Assembly (NCBI RefSeq): GCF_035083965.1
Contig: NC_089736.1
Span: 77,001 to 141,000, forward strand
Source of the DNA: Branchiostoma lanceolatum
Lineage: Eukaryota > Chordata > Leptocardii > Amphioxiformes > Branchiostomatidae
DNA length: 64,000 bases
Direction: 5' to 3'
Translations under genes and position numbers: made by a program
The notes under the pieces: generated by a model
Told to the model about the DNA's origin: nothing
Database searches by the model: none
What the model saw: only the letters and a program-made list of their open reading frames with translations
Part shown: piece after piece, positions 1 to 64,000 of the stretch
How positions within the stretch are numbered: position 1 is the first letter of the stretch
How the letters are laid out: every line of letters begins with the position of its first letter

Positions 1-190
1 TGTGAATAGCATTTAAATCCACCGAAGTTAGTATTAAAACAAGCATGCAGCTCAGCTGCTGCACATGCACTGTATTATGGTACGCATTGTACTTGAACCA
101 GATACAAATTGAACAGCTTTTAATACAGTTCATGTGACTGTATAGCAGATTGTAAAGTGATAGATAGAAAATAGCATGGTGTAAACTCAC

Positions 191-947
191 TTCTGGCAGT
201 CTCTGGGGACATGTCGCTGATGACCGCAGCTGATGAAATGCCCATTTCATTCCAGCGCTTCTCCTGGTCGAGCATCAGGGATTTCAGAGGACTAACTACT
301 ACGGTCAGATGGACCTTTCCAGGATAAAGCTTTAAAAAAAAAGAGTAAACACATGATTGCATAGTCTCTGTAATCTGTTTCCGGTATTGATGTCTTTTAC
401 ACACAAAAGGAATAAACTGCAAAAGGTCTCCATGAGTTACTGTCTTCTCTCTATTTTTTCATCTTATTCAGGCATGACAATGAAGCAAAGTTTTACGAAA
501 GTTGTAGTTTATATGTTTGCTGGATGTGTTTCTTAATTAGACAATTTATATGATTAATAGTAGTGGCATTAGTGCACATTGATAGAGTCACATAGAAGAT
601 ATTAATACAAGCCATTACTGCTAAAGGTTGATTATTATTGATTACCAGTAGCAATGTATGTGACTTTTTATTTAAGATGACTTGTTGGAGTACATTTCAG
701 TTGTAACAAACCAAAAATATTTTTGTGCACAAGGCACTTACATACAAGGCTCCAGTATTTTTTGTTATATACCACATGTAATTACCTTGTCCATCAATGT
801 TCCATACAATCCAAAACAGTCACTTTTGCCATAGCCGGTTGGTAGCAATCCAAACACATGGTGTCCTTGTGACAAAGCAGACAAAATCCTCTTCTGTTGG
901 TCCTTCAGTTGATATGGTAAGTTCAGAGAGGGCAAAATACCTTCCAT
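191..947 (-). CDS. RecQ-like DNA helicase, N-terminal exons (partial, runs off left edge)
   Basis: Two minus-strand exons are visible. Exon 1 (947 down to 786, 54 codons) starts at ATG 947-945 and contains a Walker A loop, LLPTGYGKS, preceded by a Q-motif-like stretch (KDQQKRIL). It ends at an AAG|GTAATT donor in phase 0. Exon 2 (329 down to 191) follows a T-rich acceptor and encodes VVVSPLKSLMLDQ, the motif Ia region of RecQ-type superfamily 2 helicases. It leaves in phase 1 through a GTGAGT donor. The DEAH box, the second RecA domain and any RQC domain would lie left of the window. The family identity follows from the motifs. Whether this is a cellular RecQ paralogue or one of the expanded RecQ-like genes common in invertebrate genomes cannot be told from this fragment. 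Confidence 0.72.
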
Positions 948-1405
948 GTTGCAAGGCAGGAATAGAAAGGACACTCAAATATATCTAACTGTTAAGAATG
1001 ATCAGACAAGTTCTGATAACATGATTGTGGAAAAGTACTTGACTTAGGTAAATGTATTGTCAGATTTGATACCACTCATACCATTCTTCAATCAGCCTTT
1101 AATCATTTTTCATTCAGTCTTTCAGTTATTGAATTGACTAAATAAATATAATGACACATTTGGATAAAAGAATATTTTTAATCCTTTGATAAAAATCCAT
1201 AAGTTAAGTTTGCCACTTGACTACCATTCGATGACATCATTGTGGTAACTTAAAAGTGAAATATAAACTTAAGAATTAAGATCATTGATTTATTTTCACT
1301 TATAAGATCTATAGTTGGTTTAATACTTCATTGACAAAATCAAACAACTAGATTGAAAAAAAAGTATTTTCATGATATGAAATGTGCCATATTGTCGGCA
1401 TATCC
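948..1405. other. AT-rich upstream flank of the helicase; no gene seen
   Basis: AT-rich sequence without a convincing exon or repeat. It may hold the 5' leader of the minus-strand helicase gene: a weak acceptor-like TTAACAG lies on the minus strand near 990. Confidence 0.4.
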
Positions 1406-1467
1406 GGGCCATTTAAATACTTTTAAGGTGGATATATACATCCTCCTTAAAAGTAGTTAAATGGCCC
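1406..1467. repeat. Near-perfect 23-bp inverted repeat (hairpin)
   Basis: Left arm 1406-1428 begins GGGCCATTTAA and right arm 1445-1467 is its reverse complement, 22 of 23 positions matching, around a 16-bp loop. It sits exactly where AT-rich DNA changes to a CpG-rich promoter block. It could be a very short MITE remnant or a structural element at the promoter edge. Confidence 0.8.
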
Positions 1468-1469
1468 GC

Positions 1470-1693
1470 GGTGGACTCGCGGTGCGCGAATCAGCTGCTA
1501 TGTTTATCCAAACTCGAACTGGAGGTCGGGGCGGGGTCAGACCCAGGTTCGCGCACGCGCACTGCTGTCGTGTCGTCACAGGGAAGGAAGGAAGATGGCG
1601 GCCCGGTATGGATTCAGTTGACTTGTGCCGTGTTTGGTCGCGCTGTGGCTTAACATGGGGTTTCCGGCGTCGTTTTAGTGACCGGTGTCGCAG
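1470..1693 (+). promoter_or_regulatory. CpG-rich promoter and candidate 5' UTR exon with YY1 motif
   Basis: CpG-dense block with a YY1-type element AAGATGGCGGC at 1592-1602 and a strong splice donor, CGCAG|GTAAGG, after 1693. It is best read as a non-coding first exon of a plus-strand transcript, possibly LRIF1, whose ATG exon starts right after an acceptor at 3438. A bidirectional role for the minus-strand helicase is possible. Confidence 0.55.
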
Positions 1694-1702
1694 GTAAGGG
1701 TG

Positions 1703-2281
1703 TTAGGAGTTCAGGGAGAACAAGAATCGGGCCCGGCGTGCAAGTTTGAAGGCCGGCGTCACTATACTAGAAGTCAAACTTTGCACTGCCCCACGACTAA
1801 GAAGGGATAGTATATGTAATATCAAGCAAAAACTCCCTTCGTTAGTCGCCACGGCTATGTGTTCCCCTGTACTCACCCCTGAGGACTTCGCGATTGTGTC
1901 TGTGTACAGCATGGTTATACCTGACAATAAAGTCCGCCCGGGCTCTGAAAGCGTGCACAGAACACAGAACACGGACTTGCCACTAATTTGTGGAAAAGGA
2001 TCGCTTCTACCCGTACAGGTGGAGATGTGTAACGTTACATACGTGTCCGACAAGTGTAGCGCTGCGCTGTATGTTCGCTGGGACACGTCGGGTCGTACGG
2101 AATGATTCTCCGCTAACATGAACCTTCTGATGGAACAAAACCTCACGCAAATCCGACCCAAGTCTTTATCTCTCACGCAGAACTATGGACAGATCCGATC
2201 CGCAGCGCCCAGTGCCTCGCCGCTATGATATATAAATATGTACGCCTGCACAGAAAAATGGCACGTCCCAAACAGGCGCAG
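1703..2281. other. Unassigned stretch between promoter blocks
   Basis: Both strands carry moderate open frames here (plus 1746-2105, minus 1703-2176), but neither resembles a known family and neither has supporting splice sites. It is most likely the intron or leader between alternative first exons. Confidence 0.35.
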
Positions 2282-2345
2282 CCGGAAGTATCCTAGTCAC
2301 GTGACTCGCGCGTTTGGCGCCTCCTGATTGGTGGGTTTCGGTTGA
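2282..2345. promoter_or_regulatory. Promoter module: ETS, E-box, E2F and CCAAT sites
   Basis: Within 64 bp there are an ETS site CCGGAAGT (2282-2289), a palindromic E-box GTCACGTGAC (2296-2305), an E2F-like TTTGGCGC (2313-2320) and an inverted CCAAT box GATTGG (2326-2331). This combination is typical of housekeeping or cell-cycle promoters. Direction of transcription is not decided by the sequence. Confidence 0.6.
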
Positions 2346-2819
2346 CCTTTGCGCGTTATGATTTGCTTCCGGTTCGATCACGTTCGCATCGACATGTAGC
2401 ATGGCGGGATGCCTGCCGATATTTAGCGATATTTACATGAAATATCGTCCATAACAACACGAAAATTGACACGGAGTGCAATGGTTGAATCTTTGTTGGT
2501 TTATTTCGCGCGTGTTGACCTCGTTTTTCGGGGTCAAACTGGGCAATTTCCGCACATCTCCTGCCGTGCATGTATCATTACACGTCATGCGCAAAGCTTT
2601 CTGCGCAGCTGCAAACATGCCTATTAGTAGGGAGAATTAGTCTATTCATCAGGCTGTGTATCCACGGCGTCCATTATTGTAATGGCAGTCTGGGGTTTCC
2701 TTATGAAATTTGTCTAACGCTGCTTGTGTACATAACTTATTCAGAAGTTCCCGCAGGTCGAAAGGGTTCTGAACACGCGCGGATCTTTGTAACCTGGTAA
2801 TTCCGCCAAGTTTGAAGTT

Positions 2820-2929
2820 AAGCGCAGCCTTCGCAAACTCCGGGACTCAACGCTGCGCGGACAGGTCGACTGGGGTCACCGACGAGTCGTGCGGATAGCC
2901 TCGGCCCGGCCACAGGAGCGCGGGCTAAG
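2820..2929 (+). other. Candidate alternative 5' UTR exon end
   Basis: A CpG-rich stretch ends in the donor CTAAG|GTAAGG after 2929, about 600 bp below the E2F/CCAAT module. It would be an alternative non-coding exon feeding the acceptor at 3437-3438. Inference only. Confidence 0.35.
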
Positions 2930-3389
2930 GTAAGGGACCACGAGCCTGAGGTCTGGGGAAGGAAACACTTGTTGTCGTCAATGGGGTTAAATCTCCATTT
3001 CACCCCATTGTTGTTGATAACACTTTACAGGTCTTTACACTATTGGAAACGCCTGCTGTTGTTTATAATGTGACAGTCAGGAGTCAGCTGTAGAAGAACC
3101 GGATAAGGGGTGAATGAGTGAATTATATGATGTCCTTGCTACTACCAAACCGAAGACTCGACTCTTTTTCACAACACTTTTAACTTTGTAACTTGTCAGT
3201 TTGGGGATTTAGTCCCCACTATCACCTTTTCTTTCCTTACTATCTGCATGCCTGTTTTTAGTTTGAAGGGGGGGGGGGGTGAGGCCCTAGAACAGCCAAG
3301 TTTCTCTCTGTGTGTTAGTGTCTGTCTTAGTCGTAGTGCACAAAAACACTTTCTCAAAGTTCCTGCTCCGACGGTCTCAACCCACTAAT

Positions 3390-3448
3390 TTCGGCCGCCA
3401 TTTTGATATAGTCACGTGGTGTTTGTTGGCTCTCACAGGATGACGTCA
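3390..3448 (+). promoter_or_regulatory. YY1 and CRE motifs at the start of LRIF1 exon 1
   Basis: An inverted YY1 element (GCCGCCATTTTG) lies at 3394-3405, an E-box CACGTG just after it, and a full CRE, TGACGTCA, at 3441-3448 overlaps the proposed start codon. This may be a third start site, or part of an exon entered from the acceptor CTCTCACAG ending at 3438. Confidence 0.5.
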
Positions 3449-6400
3449 AACGGTATACACGCCGACGTGGTGAGGTCAGACACTGTTACGTCAGGCGACG
3501 TGACGTCTGCAACTCCTGGTCACGTGACCACCACAACTACAACCTCGGCTCACGTGACCACCACAACTACAACCTCGGCTCACGTGACCATCACATGTAC
3601 AACCTCGGCCTTGCAAACCAGCGTTGCTGCAACCTCGGCCCACTTGACCAGCGTTGCTGTAACCTCGGCCGTGCAGACCACTACAGCTGCAACCTCGGCC
3701 GTGCAGCACAACGTCACTACAACCTCGGCCGTGCAGCACAACGTCACTACAACCTCGGCCGAACAGACCAGCGTTACTGCAACCTCGGGCGTGACCAGCG
3801 CTGCTGAAACCTCGGCAGTGACCAGCGTTGCTGCGACCTCGGCCGAACAGACCAGCGTCGCTGCAACCACGGCCGAACAGTCCAGCGTCGCTGCAACCTC
3901 GACCGAACAGTCCAGCGTTGCTGAGACCTCGGCCAAACAGACCGGCGTAGCTGAAACCTCGGCCAAACAAACCGGCGTAGCTGAAGCCTCGGCCAAACAG
4001 ACCAGCGTAGCTGAAACCTCGGCCAAACAGACCAGCGTAGCTGAAACCTCGGCCAAACAGACCGGCGTAGCTGAAACCTCGGCCAAACAGACCGGCGTTG
4101 CTGCGACCTCGGCCAAACAGACCAGCGTCGCTGCGACCTCGGCTGAGGAGACCAGCGTTGCTGTAACCTCGGCCAAACAGACCGGCGTAGCTGCGACCTC
4201 GGCCAAACAGACCGGCGTTGCTGCGACCTCGGCCAAACAGACCGGCGTAGCTGAAGCCTCGGCCAAACAGACCGGCGTAGCTGAAGCCTCGGCCAAACAG
4301 ACCGGCGTAGCTGAAACCTCGGCCAAACAGACCGGCGTAGCTGAAACCTCGGCCAAACAGACCAGCGTAGCTGCGACCTCGGCCAAACAGACCAGCGTTG
4401 CTGTAACCTCGGCCAAACAGACCGGCGTAGCTGCGACCTCGGCGGTGAAGACCAGCGTTGTGACCAGGTAAGGCCGATTCTCGGGTACAAGTAATTTGGG
4501 CCCTGTCTTTAATCTTCAAGCCGATATCAGGATACCTGCCTACACCTGGGCTCACGGAGTGATAGTATAATGCCGGTCCCTTTAGTGAATAACCCACTGG
4601 CACAGATATTAGGGTTTCGTCATGAAACGTATCCGTGTATTGTTTACGATTTTAGTAAAATACAATGTATTCCTGAATGGCTATCATGATCTCACCCATT
4701 GTTTAAAGCCATCCCGCTTGAAATGTAATACACTGTACTAGTAAATATGTAGTTTTCCGAAATGACAACATGAATAACTAGAGTTCCACGACCTCATACC
4801 TGCGCCAAGTGATTTTAACCTTTATGACTGACGTATTAGGAGTGTTTCTCATCAATTATAAATCATACCAGTTGATTGTCTTAAAATATAACATGTCCAA
4901 TTTGTCTTGAAATGTATTAAATGAAAATGAAATACAAGAATACTAGCGTTGTAGATATGAATATATACAAAAGCAAGCAACATTTACTAATGAAAGAATG
5001 AAATCGACATTATTATAAAGCATCCAAAATAATAGTCCAAATACACCCGAAGCTCCCACATAGAGAAACAAATATGAGTCTTGAAATCTATGAAATGAAA
5101 TTAAAAATGTCGATCATATCTGCAGCCCGTTGTTTGTGTTCGATGTGAGGTAAAATCTAAGACAGATTTGTAAACTCTTGGCGCCCAAAGCTTCCGTGGC
5201 TTTGCTGGATGTGGAGTTCCAACCGGTTTATTTCCATATCTTTGATCAAAAATATTAATTAAGAATTAAAGTTGGCTCCCCAAGAAATACTACAAATTCT
5301 ACCGGCTACAAACGCTCAACATCCGATGCGATGCGTTTTGCTTGTACCAGTTGCTCTCATTATGCCATCCAAAATGAGGTGCATTATCGCAGACTGTCAT
5401 TTGAGTTTGACATTCTGGTTTCACGTCGATATTCAGCTCTACATTACCCTTATATATTGCACCGAAAGGCGCGATGAATCAATCTGTTTGTATTTGTATC
5501 ACGTAGCTCTCAGAAAAATGTGTCCATGTTTTTGTTAAGATCGTTATGTGACATCGATATTTTAATTGCTGTGTAGCTGGCGGCCGTGTGATAGTTGGTG
5601 TATTCAAATGCCATTTCAGTAATGTAAGCTTTTAGTTTCACGTCAATCTCCAACTCTTCACGGCCAACAAACGGCCCCTCACAAACCACACCCACCCTTC
5701 GATTTGTAGCTCTGAGAGAAAATGAAGAAAGGTTTGTTAAGATCTCAGTTGCTTCATATAACATCATTATCTTAATAACTGTCCGTCCGGCGTCCGCATC
5801 AATGTTGGGTGTATCTAAATGTCAGCACTCATGGAAAGACAATTTCGTAAACATGCCATTGAATGAAAGTTTCTCTGAGCCGAAATATTGAAATCTAACA
5901 ACAATGTCTCTGATGATGTCATCGTCAATGGAGGGAAGCGTGTTGTTATTAGTGTTGGTGACGAAATAGAATTGAGAAACCCAAAAACACGGAGGTAAAT
6001 TAATAACGCGAAAGTGCGCGTCAGAAAAAGTGACGAATGGGTTTCAATGGTCCAGGTTTGAGTTCACTTCGCTCGTAATCTGCTTGTTGAACAGGTGTTC
6101 GAGGGAACGTTGATTCTTGGCTCAAACCTTTCTTCCGTCTTGGAAGTTACGTTTGTCTTGAAGACAAAAGACAAAAATTTTGAATAAAGTTTAAAGTTGG
6201 CCCCGCAAGCTCCGACAGAAACGCTTACTTGCTAACTTACGCTTACTCCTACTACTGTGCAGCGGGACTGCCCAACTCTCCAGACCGCCCGCTGCTAAAG
6301 GGACCGCCAGTCCACCCCCTAATGGGACCGCCCAACTATCCAGCGGGACCGCTGCTAGCGGGACTGTCCATCTGCCCAGCCCAGCCGCTGCTAACGGGAC

Positions 6401-8805
6401 CGCCCAGCTATCCAGCCAGCCCGGCGATAACGGCGGGACCCACCAGTTGTCCAGCGGGACCGCCCCGCTATCCAGCCCGGCCGCTGCTAACGGGGCGCCC
6501 GGCGGGACCCACCAGCTGTACCAGGTGGTGCCGGTGGTGCAGAACGGCGTGCCGTGCCGCCTGCTCGTGCCGCTCAACATGGTGCCGCCCCAGCCGCCCG
6601 TGGGCAAGGCGGTGAGTAACGCCTACTGTTGTATATCCTGGTCCGTTATTGTTAACTTGTTTGTTTTTGATTACGGTTTATCACTGTTGTTTGCCCAGGT
6701 GCAGCCGACAGCTACCCGTTATAGTTTACTTATTTGTTGTTGTTGTTGTTTACGGTGTATCACTGTTGTTTATCCAGGTGCAGCCGACAGGTGACCAGCC
6801 GCGCACCGCGGGACCGTCGGCTCAGCTGCCGGCCGGCAGCAGTAAGTTCCTCCTGCAGCAGGTGAAGGTGGCGCAGGCGGGGCCGGCGGCGGCCTCGGGA
6901 ACCTCGGCGGTGGTGCACGTGCTCAGTCCCGCCGGCTCCGCTGCAGCGGCCGGTGGAACCAGACCGGGGAAGGACGGGAAATTCGGGTCGGGAACAGTCA
7001 TCAGTAGTGCCGTTAGCGGCGCGGTGGGGCCCGGCGGAGTCATCATCAGCCCGGCCGGCCCGAGTGCGACCAGCACCGTGCAGAAGGTGATCGCGGTGCC
7101 GCCGACCATCGCCCCGAGCAGTAAGGTGGTTTTGCCGCCGGCCGCGCCCGTGGCGACCCCGGGGAAGGGCACCGTTATCCAGGTCCCCGCGTCGTCAGTG
7201 GCGGGTCCCTCCGCTGTCTACAACATCATCAAAGTCACCCCTCCTCCCCCGGGCGGAACATTAACGATCGGTCCCAACACGCGGCTGGTTGTGGTGTCCG
7301 GGCCGTCCACGGGCGTGACGCAGAGCCTGGGCCCTCGGACCAGCGCGGCCCTCGGCAGCGTGGCTGTGGTGACGCCCACCGTGAAACCTGCGCCCTCGGC
7401 CAAGCCCTCCATCCTGAAGACGCCGGTGTCTGCTGTGCCTGTCGGGAGGCCCATCATTGCAACGTCGGCGGGACAGCACAAAATCGTGATCGTCCCGCAA
7501 CCCACAACAGTCTCGGCCCAAACAGCAGCTAGAATCGTCCCGCAAACCATAACAGTCCCGGCCCAAACAACTGCCAGAGTCGTCCCGCAGACCAGCACAG
7601 TCCCGGCCATGGTTGTTCCCAACAAGCCCCCGGCCGCACCCAAACAGGTGTCCATGGTGCAGCAGAACGAGAACGTAGTTCTGATTAACGGGCAGCCCTA
7701 CAAGCTGGTCCCGTGCCCCACCACCACGCACATCCCCGTGGACGCGCTCAAGTCCACCGCCGCGACCGCCACGGTCTCCTCCGCGGTGGTGCAGACGGCT
7801 GCTCCCGCCAAGGTAACTATCAGCTCGCCCGGCGTCCAGGCCGCCACGGTTCCGGTCAGTTCGGCGTGCGTCCAGGCGGCGGCTCCCTCCACAGTAACGG
7901 ACAGTTCGATTCCCGTCACACGGACTCACATGACCACACCTAACAGACACAGCTCTGATGGGGGCGTGACGTCAGCCTCTGGGGGTGTGACGTCAGCCTC
8001 TGGAAGTTTGAGGACTGGAGAGACGTCCGGCTCGGAGACGGAGTCTGCGTCCGAAGCTTCTCCCGTGTCCAAGGAACGGGAGAGTAGCGAAGGGGCGGTT
8101 CTGAAGATTGACAGTGTTTACAGTCTGAAAGGTGCCTCCAAAGCCCCGGGAACTCCCCCTTGTACACCGTCGCTGAGCGCACAGACCATCTCTCGGGACA
8201 GCAGCGCATCCAACACCCTCAAAAACATCGCCACCATCCACTCTGCTGTCGTCAACACGCCCAAGAAGTACATCGTTGTTTACCCCAACAAACCGGCCGT
8301 GCCCCCCTCCCCACCGCGCGCCGTGAAACAGACTCCCGTTGCCCAGACGGTAAGTAAACTGTCGGAACCCGTGGAAACCAAACCGGGGACACCTCCCGCC
8401 TCCCCCGCCAAAGTTCCTGCAAGCAAAACGCCTCCTCGGCCGCCTACTCCTAAATCCGCCGACAGACGGCCCGCCCCTAAACCCGCGGACAGACAGCCCA
8501 GCCCCAAGTCCGTAACGGAGATGTACCACAGCTACGCGAAGGCCGAGTCGGTCGAGCCCCCCGCCCCCCAGGTGAAGCGCTCCGTCACGGCGCTGATGGT
8601 GCGCACCACGCCCCTGGGGAAGTCCACCGTGTCCATGGGGCAGGACGACGCCAACCCACCCGCCCTGCCGCCCAGCAAGATCTTCCGCCTGGAGCCGCCG
8701 CGACCCAACGAGACGATCCAGGACGAGCGCGTGCGCAGACTTAAGGAGATTCTCCGGGAGCGCGAGGCGGCCGTGGAGCAGCTCCGGAAGAGGAAGAAGA
8801 CGTGA
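3440..8805 (+). CDS. LRIF1: LRIF1-like nuclear protein (ligand-dependent nuclear receptor-interacting factor 1)
   Basis: Proposed exons are 3440-4467, 6263-6611 and 6778-8805, about 1134 residues, with phases 2 and 0 agreeing at both joins. Three LRIF1 landmarks are seen. The first is an N-terminal LYQVVPVVQNGVPCRLLVPL segment in exon 2, like the vertebrate YQVVQ block. The second is a central NENVVLINGQPYKLV block, like NALVMFNGKVYLL. The third is the C-terminal coiled coil around DERVRRLKEILREREAAVEQ, ending in a basic RKRKKT. Between these the protein is a Ser/Thr/Pro/Val-rich disordered linker. Vertebrate LRIF1 binds HP1 and SMCHD1 at heterochromatin through its C-terminal half; the same role is inferred. 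Exon 1 is joined on phase alone: AG|C gives Ser, and the repeat-rich N-terminus is otherwise unlike LRIF1. Exons 2-3 are the secure part. The protein is longer than the vertebrate form because of repeats in exons 1 and 2. Confidence 0.75.
3521..4455. repeat. 30-bp coding minisatellite (10-residue repeat) in LRIF1 exon 1
   Basis: About 30 units of a 30-bp repeat encode a 10-residue unit of the type TSAKQTGVAE. The early units are TTTTSAHVTT-like and diverged; the later ones are nearly identical. Because 30 is a multiple of three, several other frames also stay open, including a long minus-strand frame. Confidence 0.9.
4468..6262 (+). other. LRIF1 intron 1; no other gene seen
   Basis: Bounded by the donor AG|GTAAGG at 4468 and a pyrimidine-rich acceptor ending TGTGCAG at 6262. 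Inside is AT-rich sequence without recognisable exons; short open frames (5272-5538 plus, 5510-5767 minus) have no support. Confidence 0.5.
6263..6500 (+). repeat. Degenerate coding repeat in LRIF1 exon 2
   Basis: Repeats of a unit translating as roughly PAAANGTAQLSSG occur about five times before the conserved YQVV block. Third positions are GC-rich and the frame is intact. Confidence 0.7.
6640..6790 (+). repeat. 79-bp duplication spanning the LRIF1 intron 2 acceptor
   Basis: The pyrimidine tract, the acceptor and the first exon bases (CAG|GTGCAGCCGACAG) occur twice, with exon-like starts at 6699 and 6778. The second is used in the model. The first would shift the frame and reach an early stop. 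Confidence 0.85.
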
Positions 8806-10112
8806 GGAGGCGGGGGGGGGTGTACGAGGGCGTGCGCAGACTTAAGGAGACTCTCCGGGAGCGCGAGGCGGCCGTGGAGCAGCTCCGGAAGAGGAAGAAG
8901 ACGTGAGGAGGCGGGGAGGGGGGGGGGGGGTACGAGCGCGTGCGCAGACTGAAGGAGATTCTCCGGGAGCGCGAGGCGGCCGTGGAGCAGCTCCGGAAGA
9001 GGAAGAAGACGTGAGGAGGCGGGGGGGGGTGTACGAGCGCGTGCGCAGACTTAAGGAGATTCTCCGGGAGCGCGAGGCGGCCGTGGAGCAGCTCCGGAAG
9101 AGGAAGAAGACGTGAGGAGGCGGGGAGGGGGGGGGGGGGGGGGTACGAGCGCGTGCGCAGACTTAAGGAGACTCTCCGGGAGCGCGAGGCGGCCGTGGAG
9201 CAGCTCCGGAAGAGGAAGAAGACGTGAGGAGGCGGGGGGGGGGTGTACGAGGGCGTGCGCAGACTTAAGGAGACTCTCCGGGAGCGCGAGGCGGCCGTGG
9301 AGCAGCTCCGGAAGAGGAAGAAGACGTGAGGAGGCGGGGAGGGGGGGGGGGGGGGTACGAGCGCGTGCGCAGACTGAAGGAGATTCTCCGGGAGCGCGAG
9401 GCGGCCGTGGAGCAGCTCCGGAAGAGGAAGAAGACGTGAGGAGGCGGGGGGGGGTGTACGAGCGCGTGCGCAGACTTAAGGAGATTCTCCGGGAGCGCGA
9501 GGCGGCCGTGGAGCAGCTCCGGAAGAGGAAGAAGACGTGAGGAGGCGGGGAGGGGGGGGGGGGGTACGAGCGCGTGCGCAGACTTAAGGAGACTCTCCGG
9601 GAGCGCGAGGCGGCCGTGGAGCAGCTCCGGAAGAGGAAGAAGACGTGAGGAGGCGGGGGGGGGTGTACGAGGGCGTGCGCAGACTTAAGGAGACTCTCCG
9701 GGAGCGCGAGGCGGCCGTGGAGCAGCTCCGGAAGAGGAAGAAGACGTGAGGAGGCGGGGAGGGGGGGGGGGGGGGTACGAGCGCGTGCGCAGACTGAAGG
9801 AGATTCTCCGGGAGCGCGAGGCGGCCGTGGAGCAGCTCCGGAAGAGGAAGAAGACGTGAGGAGGCGGGGGGGGGGGTGTACGAGGGCGTGCGCAGACTTA
9901 AGGAGACTCTCCGGGAGCGCGAGGCGGCCGTGGAGCAGCTCCGGAAGAGGAAGAAGACGTGAGGAGGCGGGGGGGGGGGTGTACGAGGGCGTGCGCAGAC
10001 TTAAGGAGACTCTCCGGGAGCGCGAGGCGGCCGTGGAGCAGCTCCGGAAGAGGAAGAAGACGTGAGGAGGTGGGAAGGGGGCGGGGGGGGGGGCGGGTGT
10101 ACGAGCGCGTCC
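8723..10112 (+). repeat. Tandem array of the LRIF1 terminal coiled-coil segment (about 13 units)
   Basis: Units start near 8723, 8824, 8931, 9032, 9144, 9246, 9356, 9457, 9565, 9666, 9776, 9879 and 9982, with a partial unit at 10100. Each has about 75 bp of LRIF1 C-terminal coding sequence with its TGA stop, then a G-run spacer of 8-20 G. Unit types recur with a higher-order period of about 420 bp (8824, 9246, 9666). The first unit is the real exon end; the rest lie after the stop codon and would be 3' UTR or flank. Confidence 0.92.
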
Positions 10113-10117
10113 GGGGT

Positions 10118-10375
10118 TAAAGCCCTATCTCACTGGGCCCGCGGCACGTTGGCGGCGTTGATGCGTCCTTAACTGGATTTGTGTTACCCTTGACTTTATA
10201 ATGGGAAAGCAGAAAAGCGTGTAAGAATATGACTAAAAAGACAACAACAAATCACACAAGGCGTAAAAAGATTCGTTTTTATCGATGGAATTCGTCGAGC
10301 GCGCTGTCAAATCGCTCGGTCGCAGCTCGGTCGCCAACGTTCCGCGGGTCCAGTGAGATATGGGAGCTTTACTAA
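10118..10375. mobile_element. MITE with about 36-bp terminal inverted repeats
   Basis: The left end (TAAAGCCCTATCTCACTGGG) and right end are inverted copies through the CGCGGCACGTTGGCG-type segment, about 36 bp with few mismatches, around a 190-bp core with no open frame. A second, diverged half copy is at 50268-50350 (GGCCCTGTCTCACTGCAGCC). Confidence 0.8.
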
Positions 10376-10935
10376 AGAACGCCTAGCACTGACGTCCATG
10401 CATCAGTGATTAGGGATTATGAATGTACACATTATATATTTCCTTTCCCATTGGGGTGGAGTGGGGGGCATGGACAGAGCAGGTTGATTTGAAGCTCAGC
10501 TTTGCACTTGACTAATTTGTGTTGTTTTACCGTACTTACCGTAATTCCGTTTGGAGTCCAAGAACAGCGGAAGTAACAGGTACTGTATAAGTGTATACGG
10601 AAGCGTGCTAATCTGGATGGTGTTCGAATTTCGTGAATTAAGATTTTTTGTTGTGCAGCTGTAGGTTTGCACTGCACACGTTTTCTGTTATAGAGATCTT
10701 CAGTTTTAGAAATTTTCAGTTTTATTTATGTTCAGTTTAAGAGATGTCAATTTTAGTTTTCGTTCAATGAAGCCGTGGACGATCATTTTTGGAAGGGTCC
10801 ATTCTGGTGTTTAGGAGCCGCAGGTTGATTTTATGATATGCGTGCTGACGTCATGACTGCTGGGGTATTTTGCTGACGCTGCACATTACTGAACCTGCCA
10901 AAGAAGATGGCCGAATAATCGTGTCATATTCTTCA
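10376..10935. other. Intergenic, no gene seen
   Basis: Sequence below the LRIF1 array with no exon-like open frame or clear repeat. It could carry the distal 3' end of LRIF1. Confidence 0.4.
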
Positions 10936-10940
10936 AATTC

Positions 10941-10945
10941 TGTAA

Positions 10946-10990
<45 letters not shown>
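10941..10990. repeat. (TATATG)n microsatellite
   Basis: About eight consecutive hexamers TATATG/GTATAT. Confidence 0.9.
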
Positions 10991-10991
<1 letters not shown>

Positions 10992-11149
10992 AAACATGGG
11001 TAGAGACTGGCAAGGGTGGGATGCAGACATGTTGAAATGTCATCCCTCAAAAGCCCCCGACGAAAAGGTCATTAAATCATTGTTGAAGACACCGCCTGGG
11101 CTTGTTTGTGTATCAGTTGTTTCAGGACTTTGATATCCCCCTACGCAGA

Positions 11150-11366
11150 CCACACACATACAGGCACTGACACGCACACACATACACACGCACGCACATA
11201 CATACACACACACACACGCATGCATACATACAAGCACACACACACATACGTACATACACACACACATACAGGCACTGACACGCACACACATACACACGCA
11301 CGCACATACATGCATACACACACACACATACATACACACACACACACGCATGCATACATACAAGCA
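11150..11366. repeat. CA-rich microsatellite duplicated as a 109-bp unit
   Basis: The block starting ACATACAGGCACTGACACGC at about 11157 recurs at about 11266, so a compound (CA)n/(CATA)n tract has itself been duplicated in tandem. Confidence 0.85.
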
Positions 11367-12555
11367 CAACAACCGCGCGGGTGCAACTAGCGCATTGTAG
11401 AAATATTCCCAACCCAGCAATTGTCTGGGCTTTAATACTACACACAGCCATCTAATATGCAACAGTCTGGGCTACTGCAAATGGAACACAAATCGATTTT
11501 TTTTCCATCGTTTAAAGACAAACAAGAGAAACTATAGAAAACAAATTGTTCGTGTCTACCAAATGTGTGCCTGAAATGAAGAGTCGCCAGTTCCTCGCCA
11601 TTTCGTTTCCTCAGAAATTGTGGGAAAAGCTGCCAAAAGAAAGAAACTTTCCTCACTATTCATTGATTAAGTCACGACAAACTTTGTATCGACTTTCTGA
11701 GCAAAGAAACTTAACTCTAAGTCATTTTCTTCCTTGGAAAAGTCAGAAGAACGTTCAACAATCTTACCTGCCGTGACGTCACACTCCTCCGGTCAGTTCT
11801 AGTGGCCCGTCTTTCCTCTCTATTTCGCAGAATTTCCCGCCATTTTTCTCAGCCTGTTCCATAGACCTTTATCTACACTTTTTGAAGAAAACTTCCCGAA
11901 AATATCCGGAAAAAAATGTTTTAGGACATTTCTTTAAAACAGATTCTGTACTTTTTGCTTGCAAGTGGTTCGCAAAAGATGTTGGGAACGAGAACATTGG
12001 ATTGTTCCATTACATTAATGGGGAGTCTGCGCGCTGTCTATTACGCTCTAGCTGTACATTTCTGCCTGGGGAGAAAAAGTAAAAGTTCCCATTCGGGAGG
12101 ACTGTTCTAAAACTGAGAATCAATTTCGCCTTATAGAATATCTCACATTACTTTAAAACAGCTTTAGCGCACTGTCGACACATTACGGAAGACCGTCATT
12201 GCAGCACATTGCATCAGGGACACACTTGTAAAAACGTTAAAGGTGTTGAAAGATTTGTAATGTCTTGCGCTATATAGCTACTTTATTTCATAGTGAAGAA
12301 AAAAACCCACTCAATTGTAGAAGAAGAACTTTTGAAGAGCTTAGCTTGAAAGTTCATCTGTTGGTAGAAATCATTCTGAACTGTTTTAACTGTGATTTCC
12401 AACACAAGAATTAGAGTTACCCAAAATTTCGACTGTACGACACCGGTCTTTGTCAAGGAGTGAGCAATCCACCGCTGGGATGACGTCACGTTATGCAGAT
12501 AGCACACTTGACTCGGTGAACAGTGGATCAGAAGTAGCGGAAAGAGCTTTTGAAG
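11367..12555. other. Intergenic, no gene seen
   Basis: AT-rich flank of the 39-bp minisatellite. Short open frames (11546-11776, 11882-12082) are not family members I recognise and have no splice context. Confidence 0.4.
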
Positions 12556-12561
12556 CTTTTT

Positions 12562-13328
12562 CGCACGACAATCGTACACGGTACAATGTACGGGCTTTAT
12601 CGCACGACAATCGTGCACGGTACAATGTACGGGCTTTATCGCACGACAATCGTGCACGGTACAATGTACGGGCTTTATCGCACGACAATCGTGCACGGTA
12701 CAATGTACGGGCTCTATCGCACGACAATCGTGCACGGTACAATGTACGGGCTTTATCGCACGACAATCGTGCACGGTACAATGTACGGGCTTTATCGCAC
12801 GACAATCGTGCACGGTACAATGTACGGGCTTTATCGCACGACAATCGTGCACGGTACAATGTACGGGCTCTATCGCACGACAATCGTGCACGGTACAATG
12901 TACGGGCTTTATCGCACGACAATCGTGCACGGTACAATGTACGGGCTTTATCGCACGACAATCGTGCACGGTACAATGTACGGGCTTTATCGCACGACAA
13001 TCGTGCACGGTACAATGTACGGGCTTTATCGCACGACAATCGTGCACGGTACAATGTACGGGCTTTATCGCACGACAATCGTGCACGGTACAATGTACGG
13101 GCTTTATCGCACGATAATCGTGCACGGTACAATGTACGGGCTTTATCGCACGACAATCGTGCACGGTACAATGTACGGGCTTTATCGCACGACAATCGTG
13201 CACGGTACAATGTACGGGCTTTATCGCACGACAATCGTGCACGGTACAATGTACGGGCTTTATCGCACGACAATCGTGCACGGTACAATGTACGGGCTTT
13301 ATCGCACGACAATCGTGCACGGTAAAAT
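12562..13328. repeat. 39-bp minisatellite, about 20 nearly identical units
   Basis: The period is exactly 39 bp, with only a few substitutions over about 770 bp. Each unit holds small inverted repeats (CACGA-CAA-TCGTG and GTAC-AAT-GTAC) and a GTGCAC palindrome. As 39 is a multiple of three, long frames stay open on both strands; they are treated as artefacts. Confidence 0.93.
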
Positions 13329-13329
13329 G

Positions 13330-14044
13330 TACGTGGCTTCAAAAGACCGATTTCAGATTACCCTGGCCTGTACATAGACCGAGATCTTTCATGCGCTGTT
13401 CTAGCGCCGCATACCTAAACCTAGCCTCCACCAGGCCTTCCTGTGGGGGTACGGATCGCAGAATTCAGCACAAAAAGGGAATGATTGGCCAGTAGAGTCA
13501 GTCCACGGTAGAGTTAATATTTCCCCCAGCGCCCGCGAATGAAACCCTCCGGTGGCCAAACCCCACCGGCAACTATTCTCCCTACAGCCGGCGTAGTTAG
13601 TCTGGTAGAAACTAACTTAAACCCCGGACATGGACTGGACTTGTAAAAACGTTTAGGTTCAAGTCCAAAGGCATTTTTACTTTCTGTGGGTATTTTACTT
13701 TCTGTGTTTTAGAGTAAAGCTCATATTTAGGACTAACGTTCGTGTTCTAGAGTAAAAACTCTACTAGTGGAATGAAGATTGTGGGCTCTACGTAATATAC
13801 GTACAACATAAAAGAGGATTGAGTGCCCGACAGTGGCTTACGTTACGGTCAGACTTTATTTCTGTTGGCGGGCCCCAGTCTCAGACTGCCCCCTGTCGGC
13901 TGACTTTCAGACTGCAGTCTACAGGCGTGTGGGCATTTCCTGCGTGGGCTAAATATTCAGCTGAAGTACAGCCAGTAGGTACCCATAAAGTAATGAGGCT
14001 GTTCTGGTGCCTTCATCTGAAGTACATCCAGTAGGTACCCATCT
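13330..14044. other. Intergenic with diverged short duplications
   Basis: No gene seen. A 65-70-bp segment starting CTGAAGTACA is present twice (about 13959 and 14019) just before the SINE. A CCGGTGG...CCACCGG inverted repeat lies near 13550. Confidence 0.4.
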
Positions 14045-14266
14045 GAGTAACTTAAGGCTGTTGTAGTGTACATGTATTTCAATTTACCATGCTCGAGGCA
14101 CCTCCTCGATCACGGGACCCCCAATTAACCGCAGTCCCTTCCGAAAGACGAATGAAGCTTCAACCAGGATGCCCTTCCCCGGATTTGAACCGGGTTCTCT
14201 AAGTTACTAACTAATTGGAACCAGGAGCTCATCTGCCAGTGAGGCTGCTACCAGTTGAGCCTCAGG
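14045..14266 (-). mobile_element. tRNA-derived SINE
   Basis: Read on the minus strand, an A-box-like AGGCTCAACTGG (near 14262) and a B-box GGTTCAAATCC (near 14190) are spaced as in a Pol III promoter, followed by a non-tRNA body and tail. The tail (AGGCTGTTGTAGTG on the plus strand) recurs at 63893-63940. The tRNA-like part cannot fold as a functional tRNA: the spacing between the boxes is too long and the arms mismatch. Confidence 0.6.
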
Positions 14267-14680
14267 CCTGCTGTACGCGGGGCTGCAGTGATTTTTCTTG
14301 CCGCCAGACGGAGCTGCAGTACTCTCTTCCCGCGGTCCGTCCGTCTGATCAGGCTCGGCTTTGCCAAGTTCATGGGGTCTGGAACGTCTGATTCGCAACT
14401 CGTGAGGTGCGTCTGTAACCATGGAAACACAGTTAGGAGTGGATTAGGGTCGGAAATGCTACTATCGGCCATCTCCTCCTCGATATGTTCCAACGTCACT
14501 GGACTGCGTCCTGTTGGCGACAGATCATTGCGGCAACTTTGCGAATTTGGGGCAGATTTCCCCTGGCGGTCCCACTGACGTGCGGCGCATTTGCGAAAGA
14601 AGCTCAGATTAACTGTTACTAGAACTGCATCGCAGTCTTGCCGCTGTATTAAAAACCAATATAAAATTGTCATAATGCAT
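14267..14680 (-). other. Unrecognised minus-strand open frame next to the SINE
   Basis: A frame of up to 141 codons (14673-14248) reads through acidic and hydrophobic stretches such as EEEMADSSISDPNPLLTVF. Composition looks protein-like, but no family is recognised, no clean splice sites bound it, and its 3' end overlaps the SINE. It could be an old gene fragment. Confidence 0.2.
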
Positions 14681-15290
14681 CAAAAAGAGATCTACAAAGA
14701 TAAAGGGATGTTCCCTTATGATACTTGACGCCACATAGGTAACATATCATGTATACGCATAACCTTAAAATATTAAGCAATATTCTCTGAAGAGAACCAA
14801 ACCAAACACCGATACAGCCGAGCTGGGTTAGGTCAATTAGGTCAATTTTCAAACGGCATTTTACCTGAGGTGTCCATTTCTCAACCACCAGTTGAATATC
14901 TTGTCGATCGTGATTCCAGAATTGAAGAAGAATTTTTATTACAGCGAAAAGTTTAGTTTTCCACCTTCTCTTCGCGCCAAAATCCTGTGACCCGCTGGAT
15001 GACGTCATGAGGTAAACACGGTGACGTCATGGTTCAGCCAGGAGGAAGGTACCGCAGCAACACGCACCCAAACCTATCCAGTTGAACCTGCCATAGCTAA
15101 ATATTATAGTATAATTGTCTACAATGCAACACATATGGTTTTGATGATTATTAATAAAATACTGGCATTTCATTTCATCGTACACGATCGTTACTTATTA
15201 ACATTACATAAACCACTAATTTTAGCGCTTGTGACAGCATCAGCTAGACCTGGGATTTCGGCAGAACATATAACCTGAAACATCTCGACC
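14681..15290. other. Intergenic, no gene seen
   Basis: AT-rich sequence upstream of the MAP3K2/3 promoter. Nothing recognisable apart from scattered CRE-like TGACGTCA at 15000 and 15020. Confidence 0.4.
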
Positions 15291-15299
15291 AAAGTGCGG

Positions 15300-16135
15300 G
15301 ATTCTGTGCGTTTTTCAGGCGGATCGCGGCTGAAGGAATGTTGTGGGACTGAGAGAGATGTTTGTCCGTCCGTAGGATGCCTGGATGCGCGATCCTGACG
15401 CCGTTCTGCGTGGATTTATGGCCGTTTTGTCGGGCCTTGCGGTTCCTGTGCGAGGCTCGGTTTCTCCATGTTTGTTTGCACTGATCGGCCCAAACCAGGC
15501 TCACTAGCGCTTGTTCCTGGCCATCTTGCCGCCCCGTGGCTGTGTAGGGCCCGTCCTGCCGTCCCGGACGTGTGTGGGACCATCCTACGGTGCTGTGCGT
15601 GTGTGTGGCCCGACTACAGGACCGCAACCCTTCGGTATAACCCCGGACTTACTCTGGAGAGTACCTGCGATATTTGCACTACTGTCAGGTAGGTGGGTGA
15701 GCTTTCCTGTGAGTACAAGTGCTTTTATACGCCTCTTACAAATAAACAAACAAACAAATAACCCCCTCCCACACCCCAAACCTCCCCTTTATGGCCTGGA
15801 TGTCGCACATTTCCCCTCCCAACAACATCAGGCCATGTTAGAAGCGGACAGGCCACCATTTTGTGGTTTAAAGATGGCGGATGTGCGCGGAACAGTTCAG
15901 CTCGTAGCGCCGCCACACCGCGAGTTGACGGCTCCACAGCTCGGCCTGACCGCCGCGTCTGGGCCCGGACGTCCCCCAGTTCCCGTCCCCCGCCCCCGTT
16001 AGCGTTTCCCCGCGCGATCGGCAGGTTTACCCGCCTTCAGGAGCGGGCCCGTCCCTCCCCCTCCCCAGCTCGGCCCGACTCGGGTACCATAATAAACACG
16101 CCATGGCGGCGGTGGGAGAGATCCTCAGACTCAGG
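15300..16135 (+). promoter_or_regulatory. CpG-rich promoter region of MAP3K2/3 with candidate 5' UTR exons
   Basis: CpG-dense for about 800 bp. A YY1-type AAGATGGCGG occurs at 15871-15880 and GCCATGGCGGCGG near 16100. Candidate donors for non-coding first exons are CTGTCAG|GTAGGT (after 15687) and CTCAG|GTGTTC (near 16134). The ATG at 15874 opens only a 43-codon frame unrelated to MAP3K2/3. The real start is in the exon at 17319-17378. Confidence 0.6.
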
Positions 16136-16149
16136 TGTTCCGTGTTTAT

Positions 16150-16285
16150 TCCCGTGTAAGGGTTGGTTAAGCCCGTGTAAAGGGTAGGTCTGCTCCTGTA
16201 AGGGTTAGCCAGCCCCTGTATGGGTTAGTCAGCCCCTGTAAGGGTTAGTCAGCCCGTGTTAGGGTTAGGTCTGCCCGTGTATTTG
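16150..16285. repeat. About 20-bp minisatellite (TAAGGGTTAGTCAGCCCCTG type)
   Basis: Six to seven diverged units in the 5' intron of MAP3K2/3. Confidence 0.8.
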
Positions 16286-16404
16286 AGCCCGTGTGTACCG
16301 GAGAGACGCAGGTGGGGTGGGGGGCGGGACATTCCAGCCCGAGCGGCGTCAGTGGAGCGGCACAAAAGGTGCGGCGGAGCCTGAAGACAGGAGCGCCGAG
16401 ATCA

Positions 16405-16575
16405 AAGTACGGCCCGCCCGGGGACCTCACGCCCAGCTCACGGGCTCACAGCCCGGCCCGCCCGGGGCCCTCACGCCCAGCTCACGGGCTCACAGCCCGG
16501 CCCGCCCGGGGACCTCACGCCCAGCTCACGGGCTCACAGCCCGGCCCGCCCGGGGACCTCACGCCCAGCTCAGGG
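16405..16575. repeat. GC-rich minisatellite of about 50 bp, 3-4 units
   Basis: Units of CCCGCCCGGGGACCTCACGC followed by CCAGCTCACGGGCTCACAG repeat with almost no differences. Confidence 0.85.
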
Positions 16576-16617
16576 GCTCGCAGACGGACGGATCTGTCTT
16601 ATAGAACGCCATCCTGT

Positions 16618-16765
16618 TAAAACTGTCCCACAAACACACCAAACTGGCTCCACATAGCACATCATCCAGTAACACTGTCCCACAAACGTACAAACCTGTC
16701 CCATAGCACACCATGTAATTAAAACTGACCCATAAATGACCCACACCTGGCTCCCCATAGCACAT
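16618..16765. repeat. About 60-bp repeat, 3 diverged units
   Basis: Units contain CTGTCCCACAAA and CATAGCACATCATCC in the same order. Confidence 0.75.
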
Positions 16766-17318
16766 CATCCTATCAAAATTGTCTGAGAAGTAGAAATGTT
16801 TTGACTCGAACCCTGTCCCGTACCTAAACTGGGAAATCCTTTTGACTGGACACCAGCTTTGGACACCAGCTTTGTTTTGTGTCTTGCTTGTTTTACATTA
16901 CAAAAACAAACCTTGTAAACAGCACGACTTTGTTTACTTTTGCTGTTTGTGAAACTTAAGACACAGTGCGGGGAAATGTTTGTCAGAAGACCCTGATGCC
17001 CCCAATAAACACCACTAATAGCATGTATAGCTGTAACTGCACGCCCCCCATGCATTTACTATGTACAGGTTTGACTATGATACCGCTAATACCAGCTCAA
17101 TTTGGTTACTTTTTCTTTTTTCATGTATTAGAAACGTCAAAATTTATGTACATAGAACATTATCTTTTGTACAGTACATTATTTACATCTACAAAACATT
17201 GTAAACATGTAGCAGTACAGCACCGCCAAGGTAAGTACAGTACCTGTAAAGTGTAAGTTAAATTAAGTACCTGTAAGTTACAATAAGTAAGAGGACTAAT
17301 TTATATATTTTCCAACAG

Positions 17319-17378
17319 GTCTGTGCAAGGCTGAAGATTGATGAGTGACACGACAGGCAGACGTCACCATTACCATGG
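17319..17378 (+). other. MAP3K2/3 leader exon carrying the start codon
   Basis: The acceptor TTTTCCAACAG ends at 17318. The exon ends ACCATGG|GTCAGT, so the start codon (17375-17377) plus one G are the only coding bases. Joining G to the next exon (AT GAA AAA GAG GCT TTG) gives [10 protein letters not shown], the same N-terminus as vertebrate MAP3K2/3. A preceding leader exon may end CGCCAAG|GTAAGT near 17230. Confidence 0.7.
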
Positions 17379-17725
17379 GTCAGTATAGAACTTTTACTGT
17401 TACCATGGGTCAGGTATAGAACTTTTACTGTTACCATGGGTCAGGTATAGAACTTTTACTGTAGCCATGGGTCAGTATAGAACTTTTACTGTAACCATGA
17501 GTCAGTATAGAACTTTAACTGTTACCATGGGTCAGGTATAGAACTTTGACTGTTTCCATGGGTTAGTATAGAACTTTTACTGTAACCATGGGTCAGTATA
17601 GAACTTTTACTGTTACCATGGGTCAGTGGAGAGCTTCTACTGTTACCATGGGTCAGTACAGAACTTTTGCTAATACCTTATGGTCAGTCTATCCTAAGTG
17701 AGCTGTTACCATGGGTCGGTATGTA
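17371..17725 (+). repeat. Array of the start-codon/donor junction, about 12 units
   Basis: A 30-31-bp unit TTACCATGGGTCAG(G)TATAG plus AACTTTTACTG is reiterated from the real exon end into intron 1. Most units keep ATGG|GTCAG; some are altered (ATGAGTCAG, TTATGGTCAG). Confidence 0.9.
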
Positions 17726-20700
17726 CATCCTAAGTGATCTGTTTTGTTTACTGCAGATGAAAAAGAGGCTTTGAACTCCATAAAGAATGACCTTGCAGCC
17801 GGCATGAAGCAGTCGGCGTGGCACAAGTCACATTCCAGCTCCAAATCCTCCTCCCAGACAGACGTCAGGGTCAAGTTCGAGTTCCAGGGGGAGAAAAGGT
17901 GAGTTGGTGTTTCTGTCCAGTAGCAGTAAGAGAGGTCAAGTAACAACTAGTTCCACTATCATGGCAAAACCACAGGTTAGACATATGAGACACATGTAAG
18001 ACACATGTACCTGGGTTAGGGTTGTAAGGTGCATGTAACACACATGTAGCACTCATGTTGTGAGGTGCATATAAAGCACATGTAAGGAACGTATAACACA
18101 CATCATGAAAGAGACAGGCAGGACACATGTAAGACACATGTACAAGGGAGCGCTTATTTATTGTTGTTTCACTTCTGCCCGCAGAATTATCCAGGTCCCC
18201 CGACCAGTCAACTTCCAAGACTTACAGAATAAAGTCAAGACGGCGTACGGGCAGCTACTCACCATGTTCTACACTAACACTGAGGTAAGCACAAACAAAC
18301 AAAGAAACAAAAATTTCCTTTGCTATTGTAACCTTTGATCCTGACCTTTAACCTGTGACCTGTTTTTGCAGATTTCCTTTGCCATTTTGGGACCTCTGAT
18401 CCCAACATTTAACCTGAGACCTGTTGCAGATGTCCATTCCGATCCTGGACTGACCTTTAACCTCTAACCCATGACATGTTGCTGATGTCCATTCGGATCC
18501 TGAACCAGTCAAACTAACCTTTAACCTCTAACCCATGACCTGTTTCAGATTTCCATTCCGATCCTGAACCAGTCCGACCTTGAGAAGGCCATCATCCTGC
18601 TGGACCACAACCCCCACATGAAGAGTCTGCGCATCTACCTATGCAAGGAGAACCCCACGCCGCCCGGGTCGCCACAGGGACCGCCCCACGGGCCGCTGCG
18701 GGACCTCTTCCACCCACCCACCAGCGTAAGTCTGCCGTCCTTTGCCCATAGTTCTTAACCCATCCTGCCTGGGTCGCCCTAGGGACCGCCCCATGGGCTA
18801 CTGACCAGCCTTCAGCATCAGGTCACCCATCAGGTGATCACTTCATCAGGCCGCTGTATGAGAAGGAAACTTTGTCATGGCTTTTCTTGTCTCTAACCTT
18901 TACCCTTTACCCCTTCACCTCTGCCCTCAGGAGGACACCTGCAGCATTCCTGTAAGCATTTCCTCTGCTATCATAGAATGTAGATACCTGTTCAAAACAC
19001 CTGTAAAAAAAACTGTGAAGAACGCATTGAAACACCTGTAAACAAGACATGTAAACAACACATGTTAAGAGCACTTGAGAAACAACACCTGTTCAAGACA
19101 CCTGTAAAGAATACCTGTAAACACCTGTGACTGCGAGCAGTGCCTCCAGCTTTAGTAATATCAGGCCTTACTTAGGCACTGCTGTCGTTCTGAGGATGTT
19201 TCCAAAGTCTCTTGTATTTTCCATCTCGAGAGTTTATCCTGATCAGGTTGTTAGACTAGTCGGTGAGGCTGTGACTAACAGTGTTCAGTGCTGATGTCAG
19301 GACTCTGGCTTTAAGACACTTCTTGTCTAGTAAAAGTGTGTCCTAGTGAAAGTGAAGGTGAAAGTTCTTGTGTGTGAAAGTGAAAGTTCTTGTGTGAAAG
19401 TGAAAGTTCTTGCCTGTCCTTACTCTAACGCCCCTTCCTTGGCTCCTGCTGCTCCTTGGCGCTCCTTAAGGAGGACACGGCGTCGGAAGTGTCTGTGTCG
19501 ACGCGGGAAGACACGTCCGAGGCGGCCTCGGTGGGAGACACAGGCAGCACGTCGGCTAAGGAGGAGCTCCAAGACGTCAAGGAGACGATCTCAGACACTT
19601 CGTCTGTCAAGGAGCACAACTCAGACACCTCCTCCGTCAAGGAGGACACCAGCATCCCTGACGACTCCGCCAAGGAGGCCATATCCGACACGTCTTCTGT
19701 TCCGCCACAGGAAGACATCGAAGAGTCCATTAAGGAGGCGGGGTCCGAGGCTGAGGCCTTGGAAGACGCGGGGGAAGAAGGGGAGGGAGACGTAAGACTC
19801 TAGTCAAGTCGTGAACGTGCCGTCTTGATGTTCCCTTAACTTTTCTTTCTTTCCTTTCCTTTAGGTTGTCTTTGCTTTCTTCTTACAGCACGAGATGTTG
19901 TTTTCTTGGTTCCTTTGGCATAGAACAGTGATGTTACTGCAGAGGTTTTTGTTGTGTAAAAAGGAATCGTAAGTCGACACTACGATAGATTATAAGTGTA
20001 CTGTCGGGCTGACTCCAGCTTTAAAATTTTTTTCATCCCACTTAAGTTATTCTATGGGAGCCCATGTTGTTCATTTTCGTGTTAAACCCGTCCTTTTAAG
20101 CTAAAAAAAAAAATGTTTTCAACTATTTCATGTCACAATGCCTTTTTACGGATGGGGTAAAATTATGTCTGTCCTAACAAGCAAATTTCCGTCCTGAGAC
20201 AGAGGGACATGTCTGGAGACAGTCCTGGTGTACTGACTGTTTAACGGTGAAAGTTAAACTAACATATTCTAACCCCCCCCCTCCCCCCCAGAGCTCAGGC
20301 ACGAAGCCGGTGCCCATCTCCAGGTCCAAGTCCACCACAGACGCCACAAAGAAGAAGACGGACCGGCAGTCCCCCCCGCCCGGCTACATCCCCGACTCGG
20401 AGGTGCGACACAGTAGCTCCTACACTTCCATCGAGGGGGAGGGAACCTTCATACCGGAGTCAAGCCTAGACTCAGAGGTAAGAACCTTCATACCGGAGTC
20501 AAGCCTAGACTCAGAGATAAGAACCTTCATACCGGAGTCAAGCCTGGACTCAGAGGTAAGAACCTTCATACCGGAGTCAAGCCTAGACTCAGAGATAAGA
20601 ACCTTCATACCGGAGTCAAGCCTAGACTCAGAGGTAAGAACCTTCATACCGGAGTCAAGCCTAGACTCAGAGGTAAGAACCTTCATACCGGAGTCAAGCC

Positions 20701-23700
20701 TAGACTCAGAGGTAAGAACCTTCATACCGGAGTCAAGCCTAGACTCAGAGGTAAGAATCTTCATACCGGAGTCAAGCCTAGACTCAGAGGTAAGAACCTT
20801 CATACCGGAGTCAAGCCTAGACTCAGAGGTAAGAACCTTCATACCGGAGTCAAGCCTAGACTCAGAGATAAGGAGTTATTCTTGCCTTACAGACATCCAC
20901 TGTCTTATGTCTTACAGACACCTCTGTCTTATTTCTAACGTCATGTTGCGTGTTTCCTTCAGTCGGTCGACCCTCTGGAGTACAGCAGTCCAGAAAACTC
21001 GGGCAGTTCCGCATCGCTCGACAGACTAAGGTACGGGGGGGTTCTTATGGGGGAGGGGGGGAGACTAAGGCACGGGGTGGGTTCTTATGGGGGAGGGGGG
21101 GAGACTAAGGTACGGGGTGGGTCCTTATGGGGGGGGGGAGACTAAGGTACGGGGTGGGTTCTTATGGGGGAGGGGGGGTGAGACTAAGGTACGGGGTGGG
21201 TTCTTATGGGGGAGGGGGGGAGACTAAGGTACGTAGTTGGTTCATCCAGAAGGGGAGGGGGGTGGAGAAAATTAGTACAATCCGTGTATGGGCTGTATAA
21301 AGACAAACAAGCCCCAAACTGGTTGCAGCCTTGGCAGCAGTAGGCAAGATATGACGATCTGTGCATGTAGTCATTGATACATTGTTTTCTGTTGTTTGTT
21401 GTGTTATTGTTTTGTTGTTGTTTGTTTGCCTGACTGTTCCTTTCCGCCAGTAGTGACAGCTACTATAACAGACTGAGGATGAGCCGGACCAAGAGCTCCT
21501 CCGCTTTCTCAGACGAGTTCCTCGGAGGTGAGTCTGGTTTCTTCGAAATGGCAAGAAACTTAACTGTGCAGTAAACAAGAGCCACACTTTGAACAGAACT
21601 CACGGCAGCAGATATTCAAGTTCAACCCTTTTTGAAACCCTGCCTGTTGTGAGTGTGAAGGTACAGAACTGATGTTGTAACTCTGTGTGAAGGTACAGAA
21701 CTGATGTTGTAACTCTGTGTGAAGGTACAGAACTGATGTTGTAACTCTGTCTGTGTGAAGGTACAGAACTGATGTTGTAACTCTGTGTGAAGGTATAGAA
21801 CTGATGTTGTAATTCTGTGTGTGTGAAGGTACAGAACTGATGTTGTAACTCTGTGTGTGTGAAGGTACAGAACTGATGTTGTAACTCTGTCTGTGTGAAG
21901 GTACAGAACTGATGTTGTAACTCTGTGTGAAGGTACAGAACTGATGTTGTAACTCTGTGTGAAGGTACAGAACTGATGTTGTAACTCTGTGTGTGTGTGA
22001 AGGTACAGAACTGATGTTGTAACTCTGTGTGAAGGTACAGAACTGATGTTGTAACTGTGTGTGTGTGAAGGTACAGAACTGATGTTGTTACTGTGTGTGT
22101 GTGAAGGTACAGAACTGATGTTGTAACTCTGTGTGTGTGAAGGTACAGAACTGATGTTGTTACTCTGTGTGTGTGAAGGTACAGAACTGATGTTGTAACT
22201 CTGTGTGAAGGTACAGAACTGATGTTGTAACTCTGTGTGTGTGAAGGTACAGAACTGATGTTGTAACTCTGTGTGAAGGTACAGAACTGATGTTGTAACT
22301 CTGTGTGTGTGAAGGTACAGAACTGATGTTGTAACTCTGTGTGTGTGAAGGTACAGAACTGATGTTGTTACTCTGTGTGTGTGAAGGTACAGAACTGATG
22401 TTGTAACTCTGTGTGTGTGAAGGTACAGAACTGATGTTGTAACTCTGTGTGTGTGAAGGTACAGAACTGATGTTGTAACCCTGTCTGTGTGAAGGTACAG
22501 AACTGATGTTGTAACTCTGTCTGTGTGAAGGTACAGAACTGATGTTGTAACCCTGTCTGTGTGAAGGTACAGAACTGATGTTGTAACTCTGTGTGAAGGT
22601 ACAGAACTGATGTTGTAACTCTGTGTGTGTGAAGGTACAGAACTGATGTTGTAACTCTGTGTGTGTGAAGGTACAGAACTGATGTTGTAACTCTGTGTGT
22701 GTGAAGGTACAGAACTGATGTTGTAACTCTGTGTGAAGGTACAGAACTGATGTTGTAACTCTGTCTGTGTGAAGGTACAGAACTGATGTTGTAACCCTGT
22801 TTGTGTGAAGGTACAGATATTATAGGCTGTGTTGTTACGTTGATGAAGGTTAGACATCCAGGTAATAAGATACACCAAACAGCAGTTACTCAAGTGACTG
22901 CAGTAACACTGGAGAAAGGTATCGGATGCTACCTGAAACATCTGACGGTTTCATCTGAAGTTCATCCAGGCGCTTGAGTAACTGCAATTTGGCGTAAGCT
23001 GTGCTGTTCTTGTACTAATGTTGTGCTGTTTCCTCATGCTAATCTGATCTGTCCGCCACACTGCTGTGTAAGTCCACAATCCCACCTGAAGTTAGACGGA
23101 AATTGTTGATGTGTTTGGTATATGTGTGTGATACACAACCGGAGTTTAATGTTTGCCAGCCATTGTTACTTTATCGAATAATTGTATTTTGTATCTATCG
23201 AAAGCTTGTTTTATCATAATTGACAATGATTCCCTGTTTGATATGATCATATTTTTGTGGCTTGAACACTTTGGCTGAAATTTCCCATGATGACATCATA
23301 GTTCTGCTCTTACGCTTTGTCTTTCTCTCCGCCGGCAGCCGGGTTTGTAGGCCCGCGTTCTTGGGTCTCAGGTAACCACCTCACTTCTCATTACGTCGTG
23401 TCGTGCCTGTCTCGCTTTCGTTGGGTAAAAATTAGATGTTTTCATTGGTTACGAAGCAGCCGTGTCTGTCCCAGTGTGGCTGGACTGCCGATGCAGCCTC
23501 AAAGCCAGGCGTGTGACTCGCTTCAGTGATTTGGACATTTTTACTGACACCTGATTTGGAACTTGTTGTGTTGAGTTGAAAAGTGCTGAAAGATGAAGCC
23601 TGCTGTTCGCACCTGTAGCAGGATGTGGTTATAACTTCTGAAATGAAGGTGCAAAAAATGTCCGTAAGCTTATCGGCCCACCTCCATATGTCTGCCGAAA

Positions 23701-26700
23701 TTCCTCCTCTAAAGACTTACCATGTAGTATATTGTACAGTAAAGAGTTACCGTGTACCATGTACCATGTACAGTACCATGTACAGTACCATGTACCATGT
23801 ACCATGTACAGTACCATATACAGTACCATGTACCATGTACCATGTACAGTACCATGTACAGTACCATGTACCATGTACAGTACCATGCACAGTACCATGT
23901 ACAGTACCATGTACAGTACCATGTACCATGTACCATGTACAGTACCATGTACAGTACCATGTACCATGTACCATGTACAGTACCATGTACCATGTACAGT
24001 ACCAGTGTTGTCATGCTCCTCTAGCAAACCCAGTGTGACATGTATTGCCCTGGTGCATGCTGGGTGTGTTACATAGCCCTGGTGCATGCTGGGTATGTAT
24101 AGCTCCAGGAGAAGTCTGGACGTTTGTCCAATTGTTCTGGTTAATTGATTGATAAATAGATAGATGGATTGATTGATTAATTGCTAGATGGATGGATTGA
24201 TTGATTGATTGATATATTGCTTGCTTGTCTCCTGCCCAGAACACGAGCTGGCGCACGTGGAGCGCGCGGGGAAAGGCGGAACGTACCCCAGAAGATCCAC
24301 CATCATGACAAACCCGCACCACGATTATAGCGACGGTGAGTCTCCTTTTACCTCCCCAACTGAAGTCAGGTACCCATTTTTACACCTGGGGGTAATGAGA
24401 AAAGTTGTGTTGAGTGCTTTCCCCAGGGCACAACATCAGTGGCACGTCAGAAGATTCCAACCCAGGACTCCTGTACAATGCCACATGACTAACTGACTTG
24501 TCATTAACCAGTCACCTCACCTCGGCCGCTTCACAACTACCGGGATGACGAGCATTTGGCTTGTCTCACAAACATCCTGCCCCAGAACCTGTATAAAAGT
24601 GTTCTCTCTGCCCCAGAACCTGTATAACAGTGTTCTCTCTGCCCCAAAACCTGTATAACGGCGTGTTTGTGTTCCGCAGGGCGTAAAACATTCCCCAGAA
24701 CGAGAAGACCGCAGCCCAGCCCGACCTTGAGAAGACCGGTGGGCACGTTCAGCCCGAGGTCGGGCAGCGAGCGTTCCCTTAGCAACAGCAGCAGCAGCAG
24801 CGGGCTGGTCACGGACTCCGAGAGACGAGACTCCGACTACGACCTTGCCGTGCTGAGCCTACAGGACCTCAACCCGGCGAGGTGTAAGTCATGTAAGTTT
24901 TGCGCCCGCGACGCGCGCTGCAAACCTCACACCGTAACCATGGAAACCATGCAAGTCTTGTAACATGTAATGTGATGTCTCTCCCTCAGGAGACACAAGT
25001 GTGCCACAAGGATTATTGAAGTTTACCTTCCGTAGGCTGACTCAGTAGGGGAAATAAGTTTGTACTTTTCAGTTTGACTCTCTGATGGTAGTGGTCTGTC
25101 AGTAAAGTTTTTTTTCTGTATGATGAGTGTTGTGTAATGTCTGTTAGTAAAGACTCCCTAGGCCAATTTCACCTGCATCATGAGTGTCTGTAAGTCTTTG
25201 AATCTATAATCAATGATGTCTGTCAGTAGAGACCCCCTAGGTTATCTCCGCTGTGCATGATGAGTGTTGTTTATATTGCAGTAGTAAGGAGGGTTGATGG
25301 TAAGTCTGTCAGTAGAGACCCCCAAGGTTATCCCGGCTGTGTGTGATGAGTGTCGTTTTGTTACAGTAGTGGGGAGGGTTGATGGTAAGTCTGTCAGTAG
25401 AGACCCCCAAGGTTATCCCGGCTGTGTGTGATGAGTGTCGTTTTGTCGCAGTAGTGGGGAGGGTGATGGTAAGTCTGTCAGTAGTGACCCCCTAGTAGAA
25501 AACCCCCTAGGTTATCCCAGCTGTGTGTGTGATAAGTGTTGTTTTGTCGCAGTAGTGGGGAGGGTTGATGGTAAGTCTGTCAGTAGAGACCCCCTAGGCC
25601 GTGTGTGATGAGTGTTGTTTATATTGCAGTAGCGGCAAGGGATGCCGCCACAGTAGCTCTGATCAATGCGTACCAGAGAAAGCCGTGGATGTTGCTGGTA
25701 GCAAACCGAGGATCCGCCACATGTAGGAATTTCCCGTTGTGTTACTTTTGGTGGGAGAATGGGACTAACTACAGGTGATGGGAAAGGGTGAGGGGTCATG
25801 GACCAGCAGGGTGAAAGGTCGTAGCTATGGCGACTGCTCCTGTCATGTACTAACCCAACACCTTCCTTCCCAGTAGATGAGAGGACACAGCTGTGGTTGC
25901 TATGGGAATAGCCATGGTTGCTATGGGAACAGCTATGGTTGTCAAGGCAACAATAGTGTCAGAAATGTGAGTGCTGAGCCTATAGCAGGTCCGTAACTTT
26001 TTTCCTGTTTTTTTGCAGCGCCGCGAGCGCCGACGAACTGGCGTCAGGGCAAGCTGCTGGGGCAGGGCGCCTTCGGGCAGGTCTACCTCTGCTACGACGC
26101 CGACACCGGCCGCGAACTCGCGCTCAAGCAGGTCCACCTGGACCCCAAGAACGTCGAGGCCTCCAAGGTCAGTCCACACTCACTCACTCACTCACTTACT
26201 CACTCACACCGCTCAAGCAGGTCCACCTGGACCCCAAGAACGTCGAGGCCTCCAAGGTCACTCCACACTCACACAAAGCTGTTCTTTGTGTTTACAGCTG
26301 AAAGTAAAAGTTGTTTGTGTTTACAGCTGAAAGTAAAAGTTGTTTGTGTTTACAGCTGAAAGTAAAAGTTGTTTGTGTTTGCAGCAGGAAGTGAAAGTTG
26401 TTGTTGTTGTGTTTGCAGCAGGAAGTGAAAGTTGTTGTTTGTGTTTACAGCAGGAAGTGAAAGTTGTTGTTGTTTGTGTTTGCAGCAGGAAGTGAAAGTT
26501 GTTGTTTGTGTTTACAGCAGGAAGTGAAAGCTCTGGAGTGTGAGATCCAGCTGCTGAAGAACCTGCAGCACGAGAGGATAGTTCAGTACTACGGCTGCAT
26601 CCAGGACGAGAACAGGCTCTGCATCTTCATGGAGTACATGCCGGGGGTGAGTTATACACACACACACACGCACACACACGCTCACGCACACACACACACA

Positions 26701-29700
26701 TACACGCACTCACGCACACACACGCATACACGCACTCACACACAGAGAACAGGCTCTGCATCTTCATGGAGTACATGCCGGGGGTGAGTTATACACACAC
26801 ACACATACACGCTCACATACACGCTCACATACACGCACTCACGCACACGCACACAGAACAGGCTCTGCATCTTCATGGAGTACATGCCGGGGGTGAGTTA
26901 TACACACACACACACGCACACACACGCTCACGCACACACACACACATACACGCACTCACGCACACACGCTCACATACACACACACAGAGAACAGGCTCTG
27001 CATCTTCATGGAGTACATGCCGGGGGTGAGTTATACACACACTCACATACACTCACTCACGCACACACACTCACTCACATACACGCACTCACACACACGC
27101 ACACAGAACAGGCTCTGCATCTTCATGGAGTACATGCCGGGGGTGAGTTATACACACACACACATACACATACACGCACTCACTCACTCACGCACACACA
27201 CTCACGCACATACACGCACTCACTCACTCACATACACGCACTCACATACACACACACAGAGAACAGGCTCTGCATCTTCATGGAGTACATGCCGGGGGTG
27301 AGTTACACACACACACACGTGCACACACATACACGCACTCACACTCACACACAGAGAACAGGCTCTGCATCTTCATGGAGTACATGCCGGGGGTGAGTTA
27401 TACACACACACATACACGCACTCACTCACGCACTCACACACACTCACGCACACGCACGCACTCACTCACGCACTCACTCACTCAAGCACACACACTCACA
27501 CACGGAGAACAGGCTCTGCATCTTCATGGAGTACATGCCGGGGGTGAGTTATACACACACTCACATACACGCACTCACGCACACACACACGCTCACATAC
27601 ACGCACTCACGCACACACACACGCTCACATACACGCACTCACGCACACACACAGAGAACAGGCTCTGCATCTTCATGGAGTACATGCCGGGGGTGAGTCA
27701 CTAGCACACGTGCACACACACAAGTACATGCGGGGGGTGAGTCACTAGCACACGTGCACACACACAAGTACATGCCGGGGGTGAGTCACTAGCACACGTA
27801 CACACACACAAGTACATGCCAGGGTGAGTCACTAGCACACGTACACACACACAAGTACATGCCAGGGTGAGTCACTAGCACACGTACACACACACAAGTA
27901 CATGCCAGGGTGAGTCACTAGCACACGTACACACACACAAGTACATGCCTGGGTGAGTCACTAGCACACGTACACACACACAAGTACATGCCGGGGGTGA
28001 GTCACTAGCACACGTACACACACACAAGTACATGCCTGGGTGAGTCACTAGCACACGTACACACACACAAGTACATGCCAGGGTGAGTCCACCTGTACAC
28101 ACAAGTACATGCCTGGGTGAGTACAGAGCCTTCAGGGATGTCTCCACTTGTAAACATCCAGCTTCAATCTCTAACCCTGTAGGAGTTGTGTCGACATGTT
28201 CAATGTTTGTTTGTTCACATGCTTATTGTTTTTTCGTTTGTTTGTTCATTTGTTGCAGGGTTCCGTTAAGGACCAGATTCGGCAGTACGGCGCTCTTACG
28301 GAGAACGTCACACGGAAATACACGCGGCAGATTCTGGAGGGAATTCTCTATCTGCATAGCAACATGATCGTCCACAGGGATATCAAAGGTAAGCATGATA
28401 TCTGCATAGCAACGTGATATCTGCATAGCAACATGATCGTCCACAGGGATATCAAAGGTAAGTATGATATCTACATAGCAACGTGATATCTGCATAGCAA
28501 CGTGATCGTCCACAGGGATATCAAAGGTAAGCATGATATCTGCATGGCAACATGATATCTGCATAGCAACATGATCGTCCACAGGGATATCAAAGGTAAG
28601 CATGATATCTGCATAGCAACATGATATCTGCATAGCAACATGATCGTCCACAGGGATATGAAAGGTAAACATGATATCTGCATAGCAACATGATATCTGC
28701 ATAGCAACATGATCGTCCACAGGGATATCAAAGGTAAACATGATATCTGCATAGCAACGTGATATCTGCATGGCAACATGATCGTCCACAGGGATATCAA
28801 AGGTAAACATGATATCTGCATAGCAACGTGATATCTGCTTGGCAAGATGAATTCACACATAGACCCACCCATGGACACAACCATACGAAGCCCCGGACCC
28901 ATGTGACCAAACCCATGAACCCACCCAGGTGAACCCACCCAGGTGGACCCACCCATGTGAACCCACCCAGGTGGACCCACCCCTGACATGTCCCTCCTCG
29001 TCCCCAGGTGCAAATATATTGAGGGACTCCTCAGGAAACGTGAAGCTGGGGGATTTCGGGGCCTCGAAGCGGATCCAGACGATCTGCAGCGCCACCGGAA
29101 TGCGCACGGTCACCGGGACGCCATATTGGATGAGCCCAGAGGTCATCAATGGGGAAGGTTACGGCAGAAAAGCTGATATATGGTAAGTCTTCAGGTGTTA
29201 TATGTAAGTCTTCAGGAGTCTTGGCATGTAGGATGTAGTTAAGGTGTTTATTAATTGCTGACTGGTCGGTACTTGTAGCATTCTTATTTTGAAGTGGGCC
29301 GGCTGCCATAAACTATCACTTCATGTGCTTGGCAGGATTGTTGTTAACCCGATATTTTACCTGCCATATGTTCCTGGAGTATAGGTTGTACAGTTGTCAG
29401 GTTGTACAGTTGTCAGGTTGTACAGTTGTCAGGTTGTACAGTTATGTTGATAACCCGGGATATTTCGACTATGTTGTAAGGTTGTATGGCTGTGTTGTTA
29501 ACCCGGGATATTTCTGCCATTCCAGGTCTATAGGTTGCACAGTTGCCAGGTTGCACAGCTAACCTGATATTTCCGTGTTGTTCCAGGTCTATAGGTTGTA
29601 CAGTTAGTAACCTGCTATGTGTCTGCCCTTCCAGGTCTATAGGTTGTACAGTTGTTAACCTGCTATGTTTCTGCCCTTCCAGGTCTATAGGTTGTACAGT

Positions 29701-30306
29701 TGTGTTGTTAACGTGATGTCTCCCTGTATTTCCAGGTCTATAGGTTGTACAGTTGCCAGGTTGCACAGCTAACCTGATATTTCCGTGTTGTTCCAGGTTT
29801 ATAGGTTGTACAGTTGTGTTGTTAACGTGATGTCTCCCTGTATTTCCAGGTCTATAGGTTGTACAGTTGCCAGGTTGCACAGCTAACCTGATATTTCCGT
29901 GTTGTTCCAGGTTTATAGGTTGTACAGTTGTGTTGTTAACGTGATGTCTCCCTGTATTTCCAGGTCTATAGGTTGTACAGTTGCCAGGTTGCACAGCTAA
30001 CCTGATATTTCCGTGTTGTTCCAGGTTTATAGGTTGTACAGTTGTGTTGTTAACATTATGTCTCCCTGTATTTCCAGGTCTATAGGTTGTACAGTTGTGG
30101 AGATGCTGACAGAGAAGCCCCCGTGGTTCGACTACGAGCCCATGGCAGCCATTTTCAAGATCGCCACGCAGCCCACCATTCCCAAGCTGCCGGCCGGCGT
30201 CTCCGACTGCGCACACGACTTTCTCAGGATCATCTTCCAGAAAGACCACAGACAGAGGGCTTCGGCCCAAGAACTCTTAGAGCACTCCTTTGTCTTCAAC
30301 TACTGA
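17375..30306 (+). CDS. MAP3K2/3: MAP3K2/3 (MEKK2/3) serine/threonine kinase
   Basis: Coding exons: 17375-17378, 17757-17898, 18185-18284, 18549-18725, 18931-18951, 19471-19791, 20292-20477, 20963-21030, 21451-21527, 24240-24335, 24680-24883, 26019-26167, 26521-26646, 28259-28388, 29008-29182 and 30078-30306. All phases agree and the sum is 2205 nt, about 734 residues. An N-terminal PB1 domain runs from about residue 38 to 125 ([13 protein letters not shown] onward). The linker keeps [21 protein letters not shown] and GRKTFPR blocks typical of MEKK2/3. The kinase domain begins near residue 470 with [13 protein letters not shown] and the lysine in ALKQV, then HRDIKGANIL, DFGASK and GTPYWMSPE, and ends at TGA. 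Vertebrate homologues phosphorylate MKK5 and other MAP2Ks, binding MKK5 through PB1. Oddities: an extra acidic exon (19471-19791) with DTSSVKE repeats, a 21-nt microexon, and tandem arrays at about ten splice junctions, listed separately. Confidence 0.96.
18365..18580 (+). repeat. Acceptor-junction array before MAP3K2/3 exon 4
   Basis: Three upstream diverged copies of the unit (TTTAACCTCTAACCCATGAC, TTGCAG, then exon start ATTTCCATTCCGATCCTG) precede the real acceptor at 18548. Exon-like starts are near 18372, 18430 and 18485. A single downstream copy of exon 4 sequence (CCTGGGTCGCC...GGGACCGCCCC) lies at about 18765-18800. Confidence 0.8.
20439..20880 (+). repeat. 39-bp donor-junction array after MAP3K2/3 exon 7, frame kept open
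   Basis: Eleven units of exon end plus donor, exact 39-bp period. Donor positions are 20478 + 39n. Eight keep GAG|GTAAGA (20478, 20556, 20634, 20673, 20712, 20751, 20790, 20829). Three have G-to-A changes giving GAGATAAG (20517, 20595, 20868). Read through, each unit encodes 13 residues of the form [13 protein letters not shown] without a stop. Confidence 0.95.
21025..21240 (+). repeat. About 40-bp donor-junction array after MAP3K2/3 exon 8
   Basis: Six copies of GACTAAG|GTACGG followed by a G-rich stretch. One copy is GACTAAGGCACGG (donor lost). Confidence 0.9.
21650..22815. repeat. 32-38-bp intronic minisatellite, about 35 units
   Basis: The unit GTACAGAACTGATGTTGTAA plus CTCTGTGTGAAG, with variable GT dinucleotides, fills intron 9. 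It is not at a junction, though each unit holds a donor-like GAAG|GTACAG. The long minus-strand frame through it is a repeat artefact. Confidence 0.93.
23740..24003. repeat. GTACCAT/GTACAGTACCAT short tandem repeat
   Basis: About 260 bp of CATGTACCATGTACAGTAC permutations in intron 9, dense in GTAC and CATG palindromes and able to fold on itself. Confidence 0.9.
24130..24225. repeat. GATT/GATG tetranucleotide microsatellite
   Basis: Imperfect GATT, GATA and GATG tetramers shortly before MAP3K2/3 exon 10. Confidence 0.85.
24558..24665. repeat. 30-bp repeat, 3 units, before MAP3K2/3 exon 11
   Basis: The unit CTGCCCCAGAACCTGTATAA plus CAGTGTTCTCT occurs three times. Each contains a CCCCAG|A acceptor-like site about 30-100 bp ahead of the real acceptor at 24679. 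Confidence 0.75.
25110..25660 (+). repeat. About 85-bp intronic array with a reiterated 17-18-nt microexon candidate
   Basis: Units of about 85-100 bp each contain an acceptor (TTGCAG, TACAG or CGCAG), the segment TAGTGGGGAGGGTTGATG, and a consensus donor GTAAGT. Candidate microexons are 25282-25299, 25367-25384, 25452-25468 (17 nt, frame-breaking) and 25553-25570. An acceptor alone recurs at 25629. In phase 1, as required between exons 11 and 12, an 18-nt copy would insert LVGRVD and leave the rest of the frame unchanged. Confidence 0.75.
25630..25774 (+). other. Open segment after the last microexon-array acceptor
   Basis: From TTGCAG at 25629 the phase-1 frame stays open for about 48 codons ([18 protein letters not shown] onward), up to a TACAG|GTGATG donor. 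Its length (145 nt) would shift the frame of exon 12, so it is not a simple cassette. Confidence 0.2.
25894..25951. promoter_or_regulatory. Cluster of RFX X-box-like motifs in a MAP3K2/3 intron
   Basis: GGTTGCTATGGGAATAGCC, GGTTGCTATGGGAAC and GGTTGTCAAGGCAAC follow one another. All resemble the RFX X-box GTTGCCATGGCAAC. Function is not shown. Confidence 0.4.
26112..26272 (+). repeat. Duplication of the MAP3K2/3 exon 12 donor junction
   Basis: The last 47 bp of exon 12 plus donor (GCCTCCAAG|GTCAGT) recur at about 26209-26272 with GTCACT as the second donor, separated by an ACTC microsatellite. Confidence 0.85.
26285..26525 (+). repeat. Acceptor-junction array before MAP3K2/3 exon 13, 8 acceptors
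   Basis: Units of 29-35 bp contain TTTGTGTTTACAG or TTTGCAGCAG followed by exon-like GAAGTGAAAG. The last is the real junction. The five 3'-most carry a CAGCAG tandem acceptor; use of the second AG (exon start 26521) matches the vertebrate SKEV junction. Confidence 0.9.
26608..27692 (+). repeat. Donor-junction array after MAP3K2/3 exon 13, 9 units
   Basis: About 39 bp of exon end (GAACAGGCTCTGCATCTTCA through ATGCCGGGG) plus GTGAGT and a CA-rich spacer recur. Donors are at 26647, 26784, 26893, 27026, 27143, 27298, 27393, 27544 and 27693. Exon copies are essentially identical; the spacers vary from about 55 to 115 bp. Confidence 0.94.
27693..28125 (+). repeat. 42-44-bp secondary donor array in intron 13
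   Basis: About ten units of GTGAGTCACTAGCACACGTA, a CA run and AAGTACATGCC(G/A)GG continue the previous array with a shortened exon piece (15 bp) and a GTGAGT donor in each. Confidence 0.92.
28345..28850 (+). repeat. 69-bp donor-junction array after MAP3K2/3 exon 14, 7 donors
   Basis: Donors at 28389, 28458, 28527, 28596, 28665, 28734 and 28803 are exactly 69 bp apart. Each unit carries the exon end encoding MIVHRDIK and the donor AAAG|GTAAGC/T or GTAAAC. A stop codon lies just inside each intronic part. Confidence 0.95.
28860..28990. repeat. About 15-bp minisatellite before MAP3K2/3 exon 15
   Basis: Repeats of GACCCACCCAGGTGAACCCA lie immediately upstream of the acceptor at 29007. Confidence 0.8.
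29375..30095 (+). repeat. Acceptor-junction array before MAP3K2/3 exon 16, 11 acceptors
   Basis: Exon-like starts (CCAG|GTCTATAGGTTGTACAG) occur at 29526, 29587, 29635, 29683, 29736, 29797, 29850, 29911, 29964, 30025 and 30078, the last being real. Alternating spacings of 61 and 53 bp give a higher-order 114-bp unit. Confidence 0.94.
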
Positions 30307-30329
30307 CCTGTGTGATGTCATGTCATGGG

Positions 30330-30420
30330 GTCGTCATGTGCTGCCCATGTGGCTGTCATGTGCTGCCCATGTGGCTGTCATGTGCTGCCCATGTGACCGT
30401 CATGTGATGCCCACATGGGT
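30330..30420. repeat. About 22-bp repeat in the MAP3K2/3 3' UTR
   Basis: GTCATGTGCTGCCCATGTGG repeats about four times just after the stop codon. Confidence 0.85.
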
Positions 30421-30954
30421 GAGTCGGAGGCCTGTTCCATGCCTGTGTGTTGCGGGGTGGAACCGACCTCAGACTCAACTGGCACACAAGAGTAGAGCAG
30501 CCAGTTTAGAAGATGAGACCAAATTGTCTGTTGCGATAGTTTTTCTAGATCAGGGGCCATGCACTTCTAACAGCAAATTAGTATTTGTTCTGTGCTCGGT
30601 TGGTCCCTAAGAAGTGAGGTTCCAGTACATAATTCTTTGGACTACCTGTATATTTATTTGTGCATTTCATTGCCATGCAGAGGTTTTTAATCAAAGCGAA
30701 TATGTTGGTTTTATGAGAGTAAATTATTGATGATACTTCCATCTTGTGGCCCTTGAGAGCAGTTTGTAAATGTTGTGAGAGAAAGGAAGAGGTCACCCAG
30801 GGGTCACCCTTATCCCGTCTGACTTGGGACGGGGAAAATCAAACTATCCAAGTCTGAAACATGGTCCTCAAAACAGTCTGGTTTTCTTGAGCATTCACTG
30901 AATTGAAATATGCCGCTCCTAGGGGTCAGTGTCAAAACTTACATGTTTATGGGT

Positions 30955-31165
30955 TTGAAGGTCGCCCCCCTCCCTCCTTCTTGTGTATCAGTTCTGTATG
31001 TTTTGTATAGACAGGCTGAAGGTCGCCCCCTCCCTCTGCTGATGTATCAGTTCTGTATGTTTGGTACAGACAGGCTGAAGGTCGCCCCCCTCCCCCTGCT
31101 GATGTATCAGTTCTGTATGTTTGATACAGACAGGGTCAGGCTGAAGGTCGCCCCCCCACCCCCCC
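30955..31165. repeat. About 60-bp repeat in the MAP3K2/3 3' flank, 3-4 units
   Basis: Units contain GAAGGTCGCCCCCTCCCTC and GTATCAGTTCTGTATGTTT. Confidence 0.85.
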
Positions 31166-31269
31166 TCCTGTAGTAATAGTAGTTGGAAGGTCAGATGATC
31201 TCGACGTCTTGGCCAACAGGCTGTACCATTTGCTCCGTTGGGAGGGGGTATGAGCTGATGTGATCATCA

Positions 31270-31275
31270 AATAAA
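31270..31275 (+). terminator. Candidate polyadenylation signal for MAP3K2/3
   Basis: AATAAA about 960 bp after the stop codon. Another AATAAA at 34173-34178 is a possible distal site. Confidence 0.45.
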
Positions 31276-31574
31276 GAAAAGGCTGTAAAATCCCATCCCT
31301 ATATCTTGTTGGAATGACCCAAGTTTGACAGTCTCTCTTCAGGGAATGCTGGGAAAGTTAGTCCATAGAAAAAAGAGAATATTTATGGAAATGTTATTTA
31401 ATTGGGTGCCACAAAATCTAAACAGCAAAAGGCCTTGGAAACTACGAGGGCTTGAGGAGAACTGATTTAGCCATTTTTGTATGATAAGGAGTGAGATTTG
31501 TACCCTCAGTTGTGTATAGGATGTATCATACGTTATTCCCAAGGTCTGTGAGGAAACTGGTGTAGTGATGTCCA

Positions 31575-31765
31575 TGTGCAATGTTCCCATTGGCTGTGTC
31601 CGATAGAGACATGGCCTCTGATTGGCTGTGTCTGAATGATAGGTGGTCTCTGATTGGCTGTGTCTGACTGATACATGGCCTCTGATTGGCTGTGTCTGAT
31701 ACATGGCCTCTGATTGGTATGTGGCCTCTGATTGGCTGCGCCTGACCAACGCATGGCCTCTGATA
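31575..31765. repeat. About 30-bp repeat with a CCAAT box in each unit
   Basis: Units of CATGGCCTCTGATTGGCTGT occur about six to seven times, each with an inverted CCAAT box (ATTGG). Confidence 0.8.
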
Positions 31766-32214
31766 CAGTAAGGCAGATGTACCATATATGGGGGGAGGGG
31801 GAACCCGGCTGCTGGCTGTGTATGATAGTGTTCTGTAAAATAAGATGTGTTCAAATCAACCTACAAGCTGACTTGTGGGTGCCACAGAAGAAGTCCAAAA
31901 CATTTCTTGACTCGACAGTCGAGAATCTGCGGAGAAAAAGTCCTCTACAAAGTTTTGTTTCGGTCCTGCAGCTTACTCGGAGGCCTTGTGTTCCGTTGGC
32001 ATGTTGGATGATTCCAAGGTTATCTGTGGAAACTTGAGACGTTGCAGAATCCAGCCCTTCTGTGCCATTGGCTTCAGCAGAGGTCCTCTTCCAAACTTAT
32101 GCCAAATCCCGCGGCGTAACTTCCCTCTGCCCACAGCGAAGCCGACCAGCTGTCAGTATTTAATCATCCCGGTTCCTTATTGTACAGATCAAACTTGGCT
32201 ATCCCCAGGTTTTC
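31766..32214. other. Downstream flank, no gene seen
   Basis: Open frames at 31732-32037 and 31986-32378 are not recognised and lack splice support. Confidence 0.35.
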
Positions 32215-32430
32215 ACAGCTACCGCTTTCAGCGGGTACCGCTTTCAGAAGGTACCACTTTCAGTAGGTACAGCTTTCAGCGGGTACCGCTTTCAGCTGGT
32301 ACCACTTTCAGCTGGTACCGCTTTCAGCGGGTACCGCTTTCAGCGGGTACCACTTTCAGCGGGTACCGCTTTCAGTAGGTACTGCTTTCAGCGGGTACCG
32401 CTTTCAGCTGGTACCCCTTTCAGTAGGTCC
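32215..32430. repeat. 16-bp minisatellite (TACCGCTTTCAGCGGG), about 13 units
   Basis: Tandem 16-mers differ mainly at the AGCGGG/AGCTGG/AGTAGG position. Confidence 0.9.
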
Positions 32431-33534
32431 CTATGACCTTGAGCACCCTTTGTACCTGCGTTAGGCGACGCCACTTTGATTTGTTGGTTCTCAGATTTTG
32501 AAAAAATGATTTACTTTGTGAAATCCGCCGGAAACCCAGCCTGAAGTTCAGGTTTGTACCTCCGGCACTCCGGTTTTATGGAGCAAATTCATCCATACTC
32601 AAGTTTCGCTCTCTGCCCCTCCCCCTTGAAAAGTCAGAGAACCAAGGAAATAAGTTGGTGTGGCCCAAGGGGTCGAAGGATGCTAGACGTTTGTACCTAT
32701 GTTAGGGGTCGAAGGTCGCTGAAGGTTTGAACCTATGTCAGAGGTCAAAGGTTGCTGGAAGTTTGTACCTATGTTCTAGCAGTTGCAGAGGATTTCAGAC
32801 AGCTCATGCAGGACTTTGGAGACCAGCGAAATTTACAGTTATTATGTTCTGGAGAACAGACTGTTCCTGAGTTTCCCTCTTTTATTCAAAACTATTCAAA
32901 TCAGTGTTAAAACCCAGAGACTGTTCCTTGTGATACTTTTTATTGTGCCTTTGGCATGTTTACCGCAAAGTTATGGCTTCTGTGCCACGGTGCCAAAACC
33001 AGCAACGTGTGTGCAGATATGATATTTCGCCAGACCCAAGTTACAGATCTGTCCACAGAGTTTGGAACCTGCACAGTCCGTATGAAGCCTCCCCTCCAGG
33101 CTGTCTGGGAACCTCTGCGCTGCCCACATATTTATCTTCCTCAGAGATACTTTCAACTGTTTCCGATTTAAGAGATATCCGAGATCGAAGCCTGCAACGA
33201 AGCATTGCGAACCATCCATGTTAGATGAGAGATCCGTGCACAGTTTTATTTGTGATGTTACATACATTATTATACTATACCTGCATAAATATGTAAATAT
33301 TGGCGTTTATATGAAAGATGCAGCAAAGGATAGCAAATTGCGGGGCCTTTTTTTGTCAGAAAATTGGAATGTAGGAATATAATCTTTGTGCAAGTTCTCT
33401 TGTGTCTCCTGTGTAATGTTGGAAGTACTTTTTATGGCTATTATTGTGAATGAATCCTGGACAGCTATCAGACTACAGCATAATTATGTAAGTAACGACA
33501 AATTAGATAGCCGGGTTGGCTGGAGCCACACCAC
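32431..33534. other. Downstream flank with a diverged repeat, no gene seen
   Basis: About three units of TTTGTACCTATGTTAGGGGT plus CGAAGG occur at 32690-32775. The rest shows no gene. Confidence 0.4.
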
Positions 33535-33760
33535 TGCGCTGTGCACCTTACCTGTACGCCTCAAATTACCTGTGTACCTTACCTGTACGCCTCAACTTAC
33601 CTGTGTACCTTACCTGTACGCCTCAACTTACCTGTGTACCTTACCTGTACGCCTCAACTTACCTGTGTACCTTACCTGTACGCCTCAACTTACCTGTGTA
33701 CCTTACCATGCCTGTATCCCTTACCTGTATGCCTTACCTTACGTATATACCTTACCTGAC
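33535..33760. repeat. About 37-bp minisatellite, 5-6 units
   Basis: The unit TACCTGTACGCCTCAACTTA plus CCTGTGTACCT degrades towards its 3' side. Confidence 0.88.
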
Positions 33761-34880
33761 CTTTATACCTCAGTCTAACACTGTGAAACACAATTCTTTC
33801 AGAAGCTGGAAGTTTACAAGTGAAAGTCGTTCCTATTGACCCATTCTTGCCGTTTGCAAGTAACACAACTGTTGTTTTCTTGTATGTGACCCTGTGTGAT
33901 ATTTCCCCGTCCTGGCTGTTTTTGTTTATTTCCCTCAGCTGAGGTGAGTGTACAGGGCTCAGGCAGAAAACTGGTCACCAATGTCAGACCCCCTTTACTT
34001 CATTCAAGGCTCTGGAAGGGGAACCAGAGCCGCTGGTTGGGTTGATGTTGGGCTCTGTGGGGGGTTTTGGCGCAGCAGTGTGGCTCCATGCGCACCTGTA
34101 GAATTGTTATATTAAAAGGATGTTAGAAAAAAAACATAGTCCAAATGAACATCACTTTTGTACAACTTGCATAATAAAAATGGCCACTTTAAGGATGGGT
34201 GCCTCTCTTGTCTCTTCATTTCTGAGTGTTATGAACTATAACGTTACCTAGCAACCGTTGCCTGGCTACAGACCACACCTATCTGTGTGGAAGCGTGTTT
34301 TATGTCATCCACAGACACTGAAGTAATTGAGAAACTTTGTGAACTCGCTTATACACATTTTAAGACAAGAAATTATTTTTAAAAAGCTGGTCATGCAACC
34401 ATTAGATAATGGTGAGGATGAAATGGTGGCTGTACGTGTAATGACTTATATAGACTTTGTTACGCCCTGCCCTCCCCATCGATCGTCACATATGTATACT
34501 AAAGTATCTTGCATGAAAACCGTCACAATTTTTGCCGGCCTATCCTTTGCTGCATAAGAGCTAATGGCCACACTATTGCCCTATGTATTTTATCAGTCGA
34601 AGTAAAAATCAGACCTTCTCGGATGTTGTTTAGATTGCCAATAGGAATCGGATTATCAGCAGTCTGCGCATGCACATTTACCAACTTTTAAGTTATTCAG
34701 CATACTGCATTTTGCATTGAACTTAGAAACTTTCATGACAACAAAGAAAGTTCGACTGCTGTGTGCCCACAGACCTCTGCGGATCTTAGTTCAGCTGCGT
34801 CATCAAGTAAGCCTGTAGTCATCAAATAAACCTGCAGTCATTGAATAAGCCTGTAGTTATCAAATAAGCCGTCCGTGTAC
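33761..34880. other. Intergenic, ending in a 19-bp repeat
   Basis: No gene seen. A possible distal poly(A) signal lies at 34173-34178. At about 34800-34870, CATCAAATAAGCCTGTAGT-type units occur four to five times next to the foldback element. Confidence 0.45.
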
Positions 34881-36965
34881 CTCATTAATTCAGCTTTTTT
34901 GACGGTCATGTTTTAGCGCCCTCTATCTCTCAGTCCGCCAACTGCAGCATCGTGAACCGTAATCGACCGCACCGTTGCAAGGCCGTAGCAAGCATATTTC
35001 TAGGAGTAAGAGTTATTACATGTCGTTCTTTGCTTCGGGGAAAGGCAGCAGGAACAGATTAATCTCAAAGTGTTTGTTGTTGACCTGCAAACTAGGCAAT
35101 CAGATAACAAGAATAACTAACAAAACGATCTTGCTATGTGCTCACAAAAGTTGGAGAGTTGCCAGCGCAGTTTGGCAATTCCAAAAGGTCTGGAAGCAAC
35201 AGCACCACACGTTTGCCAAATTAAAACACTATAAGACTCACGGGTTGTAAATGACAGCGTTTATTTACGGAAAAACAGTAAATATAAGCCGAAAAATTGC
35301 AAACAAAGTAGAAAAAACTCCAGAGCATTACCTCATACAACAACAGCTGTACCAGCTTGGACCAGGCGAAATGTGTTTTTTTTACGGGGATGTAAACATC
35401 GCCACATCAAAACTATTTGTCATTAATTCCTATGCATACGTAGACCAGCGCTATTTCATCACCTAGTAGATCGACAGCTCTTCTAAAATAATTGTTATCG
35501 TGGTCACCTCAACATTTTAGACAGTAAAAATACACGTAAAAAACGTGACATGTCTCCCACAGTACGTTATCAGTTGGACCAATCCTGCCTCATTAATTCA
35601 GCTTTTTTGACGGTCATATTTTAACGCCCTCTGTCTCTCAATGCGCCAACTGCAGTATTGTGATCAACCGCACCGTTGTATAAAGGATCATAGCATACAC
35701 CAAGCAGGTCGTGTAAAGACTCCTTGGATAAACTAAATCAACATGGCATCGGAAAGGAGACATACCAGGACTCTTTTGAAAACCGATGGTGGGTAAAGAA
35801 TTTCCCAAAGTGAAGGAACTGTCACGGTAAAACACACAGTTTGCGCGCGGGTTTCAAATGTATTTCGAGTTCTGACGTGTCTCCTTTCAAATGTCATTTT
35901 AATTTGGTTTACCAAAGCAGGCTCTACAATACCTGCTTGGTGTATCCTATCCTTGCAACGGTGCGGTTGATCACGGTTCACAATACTGCAGTTGGCGGAC
36001 TGAGAGACAGAGGGCGTTAAAACATGACCGTCAAAAAAGCTGAATTAATGAGGCAGGATTGGTCCAACTGTGAACATATTGTGGGAGACATGTCAAGATA
36101 GACGATACGTTTGACGCGTATAAGTAACAGTTACAGCCTGAAATATTGAGGTGAGCAACATAACAATTATTTTAGAAGCAAAGGTTCTTGACCTACTAGG
36201 TGATAACATGTATTTGTCTACGTATGTATAAATCACAGTGTGTATAAATAATGAATTTTTATGTGGTGACTTTTACACCCCCGTGTAAAAACTAATTTGA
36301 CATGGTCCAAACTGGTGCCAAGGGAATGATGTGGAGTTTTCTTCTACTTTGTTTGTCACTTTTCGGCTTATTTTCACCGGTTTTTCCGTAGATAAACGCT
36401 GTCATAAGCAACCCGGGAGTCTTATAGTGTGGTAACTTGGCAAACATGTGGTGCTGTTGCTTCCAGATCCTTAGGAATTGCCAAACCGTGCTGGCATCTC
36501 TCCAAATTAACATGCATTGTTGATGCAAGGCATCACAATGAGGTGTTCGCAATGCTGCAGTTTGCAGACTGAGAGACAGAGGGCGTTAAAATATGACCGT
36601 CAAAAAAGCTGAATTAATGAAGCAGGATTGTTCCAACTGATAACGTCTTGTGGGAGACATGTCAAGAGAGACGATATGTTTGGCGCGTATAAGTACAGTC
36701 TGAAATGATGAGGTGAGCACCATCACAATTCATTTGACAGGTTATGCATCTGTTCTGTGATAAAATGTACTAGTCCACGTATGAATAGGAATTGATAACA
36801 ATACTTAGATGCGGCGATTTTTACACCCCCTTTTAAAAAATATTTAGCATGGTCCAAGCTGATACTGCCGTTGTTGCAGCCATTAGAGAATCTGTGGAGT
36901 TTTCTTTTACATTTTTTGCAACTTTTCGGCTCATTTTTACGGTTTCTTTCCGTAGAATCTTTTCC
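34881..36965. mobile_element. Nested foldback transposon cluster
   Basis: The same terminal sequence (TCATTAATTCAGCTTTTTTG followed by ACGGTCAT) occurs four times: plus orientation at about 34881 and 35589, minus ending at about 36053 and 36621. Outer arms 34881-35588 and 36054-36621 are inverted copies of each other (TTTGGCAATTCC...GGTGCTGTTGCTTCC parts match). They flank an inner element, 35589-36053, with about 115-bp TIRs of its own. A third partial minus-oriented copy follows to about 36965. No transposase frame is seen, so the elements are non-autonomous. Confidence 0.82.
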
Positions 36966-38782
36966 ATACACTTGAAGCATAACGTTGGGACGCTTCCCCG
37001 GTGGATTTAAACTGACATATCGTGGTGGCTTGATGAGAAAATGTGTTTCCTGGCGTGTGGAATCTGGAGAGGACAACATGGCGAGGCGAACGGGCGGCGG
37101 CGTGGTGTGGAGAAGACGAGTTCATACAAGATAAAATAACAAATCATTCTGTCCATTTTGTTTCTAAGTGACCAGTAAGGGAATTTGAAGGTTATGTCTT
37201 TTAAAGATGTGTGGATTTTTTAAGTCCTGGCGACAATTCTTCATTTAAGACCGTGAGGCTTGGGAAGAGTTAATTTTGCCCCATTTGTGGTGTGCTTAAA
37301 GAACATTGAATGACAGTTTGTTTATATGTGCATGTCTCTAACTAATCTATAATATTGCAGAAAGTTTCAGTTGACATTTAAACAAAAGAACGTTGTAACA
37401 GAAGCGTCTTTTTTTTTTATCTCCACGTGGTGCGCCTGGCTCGGTGACCACCTGTTGGAATGCGCACGTGTGCATAATTAAAGCCGCTAATGTTCCCGCC
37501 AAAAATAGTCGCGTACAAGCTTCCCACCTTTGATGCCTAAAAAAGGATGTGGAAACGCTACAAGTACAAGATTCTTGAAACCAACACATTTAAAAACATC
37601 TTTCTACACCCAAACAACTAGAGAGACTTTATTCATCTCTTTTATAATGAGCTACTAGCAAGTATTTGGTCTGTGGAAATTTCACATTATGCTAATCACC
37701 CTTTCAATGTTAGGTGCATGGTGAGAGTCAGTTCTGAAAGATGTCAGGTAAAAATACTATATCATGAGATGTATCAGACAGTTCTTTTTATACATGAGTT
37801 TCGGGTGAGAAAAATCCTCATTTTTCCATTTGATCAACGGTTTATTTGAAAGAAGTGTGTCTGACTACTTGTCTTTATAGTTAGGTGTCAGCTGACTGAT
37901 GAAGTTGGTGTGATGAGACAGACAGATTCGCCAAGACCATCAGGTGAGATTTTAAGATCCTGTCCGGACCGGACCAAGACTCATTAACACCGAAGGAGCC
38001 TGAACATTTCCACAGGTAAGATTCTTTAAATGATACCCCATACTGTATATGCACCTATTCGTTTGTTTGTATGTATGTATGTATGTATAGATGTAGCAGA
38101 CCTTACGAAAGTCGCTGTGCTTTTGTTGTGTCAATAAAAATCTTATGAGATGGGCTAATCCTCAGTCAACAGACATTCTTCACTCTGCATTCACACTTCA
38201 GTAAGACAGCCAGAGATGCACAGTTCCCAATCAGAACTTTTATTCAGTCTCTGAGACTTTCAAAACAAAGCATTTCTTGCGCTAAGGTTTTATAAACTTA
38301 AACCTTAAAGAGGACTTTGCAATGCATGGAACATCGTATCCTAGTCAATATTGTTTCAATTGCATCTTGACATTATGAAATCGTGTTACAGAGTGCAGTT
38401 GTATATAAACCTACCCAACTGTATTGCACATTCATATCGACGCAGGTCAACATTGTCAATGAAATTTTGAAGTTTTACGGACTTTCTTCCTCCATACAGC
38501 CATATGACTTAAGATCAATCCTGGCCTGTAGTTCTTGAAGATGATGTGAGGAAGAAACAGACGTTGTCTCAACTCCGCAGAGCAGTGAAAAAAGATGGGG
38601 TGTTGCGAGTATGGTTTCTTTTTTAACACAATACAACACCCACATACAGTAACTTTTTTCAAGTACACACACTCCCATTTCTATCTTGCCAACTTTAACA
38701 AACAAATTTTATAAATATCATTAAAATATATACATTTGTGTGATGACATGCGTGTTATGTGAATATTGTTGGTGAATGTTGA
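36966..38782. other. Intergenic, no gene seen
   Basis: AT-rich, with a (GTAT)n tract at about 38070-38095. Open frames here are short and unrecognised. Confidence 0.4.
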
Positions 38783-41700
38783 TTTTGCATGTGATTTTTT
38801 CTGAATGAGGTTTTCTTTCACACCGCAGGTTGCCCCAGCATGGGAAGCTGATACTGTACACCTGACAATGCCAGACCTGTCGGCTATCCTGAGTGCCTGT
38901 CGATATTCCAGGAGGATTTGGCTGTGTTCCTGTGGGACCTGTCGGCTGTCCTGTGAACCTGTCCTTATTCCAGGAGGATTGTTCCGGAGGACCTATCTGT
39001 GCTGTTGGACCTGCCGGCTATCTACAAGACAAGAGAACATCGGACTGTGACTGTGAGTTGGCTTTTACTTCTAGAATTCTTTCAAAATAGGGATCTGCAT
39101 GCCGCAAAGCGTAATCAGCCGTTTAGAACATCTTCGCGGAACATGAAGCCGGGGCATTTGATTAAACATAATTTGTGCAATATGACGTGCTAAACGTTCA
39201 GCTGGCATGATCTATTGAAGACTAATACGTGGCCGCTGTCTTCTGAGATTCAGCGCAAAGCGTAGTCAGGATCTCCCAATGCAGGCAGATCCCTAAAAAT
39301 GACAATGAAAAATGTTGGGAAAGGGCATATCTGAGATCCTCTGAATTTTTAGTTCCAAACACTTGTTAAAACCGGCCCTCCCTTCTGTTTGTTGTCGTTT
39401 CTGAAAGAGTTCACATTTCATATACTAACCCCTAGTTTAAGGTTGTGATTAATATTTTATTGCAGATATGATGGAGAACACAGTACATTTTCCTTTTGAA
39501 GAGAGCAATATTGTTGTTTCATTCTGTGTGGCAATGGGAGATATCTTCAATATCATTTGCAATCAAACTGTTTTGCCTGATATCCTCTTCATTATAAGAG
39601 TTCACCTTTTTAAGAATTTTTTCTGAAAAAAAGAAACTAAAATATTCATGGTAAAGCAAATTAGTATCAGAGAAACAAAATGTTTGGGATGAATCTATCA
39701 GTAAGTGTAATGCAAGAGTTGAGTATAGTATACAAAAAATGGAAAATTAGTAGGTTGCAGTTATGCTAAGGAATGACAGGTATAAAACTATAGATGAAAA
39801 GGCAGTGATAACATCTTTGCAATTATGAAAATTGGACAGCCATAATATGGAAACATTTGCAGCATTTCCCTTCAAATATTTTGTGACACAAAAACTGTTG
39901 ATTTTTAGGAAATGAAACAATAATGCTAACTGGAAAGCCACTAAGCTACTATTGAATTGGTAGTTCAATCCTCCTTTTTCTTCAGTTTATTCATTTATAA
40001 AATGAAGAGATGATCCTTCAAATAACCAAACTGCCTTTTAAGTTAAAGATCTTGTCTGTCTCTCGTAGTCAAATATACATGAAGGATAGGTTAAGCACAA
40101 TAAAGGTTATTTGTATGAACATACTTTACATCAACTAAAGGTACTGATCAAGTGAATCATAAAGTCTCACGATCTAAACATGTGTGGTGCACAATTTGTT
40201 TCTCTCAACAATGTTGTAAGTGATGAAGTGGATATCAGGGAAAACACTTTGGTTACATGATGATTGTTGGAATTGTCCCATTGCTTTACCGAAAATGAAA
40301 AAGGCAATGTTATGCTTTCTGTAGAGTAAAATGTACTACAGGTAAGCTGTGTGTGATGTTTGAAAGAGAGGAATTGAGTTAAGGAATCAGCAAAACGAAA
40401 AATACACTATGGATTTATGGACGTTTTGCACGACATATACACGATTCGCCCAGTGCAGATGGCGATTCATGGTTTTGATGTTGTTGACATCATTTGGAAA
40501 TAAACATTCAATAAATATAGTTTATAAGTATGTCTTCCAAATCTCGGGAACTTAAAAACTAATTTCATACTACGGTGCATGCATGATATGATGACGCAGG
40601 AACACGGTTTGGTAAGTTTTGTACAGAAGGTGAAACAAACGCATGTATCATTGACTTTTGTTCATGTTATAGTGCATGTACAGTACAGGCTTAGGGATAT
40701 GCATCAAATCCTGGGATTTTGTTTGACTTGCTCGTAACTCTTAATGTAGGACCTTAAAACAAGTGTGTTGGCTCTGAACTCCCCCGACAAGATAAACTTT
40801 GAATAATAAGTAGCTACGTAAACACAACTACCGTTCAGCAAAACTGATGAAATTTGCCATCTACGGCGTTAGCTAAACCTTTTGAGATCTTAACCCTTAA
40901 GCTGCCAGGTTTCCTGCCCATCACATGCTCTCCGTACCAGGTTTTCCAGACCCTCTAAGAATAAGGGGTACTGTTCAGGGGTTCATCTAAATCAGGAAAG
41001 AGGGGCGCTGCGCCCTCTTGTTTCAGCCCAGCACCCCCTTGTCATATTCAGATTTTAGCTTAATATCCAGCATACAGCCTTCCCTCAGCGATCAATTCTT
41101 CCATAAATACATAAAATTCGCTCCCTTGCCTGTATGTGCTCCCTCTTGTTTAATTTTTCTAGAAAAAACCCTGCTGTTATTATCTCACTAGTTTATGGTC
41201 CATCTCCTCCAAAATACCCCCAATATGTCATACATCAAAAGAAACCTGAAAGTCTGCACTGTCTATTTATGTCATGTAACTTTGGCCAAGTGACAGCAGG
41301 AATGTTTTACAAGGGCAATGATGCAATAAAACAACTTTTCATAATCTTATTGTATTATAGCATTAAAACCATTTATGAAATGCCAATATCAGTACCACAG
41401 GACTTCTGAGAGGTCTTGACAGCATCAGTCTTAAATACATGAGAAAAAAAATCACTTACTAGGTATTACCACAGGTGAGTTTATACTACAGTCTGTCCTT
41501 GGTGCTGAACTGATTATTTACAACACAGTATACTCCTTCCTGAGGCTTTATAAAACATAACTCTTTGATATCAGCTGAAAGTTTACGACTCATACTTTCT
41601 TCAGATATGTGTACCTACTTGCATAGATTTCTTGGGTAATAAACACACCAAAGCAACAAAACATCTTACACAATGCTTCCAAATAATCTGCTCTAGCATA

Positions 41701-42353
41701 CATGTAGAACTATTTGTTTCTGAGAATTCTTACAATATCAAACACTGGTCAGTTTAAATCAAGAAAGACAGTAGCCATTTGGAATCTCCAGCAAAATTGA
41801 TGTTTTACCACTACGAGACACAATCAGTCTCCCGCAGTAGTCTCTCATAAAATCCCAGGTTCGCGCGAATCCCGCATGACTTTGATGCATATCCCAACGT
41901 CTGTACTGTACAACAATAATGAGATATGCAAGACCAAACAATAGTAAACAGGGATGCTAAATAAAAACATATGTCAATATTCTGCACGGCATAGTTCAAA
42001 ACTGGGTGCAAGTGAGATGAAATGACCGAAGGTATAGGGCTAATAAACATGTTAAGGTTGTTTTTACAGATTTGTAGCAACCGTGAAAAGCGTCAACAAA
42101 TTTTCTAAGAAGAAAAAAAAAATAGCAAATATGTTCATCACAAGCTAAATTTATATCATGAGGCATTTCATTTTAGGCAGTAAGTTTGTACTGTGTATAT
42201 ATCGTTTGCTACAGTAACTGTGATTCCTGATTTTTTTAACGGTGACCGTAGTTCCGTGTTCAAGTTTTTCATGGCATACGTACGGCAAACTTTATCATGA
42301 CTGTTTTCAAATCATTCTCCCAAATTTGCAACTTTACTGTTAGATACTACAGT

Positions 42354-42535
42354 CTGTATCAAGTTTACTCATTCAGTGAGTGTCTTTAATCTTTTCCCTG
42401 ATCAGTCTGTGCAAATGTTCTCCCGAGGAATGTCTTTTCTGGAAGACATTGGGGCGTCGAAACCCCAGTACACAAGCACATTGACTGACAGGAAAAAGAA
42501 CGAAGACACTCAGTGAATGAGTAAACTTAATACAG
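42354..42535. mobile_element. Short MITE with about 33-bp TIRs
   Basis: ACTCATTCAGTGAGTGTCTT at 42367-42386 is answered by AAGACACTCAGTGAATGAGT at 42503-42522, with matching flanks on both sides. The 115-bp core has no frame. Confidence 0.75.
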
Positions 42536-43638
42536 CAGCGCATCCTTTCCAAGCGCTCGACCCTCCACATGAGGATGAGTATAAACTGGGTGGAATACAA
42601 TGTACATAGTGCAATGTCTATAGGCCTGTCCCAAGCATAGCAAAGAGTCCCAAGTATGTAAATCAGGAGAGACCCGAATATGCAAATTTATGCAAATTAG
42701 GAGATTGAACCATGCACTATCTAAATCGGCGGGAAAAAGTTAATTCAATCAATTTCAGTCCTGCCATCAATGCAAGTAGTGTGCTCCCCAGGGGAGGTCT
42801 TTGCTCAAAACCTGGTGGTTTGAATCACCAGCAAACCTTTGCAATGACTGGGCAGGGAAATTGATTGATAGAATAAAAAACACATTTTTAGAACAGGCCT
42901 GACCATCTCCCAGGAATTGACATGAAGCCTGGAGTAGAAAACCTCTGTGCCGGGGTAAACACATCCACAGAGCCCCTCTCTGTTAGCGTAGCAGGCTTAA
43001 TGTCAACACCTCTACTACGCAGAGTCGAGGCATGTGTAAGTTAGAACCCTGGGACAAAAGTTCCTCCTCCAGGCTAAGCCCAGGAACAAGTCAAAATTGA
43101 ACATACGGAAAGAGAGGAATTGTGTCTTGTCATGCAGTGATGGGCTTTGTTACAACTGTAACAATTCAAACCTCCCGCATCAAAATCAAGGCCAAGTCTC
43201 GAGCTCAGCAAATAAAGTCTGTCAGCGTCAAACTCTACTAGATCAACATGAGACGAGCCCTAAATTTTGCAACGGGAGGTTGGTTTTGCTACAGCTACAT
43301 GAATAGTGGTAACAAAGTCTGTACTTGAACACTACATGACTACAAGAAATTGGCCGAACAAAATTACACCCATTATTTCCCCAGAGATTATTCAGACAAA
43401 CGTTTTGCCCCTAGATTAAGTAAATGTTACAATATCTCTTTACAACTTCCTTTAAATATTAATTTTGTCACTCTTAACATGCTTTGAATTTTTTTTCTTT
43501 CTACAGCACTAAGTTTTTACAATTGCCTTGAAACATCAGCTCAGCAGGTACTGTAAAACATGTTAGCCTCAACTGGGGCGCCAAAGTATTCATACTAGTT
43601 TTACAGAATACATACGATCCTTTACGAGAAGCATATGA

Positions 43639-43931
43639 GAGGGCCTGCATGGGGGGTTGTGGTCAGCTGAAATACTATTTTCTGCATTTTGAGGGGCAAT
43701 CTTACTGAGAGACTTTGCTGGAATTCAGCCTATGCTTTACTAGTAATCAATAGATTACGTTTTACGTTGCAGAAAGGTAACTGCCTACGTTTTACGTAGA
43801 ATGAAAGCGAACAATTACATGTTACGGCCGATGTACAGATTACAAATTACGTTGATTTTGGGCATCTGCCTACGGATTACGAAGACTCAAAAGGCCTGAT
43901 TACGCCTCTGAAAAAGGGCATGCAGGCCCTC
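43639..43931. mobile_element. MITE with 13-bp TIRs and 6-bp target duplication, rich in TTACG
   Basis: The ends are GAGGGCCTGCATG and CATGCAGGCCCTC, flanked by a direct ATATGA (43633-43638 and 43932-43937). The inside contains many TTACG/TACGT pentamers. The locus around it is itself an inverted repeat (43577-43620 against 44196-44265). Confidence 0.82.
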
Positions 43932-46464
43932 ATATGAATTTTGCGGAATATCATATGATTCATTCTAATCAGTTGTCTATCACGTTACACCAAATCTAGC
44001 TCAGTCTGGTCCTCCTAGTTGATCTAAGGCTACATTAGTACAGCTTGAGATTTTGGGAGTTTAGCAGGATGAGATACGCCATTATTCAGCTCTTAAAAGC
44101 CAAGATATCATACAAAACTGCTTCTGAATAATCTTGAATTTGGCGCTCATGTCATGTGACCCAAAAAATAGTAAGAATCGAAAGTTTCTGCGTGATGGAT
44201 CGTATGTATTGCATAAAATTCTTGTGAATTCCGTAAAATTTGTATGAATAATACTTTGGCGCCAGCGGTCAAACTGTGACTGTCTAGGAATGTTTTAGGT
44301 AAACTATCTACCAAAACTTAATGTATTTCTTAAGATTGGCATAATTGACTAACTGTAAAACATGTGAACTGCCGCTGTCTGTATACCATGCTTGAATTAC
44401 CATCTGTGTCTACAGGCTACATTTAAAGTTGAAAGCAACTTCCAAGTAAAACATTGTGAAAAGTATAGAATGTATTTTTGTTCGGCTGATTTCTTGAACC
44501 CAATTCCTCTCTTTCAAACACCACAATTACCTGTAGTACATTTCACTGGAAGGAAGCACAACATTTTCCTTCTACATTTTCTGTAAAGCAATGGGACAAT
44601 TCCAACAATCATCATGGAACCAAAGTGTTTCCCCTGAAATCCACTTCATCACTTACTGGACCCAATTGTTCACTTTTCATTACAGCTTTCTAAAAACATA
44701 AGTTTTCACAAATTATCTGTATACGAATCTTTATTATGTTTCACCTATTATTGATAATGATTTGTCATGTAATGTAAGGGCTCCCTTGGAAATTAGTTAC
44801 ATTGTTAACTGAAGGGACCACCCTAAAGATTAATAAATAAACAAATTTAAAAAATTGACAATGAAATTTTTGGCTGTAATAAACTGACTACCCACAGATC
44901 TGACAGATCTAAAAGTTGGTACCAGGTAAACAAATTTGGACGCAGAAAGGACCGTCCCTGAGTATTACATGCCGTTTGCTCTACTTTCGAATATTCCTGA
45001 GCAGGCATTATTTCCCTTGGTACAACACCAAGGCAGTCTCTGATTGGCTGACAGCCGGTTATTTTCCACCCCCTCAATACTGCTTTGGTTAGGCCAGACC
45101 CGACCCTGAAGGAGGTATACGCGGGTTCGGCTCTGCTACAGGAGAATGGTTCATTTCATCATCCATAGATTGTGTTTCACCTGTTCTTGTTATACATGGT
45201 TATCTTCAAGTTAAGGATCATGTTAATGTCATCGTAATGATAACAATTGTCGAATAACAATACTGTTTTAATTACCAAGTTTATACAGTTGTTACATACT
45301 CACAGGGCTTGTAAAATATGTAGAGTGGTTTTGATACAGTACAAATTTTACAACAGCTTATTGTATGATACTGCAAGCAGGACCCAAGTTTCTGTTTATG
45401 TCTCTGCTTTTTACAAACACAATTAGAAACATAGCTAAGTAGGCAAGAGTACTGTTGCCTTTTACTGATGTAATATTATATTAGTATGAAGATTGATAGG
45501 AGTTTGTTTAACAATGTTTTGTCATCACGGAATTGTTTCAAGTTGTTATGTACATGTTTCAATAAAGGTTGTGCTTGCAGTTTTGTCTATTTGTTAGTGG
45601 TTTTTAATTGCATCTTATTCTGGAATTTTTCTACAACGTCAGTCCATAGTGACTTTGTGGCTTCCCATTTTATATGCTAAATGCACCAAATCATAGTATT
45701 ATTGGGCAAAATTGAATAAAAGAATTGATTGGATAAAAGTTCTGTTAATATTTCCTAATCTTGATGCATTAATCACAAAATGATATTCCATTTTTGAATA
45801 TTACAAAATCACTAGATGATTTATCATGAAAGATTTTGTTGCTTTAATAAATCCTTCCCTATTTCATCATCATTACATAAAGAACACTTTTGATTTAAAA
45901 AATAGCTAAAAAAAGTTGAAATCACAGTGCATGAAGAGGATATCAGGGATAACACTGGTCATCGCAAATGATTTTGAAAACATACCCCATTGCCATACTG
46001 AAATAACAGACAATATTCCAAGTGCCTTCTTCCAACAGGGAAATGTACTGTCTTCTCCACTATCTACAATGAAATATTAGTCACAACCTTAAACTAGATG
46101 TTAGTATAAGAAATGTGAACTCTTTCAGAAATGACAACAAATAGTAGGGAGGGCTAGTTTTAACAAATTGGTGATTGGAACTTAGGACTAAATGTTGTCC
46201 TTATTAATAAAATTTCAGAGGATTGCAGAAATGCCTTTTCCCAACATTTTTCGTTGTCACTTTTACTGATCTGCATGGGGGGGTCCCGATCACGCTTTGC
46301 GCTGAATTAAGTTAGGCAGCGATCACGTATTACGCTTTATTCTTGCAGGCTGGACATTCGTGTAGGCTGGACGGTTTACGCATAATGCACGGGTTACATT
46401 TCACGTCAGAGGCGACCGGCTTCAAATAGCGCACTTAAAGTTAGAACGGCTCATTGGGGAGAAT

Positions 46465-47160
46465 TCCCTCAGGGGAATTCTAGGGAATTTCCGTCCGGAC
46501 TTCCGCTTCCCAGCATTCCCCCGGCTTCCGTCACTCAACAGAGACGCGCCGCTAGAGAAGTCTCCACCACCCACCCAAGCTGCCAGATGAACTCACTCAG
46601 ACACACTCCAATAGAGACTCTATTTCGTTTAGTTTCAATCAATGTTTTTCAATCCGTGTACGACGGTTTACCGTCCTTCCATCTCGAACGGCCAAGCTCT
46701 GTAAACCTCGGCGCTCTCGCGTCAGTTAAAATATAACTAAGGCAAGCCACTTTTCTCTTGTGTAACTTCGTTACCAGTTTAGTTCTTCGTTCCAGCCAGC
46801 ATATTTGCCCGATCATTTCTAGTTCCTTCTTTTTGTTTTTCGTGGTAACTATATAATCCTTTTCTCTGTAGTTTAGCTATAGTCTAGTTTAGCTTAGTCC
46901 TGCGTTTCTCATTTGTAACTTCGTTACCAGTTTAGTTCTCCGTTCGGCCAGAACATTTGCCCGACCATTTCTAGTTCCTTCTTTTTGTTTTTTGTGGTAA
47001 CTATATAACCCTGTTCTCCGTAGTTTAGCGGTAGTCTAGTTTAGCTTAGTCCTGCCGAGTTGTCGGCCAACGTTCTTCTGAATAAACCAAGAAGACGTAA
47101 ATTGCCAAGCACTTTCTGACTCCGACTCGCTACTTGTCTCACTTTCTGTCCGGAGTAATT
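46465..47160. mobile_element. LTR-like insertion in the right arm of the inverted repeat
   Basis: This about 700-bp stretch is missing from the matching left arm. It contains a tandem 153-bp duplication (starts 46761 and 46914), TATA-like CTATATAA in each unit, and an AATAAA near 47083. That layout suits a solo LTR, but clear TG...CA ends and a target duplication were not established. Confidence 0.4.
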
Positions 47161-47545
47161 ATGCAAATCTAAAACAGCTGATTACGCCTTGCCCCATGCA
47201 GATGACTTTTTGAAAGAATTCTAAAAGCTAAAGCCAACTCACTGTCAAAGTCCGATGTTCTCTTGTCTTGAGAAGCTGACAGACACACAGGATGGCTGAG
47301 AGTTCCACAGGAACAAGGTCAGGTCCACAGGATAGCCGACAGGTTCCACCGCACAAACAGAAGCATGGACGTGTCCTCCAGGAATATATGGTCAGGAACA
47401 CAGGATAGCTGACAGGAACACAGGATAGCTGACAGGAACACTGGATAGCTGACAGGAACATGGACAGGTCCCACTGTATCTGGTCTTCACTTCTGAGGTG
47501 TAAAAGAAAACCACATTCAGAAAAAGTCACATGCCAAATTTACAG

Positions 47546-48225
47546 ACAACAAGTTACAAGACACATTTATGTTCATAATATTCACACAATGAAATGTTAA
47601 GTTCTAAAACCTGCTTTGGGTTGAGAGTGAGAGCATGTCATGGCACATGAGCATTGTTTCAGTGAGGAAGCATGTAAATAAAAAGACAAAATTCAGTCAA
47701 AAGTATACATAAAGTACATAAAACATTTTAAATCATTTTGTATGCAAAAGAAACATTTCACATAAGTTAGCACATCAAAACCATCCATATAAACATGTTA
47801 CGTTATTAGCACACATCTCATGTTGGTAGAATATTGATTTCATTAAAAAGCTATATACGAATAAAAATGAAATGAAATGAAAAACAGCATAGTCAAGAAC
47901 CTATTATAATAATACTGGTTTTTATTCACATTTAAAACAGTGACAGGGTGGCAGGGTCCCATGTAGGGACCCTGAATTGGTCTGCCTCTTTACACATTTA
48001 AAACATGTTTAAAACTGCATTATTGCACACTGTTTCAAGACAGCACATACATTGTTACAATTAAAAAGGATTCTTCCACTAAATTCACAAATTAAACCTA
48101 ATGCTGTTTCTGAAGCAGTAATGAATCAATGCACCAGACCCCTCTACTGAATCATGCAGTGTAGAGGAGTTGTAATATAAAGGTTGTACCTAGGTAATCA
48201 AAAACAGCTACATACACATAGAAAC
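47546..48225. other. Intergenic, no gene seen
   Basis: AT-rich; nothing recognisable. Confidence 0.4.
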
Positions 48226-48753
48226 TCACACTAGCTGGCAAACATAATCATTACTTAATATGAAAATCTGGAAAATACAAGAATAGATTAAAGTCCACAG
48301 ATCTAGGATGTGAATGAGCATGTTAGATGCTATCTGAACCTTGCAAGACCAAAGTGCCTTTTCTCTGCAGCGCTGACACTCAAACCTGGAATAACAGCAG
48401 AAGAACAACTTTGTACAGACGACCCAGTGATAATGTGAAACTGTCCTTACCTGAGCATACTTACCTGTCAGCCAGGGCACTGGTAGCACATGTCTTAGAC
48501 CAGTTTTACCTCCACTGTATAAATCTTAAAGTCAGTCCAAGACTCATCCACTGAAGAATACAACAAACAATAAGTTGGCAAGACATTCATGACAATTAAT
48601 ACACAAAATCTATACTACATAATGATAAAGTTTTGGGACACTGTTTTAGAGTTTCACCTGTTGAAGACAGTCCTGAGGCCTCACCAATTTAATTTGATGG
48701 TTCTCAAGACTATAGAAAAATGATACCTTAGAACGTCTCGGTGTAGAAGGCAT
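48226..48753 (-). CDS. Weak three-exon gene candidate with a CxxC...C segment
   Basis: Minus-strand segments 48753-48727 (MPSTPRRSK), 48550-48510 and 48385-48226 join in phase (0, then 2) through CTGTTCAG and TTATTCCAG acceptors and AAG|GTATCA and GAG|GTAAAA donors. They give about 75 residues. The last exon starts RFECQRCREKALWSCKVQI, reminiscent of 3CxxC-type zinc ribbons (RTP/ZAR1), but the rest of that domain is absent. An upstream CpG/YY1 block at 48960-49215 could be its promoter. The family hint is slight and the model may be chance. Confidence 0.2.
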
Positions 48754-48959
48754 CTTCTTGCCTGTTAGACACCCTCTTCTCACTATGCTGAACAGACAGA
48801 TAAACATGACCTTTAATAGTACACACGGGTTGAGAACCCTTTAAGCTGGATGGGGAGCACATGGCATAAAACTACCCCCCACCCCACGTTACTTGCTTAT
48901 TGTTATCATGATGATTAATATGCAAATCAGTCCAGCTCAGGTGCGCCCTGGTGTACGCC

Positions 48960-49215
48960 CCGCCATGCTGCCTCAGAGACTCGGCCATATTTCCGCGTTG
49001 TTACTTCGTCTTTCCACGGAAGTTTGCTCAGAAAATGGTCACAAGAATAAGACGAACAAGTTAGGGACCTCTCACCACCCAAAACAGACGTTTTCCGTCC
49101 TCCAGAGACAATTTTTGTCAGACGTTCCGCCAGAGACTCGTGTCCGGCCGCCATCTTGGATTTCGCGGGCTCGCATGGCAACATGGGTAGAACCACGTGT
49201 TGGTCTTCAGCTGTG
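48960..49215. promoter_or_regulatory. CpG-rich block with YY1-type motifs
   Basis: GGCCGCCATCTTGG at about 49147-49160 and GCCATGCTGCC near 48962 lie in a locally CpG-rich stretch inside otherwise AT-rich DNA. This looks like a promoter, with the minus strand favoured by the YY1 orientation. Confidence 0.45.
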
Positions 49216-49428
49216 CTCATTAGATACTAGTTACGTCATCATTTCTCGGTGAAAATGCACATTTTGCCACTTGTCCTTTAATTCTATCTCTTTGTCAAGT
49301 TAAAGCTTTGACATGTAACTTATTTGACATGTAACTTCTCATGGAAGGGAAAAGGAGGACATGTTCAAAATAAGCTTTATCATCAGAGTGCACGTCATTC
49401 GTTAAACACCATCAAGTCACGGGTAAAA

Positions 49429-49590
49429 TTCCTGTCCTTGGTGCTGAACACTTTCCACGCAGACAAACATTCCTGTTAGTATGGTGTAAAACACCATCCA
49501 CACAGCCAAACCCACCTGCCCCTGACGCTGAACTATATCTACACATAACCAAACATTCCTGTCCTTGGTGCTGAACGACTTTCACACAGA
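49429..49590. repeat. About 65-bp repeat, 3 diverged units
   Basis: TTCCTGTCCTTGGTGCTGAA and CACACAG/CATTCCTG segments recur. A single related piece lies at 41490-41510. Confidence 0.7.
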
Positions 49591-49790
49591 AATACTACTC
49601 AGTACAACTTCTATCATTAGACTTTTGTCTTTTTCATGAAGTGTGTAGGAACTCCGGTCTAATGGGTGATTCACATGGGCGCATTCGTCACGCCTGTCAG
49701 TGGGGGCCCCTATCGGTTTCTTTAAGTTATGGAAGGGGCTCTATTTAACTGTTTCTGTGCTGCAATTATCGATATAAATAGACATTCGTG

Positions 49791-49845
49791 ACCTAATTCC
49801 AAGTAGTTGTCTGGTGACCTAATTCCAAGTAGTTGTCTGATCCTG
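49791..49845. repeat. 27-bp direct duplication
   Basis: TGACCTAATTCCAAGTAGTT plus GTCTG occurs twice in tandem. Confidence 0.9.
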
Positions 49846-49934
49846 TTGTACAATCTGTCTGTTGTGGACCTGCAATGCCTCATACTGGCCGTTCCACGGA
49901 TACTGAGTTTGAACAACATTCTCCACACTCTCTG

Positions 49935-50760
49935 GAAGAACGAATCGTTAGAATCACGACCACATTAGGTTGTGAGACAGTTTTATTTTTGAATGACAGA
50001 AAAGGAGGCGTTGTCAGAAGACAATGGCAGCAAGATGAAGTGAAATTAACCCACTTTAACGGACAGTGAACAAATAGGGCATGCATGGGGACCGGAGCTG
50101 CAAGGTGCCAAAAGGACGATAGTTGATTCTATTTTTGAATGACAGAAAATGAGACATTGTCAACAGAAAATAGCGGCAAACTGGAGTCAGATTAACCCAG
50201 TTTAACACACAGTGAACAAGTAGGGCGCGCATGTGGACCAGTGCTGCAAGGTGCCAAAAGGGCAAAGGTCAGGCCCTGTCTCACTGCAGCCGCGGGACGG
50301 TGGCGGCCTCGCTGCGTGCTAAACTGGATCTGTGTTAGCCTTGAGAAATGGTCCTGACTAATATTGTGATAACCGACATAGTCGCGAAACGAAGAAAAGG
50401 ACAAAAAAGTCTCGATTGTGTAAAGTACTCTGGAAAAACGTATCATTTGAATTAAGACCACATGAGGTTGTGAGACAGTCTAATGACAGAAAAGGAGGCG
50501 TTGTCAGCAGACAATGTTTGCCTATTGTCTATCCGCATATGTACAAGTGTTTGAAAACAAAGATATACAGGGCATAAAAAACATACAGGGGGAAACTTGA
50601 CAATAGGACTTATATCATAAATTGTACATAACTCAGAATTAAACAAAATTAATGATAGAAAAGAAGTGAAATTAACCCAGTTTAACGGACGGTGAACAAG
50701 TAGGGCGCGCATGTGAACAATAGGGCGCGCATGTGGCATGTGTAACCTCTGCCCTTTTGG
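49935..50760. repeat. Three copies of an about 130-200-bp dispersed repeat
   Basis: Modules TGACAGAAAAGGAGGCGTTG, ATTAACCCAGTTTAACGGAC and GTGAACAAGTAGGGCGCGCA occur in the same order at 49995-50120, 50140-50260 and, interrupted, at 50478-50755. A half copy of the 10118 MITE sits at 50268-50350. Probably transposon-derived. Confidence 0.75.
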
Positions 50761-50811
50761 CACCTTGTACAGCAAATTGCTTGATTTTTGCAAATTGTCA
50801 TCTTAAGTTGA

Positions 50812-50955
50812 TTTTATTTGTTGTTTACGTGTATAATGTAGTTTTCTAACGGACACCTTTCTTACACTCTGTGTGAAAGTCAACGTGATTCAGCATTAAT
50901 GTGTATACATTACGTACTTGGCTGCCGTGTTGATTTTGATAAAATTTGAAGTTCA
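50812..50955 (+). other. Copy of the 3' UTR tail of the death-domain/GT gene
   Basis: About 140 bp resembling 56950-57085, with shared landmarks TTTGTGTGAAAG or CTGTGTGAAAG, TTCAGCATTAAT, CATTACGTACTTGG and the end GTTGATTTTGATAAAATTTG (AATAAA has become GATAAA). It suggests a former paralogue upstream of the present gene. Confidence 0.65.
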
Positions 50956-51764
50956 AAGACACAGACTGAAATTTTTGGATTGGAGAACAGTTTTCATCTC
51001 TCATATTTTTTTTTATCCTGAGTTGCCCCCTACGAACCACGGTCCAAACATAAAGATTTGTCCTGAAATGTCCAAGCTGGCAAAGTGCGTGCTGTATACT
51101 ACATGTACAGATAAACCATTCACCCCAACAAACAATAGATCACAATAGCCTCGCGCTTTTTCCATTGAGCATTTATCTGTGCTCGTCGCACGGAGAGTCG
51201 GTAAAAGCTAGGAGGCTATCCTTGGTGGTGGAAGCTGGTGCTATGCGTGAAAGGCCCCCATGCGGAATCACAGTGTAACTGCACCGCCTCTGACACCTGT
51301 TAACACATATCAGGAAAAACGCGTCTTGTGCTGAACCCTTGTGCTGCGGATACTCTTGCAAACAGGCGTAAAGACGGTACTACGGGAAGTTGAGAAGTAA
51401 ATAGAGACGTTAAATATTCTAACTGTGACTTTGTATCCTGGTGTATTGCTTGAAAATATCGAAACGTTCGTGACAAAGAATAGGTCGACTCTAAAACTTG
51501 ACCTCAGGTGGAACGCTACACGGGATAGTCTATTTTCTCAGGTGTACAGGGGACAACAGCTTACTTAAGTTTTATATGCAATTCACATGTTAACAATTGC
51601 AAGCACTCGGAGGCTCAACATTTATGCGTGATAATCTATATATGATCATGATTAAATGTATTTGTATGTGTTCCGTTTTGCTGCGTACAGCTGACTTGTA
51701 GAGCTTTTAACAAACTACGTATTCAAGCCAACACCCCTAATACTGAATGACGTTGTCCAACCCA
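50956..51764. other. Intergenic, no gene seen
   Basis: No recognisable exon. CpG content rises towards the promoter at 51765. Confidence 0.4.
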
Positions 51765-51832
51765 ATATGGCGGAAGGCGGAAGTAAAGTGTTCCAAGTTT
51801 GCGGACATTTTGGGGAAGATTCGTGACAAAAG
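51765..51832 (+). promoter_or_regulatory. Promoter and first non-coding exon of the death-domain/GT gene
   Basis: A YY1-like CAATATGGCGG (51766-51776) and ETS core GGAAGT stand just before a leader ending ACAAAA|GTAAGC after 51832. The second exon starts at 52443 after TGTCTGTTTCAG. Confidence 0.55.
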
Positions 51833-52453
51833 TAAGCAAACATGACGGTCTGTGGACTGTTCAGTATTTTCTGATTAGTCAGGAATGTTTTCTTTGTGGG
51901 TAACTTTCTGTTGTAAAACTACAACTCGAAAACAAAGTGAGTGACGTTCAACTTGATAAAAGCTAACGGTCCTTGCACTCAAGAACAAACTTCACAACTT
52001 TTCTTAAATAGCAGTTGATATGAGTCGGTTGTCTGTTGGCTCTTTAGATTATGTACCAAGCTTTTGGCATTCACATTTCACTGAACAATTATAGGAACAC
52101 CAAACTATCACAGCGCAAGTGGCAAGTATTATAAAAGACTCAAGAATAAATTGTTTTTTTATAATGACAATGACAAAGAACTTTATTGTATATTCATGGG
52201 CTAAATGCATTAGGTAACATAAAGTAAAAGAAAATGAACATTGTATTATATTCCATCTAAATCTACAGAGTCTCTTCTCTCTTCTTGAAACATTTGTACA
52301 CATAATATTGTGTATTTTCCGTGGGAGGGGGCATTCGAAGGCAGTTTGTGGTATTCAAAGGCTCTTTCGGTGAGAACAGCTATGCCTGTGTTAGGGTAAT
52401 GTTGCTGTCCCCACACATCTAACACCCACCTGTCTGTTTCAGGTGTTGTAACC

Positions 52454-52490
52454 ATGGAGACCTGACACCTGTATGAGTCATCATGGCTGA
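52454..52490 (+). promoter_or_regulatory. Two minimal upstream open frames in the leader
   Basis: ATG GAG ACC TGA at 52454-52465 is a three-codon uORF. A six-triplet uORF (ATG AGT ... TGA) at 52473-52490 overlaps the main ATG at 52483 out of frame. Both could dampen translation. Confidence 0.5.
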
Positions 52491-55400
52491 CGACCAATGG
52501 GCAGGTCTCACAGGTAAAATTGAATTGTGAAGTTACTCAGTATATTGATAACATCATAGTCATACGCCAAATGACACTTACTCAAGCAACTGGATAAAAG
52601 TTTGAAGGTTTTAGCCACTTGCTTGGGTAACTGTCATTTGGCATATCTAATTACACACATGTCTAACATTCAACGATGTAACATTTCAACTATTCACTCA
52701 CTTACTCACTCACTCATGACCCATGACTATTCATATGTACTTTATTGACATTTCTCTAGATACACCTCAAACCTCCAGCAGTCCGAAGAAAAGGAAGAAC
52801 AAGGAGGATCAGCTTACAGTGAAGAGAAAAACTCATCTTATGGAGGGATTTCCAATGGAAGGTAAGAATCATTCTTAAACCAGTCTTCATATATAAATTA
52901 ATGATCTCTGAAAAGTACCTTCCATTCTATACAACAAGCCTCTCTTGGTATCATAATGCATTTTTGAAAACTTATTGCATTCGAACAAGTTTTAGCTCTG
53001 AATTAGATGTAATCAGTGTCTTTCTTCATGTTACTTTCCAGGAGTTCGTAAGTACTTCATTTTCATCAAGAAAAGAGTCAGCTCAGATTGGAGGGACCTG
53101 GCCTTCTGTCTTGGGTTCGAGCGAGGAGACATAAGAAACATTGCTGGCAGAAACCAAGATGACAAGTCTCGCTGTATGGACCTGTTGGAGGAATGGCTGG
53201 AGCGTAACGGAGAGAGAGCCACCATAGAGGTCCTGATGGAGGCTCTGACGGACATAGAGCTAAAGAGTACTGTGGATGGACTGAAGAAAAGATATCCAGG
53301 TAAGAATGAATGAATATAAGAAGGGGATTGTTTTGTCTTATCTAGATGTATTGCCCTGTTTCAGACTGGGTAAGAAAGTTTATCTCAGTTTTATTTGCTG
53401 TTGTTGTTTGTCTCCCTGATGTTGTTGTTACAGTTGCTCTAATTTTGATGTTTTTGCATGAAAAAATTCTCTGCACAAGGAAATAATCTTAAAACTGCAA
53501 GCCAAACTATCATTTACTCTTGCTCTTAGAGTCATCAGCTGGTAGATAGACTAAACAAGCTACCTTATGTTTGGCCTTATGATGCAAACTTCAGTAGACA
53601 ACAAAAGGTACAGAGTCAGTGATAAAGAATTGAGAAACTCACTATGGAAGTGAAACCAACTTAGATGTTTTTGAAATAAGTTAAAGATGTGTATTAAAAT
53701 TTTGGTCTGTTGAACATCTTGGTTCAGCTGCATTCATACGTCTTTTCCCCCCTTTTGCATCCACCTCCAGAACTGTCACTGTGCTGTTCAGATGCAGTCC
53801 TTCCTGTGAAACTGCACACAGAAGCCATGGTGCGCAGTCTGAGCAAGGAGGTAACCAGGCTAACAGAGCAGAAGGGGACAGCAGAGAAAATCCTCGGAGA
53901 ACATAAGCTGGAAATCCAGCAGCTCCAAGAGGCCAACAAGAGCATGGCGGCTACAATAGAGGAACTGATGGATGCTAAACACACAGCAAAGGGTCAGGGT
54001 CAGGGTTATGGGACAGAGGGAGGCCCAAGTGAGGAGAAACACTCTACGCCTGGAAAGAGGAAGAGACTGTCTGAACCAGAAGACAAACCAAAAGCTACCA
54101 AAGGTGACGAAATAGGTGTGTCTTGTGCAACTTTGTCATATATAGGTATAGCTTGTAAATATGAAGTTCACTACTAAGTGCTAGATTTGACTTACATAAA
54201 CAGGGGAAACTGTCTTATTTTGTCATGACACCAATGCATACACCCATTCCTATTTTGTGATATTAAGTTTTATGAAATGAATACATTCAAACAATCCGTG
54301 AATAGTTTTATCAGGTTGGTAAGTCACTGAATAAAAAGACTCTGTTTACACAACCAAGAGATTTATCCCACCAACTCCATTGCCTTGAAGAAGGTGACAA
54401 ATGGTCACCGAAATCTCTTCGTTGTGTAAAAAGAGTCTTTTTATTCACATTCGAACAATGTTTAAATTATGTTTTTATCTACCTTTAGGTTTAATTTGTT
54501 ACAGGTTTACATTATTGGCCAAAGGCAGGAGGATGGTAGACTAACCATACCACAAAAATTAAAATACAACAAATATCTGTATAAGTATTCAGCATTAGAA
54601 TACTGTTACGTGGTGAAGAACATTTTTTGATACTTAGCTTCCCATTACTCTGTACCTTGTAAGTTAAAGGACTGAACAATATTTTTCTTTTTAATCTCGG
54701 GAATCTTTTGTAGAAGTCAAATCTAAAGTAGTGGGTAACTTGCTCACTATTACAAAGGGTTATCCCAGCTGACAAAGGCAATACAATAACATGTGTTTCC
54801 AACAAAAAGATCAAGCAATGTTTCCTTGTTTCAACTGTTTTCAGGACCTGGGGCTGAGCCTGTGGTGCTGCTGCTCAACGACGAGTATGGCACTTCAAAG
54901 GGCGGCGTCTCCACCATCCACTGCCAGATGACGGGCCTGCTGGCCTCCAAAGGAGCAGAGGTCTACAGCACAGTACTGGAAGCCACGCAACAGGACAAGG
55001 ACGATGCGGAGGCTGATGGGGTTCAGCTCGTCTTTCCTACAATCTCCGAGCGTGACAAGAGAAAGCCCTGCCTTGATTGGCTGACCTTTGACCACAAGAC
55101 TCGTTATCCAAACCTTCCTCTGGTAGACTTCATCGTCGGCCACGTGCCCATCACAAGCCATGCAGCAAGACAGATCAAGGAGCAACGGTTTCCTGACGCC
55201 AAACTCGTCCAAGTCACTCACGTGATGCCAGAAGACACCAGCCACTACAAGAGCGATGCGAGGGTGATGAGCATCGGGGAGGAGAACCACAACATTCTGG
55301 ATGACCTGCGACATGCTGATGTGATCTTCTCGGTTGGCCCATTGATGTATGACTACTACAAGATGCAGACAAGGCAGCTAAAACCTCATTACGAGTTTCT

Positions 55401-56025
55401 GCCTAAGCCATCCGACATTTTCAGAGAGACTGAAGTGACCTACGTCGACACTAAAACGAAGACAGTGCTGACCGTAGGTAGGGTCCAGGGCGTGGAGAGG
55501 CTGAAAGGCTACGATCTGTCCGCGACTGCCATGGGCGAGGTGATCGACCATCTCCCGCACGCAAAGTGGCGAGGCCGCGGTGTCAGCGCTGAAGATTTCC
55601 CGGAGAGCAAGGCAATTATCGAGGCCAACGTGAAGAAGGGTAAATTCCACTTCACTCCCCTGAAGTACGGCACACAGAGAGAGCTAAGCGAAGACATGCA
55701 ACAGGCCAGCGTCGTCCTGATGCCGTCTCGTGCAGAGCCATTCGGACTGGTCGGTCTGGAGGCTATCGCTGCAGGGGTGCCAGTCCTGGTCTCCCACAAG
55801 TCTGGTCTTGCGATGTTCTTGCGCAAAGATTTCGAGCGTCCAATCGTGGAGATCGAAGACGACGATGAAGAGGCCGCCAAAACACTGGCCAAGCGCATCA
55901 TCGATGTACTAAAGAATGGGGAGAAGGAGTTTGAGGCTGCAAGAAAGCTGAAGAAGAGGTTGTTGGCCTCCAAGTACTGGGATGCATCGCACAGCAAGTT
56001 CCTTGAAATATTTGACCTCAAGTGA
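52483..56025 (+). CDS. Death domain-coiled coil-family 4 glycosyltransferase fusion protein
   Basis: Five coding exons, 52483-52513, 52760-52861, 53042-53299, 53771-54115 and 54845-56025, all join in phase 1 and give 638 residues. A basic linker (SPKKRKNKED) is followed by a death domain at about residues 45-130, with the hallmark WRDLAFCLGF, DIRNIAG and LLEEWLERNG...AT segments. Residues about 140-200 are coiled coil (VRSLSKEVTRLTEQKG onward), then a charged linker. Residues 246-638 form a GT-B glycosyltransferase: an N-terminal KGGVSTIHCQMTGLLASKG nucleotide-fold start, VGRVQGVERLKGYD, and the E-x7-E motif EPFGLVGLE (E543, E551) typical of family GT4. No signal peptide or membrane segment is seen, so it should be cytosolic. 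The sugar donor and target are unknown; death-domain-driven clustering of an enzyme is inferred. The single large GT exon contrasts with the split N-terminus and suggests the enzyme part was captured as a unit. Confidence 0.88.
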
Positions 56026-56081
56026 ATTTAAACGTAAAGTTGTTTGTTCATCACCACTGTTTCCTTACCTGGTCAACGCTG

Positions 56082-56242
56082 TAGCAGCCGCCAAAACGTT
56101 GACTGATCGCGTCATCGACATACTGAAGGATGGACACCAGGAGATTCAGGCTGCGCAGAGTTTGAAGAAGAAACTCCTGGACTCAAACTACTGGGCTGCA
56201 TCACACACCAAGTTCCTCGAAACCTTTGGTCTGAAAGGCTAA
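56082..56242 (+). pseudogene. Duplicated C-terminal fragment of the glycosyltransferase
   Basis: Starting 57 bp after the stop codon, a segment encodes AAAKTLTDRVIDILKDGHQE...KKKLLDSNYWAASHTKFLETFGLKG and a stop. It matches the last about 50 residues of the upstream gene (EAAKTLAKRIIDVLKNGEKE...) at roughly two-thirds identity, with its frame intact. A weak acceptor GTAGCAG ends at 56087. It is either a relic of a tandem paralogue or an unused alternative last exon. Confidence 0.8.
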
Positions 56243-56765
56243 CTCTTAAACACATTGATTTCTGTCTCTGATTCATTTGCCATCTACACTTAGAAACCAT
56301 ACTGGATTTCTTAACTTTTTAAACCTTGTGTCTTCCATCATGGCCTTAAGAACCCACAGATTTGGAATAACCGTGTCATTCTTAACATATTCTTGCATAG
56401 CAATCAGCTCACTATAGTCAAACCTGTACTGGTGACCACCTCTACATTCCTATCCCGATAGTGAAAGATTCTCTTCTCTGATCTGTCATGTCATCAACTT
56501 TGAACTGTAATTTTGTGCCCAGTACCATATCCTGGTCTGTATCAGACTGACTGTGACGGTAAAATACAAAAATGATGCCTACGTAAGAGTGGAAGCAAAT
56601 TTAACTCATAATGCGGGAGGGGATTTTGAAACACAATGTTGTGTGTTTTTGTGTAAGTTTATTTTGCCAGGAGGGCTCACAGCAACAGATTCACAGCAGC
56701 TTGTAACAGGTGCCGGCACCGTCGCACATCTTCGCCCACTTCTCTAAGAGAGGGAACTTTCTGTA

Positions 56766-56771
56766 AATAAA
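56766..56771 (+). terminator. Polyadenylation signal of the death-domain/GT gene
   Basis: AATAAA 740 bp after the stop, followed by a TG-rich stretch. A second AATAAA at 57071-57076 ends a block that is duplicated at 50812-50955. Confidence 0.55.
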
Positions 56772-57718
56772 ATTGTTTAAAAGCAATGTGCCTGTTAATC
56801 ATGTCTGTACTCAATTTTGTATCTTGAATTGTGTCCAGGCGACACCTATTCATTGGCAAAATATTTCCAATCAAGAATTATCACCAGATCCTATTAAAAA
56901 ACAATGCATGTATGTATCAAATTTCGAAAAATTTTATCTAAGGTTCAGTCGATTTTATTTGTTTTCATAATGTAGTTTTTTAAGGACACATTTCTGAGAC
57001 TTTGTGTGAAAGTTAAAGCAATTCAGCATTAATCTGTATGCATTACGTACTTGGGTGCCATGTTGATTTTAATAAAGTTTGAAGACACAGGCTATCATCA
57101 TCATGTATGCCTAACCAATTATCATTGATGTGTGTGTGTATGTGAGTGAGTGTGTGCATGAGTCTGTGTTAACCTTTATCTACATCGCCCCTTCCCCACT
57201 ACAGACCACACATGCAGCAAACAGGTGACCAAAGCTGTTGATGTCTTTATTGATGTCTCAGTGCTTCTGTGTCTTCACAACACCTCAAAAATCACACTTT
57301 AAAAAAATTAGCGAGATTTTAACCAACTGATTCCACATTTTTCCATTTTATGTTTCTTTTATGTGTTTGTTACCAACAACAAGAGGCTTGCTGCTACAGT
57401 ATGATCTTAAACTTTCAAACTATATTCTCAAGTACAAAGTTGGTGGTCATACACAGAATCTATTAAAGTGGTCAAAAAAGTTTGTAGAATTCACACAATT
57501 TATTCAACGTATATGTGGCAAATAAAATGGTAGCATCTGTGTAACACAGTAATACATTATGGGTGCCAGAAACACCTCTCCATCCCCCTGGTGTTAGGTG
57601 ATCTGTCCCATGTTAGTATGTCTGTAGGGGAGAGTCATTACTGACGTGGGGTGATGCGAGCCACTCGGCACTCAGGCCCAATAAAGACTTATTACTTCTA
57701 CATTGCTTAAATCACTCC

Positions 57719-57925
57719 GACACTGGGGTAATCTCCCCCATCCAGAAGTGGCACGGTCCAAATCCTACAGGACTTTCCATCGGACTTGGACTGTACCACT
57801 TCTGAATGGGTCGTTTTACAAATTCCAACACTGGGGTACTTACAGAACCCCCATACAGGAGTGGCGCATTCCAACTCGCACGTAACTTTCCATTAGGGTT
57901 GGTATGTACCATTTCTGTACAGGGG
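57719..57925. repeat. Two tandem hairpin units of about 115 bp
   Basis: Each unit starts ACACTGGGGTA and has arms such as CCAGAAGTGGCACGGTCCAA against TTGGACTGTACCACTTCTG. The second copy (from about 57833) is diverged. Confidence 0.7.
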
Positions 57926-59570
57926 TTTTCACTAAGCTACTAGACACTGGAGTACGCAAGCTTGTAAAAATTTCTTACATCTAAATTGGTGCAATTATAA
58001 TTCTGTGAAGTGCATGTTTTTTCCTTTATTTCAAAATAAAACATTGATAAAAAATCCGTCACATCCACACCAACATGTCGTCACTACCATATTTGGTTTC
58101 TCGCAAATTTGTATCAGCTGAAAATCTAAACCTGACGAGAACAGCACAAAAATCACACGTTAAGTAGGGTCAAAGTTCAAAGCAGCAGCGGTGTGTTCTC
58201 TCTAACTAACTGGATGCTTGATAATAATCGAACTATACAGATACTCGTGCCTGACGGGGCCCAAACTGTGCAGGCAGGACCTACTGAAGTCTTACTGGGG
58301 AGTGCAAAAAATAGCATTAAAGTTAAACTTGAAGGCTGGAGGCCTGCCCGCCTTTGCCTGGGACCTCCTCCCCCCTACTTTGCCCCTCGTAGGGTTATTT
58401 GGGGGCCATTGTATTGAAGTTGAAGTGAATATCATCAGCTGAGGACTATTCTGCCTCTTTTATTATCACAAACATGATGTGTTTCTAAATTTGAAACATT
58501 TGGACCCCCCCCCCACACAGTTTGGCCCCCCGCCCTGCAGCATTAATAATTCCTACAGAAATCTGGCGTCTAACAAAGTCCACAAACACGGAAAGCTGCC
58601 GAAGCCGATTTATTCATCCTCACAAATCAAACAAAAACACCAGAAATTCAGGCAGTAAAAACTTCATCCACAGGACAGCACGCGACGACCATATATGGGC
58701 AGCCTTGAGGTCAGAGGTCACAGCACCACAGGAATTGTGGGAGATTTTCATCACAATTATTTTTTTCGTGACATTTTCTTTCTGATCAAAGTTAGTTTTT
58801 TTCCATCATTGTTACTACTTAAACTTGACCCTCAACCTGACCCCAAGGATGACCCAACGTTCCTTACAGAATTTTTCCTTCTCCTGAAGTAGAAAATTTG
58901 TACATTTTGGTTCCTTCTTGTGATGCAGCGAAACTGGTGAGACAAAAACTCCTACTGAGTTCCTACGACAAAAAAATCAACAAACATCCGGACAAAATTT
59001 TCCTCTGCAATTTACCTGCTCATGATTACCGCTGACGTGATCACCACACCTGCCTACCTATGCACACCTGTGCGCACACCTGGCCAAACATTCAGCACAG
59101 GAGGAACAAACTCTCCACTTTTTTTGTCTTTTTTTTCTCAAACGAAAACTACAGACAGCCTTACAGGCCAGAATTAAAGGGACGACGTCCAGTTTCAGTT
59201 TTTAGTTGTGCTCTTCCTATAACAGTGATGGGATAAACGCTATGTTCTTCCTACATGAGATCTGCTAAGATTTAGCCACTAACATCCCTGCCTTCCTACT
59301 GCTTACATTGTTTTGGTATGTCATCGTTTCTCATGCAGTACTGCATGGAGCCACAAGGGGGCGTTCCTTACGTTTTGCTGTGAATTACGTCTGCAAACAA
59401 CTTTAAGTATTTTTTTGCAAGTATCTTCCCAAGATGCAAACCTTAATCCTCGCATCTGCAGAGTCTAAGACATCGACAGGACGAGCGCTGCCGTCATCAG
59501 TGTCACAGGTAAGAACTCTCACACCCAAACATTCGGAGAGCCCTGAAATGTGCCAGATCAAAAAACTTAC

Positions 59571-59643
59571 AGTCGCTATGGAAACAATCTTACAGTCGCT
59601 ATGGAAACAAACGGTTGCTACGGAGACAGTTGCTACGGAGACA
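59571..59643. promoter_or_regulatory. Tandem RFX-like half-site array
   Basis: AGTCGCTATGGAAAC occurs twice, then GGTTGCTACGGAGAC and AGTTGCTACGGAGAC follow. They resemble X-box half sites and lie in the 3' UTR region of the MAGUK gene. Confidence 0.35.
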
Positions 59644-59787
59644 CATTCTGATTGCCGAGTGCACAACTTGAGCTACGATGCCATTGGTAGAAAAATCCAG
59701 CTAAGTACACAGACATGTATGCTTCCTAAAATGGTCGCCCGGCGACGGGCGTGGCCACGGAACTGCAGCAACGGTTGCCGTGGGTCG

Positions 59788-62700
59788 TCAGTAGACCCAG
59801 GTAACAGGGACCCACTGCGGCTCGGTGCTGAGCCCGTCGACCGCGGACTGGAGCTTGTCGTAGCAGACGTCAAGGTTGTCGTTGGTGATCTGAAGGTCAA
59901 AGAAGTGGCCGTACGCCCGCTCCAGACGTGCCGACTCCTCCACCGTCCTCTTCAGGTCATTGTCCTGGGGGCAAAGGGCAGGGGTCAGTATGGGTCATTG
60001 ACATGGTCAGTAGAGGTCAGTCACCACACACATGTCCATCCACACACCCAGGTCATACTCATAGCTGTGCAACTGGCCAGAATAACCCACGCACTTGTCA
60101 GGGTCGGGTGTTACAAAGTACTGTATATGCTCTCTTTATACACATATGTTGTATGTCAATCCTGGGAGACCTTGTTAGATTGTCCCAATACATCCACACA
60201 CCCAGGTAATAGCTGTGCAACTGGACAAAACACAGACACAGAAACTTCCACAAACACAGCTGTCTGTAGTCAGCAGCACACCAACAAACATGCTGTAACC
60301 ACAGCTGTCTGTAGTCAGCAGCACACACCAGCAAACATGCTGTAACCACAGAATGCAATGCTGTACAAGTCGTGTCAACAACAAATAATGCAGCATCACT
60401 CTGCGTCTGTCAACAGTCATGTTAGGATCTGCAAGAATTAAGAGTGGTTATCAAATCTTGACATTCTCATGCCAAGTACCCTTGGAGAGGGGAGGGGTGC
60501 TAGCACCAGGGGTGGGGGTACTAGCACCAGGGGGGGGGGGGGGGGGGTACTAGCACCAGGGGGGGGGGGATGCTAGCACCATGGGTGGGGGGTTAACACT
60601 CCTGGGGTGTGTAAGTTGAGTCATAAAATGCGGACATGCCGTCGTGTTTACCAGTTCCCATTCCTGCACCTTCCTGCCCAAACCTGTCTGGTAGTGCTGA
60701 ACGAACAACAAACAAATAAATAAAATAAAAACAGACAGTAAAATAAACTAAAAACATGGATAACTGCATAGAAAGGAAACCATCAGGGGAACCAAACCTT
60801 TTATTTCGTCTTCCTTCTTAATATACATCATGTTTTATTATGGACAATTCTTCCCTAAATCTAAGTTTATTACAATGACTGTAATTCACAACTCAACATA
60901 AAATTACCTAAAAGTAAAACACATACAAAATCACATCAGCTTAGTTGTTTACATGCACGTATCAGTAGAAATGTTAACAAGAGAGTGAGACTAAAGTGGT
61001 TGAGACTGTAAGGTGGACAGTTGACATTGTTATATAAACTGAAAGGTGCATAGTAGACAGTCATGTTGTGTAAGACTGAAACCTTGTCCCTGTAGGTTTC
61101 TCGTGGCGTCTGCGGTCCGGCAAGTTCCTCCTAATTAAGGAGCAGGAAGAGGAGAAAGAAAAGTACAGAAATACCGTAATAAGATAGAAAAGAAGACTCT
61201 GAGAATAAATCAAAGCTCCCTGTACAGACCCTAAGAAATCTTAACTCCAAAAGGAAAGAGAAAATGAAGCACAAAACACGAAGCCATGCAGGACACCCTG
61301 CAGTAATTCTAACCTACAGACAGGGGAGCTGTGATAATGTCCTCTGGATGAAACTTCATCTTAAACGCACATTTTTATGCTCCCTAGTGATTTGATTTGA
61401 TATAGACTTATTTGTCAGGATATAGAAATATGCTGGGTCATTTTCCATTTTCTTTAAAGTCAGAATTTACACTGCAGAGACATGAGAAATGGGTTCTCTC
61501 CAAGCAGAGGAGTGGGTCCGGCTGGTGTTCGTTGTGTTTTTAGGCGTTTTTGTCGGGCTTTTTATTTTGTCCTGTTTTTGATATGTGTGGGTTGGCTACA
61601 TTTAGAAAACGGGACAAAATAGAAAGCCTGACAAAAACGCCTAGAAACATAACAAAAACCAGCCACATGTACAACCCACTGCTCTGCTTGGAGTGTAGGA
61701 AATGGGTCCGGGTTTCCTTCCACGTTTCACGAGTCTAAAATCCTGATGACATCACAACGTACCAGAGGGATGGGCTCGGCTCGGGTCTCGGTAGCCGTGG
61801 TAACCGCCTGTTCCATTCAGGGGAGGGGGGTTCAGGGGGGGTCGATAATGGAGGGGGCAACATTGGAGGGTGGGGGGGAGATGCACAAAATACGATCTGT
61901 TGAAATGAACATCACCAAATGGAAATTAGCAAATCAAAATCAAGAAGAAGAAACCACAAATGTACTGTTAAAGCCAACAGCAGAAAACAAGGTGAGTTTT
62001 TGTGAGATTTCCCAGATTCATACCTTAATCTTACGGTGCTTCTGCAGACGGGGGGCGAGACGACATGATGTTAATGAAGCATGAAAGTGAAGAGCAGAAA
62101 ACAGCAGCGAGAGAAGGGCAGAAAGCAGAGCAGAAATCAAGCTTGGCGGAAAAGGAGATTTAGCCTGGCATCCAAACCCATTACAGCTCCCAAGTCGCCT
62201 CTCCACAAATACGACTTGCGGAGGGGAGACTCGTAACCGGTCTATTTGCGGAGAGGAGAGTCAGGAACTATAATAGGTTTAGCTAAAGAAGATTATGATA
62301 AAAAACAGCCATACAGCTAGAAATACAACTTGCTTATCTGGTCTTTTTAAATGAATGATCAATCAATAGTGATATTGATATAATCAATATTGATAATGAT
62401 ATAATCGATAATGATATTGATAACATCGATATTGATCTATTGATGACTAAACCTACGTCTCCAGCAGTCTCCAGTTGGGGCTGGTTGGAGTCCTGGTGCA
62501 CCATGGGTAACAGGGCATGATGGGTAATGGGCATGATGGTACAAAGGGAAGCAGGAAATTATGGGAATGGACAAAAGACAGGGAAAATGTTGACATTGGT
62601 CAGCAAGGTCATGTGGGATTACAAGAAATATAACAAGAACAGCAATGAGTGGAATAATTGTGTTGTGAAGTGCAAAAGGTGATGATTGGTAAGGAAAGCG

Positions 62701-63564
62701 ACAAGAGACAACAGAAATAAACAAACATGCTTGAGAAAATAAGAAGTGGTCTGAGGTTTTACCCTGTGTGAGCTGACGGACTGCTGATGCTCCAGTCTCG
62801 CCTGCAGGAAACACAGAAGAGCTCTGAACATTTCCACTGTCGGTGCAGGGAAGGTGGAAATGGACAAAAGGAAAAGGTTTCTTGATGACAAAATGAGAAA
62901 GGAAAGGTAAGACCCTGCCGGACCCACCCTCTGGATGAGGTTGGAGGGTTCCCCCTTGTCGGGAGTCGGGGTTCCTTCCTTCTCCTGGAGACAAAAACCT
63001 TTTTAAGACATCTTGAAGTCAAACCATTTCTGTTAACTGAAACTTTCTTAAGAAATCTTGAACTTGGACCATTTCTCTGAACTGAAATGTAAAATCTAAA
63101 GGGTGCTCAGCTCATACTATAGAACAAAAGATTTTGTTGAAAGAAATGAAGGGATCTGACTAAATTCAAGACCAAAAAAAGGAGATGAAATCATAAATAA
63201 GAGATAAAAGCTATAGCAAGTGTTGAGAACCTTTTTCTCGATGTATGACTGTCGGTCCTCGTTTATTTCCTTCTGAGCCTGGAAACAAGAAAGGCAAAGA
63301 AAAAGCAAATTGCGGACTGAAAAATGTATTTTTTCACTAATATTTACTGATGTGTGGAAGTTGCAGATAATTATCATTCTCTTTGATAAAGTCAACAGAG
63401 GGTAAATTATATAAACTATGGATGAAGAAAGAAACAGAAAAGGAGACAGGAAAGTTGACAGAAGATCATGATTGATTGATTGACAGGTAGATTGACAGAC
63501 GGACCCTCTGTATCAGGTTCCCCATGGTTTTCTCCTCCTCGTGGTTGGCTCCCTCATCCTCCTG
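59788..63564 (-). CDS. MPP2/6-like: p55-type MAGUK, terminal guanylate-kinase exon plus small upstream exons (partial)
   Basis: The secure part is the last exon, 59964-59788, 58 residues: DNDLKRTVEESARLERAY, then GHFFDLQITNDNLD, ending EPQWVPVTWVY. This is the C-terminus of the guanylate kinase-like domain of MPP2/MPP6-type scaffolds (CASK is more distant). These proteins organise junction and polarity complexes; the domain is not an active kinase. Upstream on the same strand are seven short candidate exons, all phase 0 and multiples of three: 63564-63505, 63278-63231, 62984-62928, 62801-62763, 62041-62024, 61130-61083 and 60696-60652. The rest of the GuK domain, SH3, PDZ and L27 are not in the window, so they would lie to the right. 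The small exons would then interrupt the GuK domain or belong to optional isoforms. Donors at 61083 and 63231 (GTT) are weak. Confidence 0.7.
60478..60605. repeat. G-rich repeat with GGTGCTAGCACC palindromes
   Basis: Four to five copies of (T)ACTAGCACCAGGGG with G runs up to 18, in the last MAGUK intron. It could form G-quadruplexes. Confidence 0.85.
61498..61693. mobile_element. Palindromic MITE (about 90-bp arms)
   Basis: CTCCAAGCAGAGGAGTGGGT at the left end and its inverse at the right continue as arms of about 90 bp, including AGGCGTTTTTGTCGGGCTTT against AAAGCCTGACAAAAACGCCT. Only about 15 bp lie between them. It sits in an intron of the MAGUK gene between two candidate small exons. Confidence 0.85.
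62355..62447. repeat. (GATATTGATAAT)-type low-complexity repeat
   Basis: AT-rich permutations of GATAT, TGATA and ATCGAT in a MAGUK intron. Confidence 0.85.
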
Positions 63565-63890
63565 CTATAGTGAGGAATCACAAGGATCATAGGATACTAC
63601 TGGTGACCCAACAGCTCAACACACCACATGGCAAGAGCAAGTAAGAGTGGAAACTTTATGTCAGACAAGGAAAACATCTATGAACTCTGTTGTAGATTGG
63701 AATAAAGCTATTCTTTGTTCCCCTATCATTGCTAGAACTCAGAGATGACGAACATTCCACTGACTCTTTCTGAAGGCTTCTCCATTACAACTTACAGTGC
63801 TGCCAAACAGGGGAAACGTTGGTACTTCTGACAAACAAGAGAAAGTGCAGAAAACGAGATAAAAGCATTCCTCCAAGGTTTTGTTTAATT
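63565..63890. other. Intron or flank, no exon seen
   Basis: No splice-bounded open segment recognised. Confidence 0.35.
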
Positions 63891-63892
63891 GT

Positions 63893-63940
63893 AATGAGGC
63901 TGTTGTAGTGCCTTCTAACGTGCTCGACGCACCTCGTTGA
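63893..63940. mobile_element. SINE tail fragment
   Basis: AATGAGGCTGTTGTAGTGCC followed by TGCTCGACGCACCTCGTTGA matches the tail of the SINE at 14045-14266 in order and orientation. The tRNA-like head is missing. Confidence 0.6.
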
Positions 63941-64000
63941 TTATTACATGTTGTGCGAAGGTACAGATTGAACAAGTTTGACAAAATGACTATACAGAAA

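Follow-up and report, generated by a model that had tools for sequence, protein, structure and literature searches.

The window analysed here, a stretch of 64,000 nucleotides of Branchiostoma lanceolatum DNA, holds a five-exon gene model at 52483-56025 that closes with a TGA stop codon at 56023-56025 and is predicted to encode, once spliced, a protein of 638 residues. This protein combines a Death domain with a complete glycosyltransferase (GT) of the GT4-conflict family; the coordinates of the exons, motifs and neighbouring features are collected in Table 1.

Table 1. Features of the Death-glycosyltransferase gene and its neighbourhood in the window
Feature	Position	Strand	Remarks
LRIF1-like C-terminus	6616-8802		
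MAP3K2-like kinase, open frame	30001-30303		One flank; E 5e-24
Exon 1	52483-52513	+	Start codon ATG, residues 1-10; GT donor, phase 1
Exon 2	52760-52861	+	Basic tail with PKKRK; GT..AG, phase 1-1
PKKRK motif	52783-52797	+	Residue 19
Exon 3	53042-53299	+	Death domain; GT..AG
Death PF00531 match	about 53077-53286	+	Residues 57-126
Exon 4	53771-54115	+	Probable short coiled coil and basic linker with GKRKR
GKRKR motif	54052-54066	+	Residue 225
Exon 5	54845-56025	+	Complete GT-B glycosyltransferase, GT4-conflict family, and stop codon
Donor-site R and K	55480-55506	+	GT R212 and K220; invariant, 29/29 rows of alignment A2
E-x7-E motif	55735-55761	+	Invariant, 29/29 rows of A2
Remnant of second GT4-conflict copy	56087-56236	+	tblastn 64% identity, E 4e-15
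MAGUK p55-like gene	59788-59994	-	Other flank; E 1.5e-11 to MPP5

The initial annotation had described a single gene with consistent phase-1 splicing, and at the level of sequence this model is confirmed, with GT..AG borders on its five exons and all four junctions in phase 1. Phase 1 is found at both ends of exons 2, 3 and 4, and such symmetric 1-1 exons are the classic form of shuffled modules. The GC content of the exons is 43-58%, as against 31-36% in the introns. The exact donor of exon 4 is uncertain because 9 of the 15 GT sites listed at 53990-54180 are phase-compatible; the domain order is unaffected by this uncertainty. By eye, the stretches 51767-51831 and 52441-52513 point to a possible 5' UTR exon: its donor, GTAAGC, is at 51832, and the last base of an acceptor-like TTTCAG is 52442, such that an exon border may lie just upstream of exon 1. 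Ahead of the start codon of the gene there are two short ATG frames. Self-complementary inverted repeats were also seen in intron 1 (52562-52646, 82%) and intron 4 (54328-54447, 74%), both possibly small hairpin mobile elements.

The join between exons 4 and 5 carries the fusion, and it could be an error of the model: exons 1-4 would then form a short Death protein ending in intron 4, with exon 5 part of another transcript or decaying. The donor of exon 4 (TAG/GTGTGT) agrees with the consensus at 6 of 9 bases, other donors of compatible phase are present, an AATAAA lies in intron 4 at 54330, a decayed GT copy sits just downstream, and the intact copy is changed at 8 of 44 conserved columns. 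However, reading through from exon 4 meets a stop near 54177, whereas exon 5 is one open stretch of 392 full codons that keeps E-x7-E, R212 and K220. Only one of the six AGs listed between 54780 and 54900 is in frame, and it is the acceptor AG of exon 5 (54843-54844). The frame of exon 5 opens at 54790, and its earliest in-frame ATG, at 54928, corresponds to GT residue 28, past the conserved GG loop (residues 19-20); because this ATG lies behind the loop, an unspliced enzyme would lack its first strand, and it would be difficult for exon 5 to stand alone. The initial annotation had named exon 5 standing as a separate gene, together with an exon 3 that fails to match Death, as one finding that would speak against a fusion. 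Exon 5 lacks a start codon that it could use alone, and we hold a mis-joined model to be highly improbable.

Exon 3 had been read as a death domain, and the profile searches bear this out, with Pfam Death (PF00531) matched at E 1.1e-14 by the exon alone and at E 3.5e-13 in the whole protein (54.8 bits over positions 14-83 of 86, cut-off 22.6). The Death exon also matched the bacterial Death-like model bDLD3 under its cut-off (E 0.006), and no PADLOC model matched it. A single-sequence structure model of the domain was all-helical and of low confidence (pLDDT 58); its six best fold matches were Death-domain entries, yet with E values of only 0.36-1.3, and no PDB fold match of this model was found at E <=0.001. 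Among the matches of the Death fold, one PDB title was an NleB-FADD death domain complex. Elsewhere in the 638-residue protein, Pfam gave no match at E up to 1 to TRADD-N, of which a divergent copy in the linker is possible, nor to NACHT or NB-ARC, and no match to LRR. The coiled coil that had been placed in exon 4 (about residues 139-199) stands as plausible with moderate, borderline sequence support, as 120 of 2000 shuffled versions of a 65-residue stretch scored as high in the heptad test, and a DUF7201 coiled-coil match in the exon was weak and below cut-off.

Two NLS-like basic motifs that the initial annotation had not noted, the monopartite PKKRK at residue 19 in exon 2, a putative nuclear signal, and GKRKR at residue 225, allow the protein to be read as a nuclear regulator instead of an immune effector, carried to the nucleus by these motifs and docking on nuclear proteins through a THOC1-like Death domain. 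The best PDB sequence match of exon 3 is indeed THOC1 (THO complex subunit 1, E 1.5e-4), and no separate membrane segment is suggested because the three most hydrophobic 19-residue windows all fall within the GT core. However, likeness within the Death family is weak at such a level, with ankyrin (E 8.7e-4), NRADD (E 2e-3) and CRADD death domains matched alongside; basic motifs are frequent by chance, and a nuclear location is compatible with an immune role. A nuclear regulator is an improbable reading of the gene.

The C-terminal half was identified by a full-length match to Pfam GT4-conflict (PF20706) at residues 254-627 (E 8.8e-76, 257.8 bits, positions 1-381 of 385), and its structure model was a confident GT4 fold of the GT-B class (pLDDT 88), in keeping with the complete GT-B enzyme in a single exon that had been proposed. 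The more general label of family-4 glycosyltransferase holds for the fold and is too broad for the family: Glycos_transf_1 reached 58 bits (E 5.4e-15), and a generic metabolic GT4 was rejected because GT4-conflict outscores this profile by about 200 bits. The 26-bit gathering cut-off of PF20706 is unspecific, being passed by 14 of 14 control genomes, and one Prevotella record scored 18.5-55.6 bits over six matches; membership is therefore taken from the high score of the window GT, at 258 bits beside 316-461 bits for the 20 bacterial proteins scanned, and not from passing the cut-off. The generic metabolic GT4 was rejected also because the NCBIfam equivalogs BshA and MshA gave only 44 and 41 bits, far below their cut-offs of 274 and 463. 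No Rfam match was found within the window at gathering scores.

Both glutamates of E-x7-E, reported as intact by the initial annotation, are kept at protein residues 543 and 551 (55735-55737 and 55759-55761; GT residues E297 and E305), and R212 and K220 are kept as well, presumably for donor-phosphate binding as in the GT4 family. Alignment A2, in which these residues are invariant, has 29 rows, 28 of them bacterial. Of its strongly conserved columns, the window GT keeps 36/44 and changes eight (W14Y, N25H, R26C, L28M, G104S, G187K, G298P and W347L), among which W14, R26, L28, G104 and G187 are found in 28/28 bacterial rows. Therefore, the substrate may differ, or the activity may be lower or lost.

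A remnant of a second copy, also not noted in the initial annotation, begins 61 bases after the stop codon and matches GT residues 343-392. Over these 50 codons, dN/dS between the remnant and the GT was about 0.18 (NG86), 0.24 (LWL85) or 0.47 (YN00), with 14, 8 and 20 differences at the first, second and third codon positions. The greater change at silent than at replacement sites hints at selection on the copy prior to its decay and at membership of the gene in a tandem family. An SseK_NleB match below cut-off (E 0.029) was confined to a downstream ORF at 55952-56239. The phase-1 spliced exons, together with metazoan-type neighbours (LRIF1-like, MAP3K2-like and MAGUK p55-like, the last with Pfam Guanylate_kin under cut-off), led us to reject bacterial contamination of the assembly.

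The window is also rich in minisatellites, which together with its gene content are suggestive of a cephalochordate. At 8723-10081, the 3' end of the LRIF1-like frame recurs many times in a tandem array (periods 101 and 209 bases), and arrays at 26609-28089 and 28349-28850 consist of MAP3K-like kinase exon pieces with donor-like borders (partly by eye). ARAGORN predicts a minus-strand tRNA of unknown type at 23887-23981, inside a tandem repeat; this call is probably an artefact.

Bacterial relatives of the enzyme were collected by a genome-contig scan with a four-row alignment, and the best 80 loci of 113 relatives were kept. The nine best (L013-L021), from seven actinobacteria and two myxobacteria, cover nearly the whole GT at 28-32% identity. 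Host proteins were scanned for 20 of the 80 loci (L013-L031 and L033; 27-32% identity); all 20 matched GT4-conflict, and half of them carried a named partner domain above cut-off: CATRA in L016, L018 and L025, AAA in L026 and L033, TIR and NB-ARC in L028, HTH, NB-ARC and TPR in L013, VMAP-M0, NB-ARC and TPR in L017, and TPR in L015 and L022 (in the latter with no single stretch significant). The other ten had no named partner or sub-threshold ones only. In one of them, L014 from Actinocrispum, the GT is preceded by EAD1 (23.1 bits, cut-off 24.2) and by a YukD-like domain (24.0, cut-off 27); this protein is, on these profile matches, the closest bacterial parallel to an adaptor-GT protein even though its partner domains lie under their cut-offs. 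L019 matched the PADLOC Aga_Helical-REase models (E 9e-25), and among eight bacterial proteins searched with PADLOC, four (L014, L016, L023 and the GT protein of L002) had no match. On a Sinorhizobium plasmid, a SIR2 gene adjoins the GT4 gene, with a best PADLOC E of 2e-81 and an NCBIfam SIR2_antiphage score of 96 bits, under the cut-off of 500.

In a tree of 53 rows, 52 of them bacterial, the window GT fell with the GT4-conflict rows and was separated from the other GT4 rows by a 100/100 branch, with group labels that are partly circular because they were taken from a profile containing the window sequence. Of the 80 loci, 53 were entered (L040 was skipped as it has no open frame) and 27 were excluded manually, most of them being short or partial matches. 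The end branch of the window GT is 2.56 and its place among the bacterial subgroups is not settled by the tree, which also carries two warnings, one of a meeting of long branches (L080 with the 31-row side) and one of an unusual letter make-up in the window row. L041, labelled as other GT4, fell on the GT4-conflict side. Its Nocardia aurantia open frame (336-6233, 1966 residues) has a Zeta-toxin domain before the GT4 region. A GT4-conflict reading frame on a Hymenobacter plasmid (L001, 3001-5124) has one internal TAG and continues, in the same frame, into a long unnamed C-terminal part.

Among viral contigs, a scan with the single GT sequence matched 29 stretches, none encoding a relative, with query peptides that were not conserved ones, whereas a scan with alignment A3 returned eight loci, of which only L093 and L094 cover most of the GT. 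L093 (4001-5194) is a relative over GT residues 7-388 (28% identity, E 6e-31), and its contig may represent a prophage or a mobile island. When 60 bases were compared with phages by megablast, no match was returned, an uninformative outcome.

The company of the bacterial enzymes and the fold of the window GT also bear on a different mode of action, in which the Death-clustered enzyme would consume nucleotide sugars or tag a cytosolic metabolite and so starve the invader or the cell, with no protein target. BshA, MshA and sucrose-phosphate synthase, enzymes with small-molecule acceptors, are among the nearest solved folds, and bacterial relatives sit with TIR and SIR2, which deplete NAD in other defence systems. 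PglA, WaaG, PimA and TarM, with glycan or lipid acceptors, match the fold as well, however, and because GT4 folds are common to such enzymes, the acceptor is not decided by the fold. Action on a small molecule is, in our judgement, a possible though unlikely account.

The enzyme family and the logic of its use as an effector are already described in outline by Kaur et al. in 2021 (PMC8195603), where, in the available text, cephalochordates, hemichordates and cnidarians have GT4 joined to TRADD-N, with LRRs, and the GT4 paralogues of the coral Acropora number more than 500. The same text finds animal GT4s closest to bacterial conflict GT4s and proposes their transfer into animal immunity. Kinship of the window GT to bacterial enzymes is supported by the tree, at the 100/100 branch and subject to its long-branch warning, but the possible capture from a microbe that the initial annotation suggested was not new. 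The metazoan GT4 effectors of that study resemble the window gene, as far as the available text shows, in the full-length enzyme of the same family, in the animal host and in an adaptor domain of apoptosis or immunity; they differ in that GT4 precedes TRADD-N and LRRs, whereas here Death precedes the GT. Coral proteins joining NACHT or NB-ARC to a glycosyl transferase group 1 domain (PMC4083563, PMC5013795 and PMC13133943, each seen in part) likewise pair an immune switch or adaptor module with the enzyme in an animal, in contrast to the window protein with its lack of a NACHT or NB-ARC match.

A fusion of Death with GT4 is not named in the available text of PMC8195603, whose Figure 6A may show one, or in the accessible parts of the related literature, and the less familiar element is the directly fused Death domain, in the place that TRADD-N or NACHT takes in the published text. 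The word start 'glycosyl' is absent from a 2008 study of domain shuffling in amphioxus (PMC2575513), and in the available part of the 2025 amphioxus pangenome (PMC12373286) Death is the most over-represented domain in dispensable genes. The bacterial EAD1-YukD-like-GT4 (L014), CATRA-GT4, NB-ARC-GT4 and TIR-GT4 proteins share the GT family and a recruitment, switch or sensing module, with 28-32% identity to the window GT in L013, L014, L016-L018, L025 and L028, but the GT is paired there with EAD1 (just under cut-off), CATRA, TIR or a STAND NTPase and not with an animal Death domain. The initial annotation compared the pairing with standard vertebrate proteins; for an invertebrate chordate, such a comparison misses the closest known cases, which are the GT4-TRADD-N and coral NACHT-GT proteins.

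Glycosyltransferases and Death domains also meet in the NleB/SseK arginine-GlcNAc transferases of enteric bacteria, which sugar-tag host Death domains. This link is shared with the window gene, whereas NleB and SseK belong to a fold class other than that of the window GT and are bacterial enzymes not fused to a Death domain. By analogy, the Death domain could deliver the enzyme to other Death-fold proteins that are themselves the substrates, with sugar tags switching signalling complexes on or off, possibly in the nucleus. We consider this quite unlikely; if true, host sugar-tagging of Death-domain complexes would mirror the tagging of host Death domains by enteric bacterial effectors.

Combined, the results incline us towards reading the gene as an innate-immune effector, a glycosyltransferase recruited through the Death fold that would modify a pathogen or host target. 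Following a danger signal, the Death domain would be recruited into, or self-assemble with, Death-fold signalling complexes, and crowding or docking would bring the C-terminal GT4-conflict enzyme and its target together, whereupon the enzyme would use a nucleotide sugar, probably UDP-linked, for the modification. The enzyme itself would be related to bacterial counter-invader effectors and domesticated, its union with the Death domain having come about through shuffling of exons at phase-1 introns. Against this effector reading stand the eight changed columns of the GT, the ten bacterial proteins with no named partner above cut-off, the low confidence of the Death model with the borderline coiled coil, and the PADLOC search, in which no model matched the window GT.

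Bacterial EADs and animal Death domains have been proposed to do the same job through homotypic contacts (PMC8195603 and PMC7159879, in their available text), and because adaptor and enzyme share one protein here, this proposed equivalence is open to experiment. With no large sensor, and with E-x7-E and the donor-site residues kept, the gene links a defence effector of bacterial type directly to the Death-fold adaptors of animals, in a compact form that lends itself to testing. If the enzyme is active, animals would use glycosylation as a Death-domain-gated effector step.
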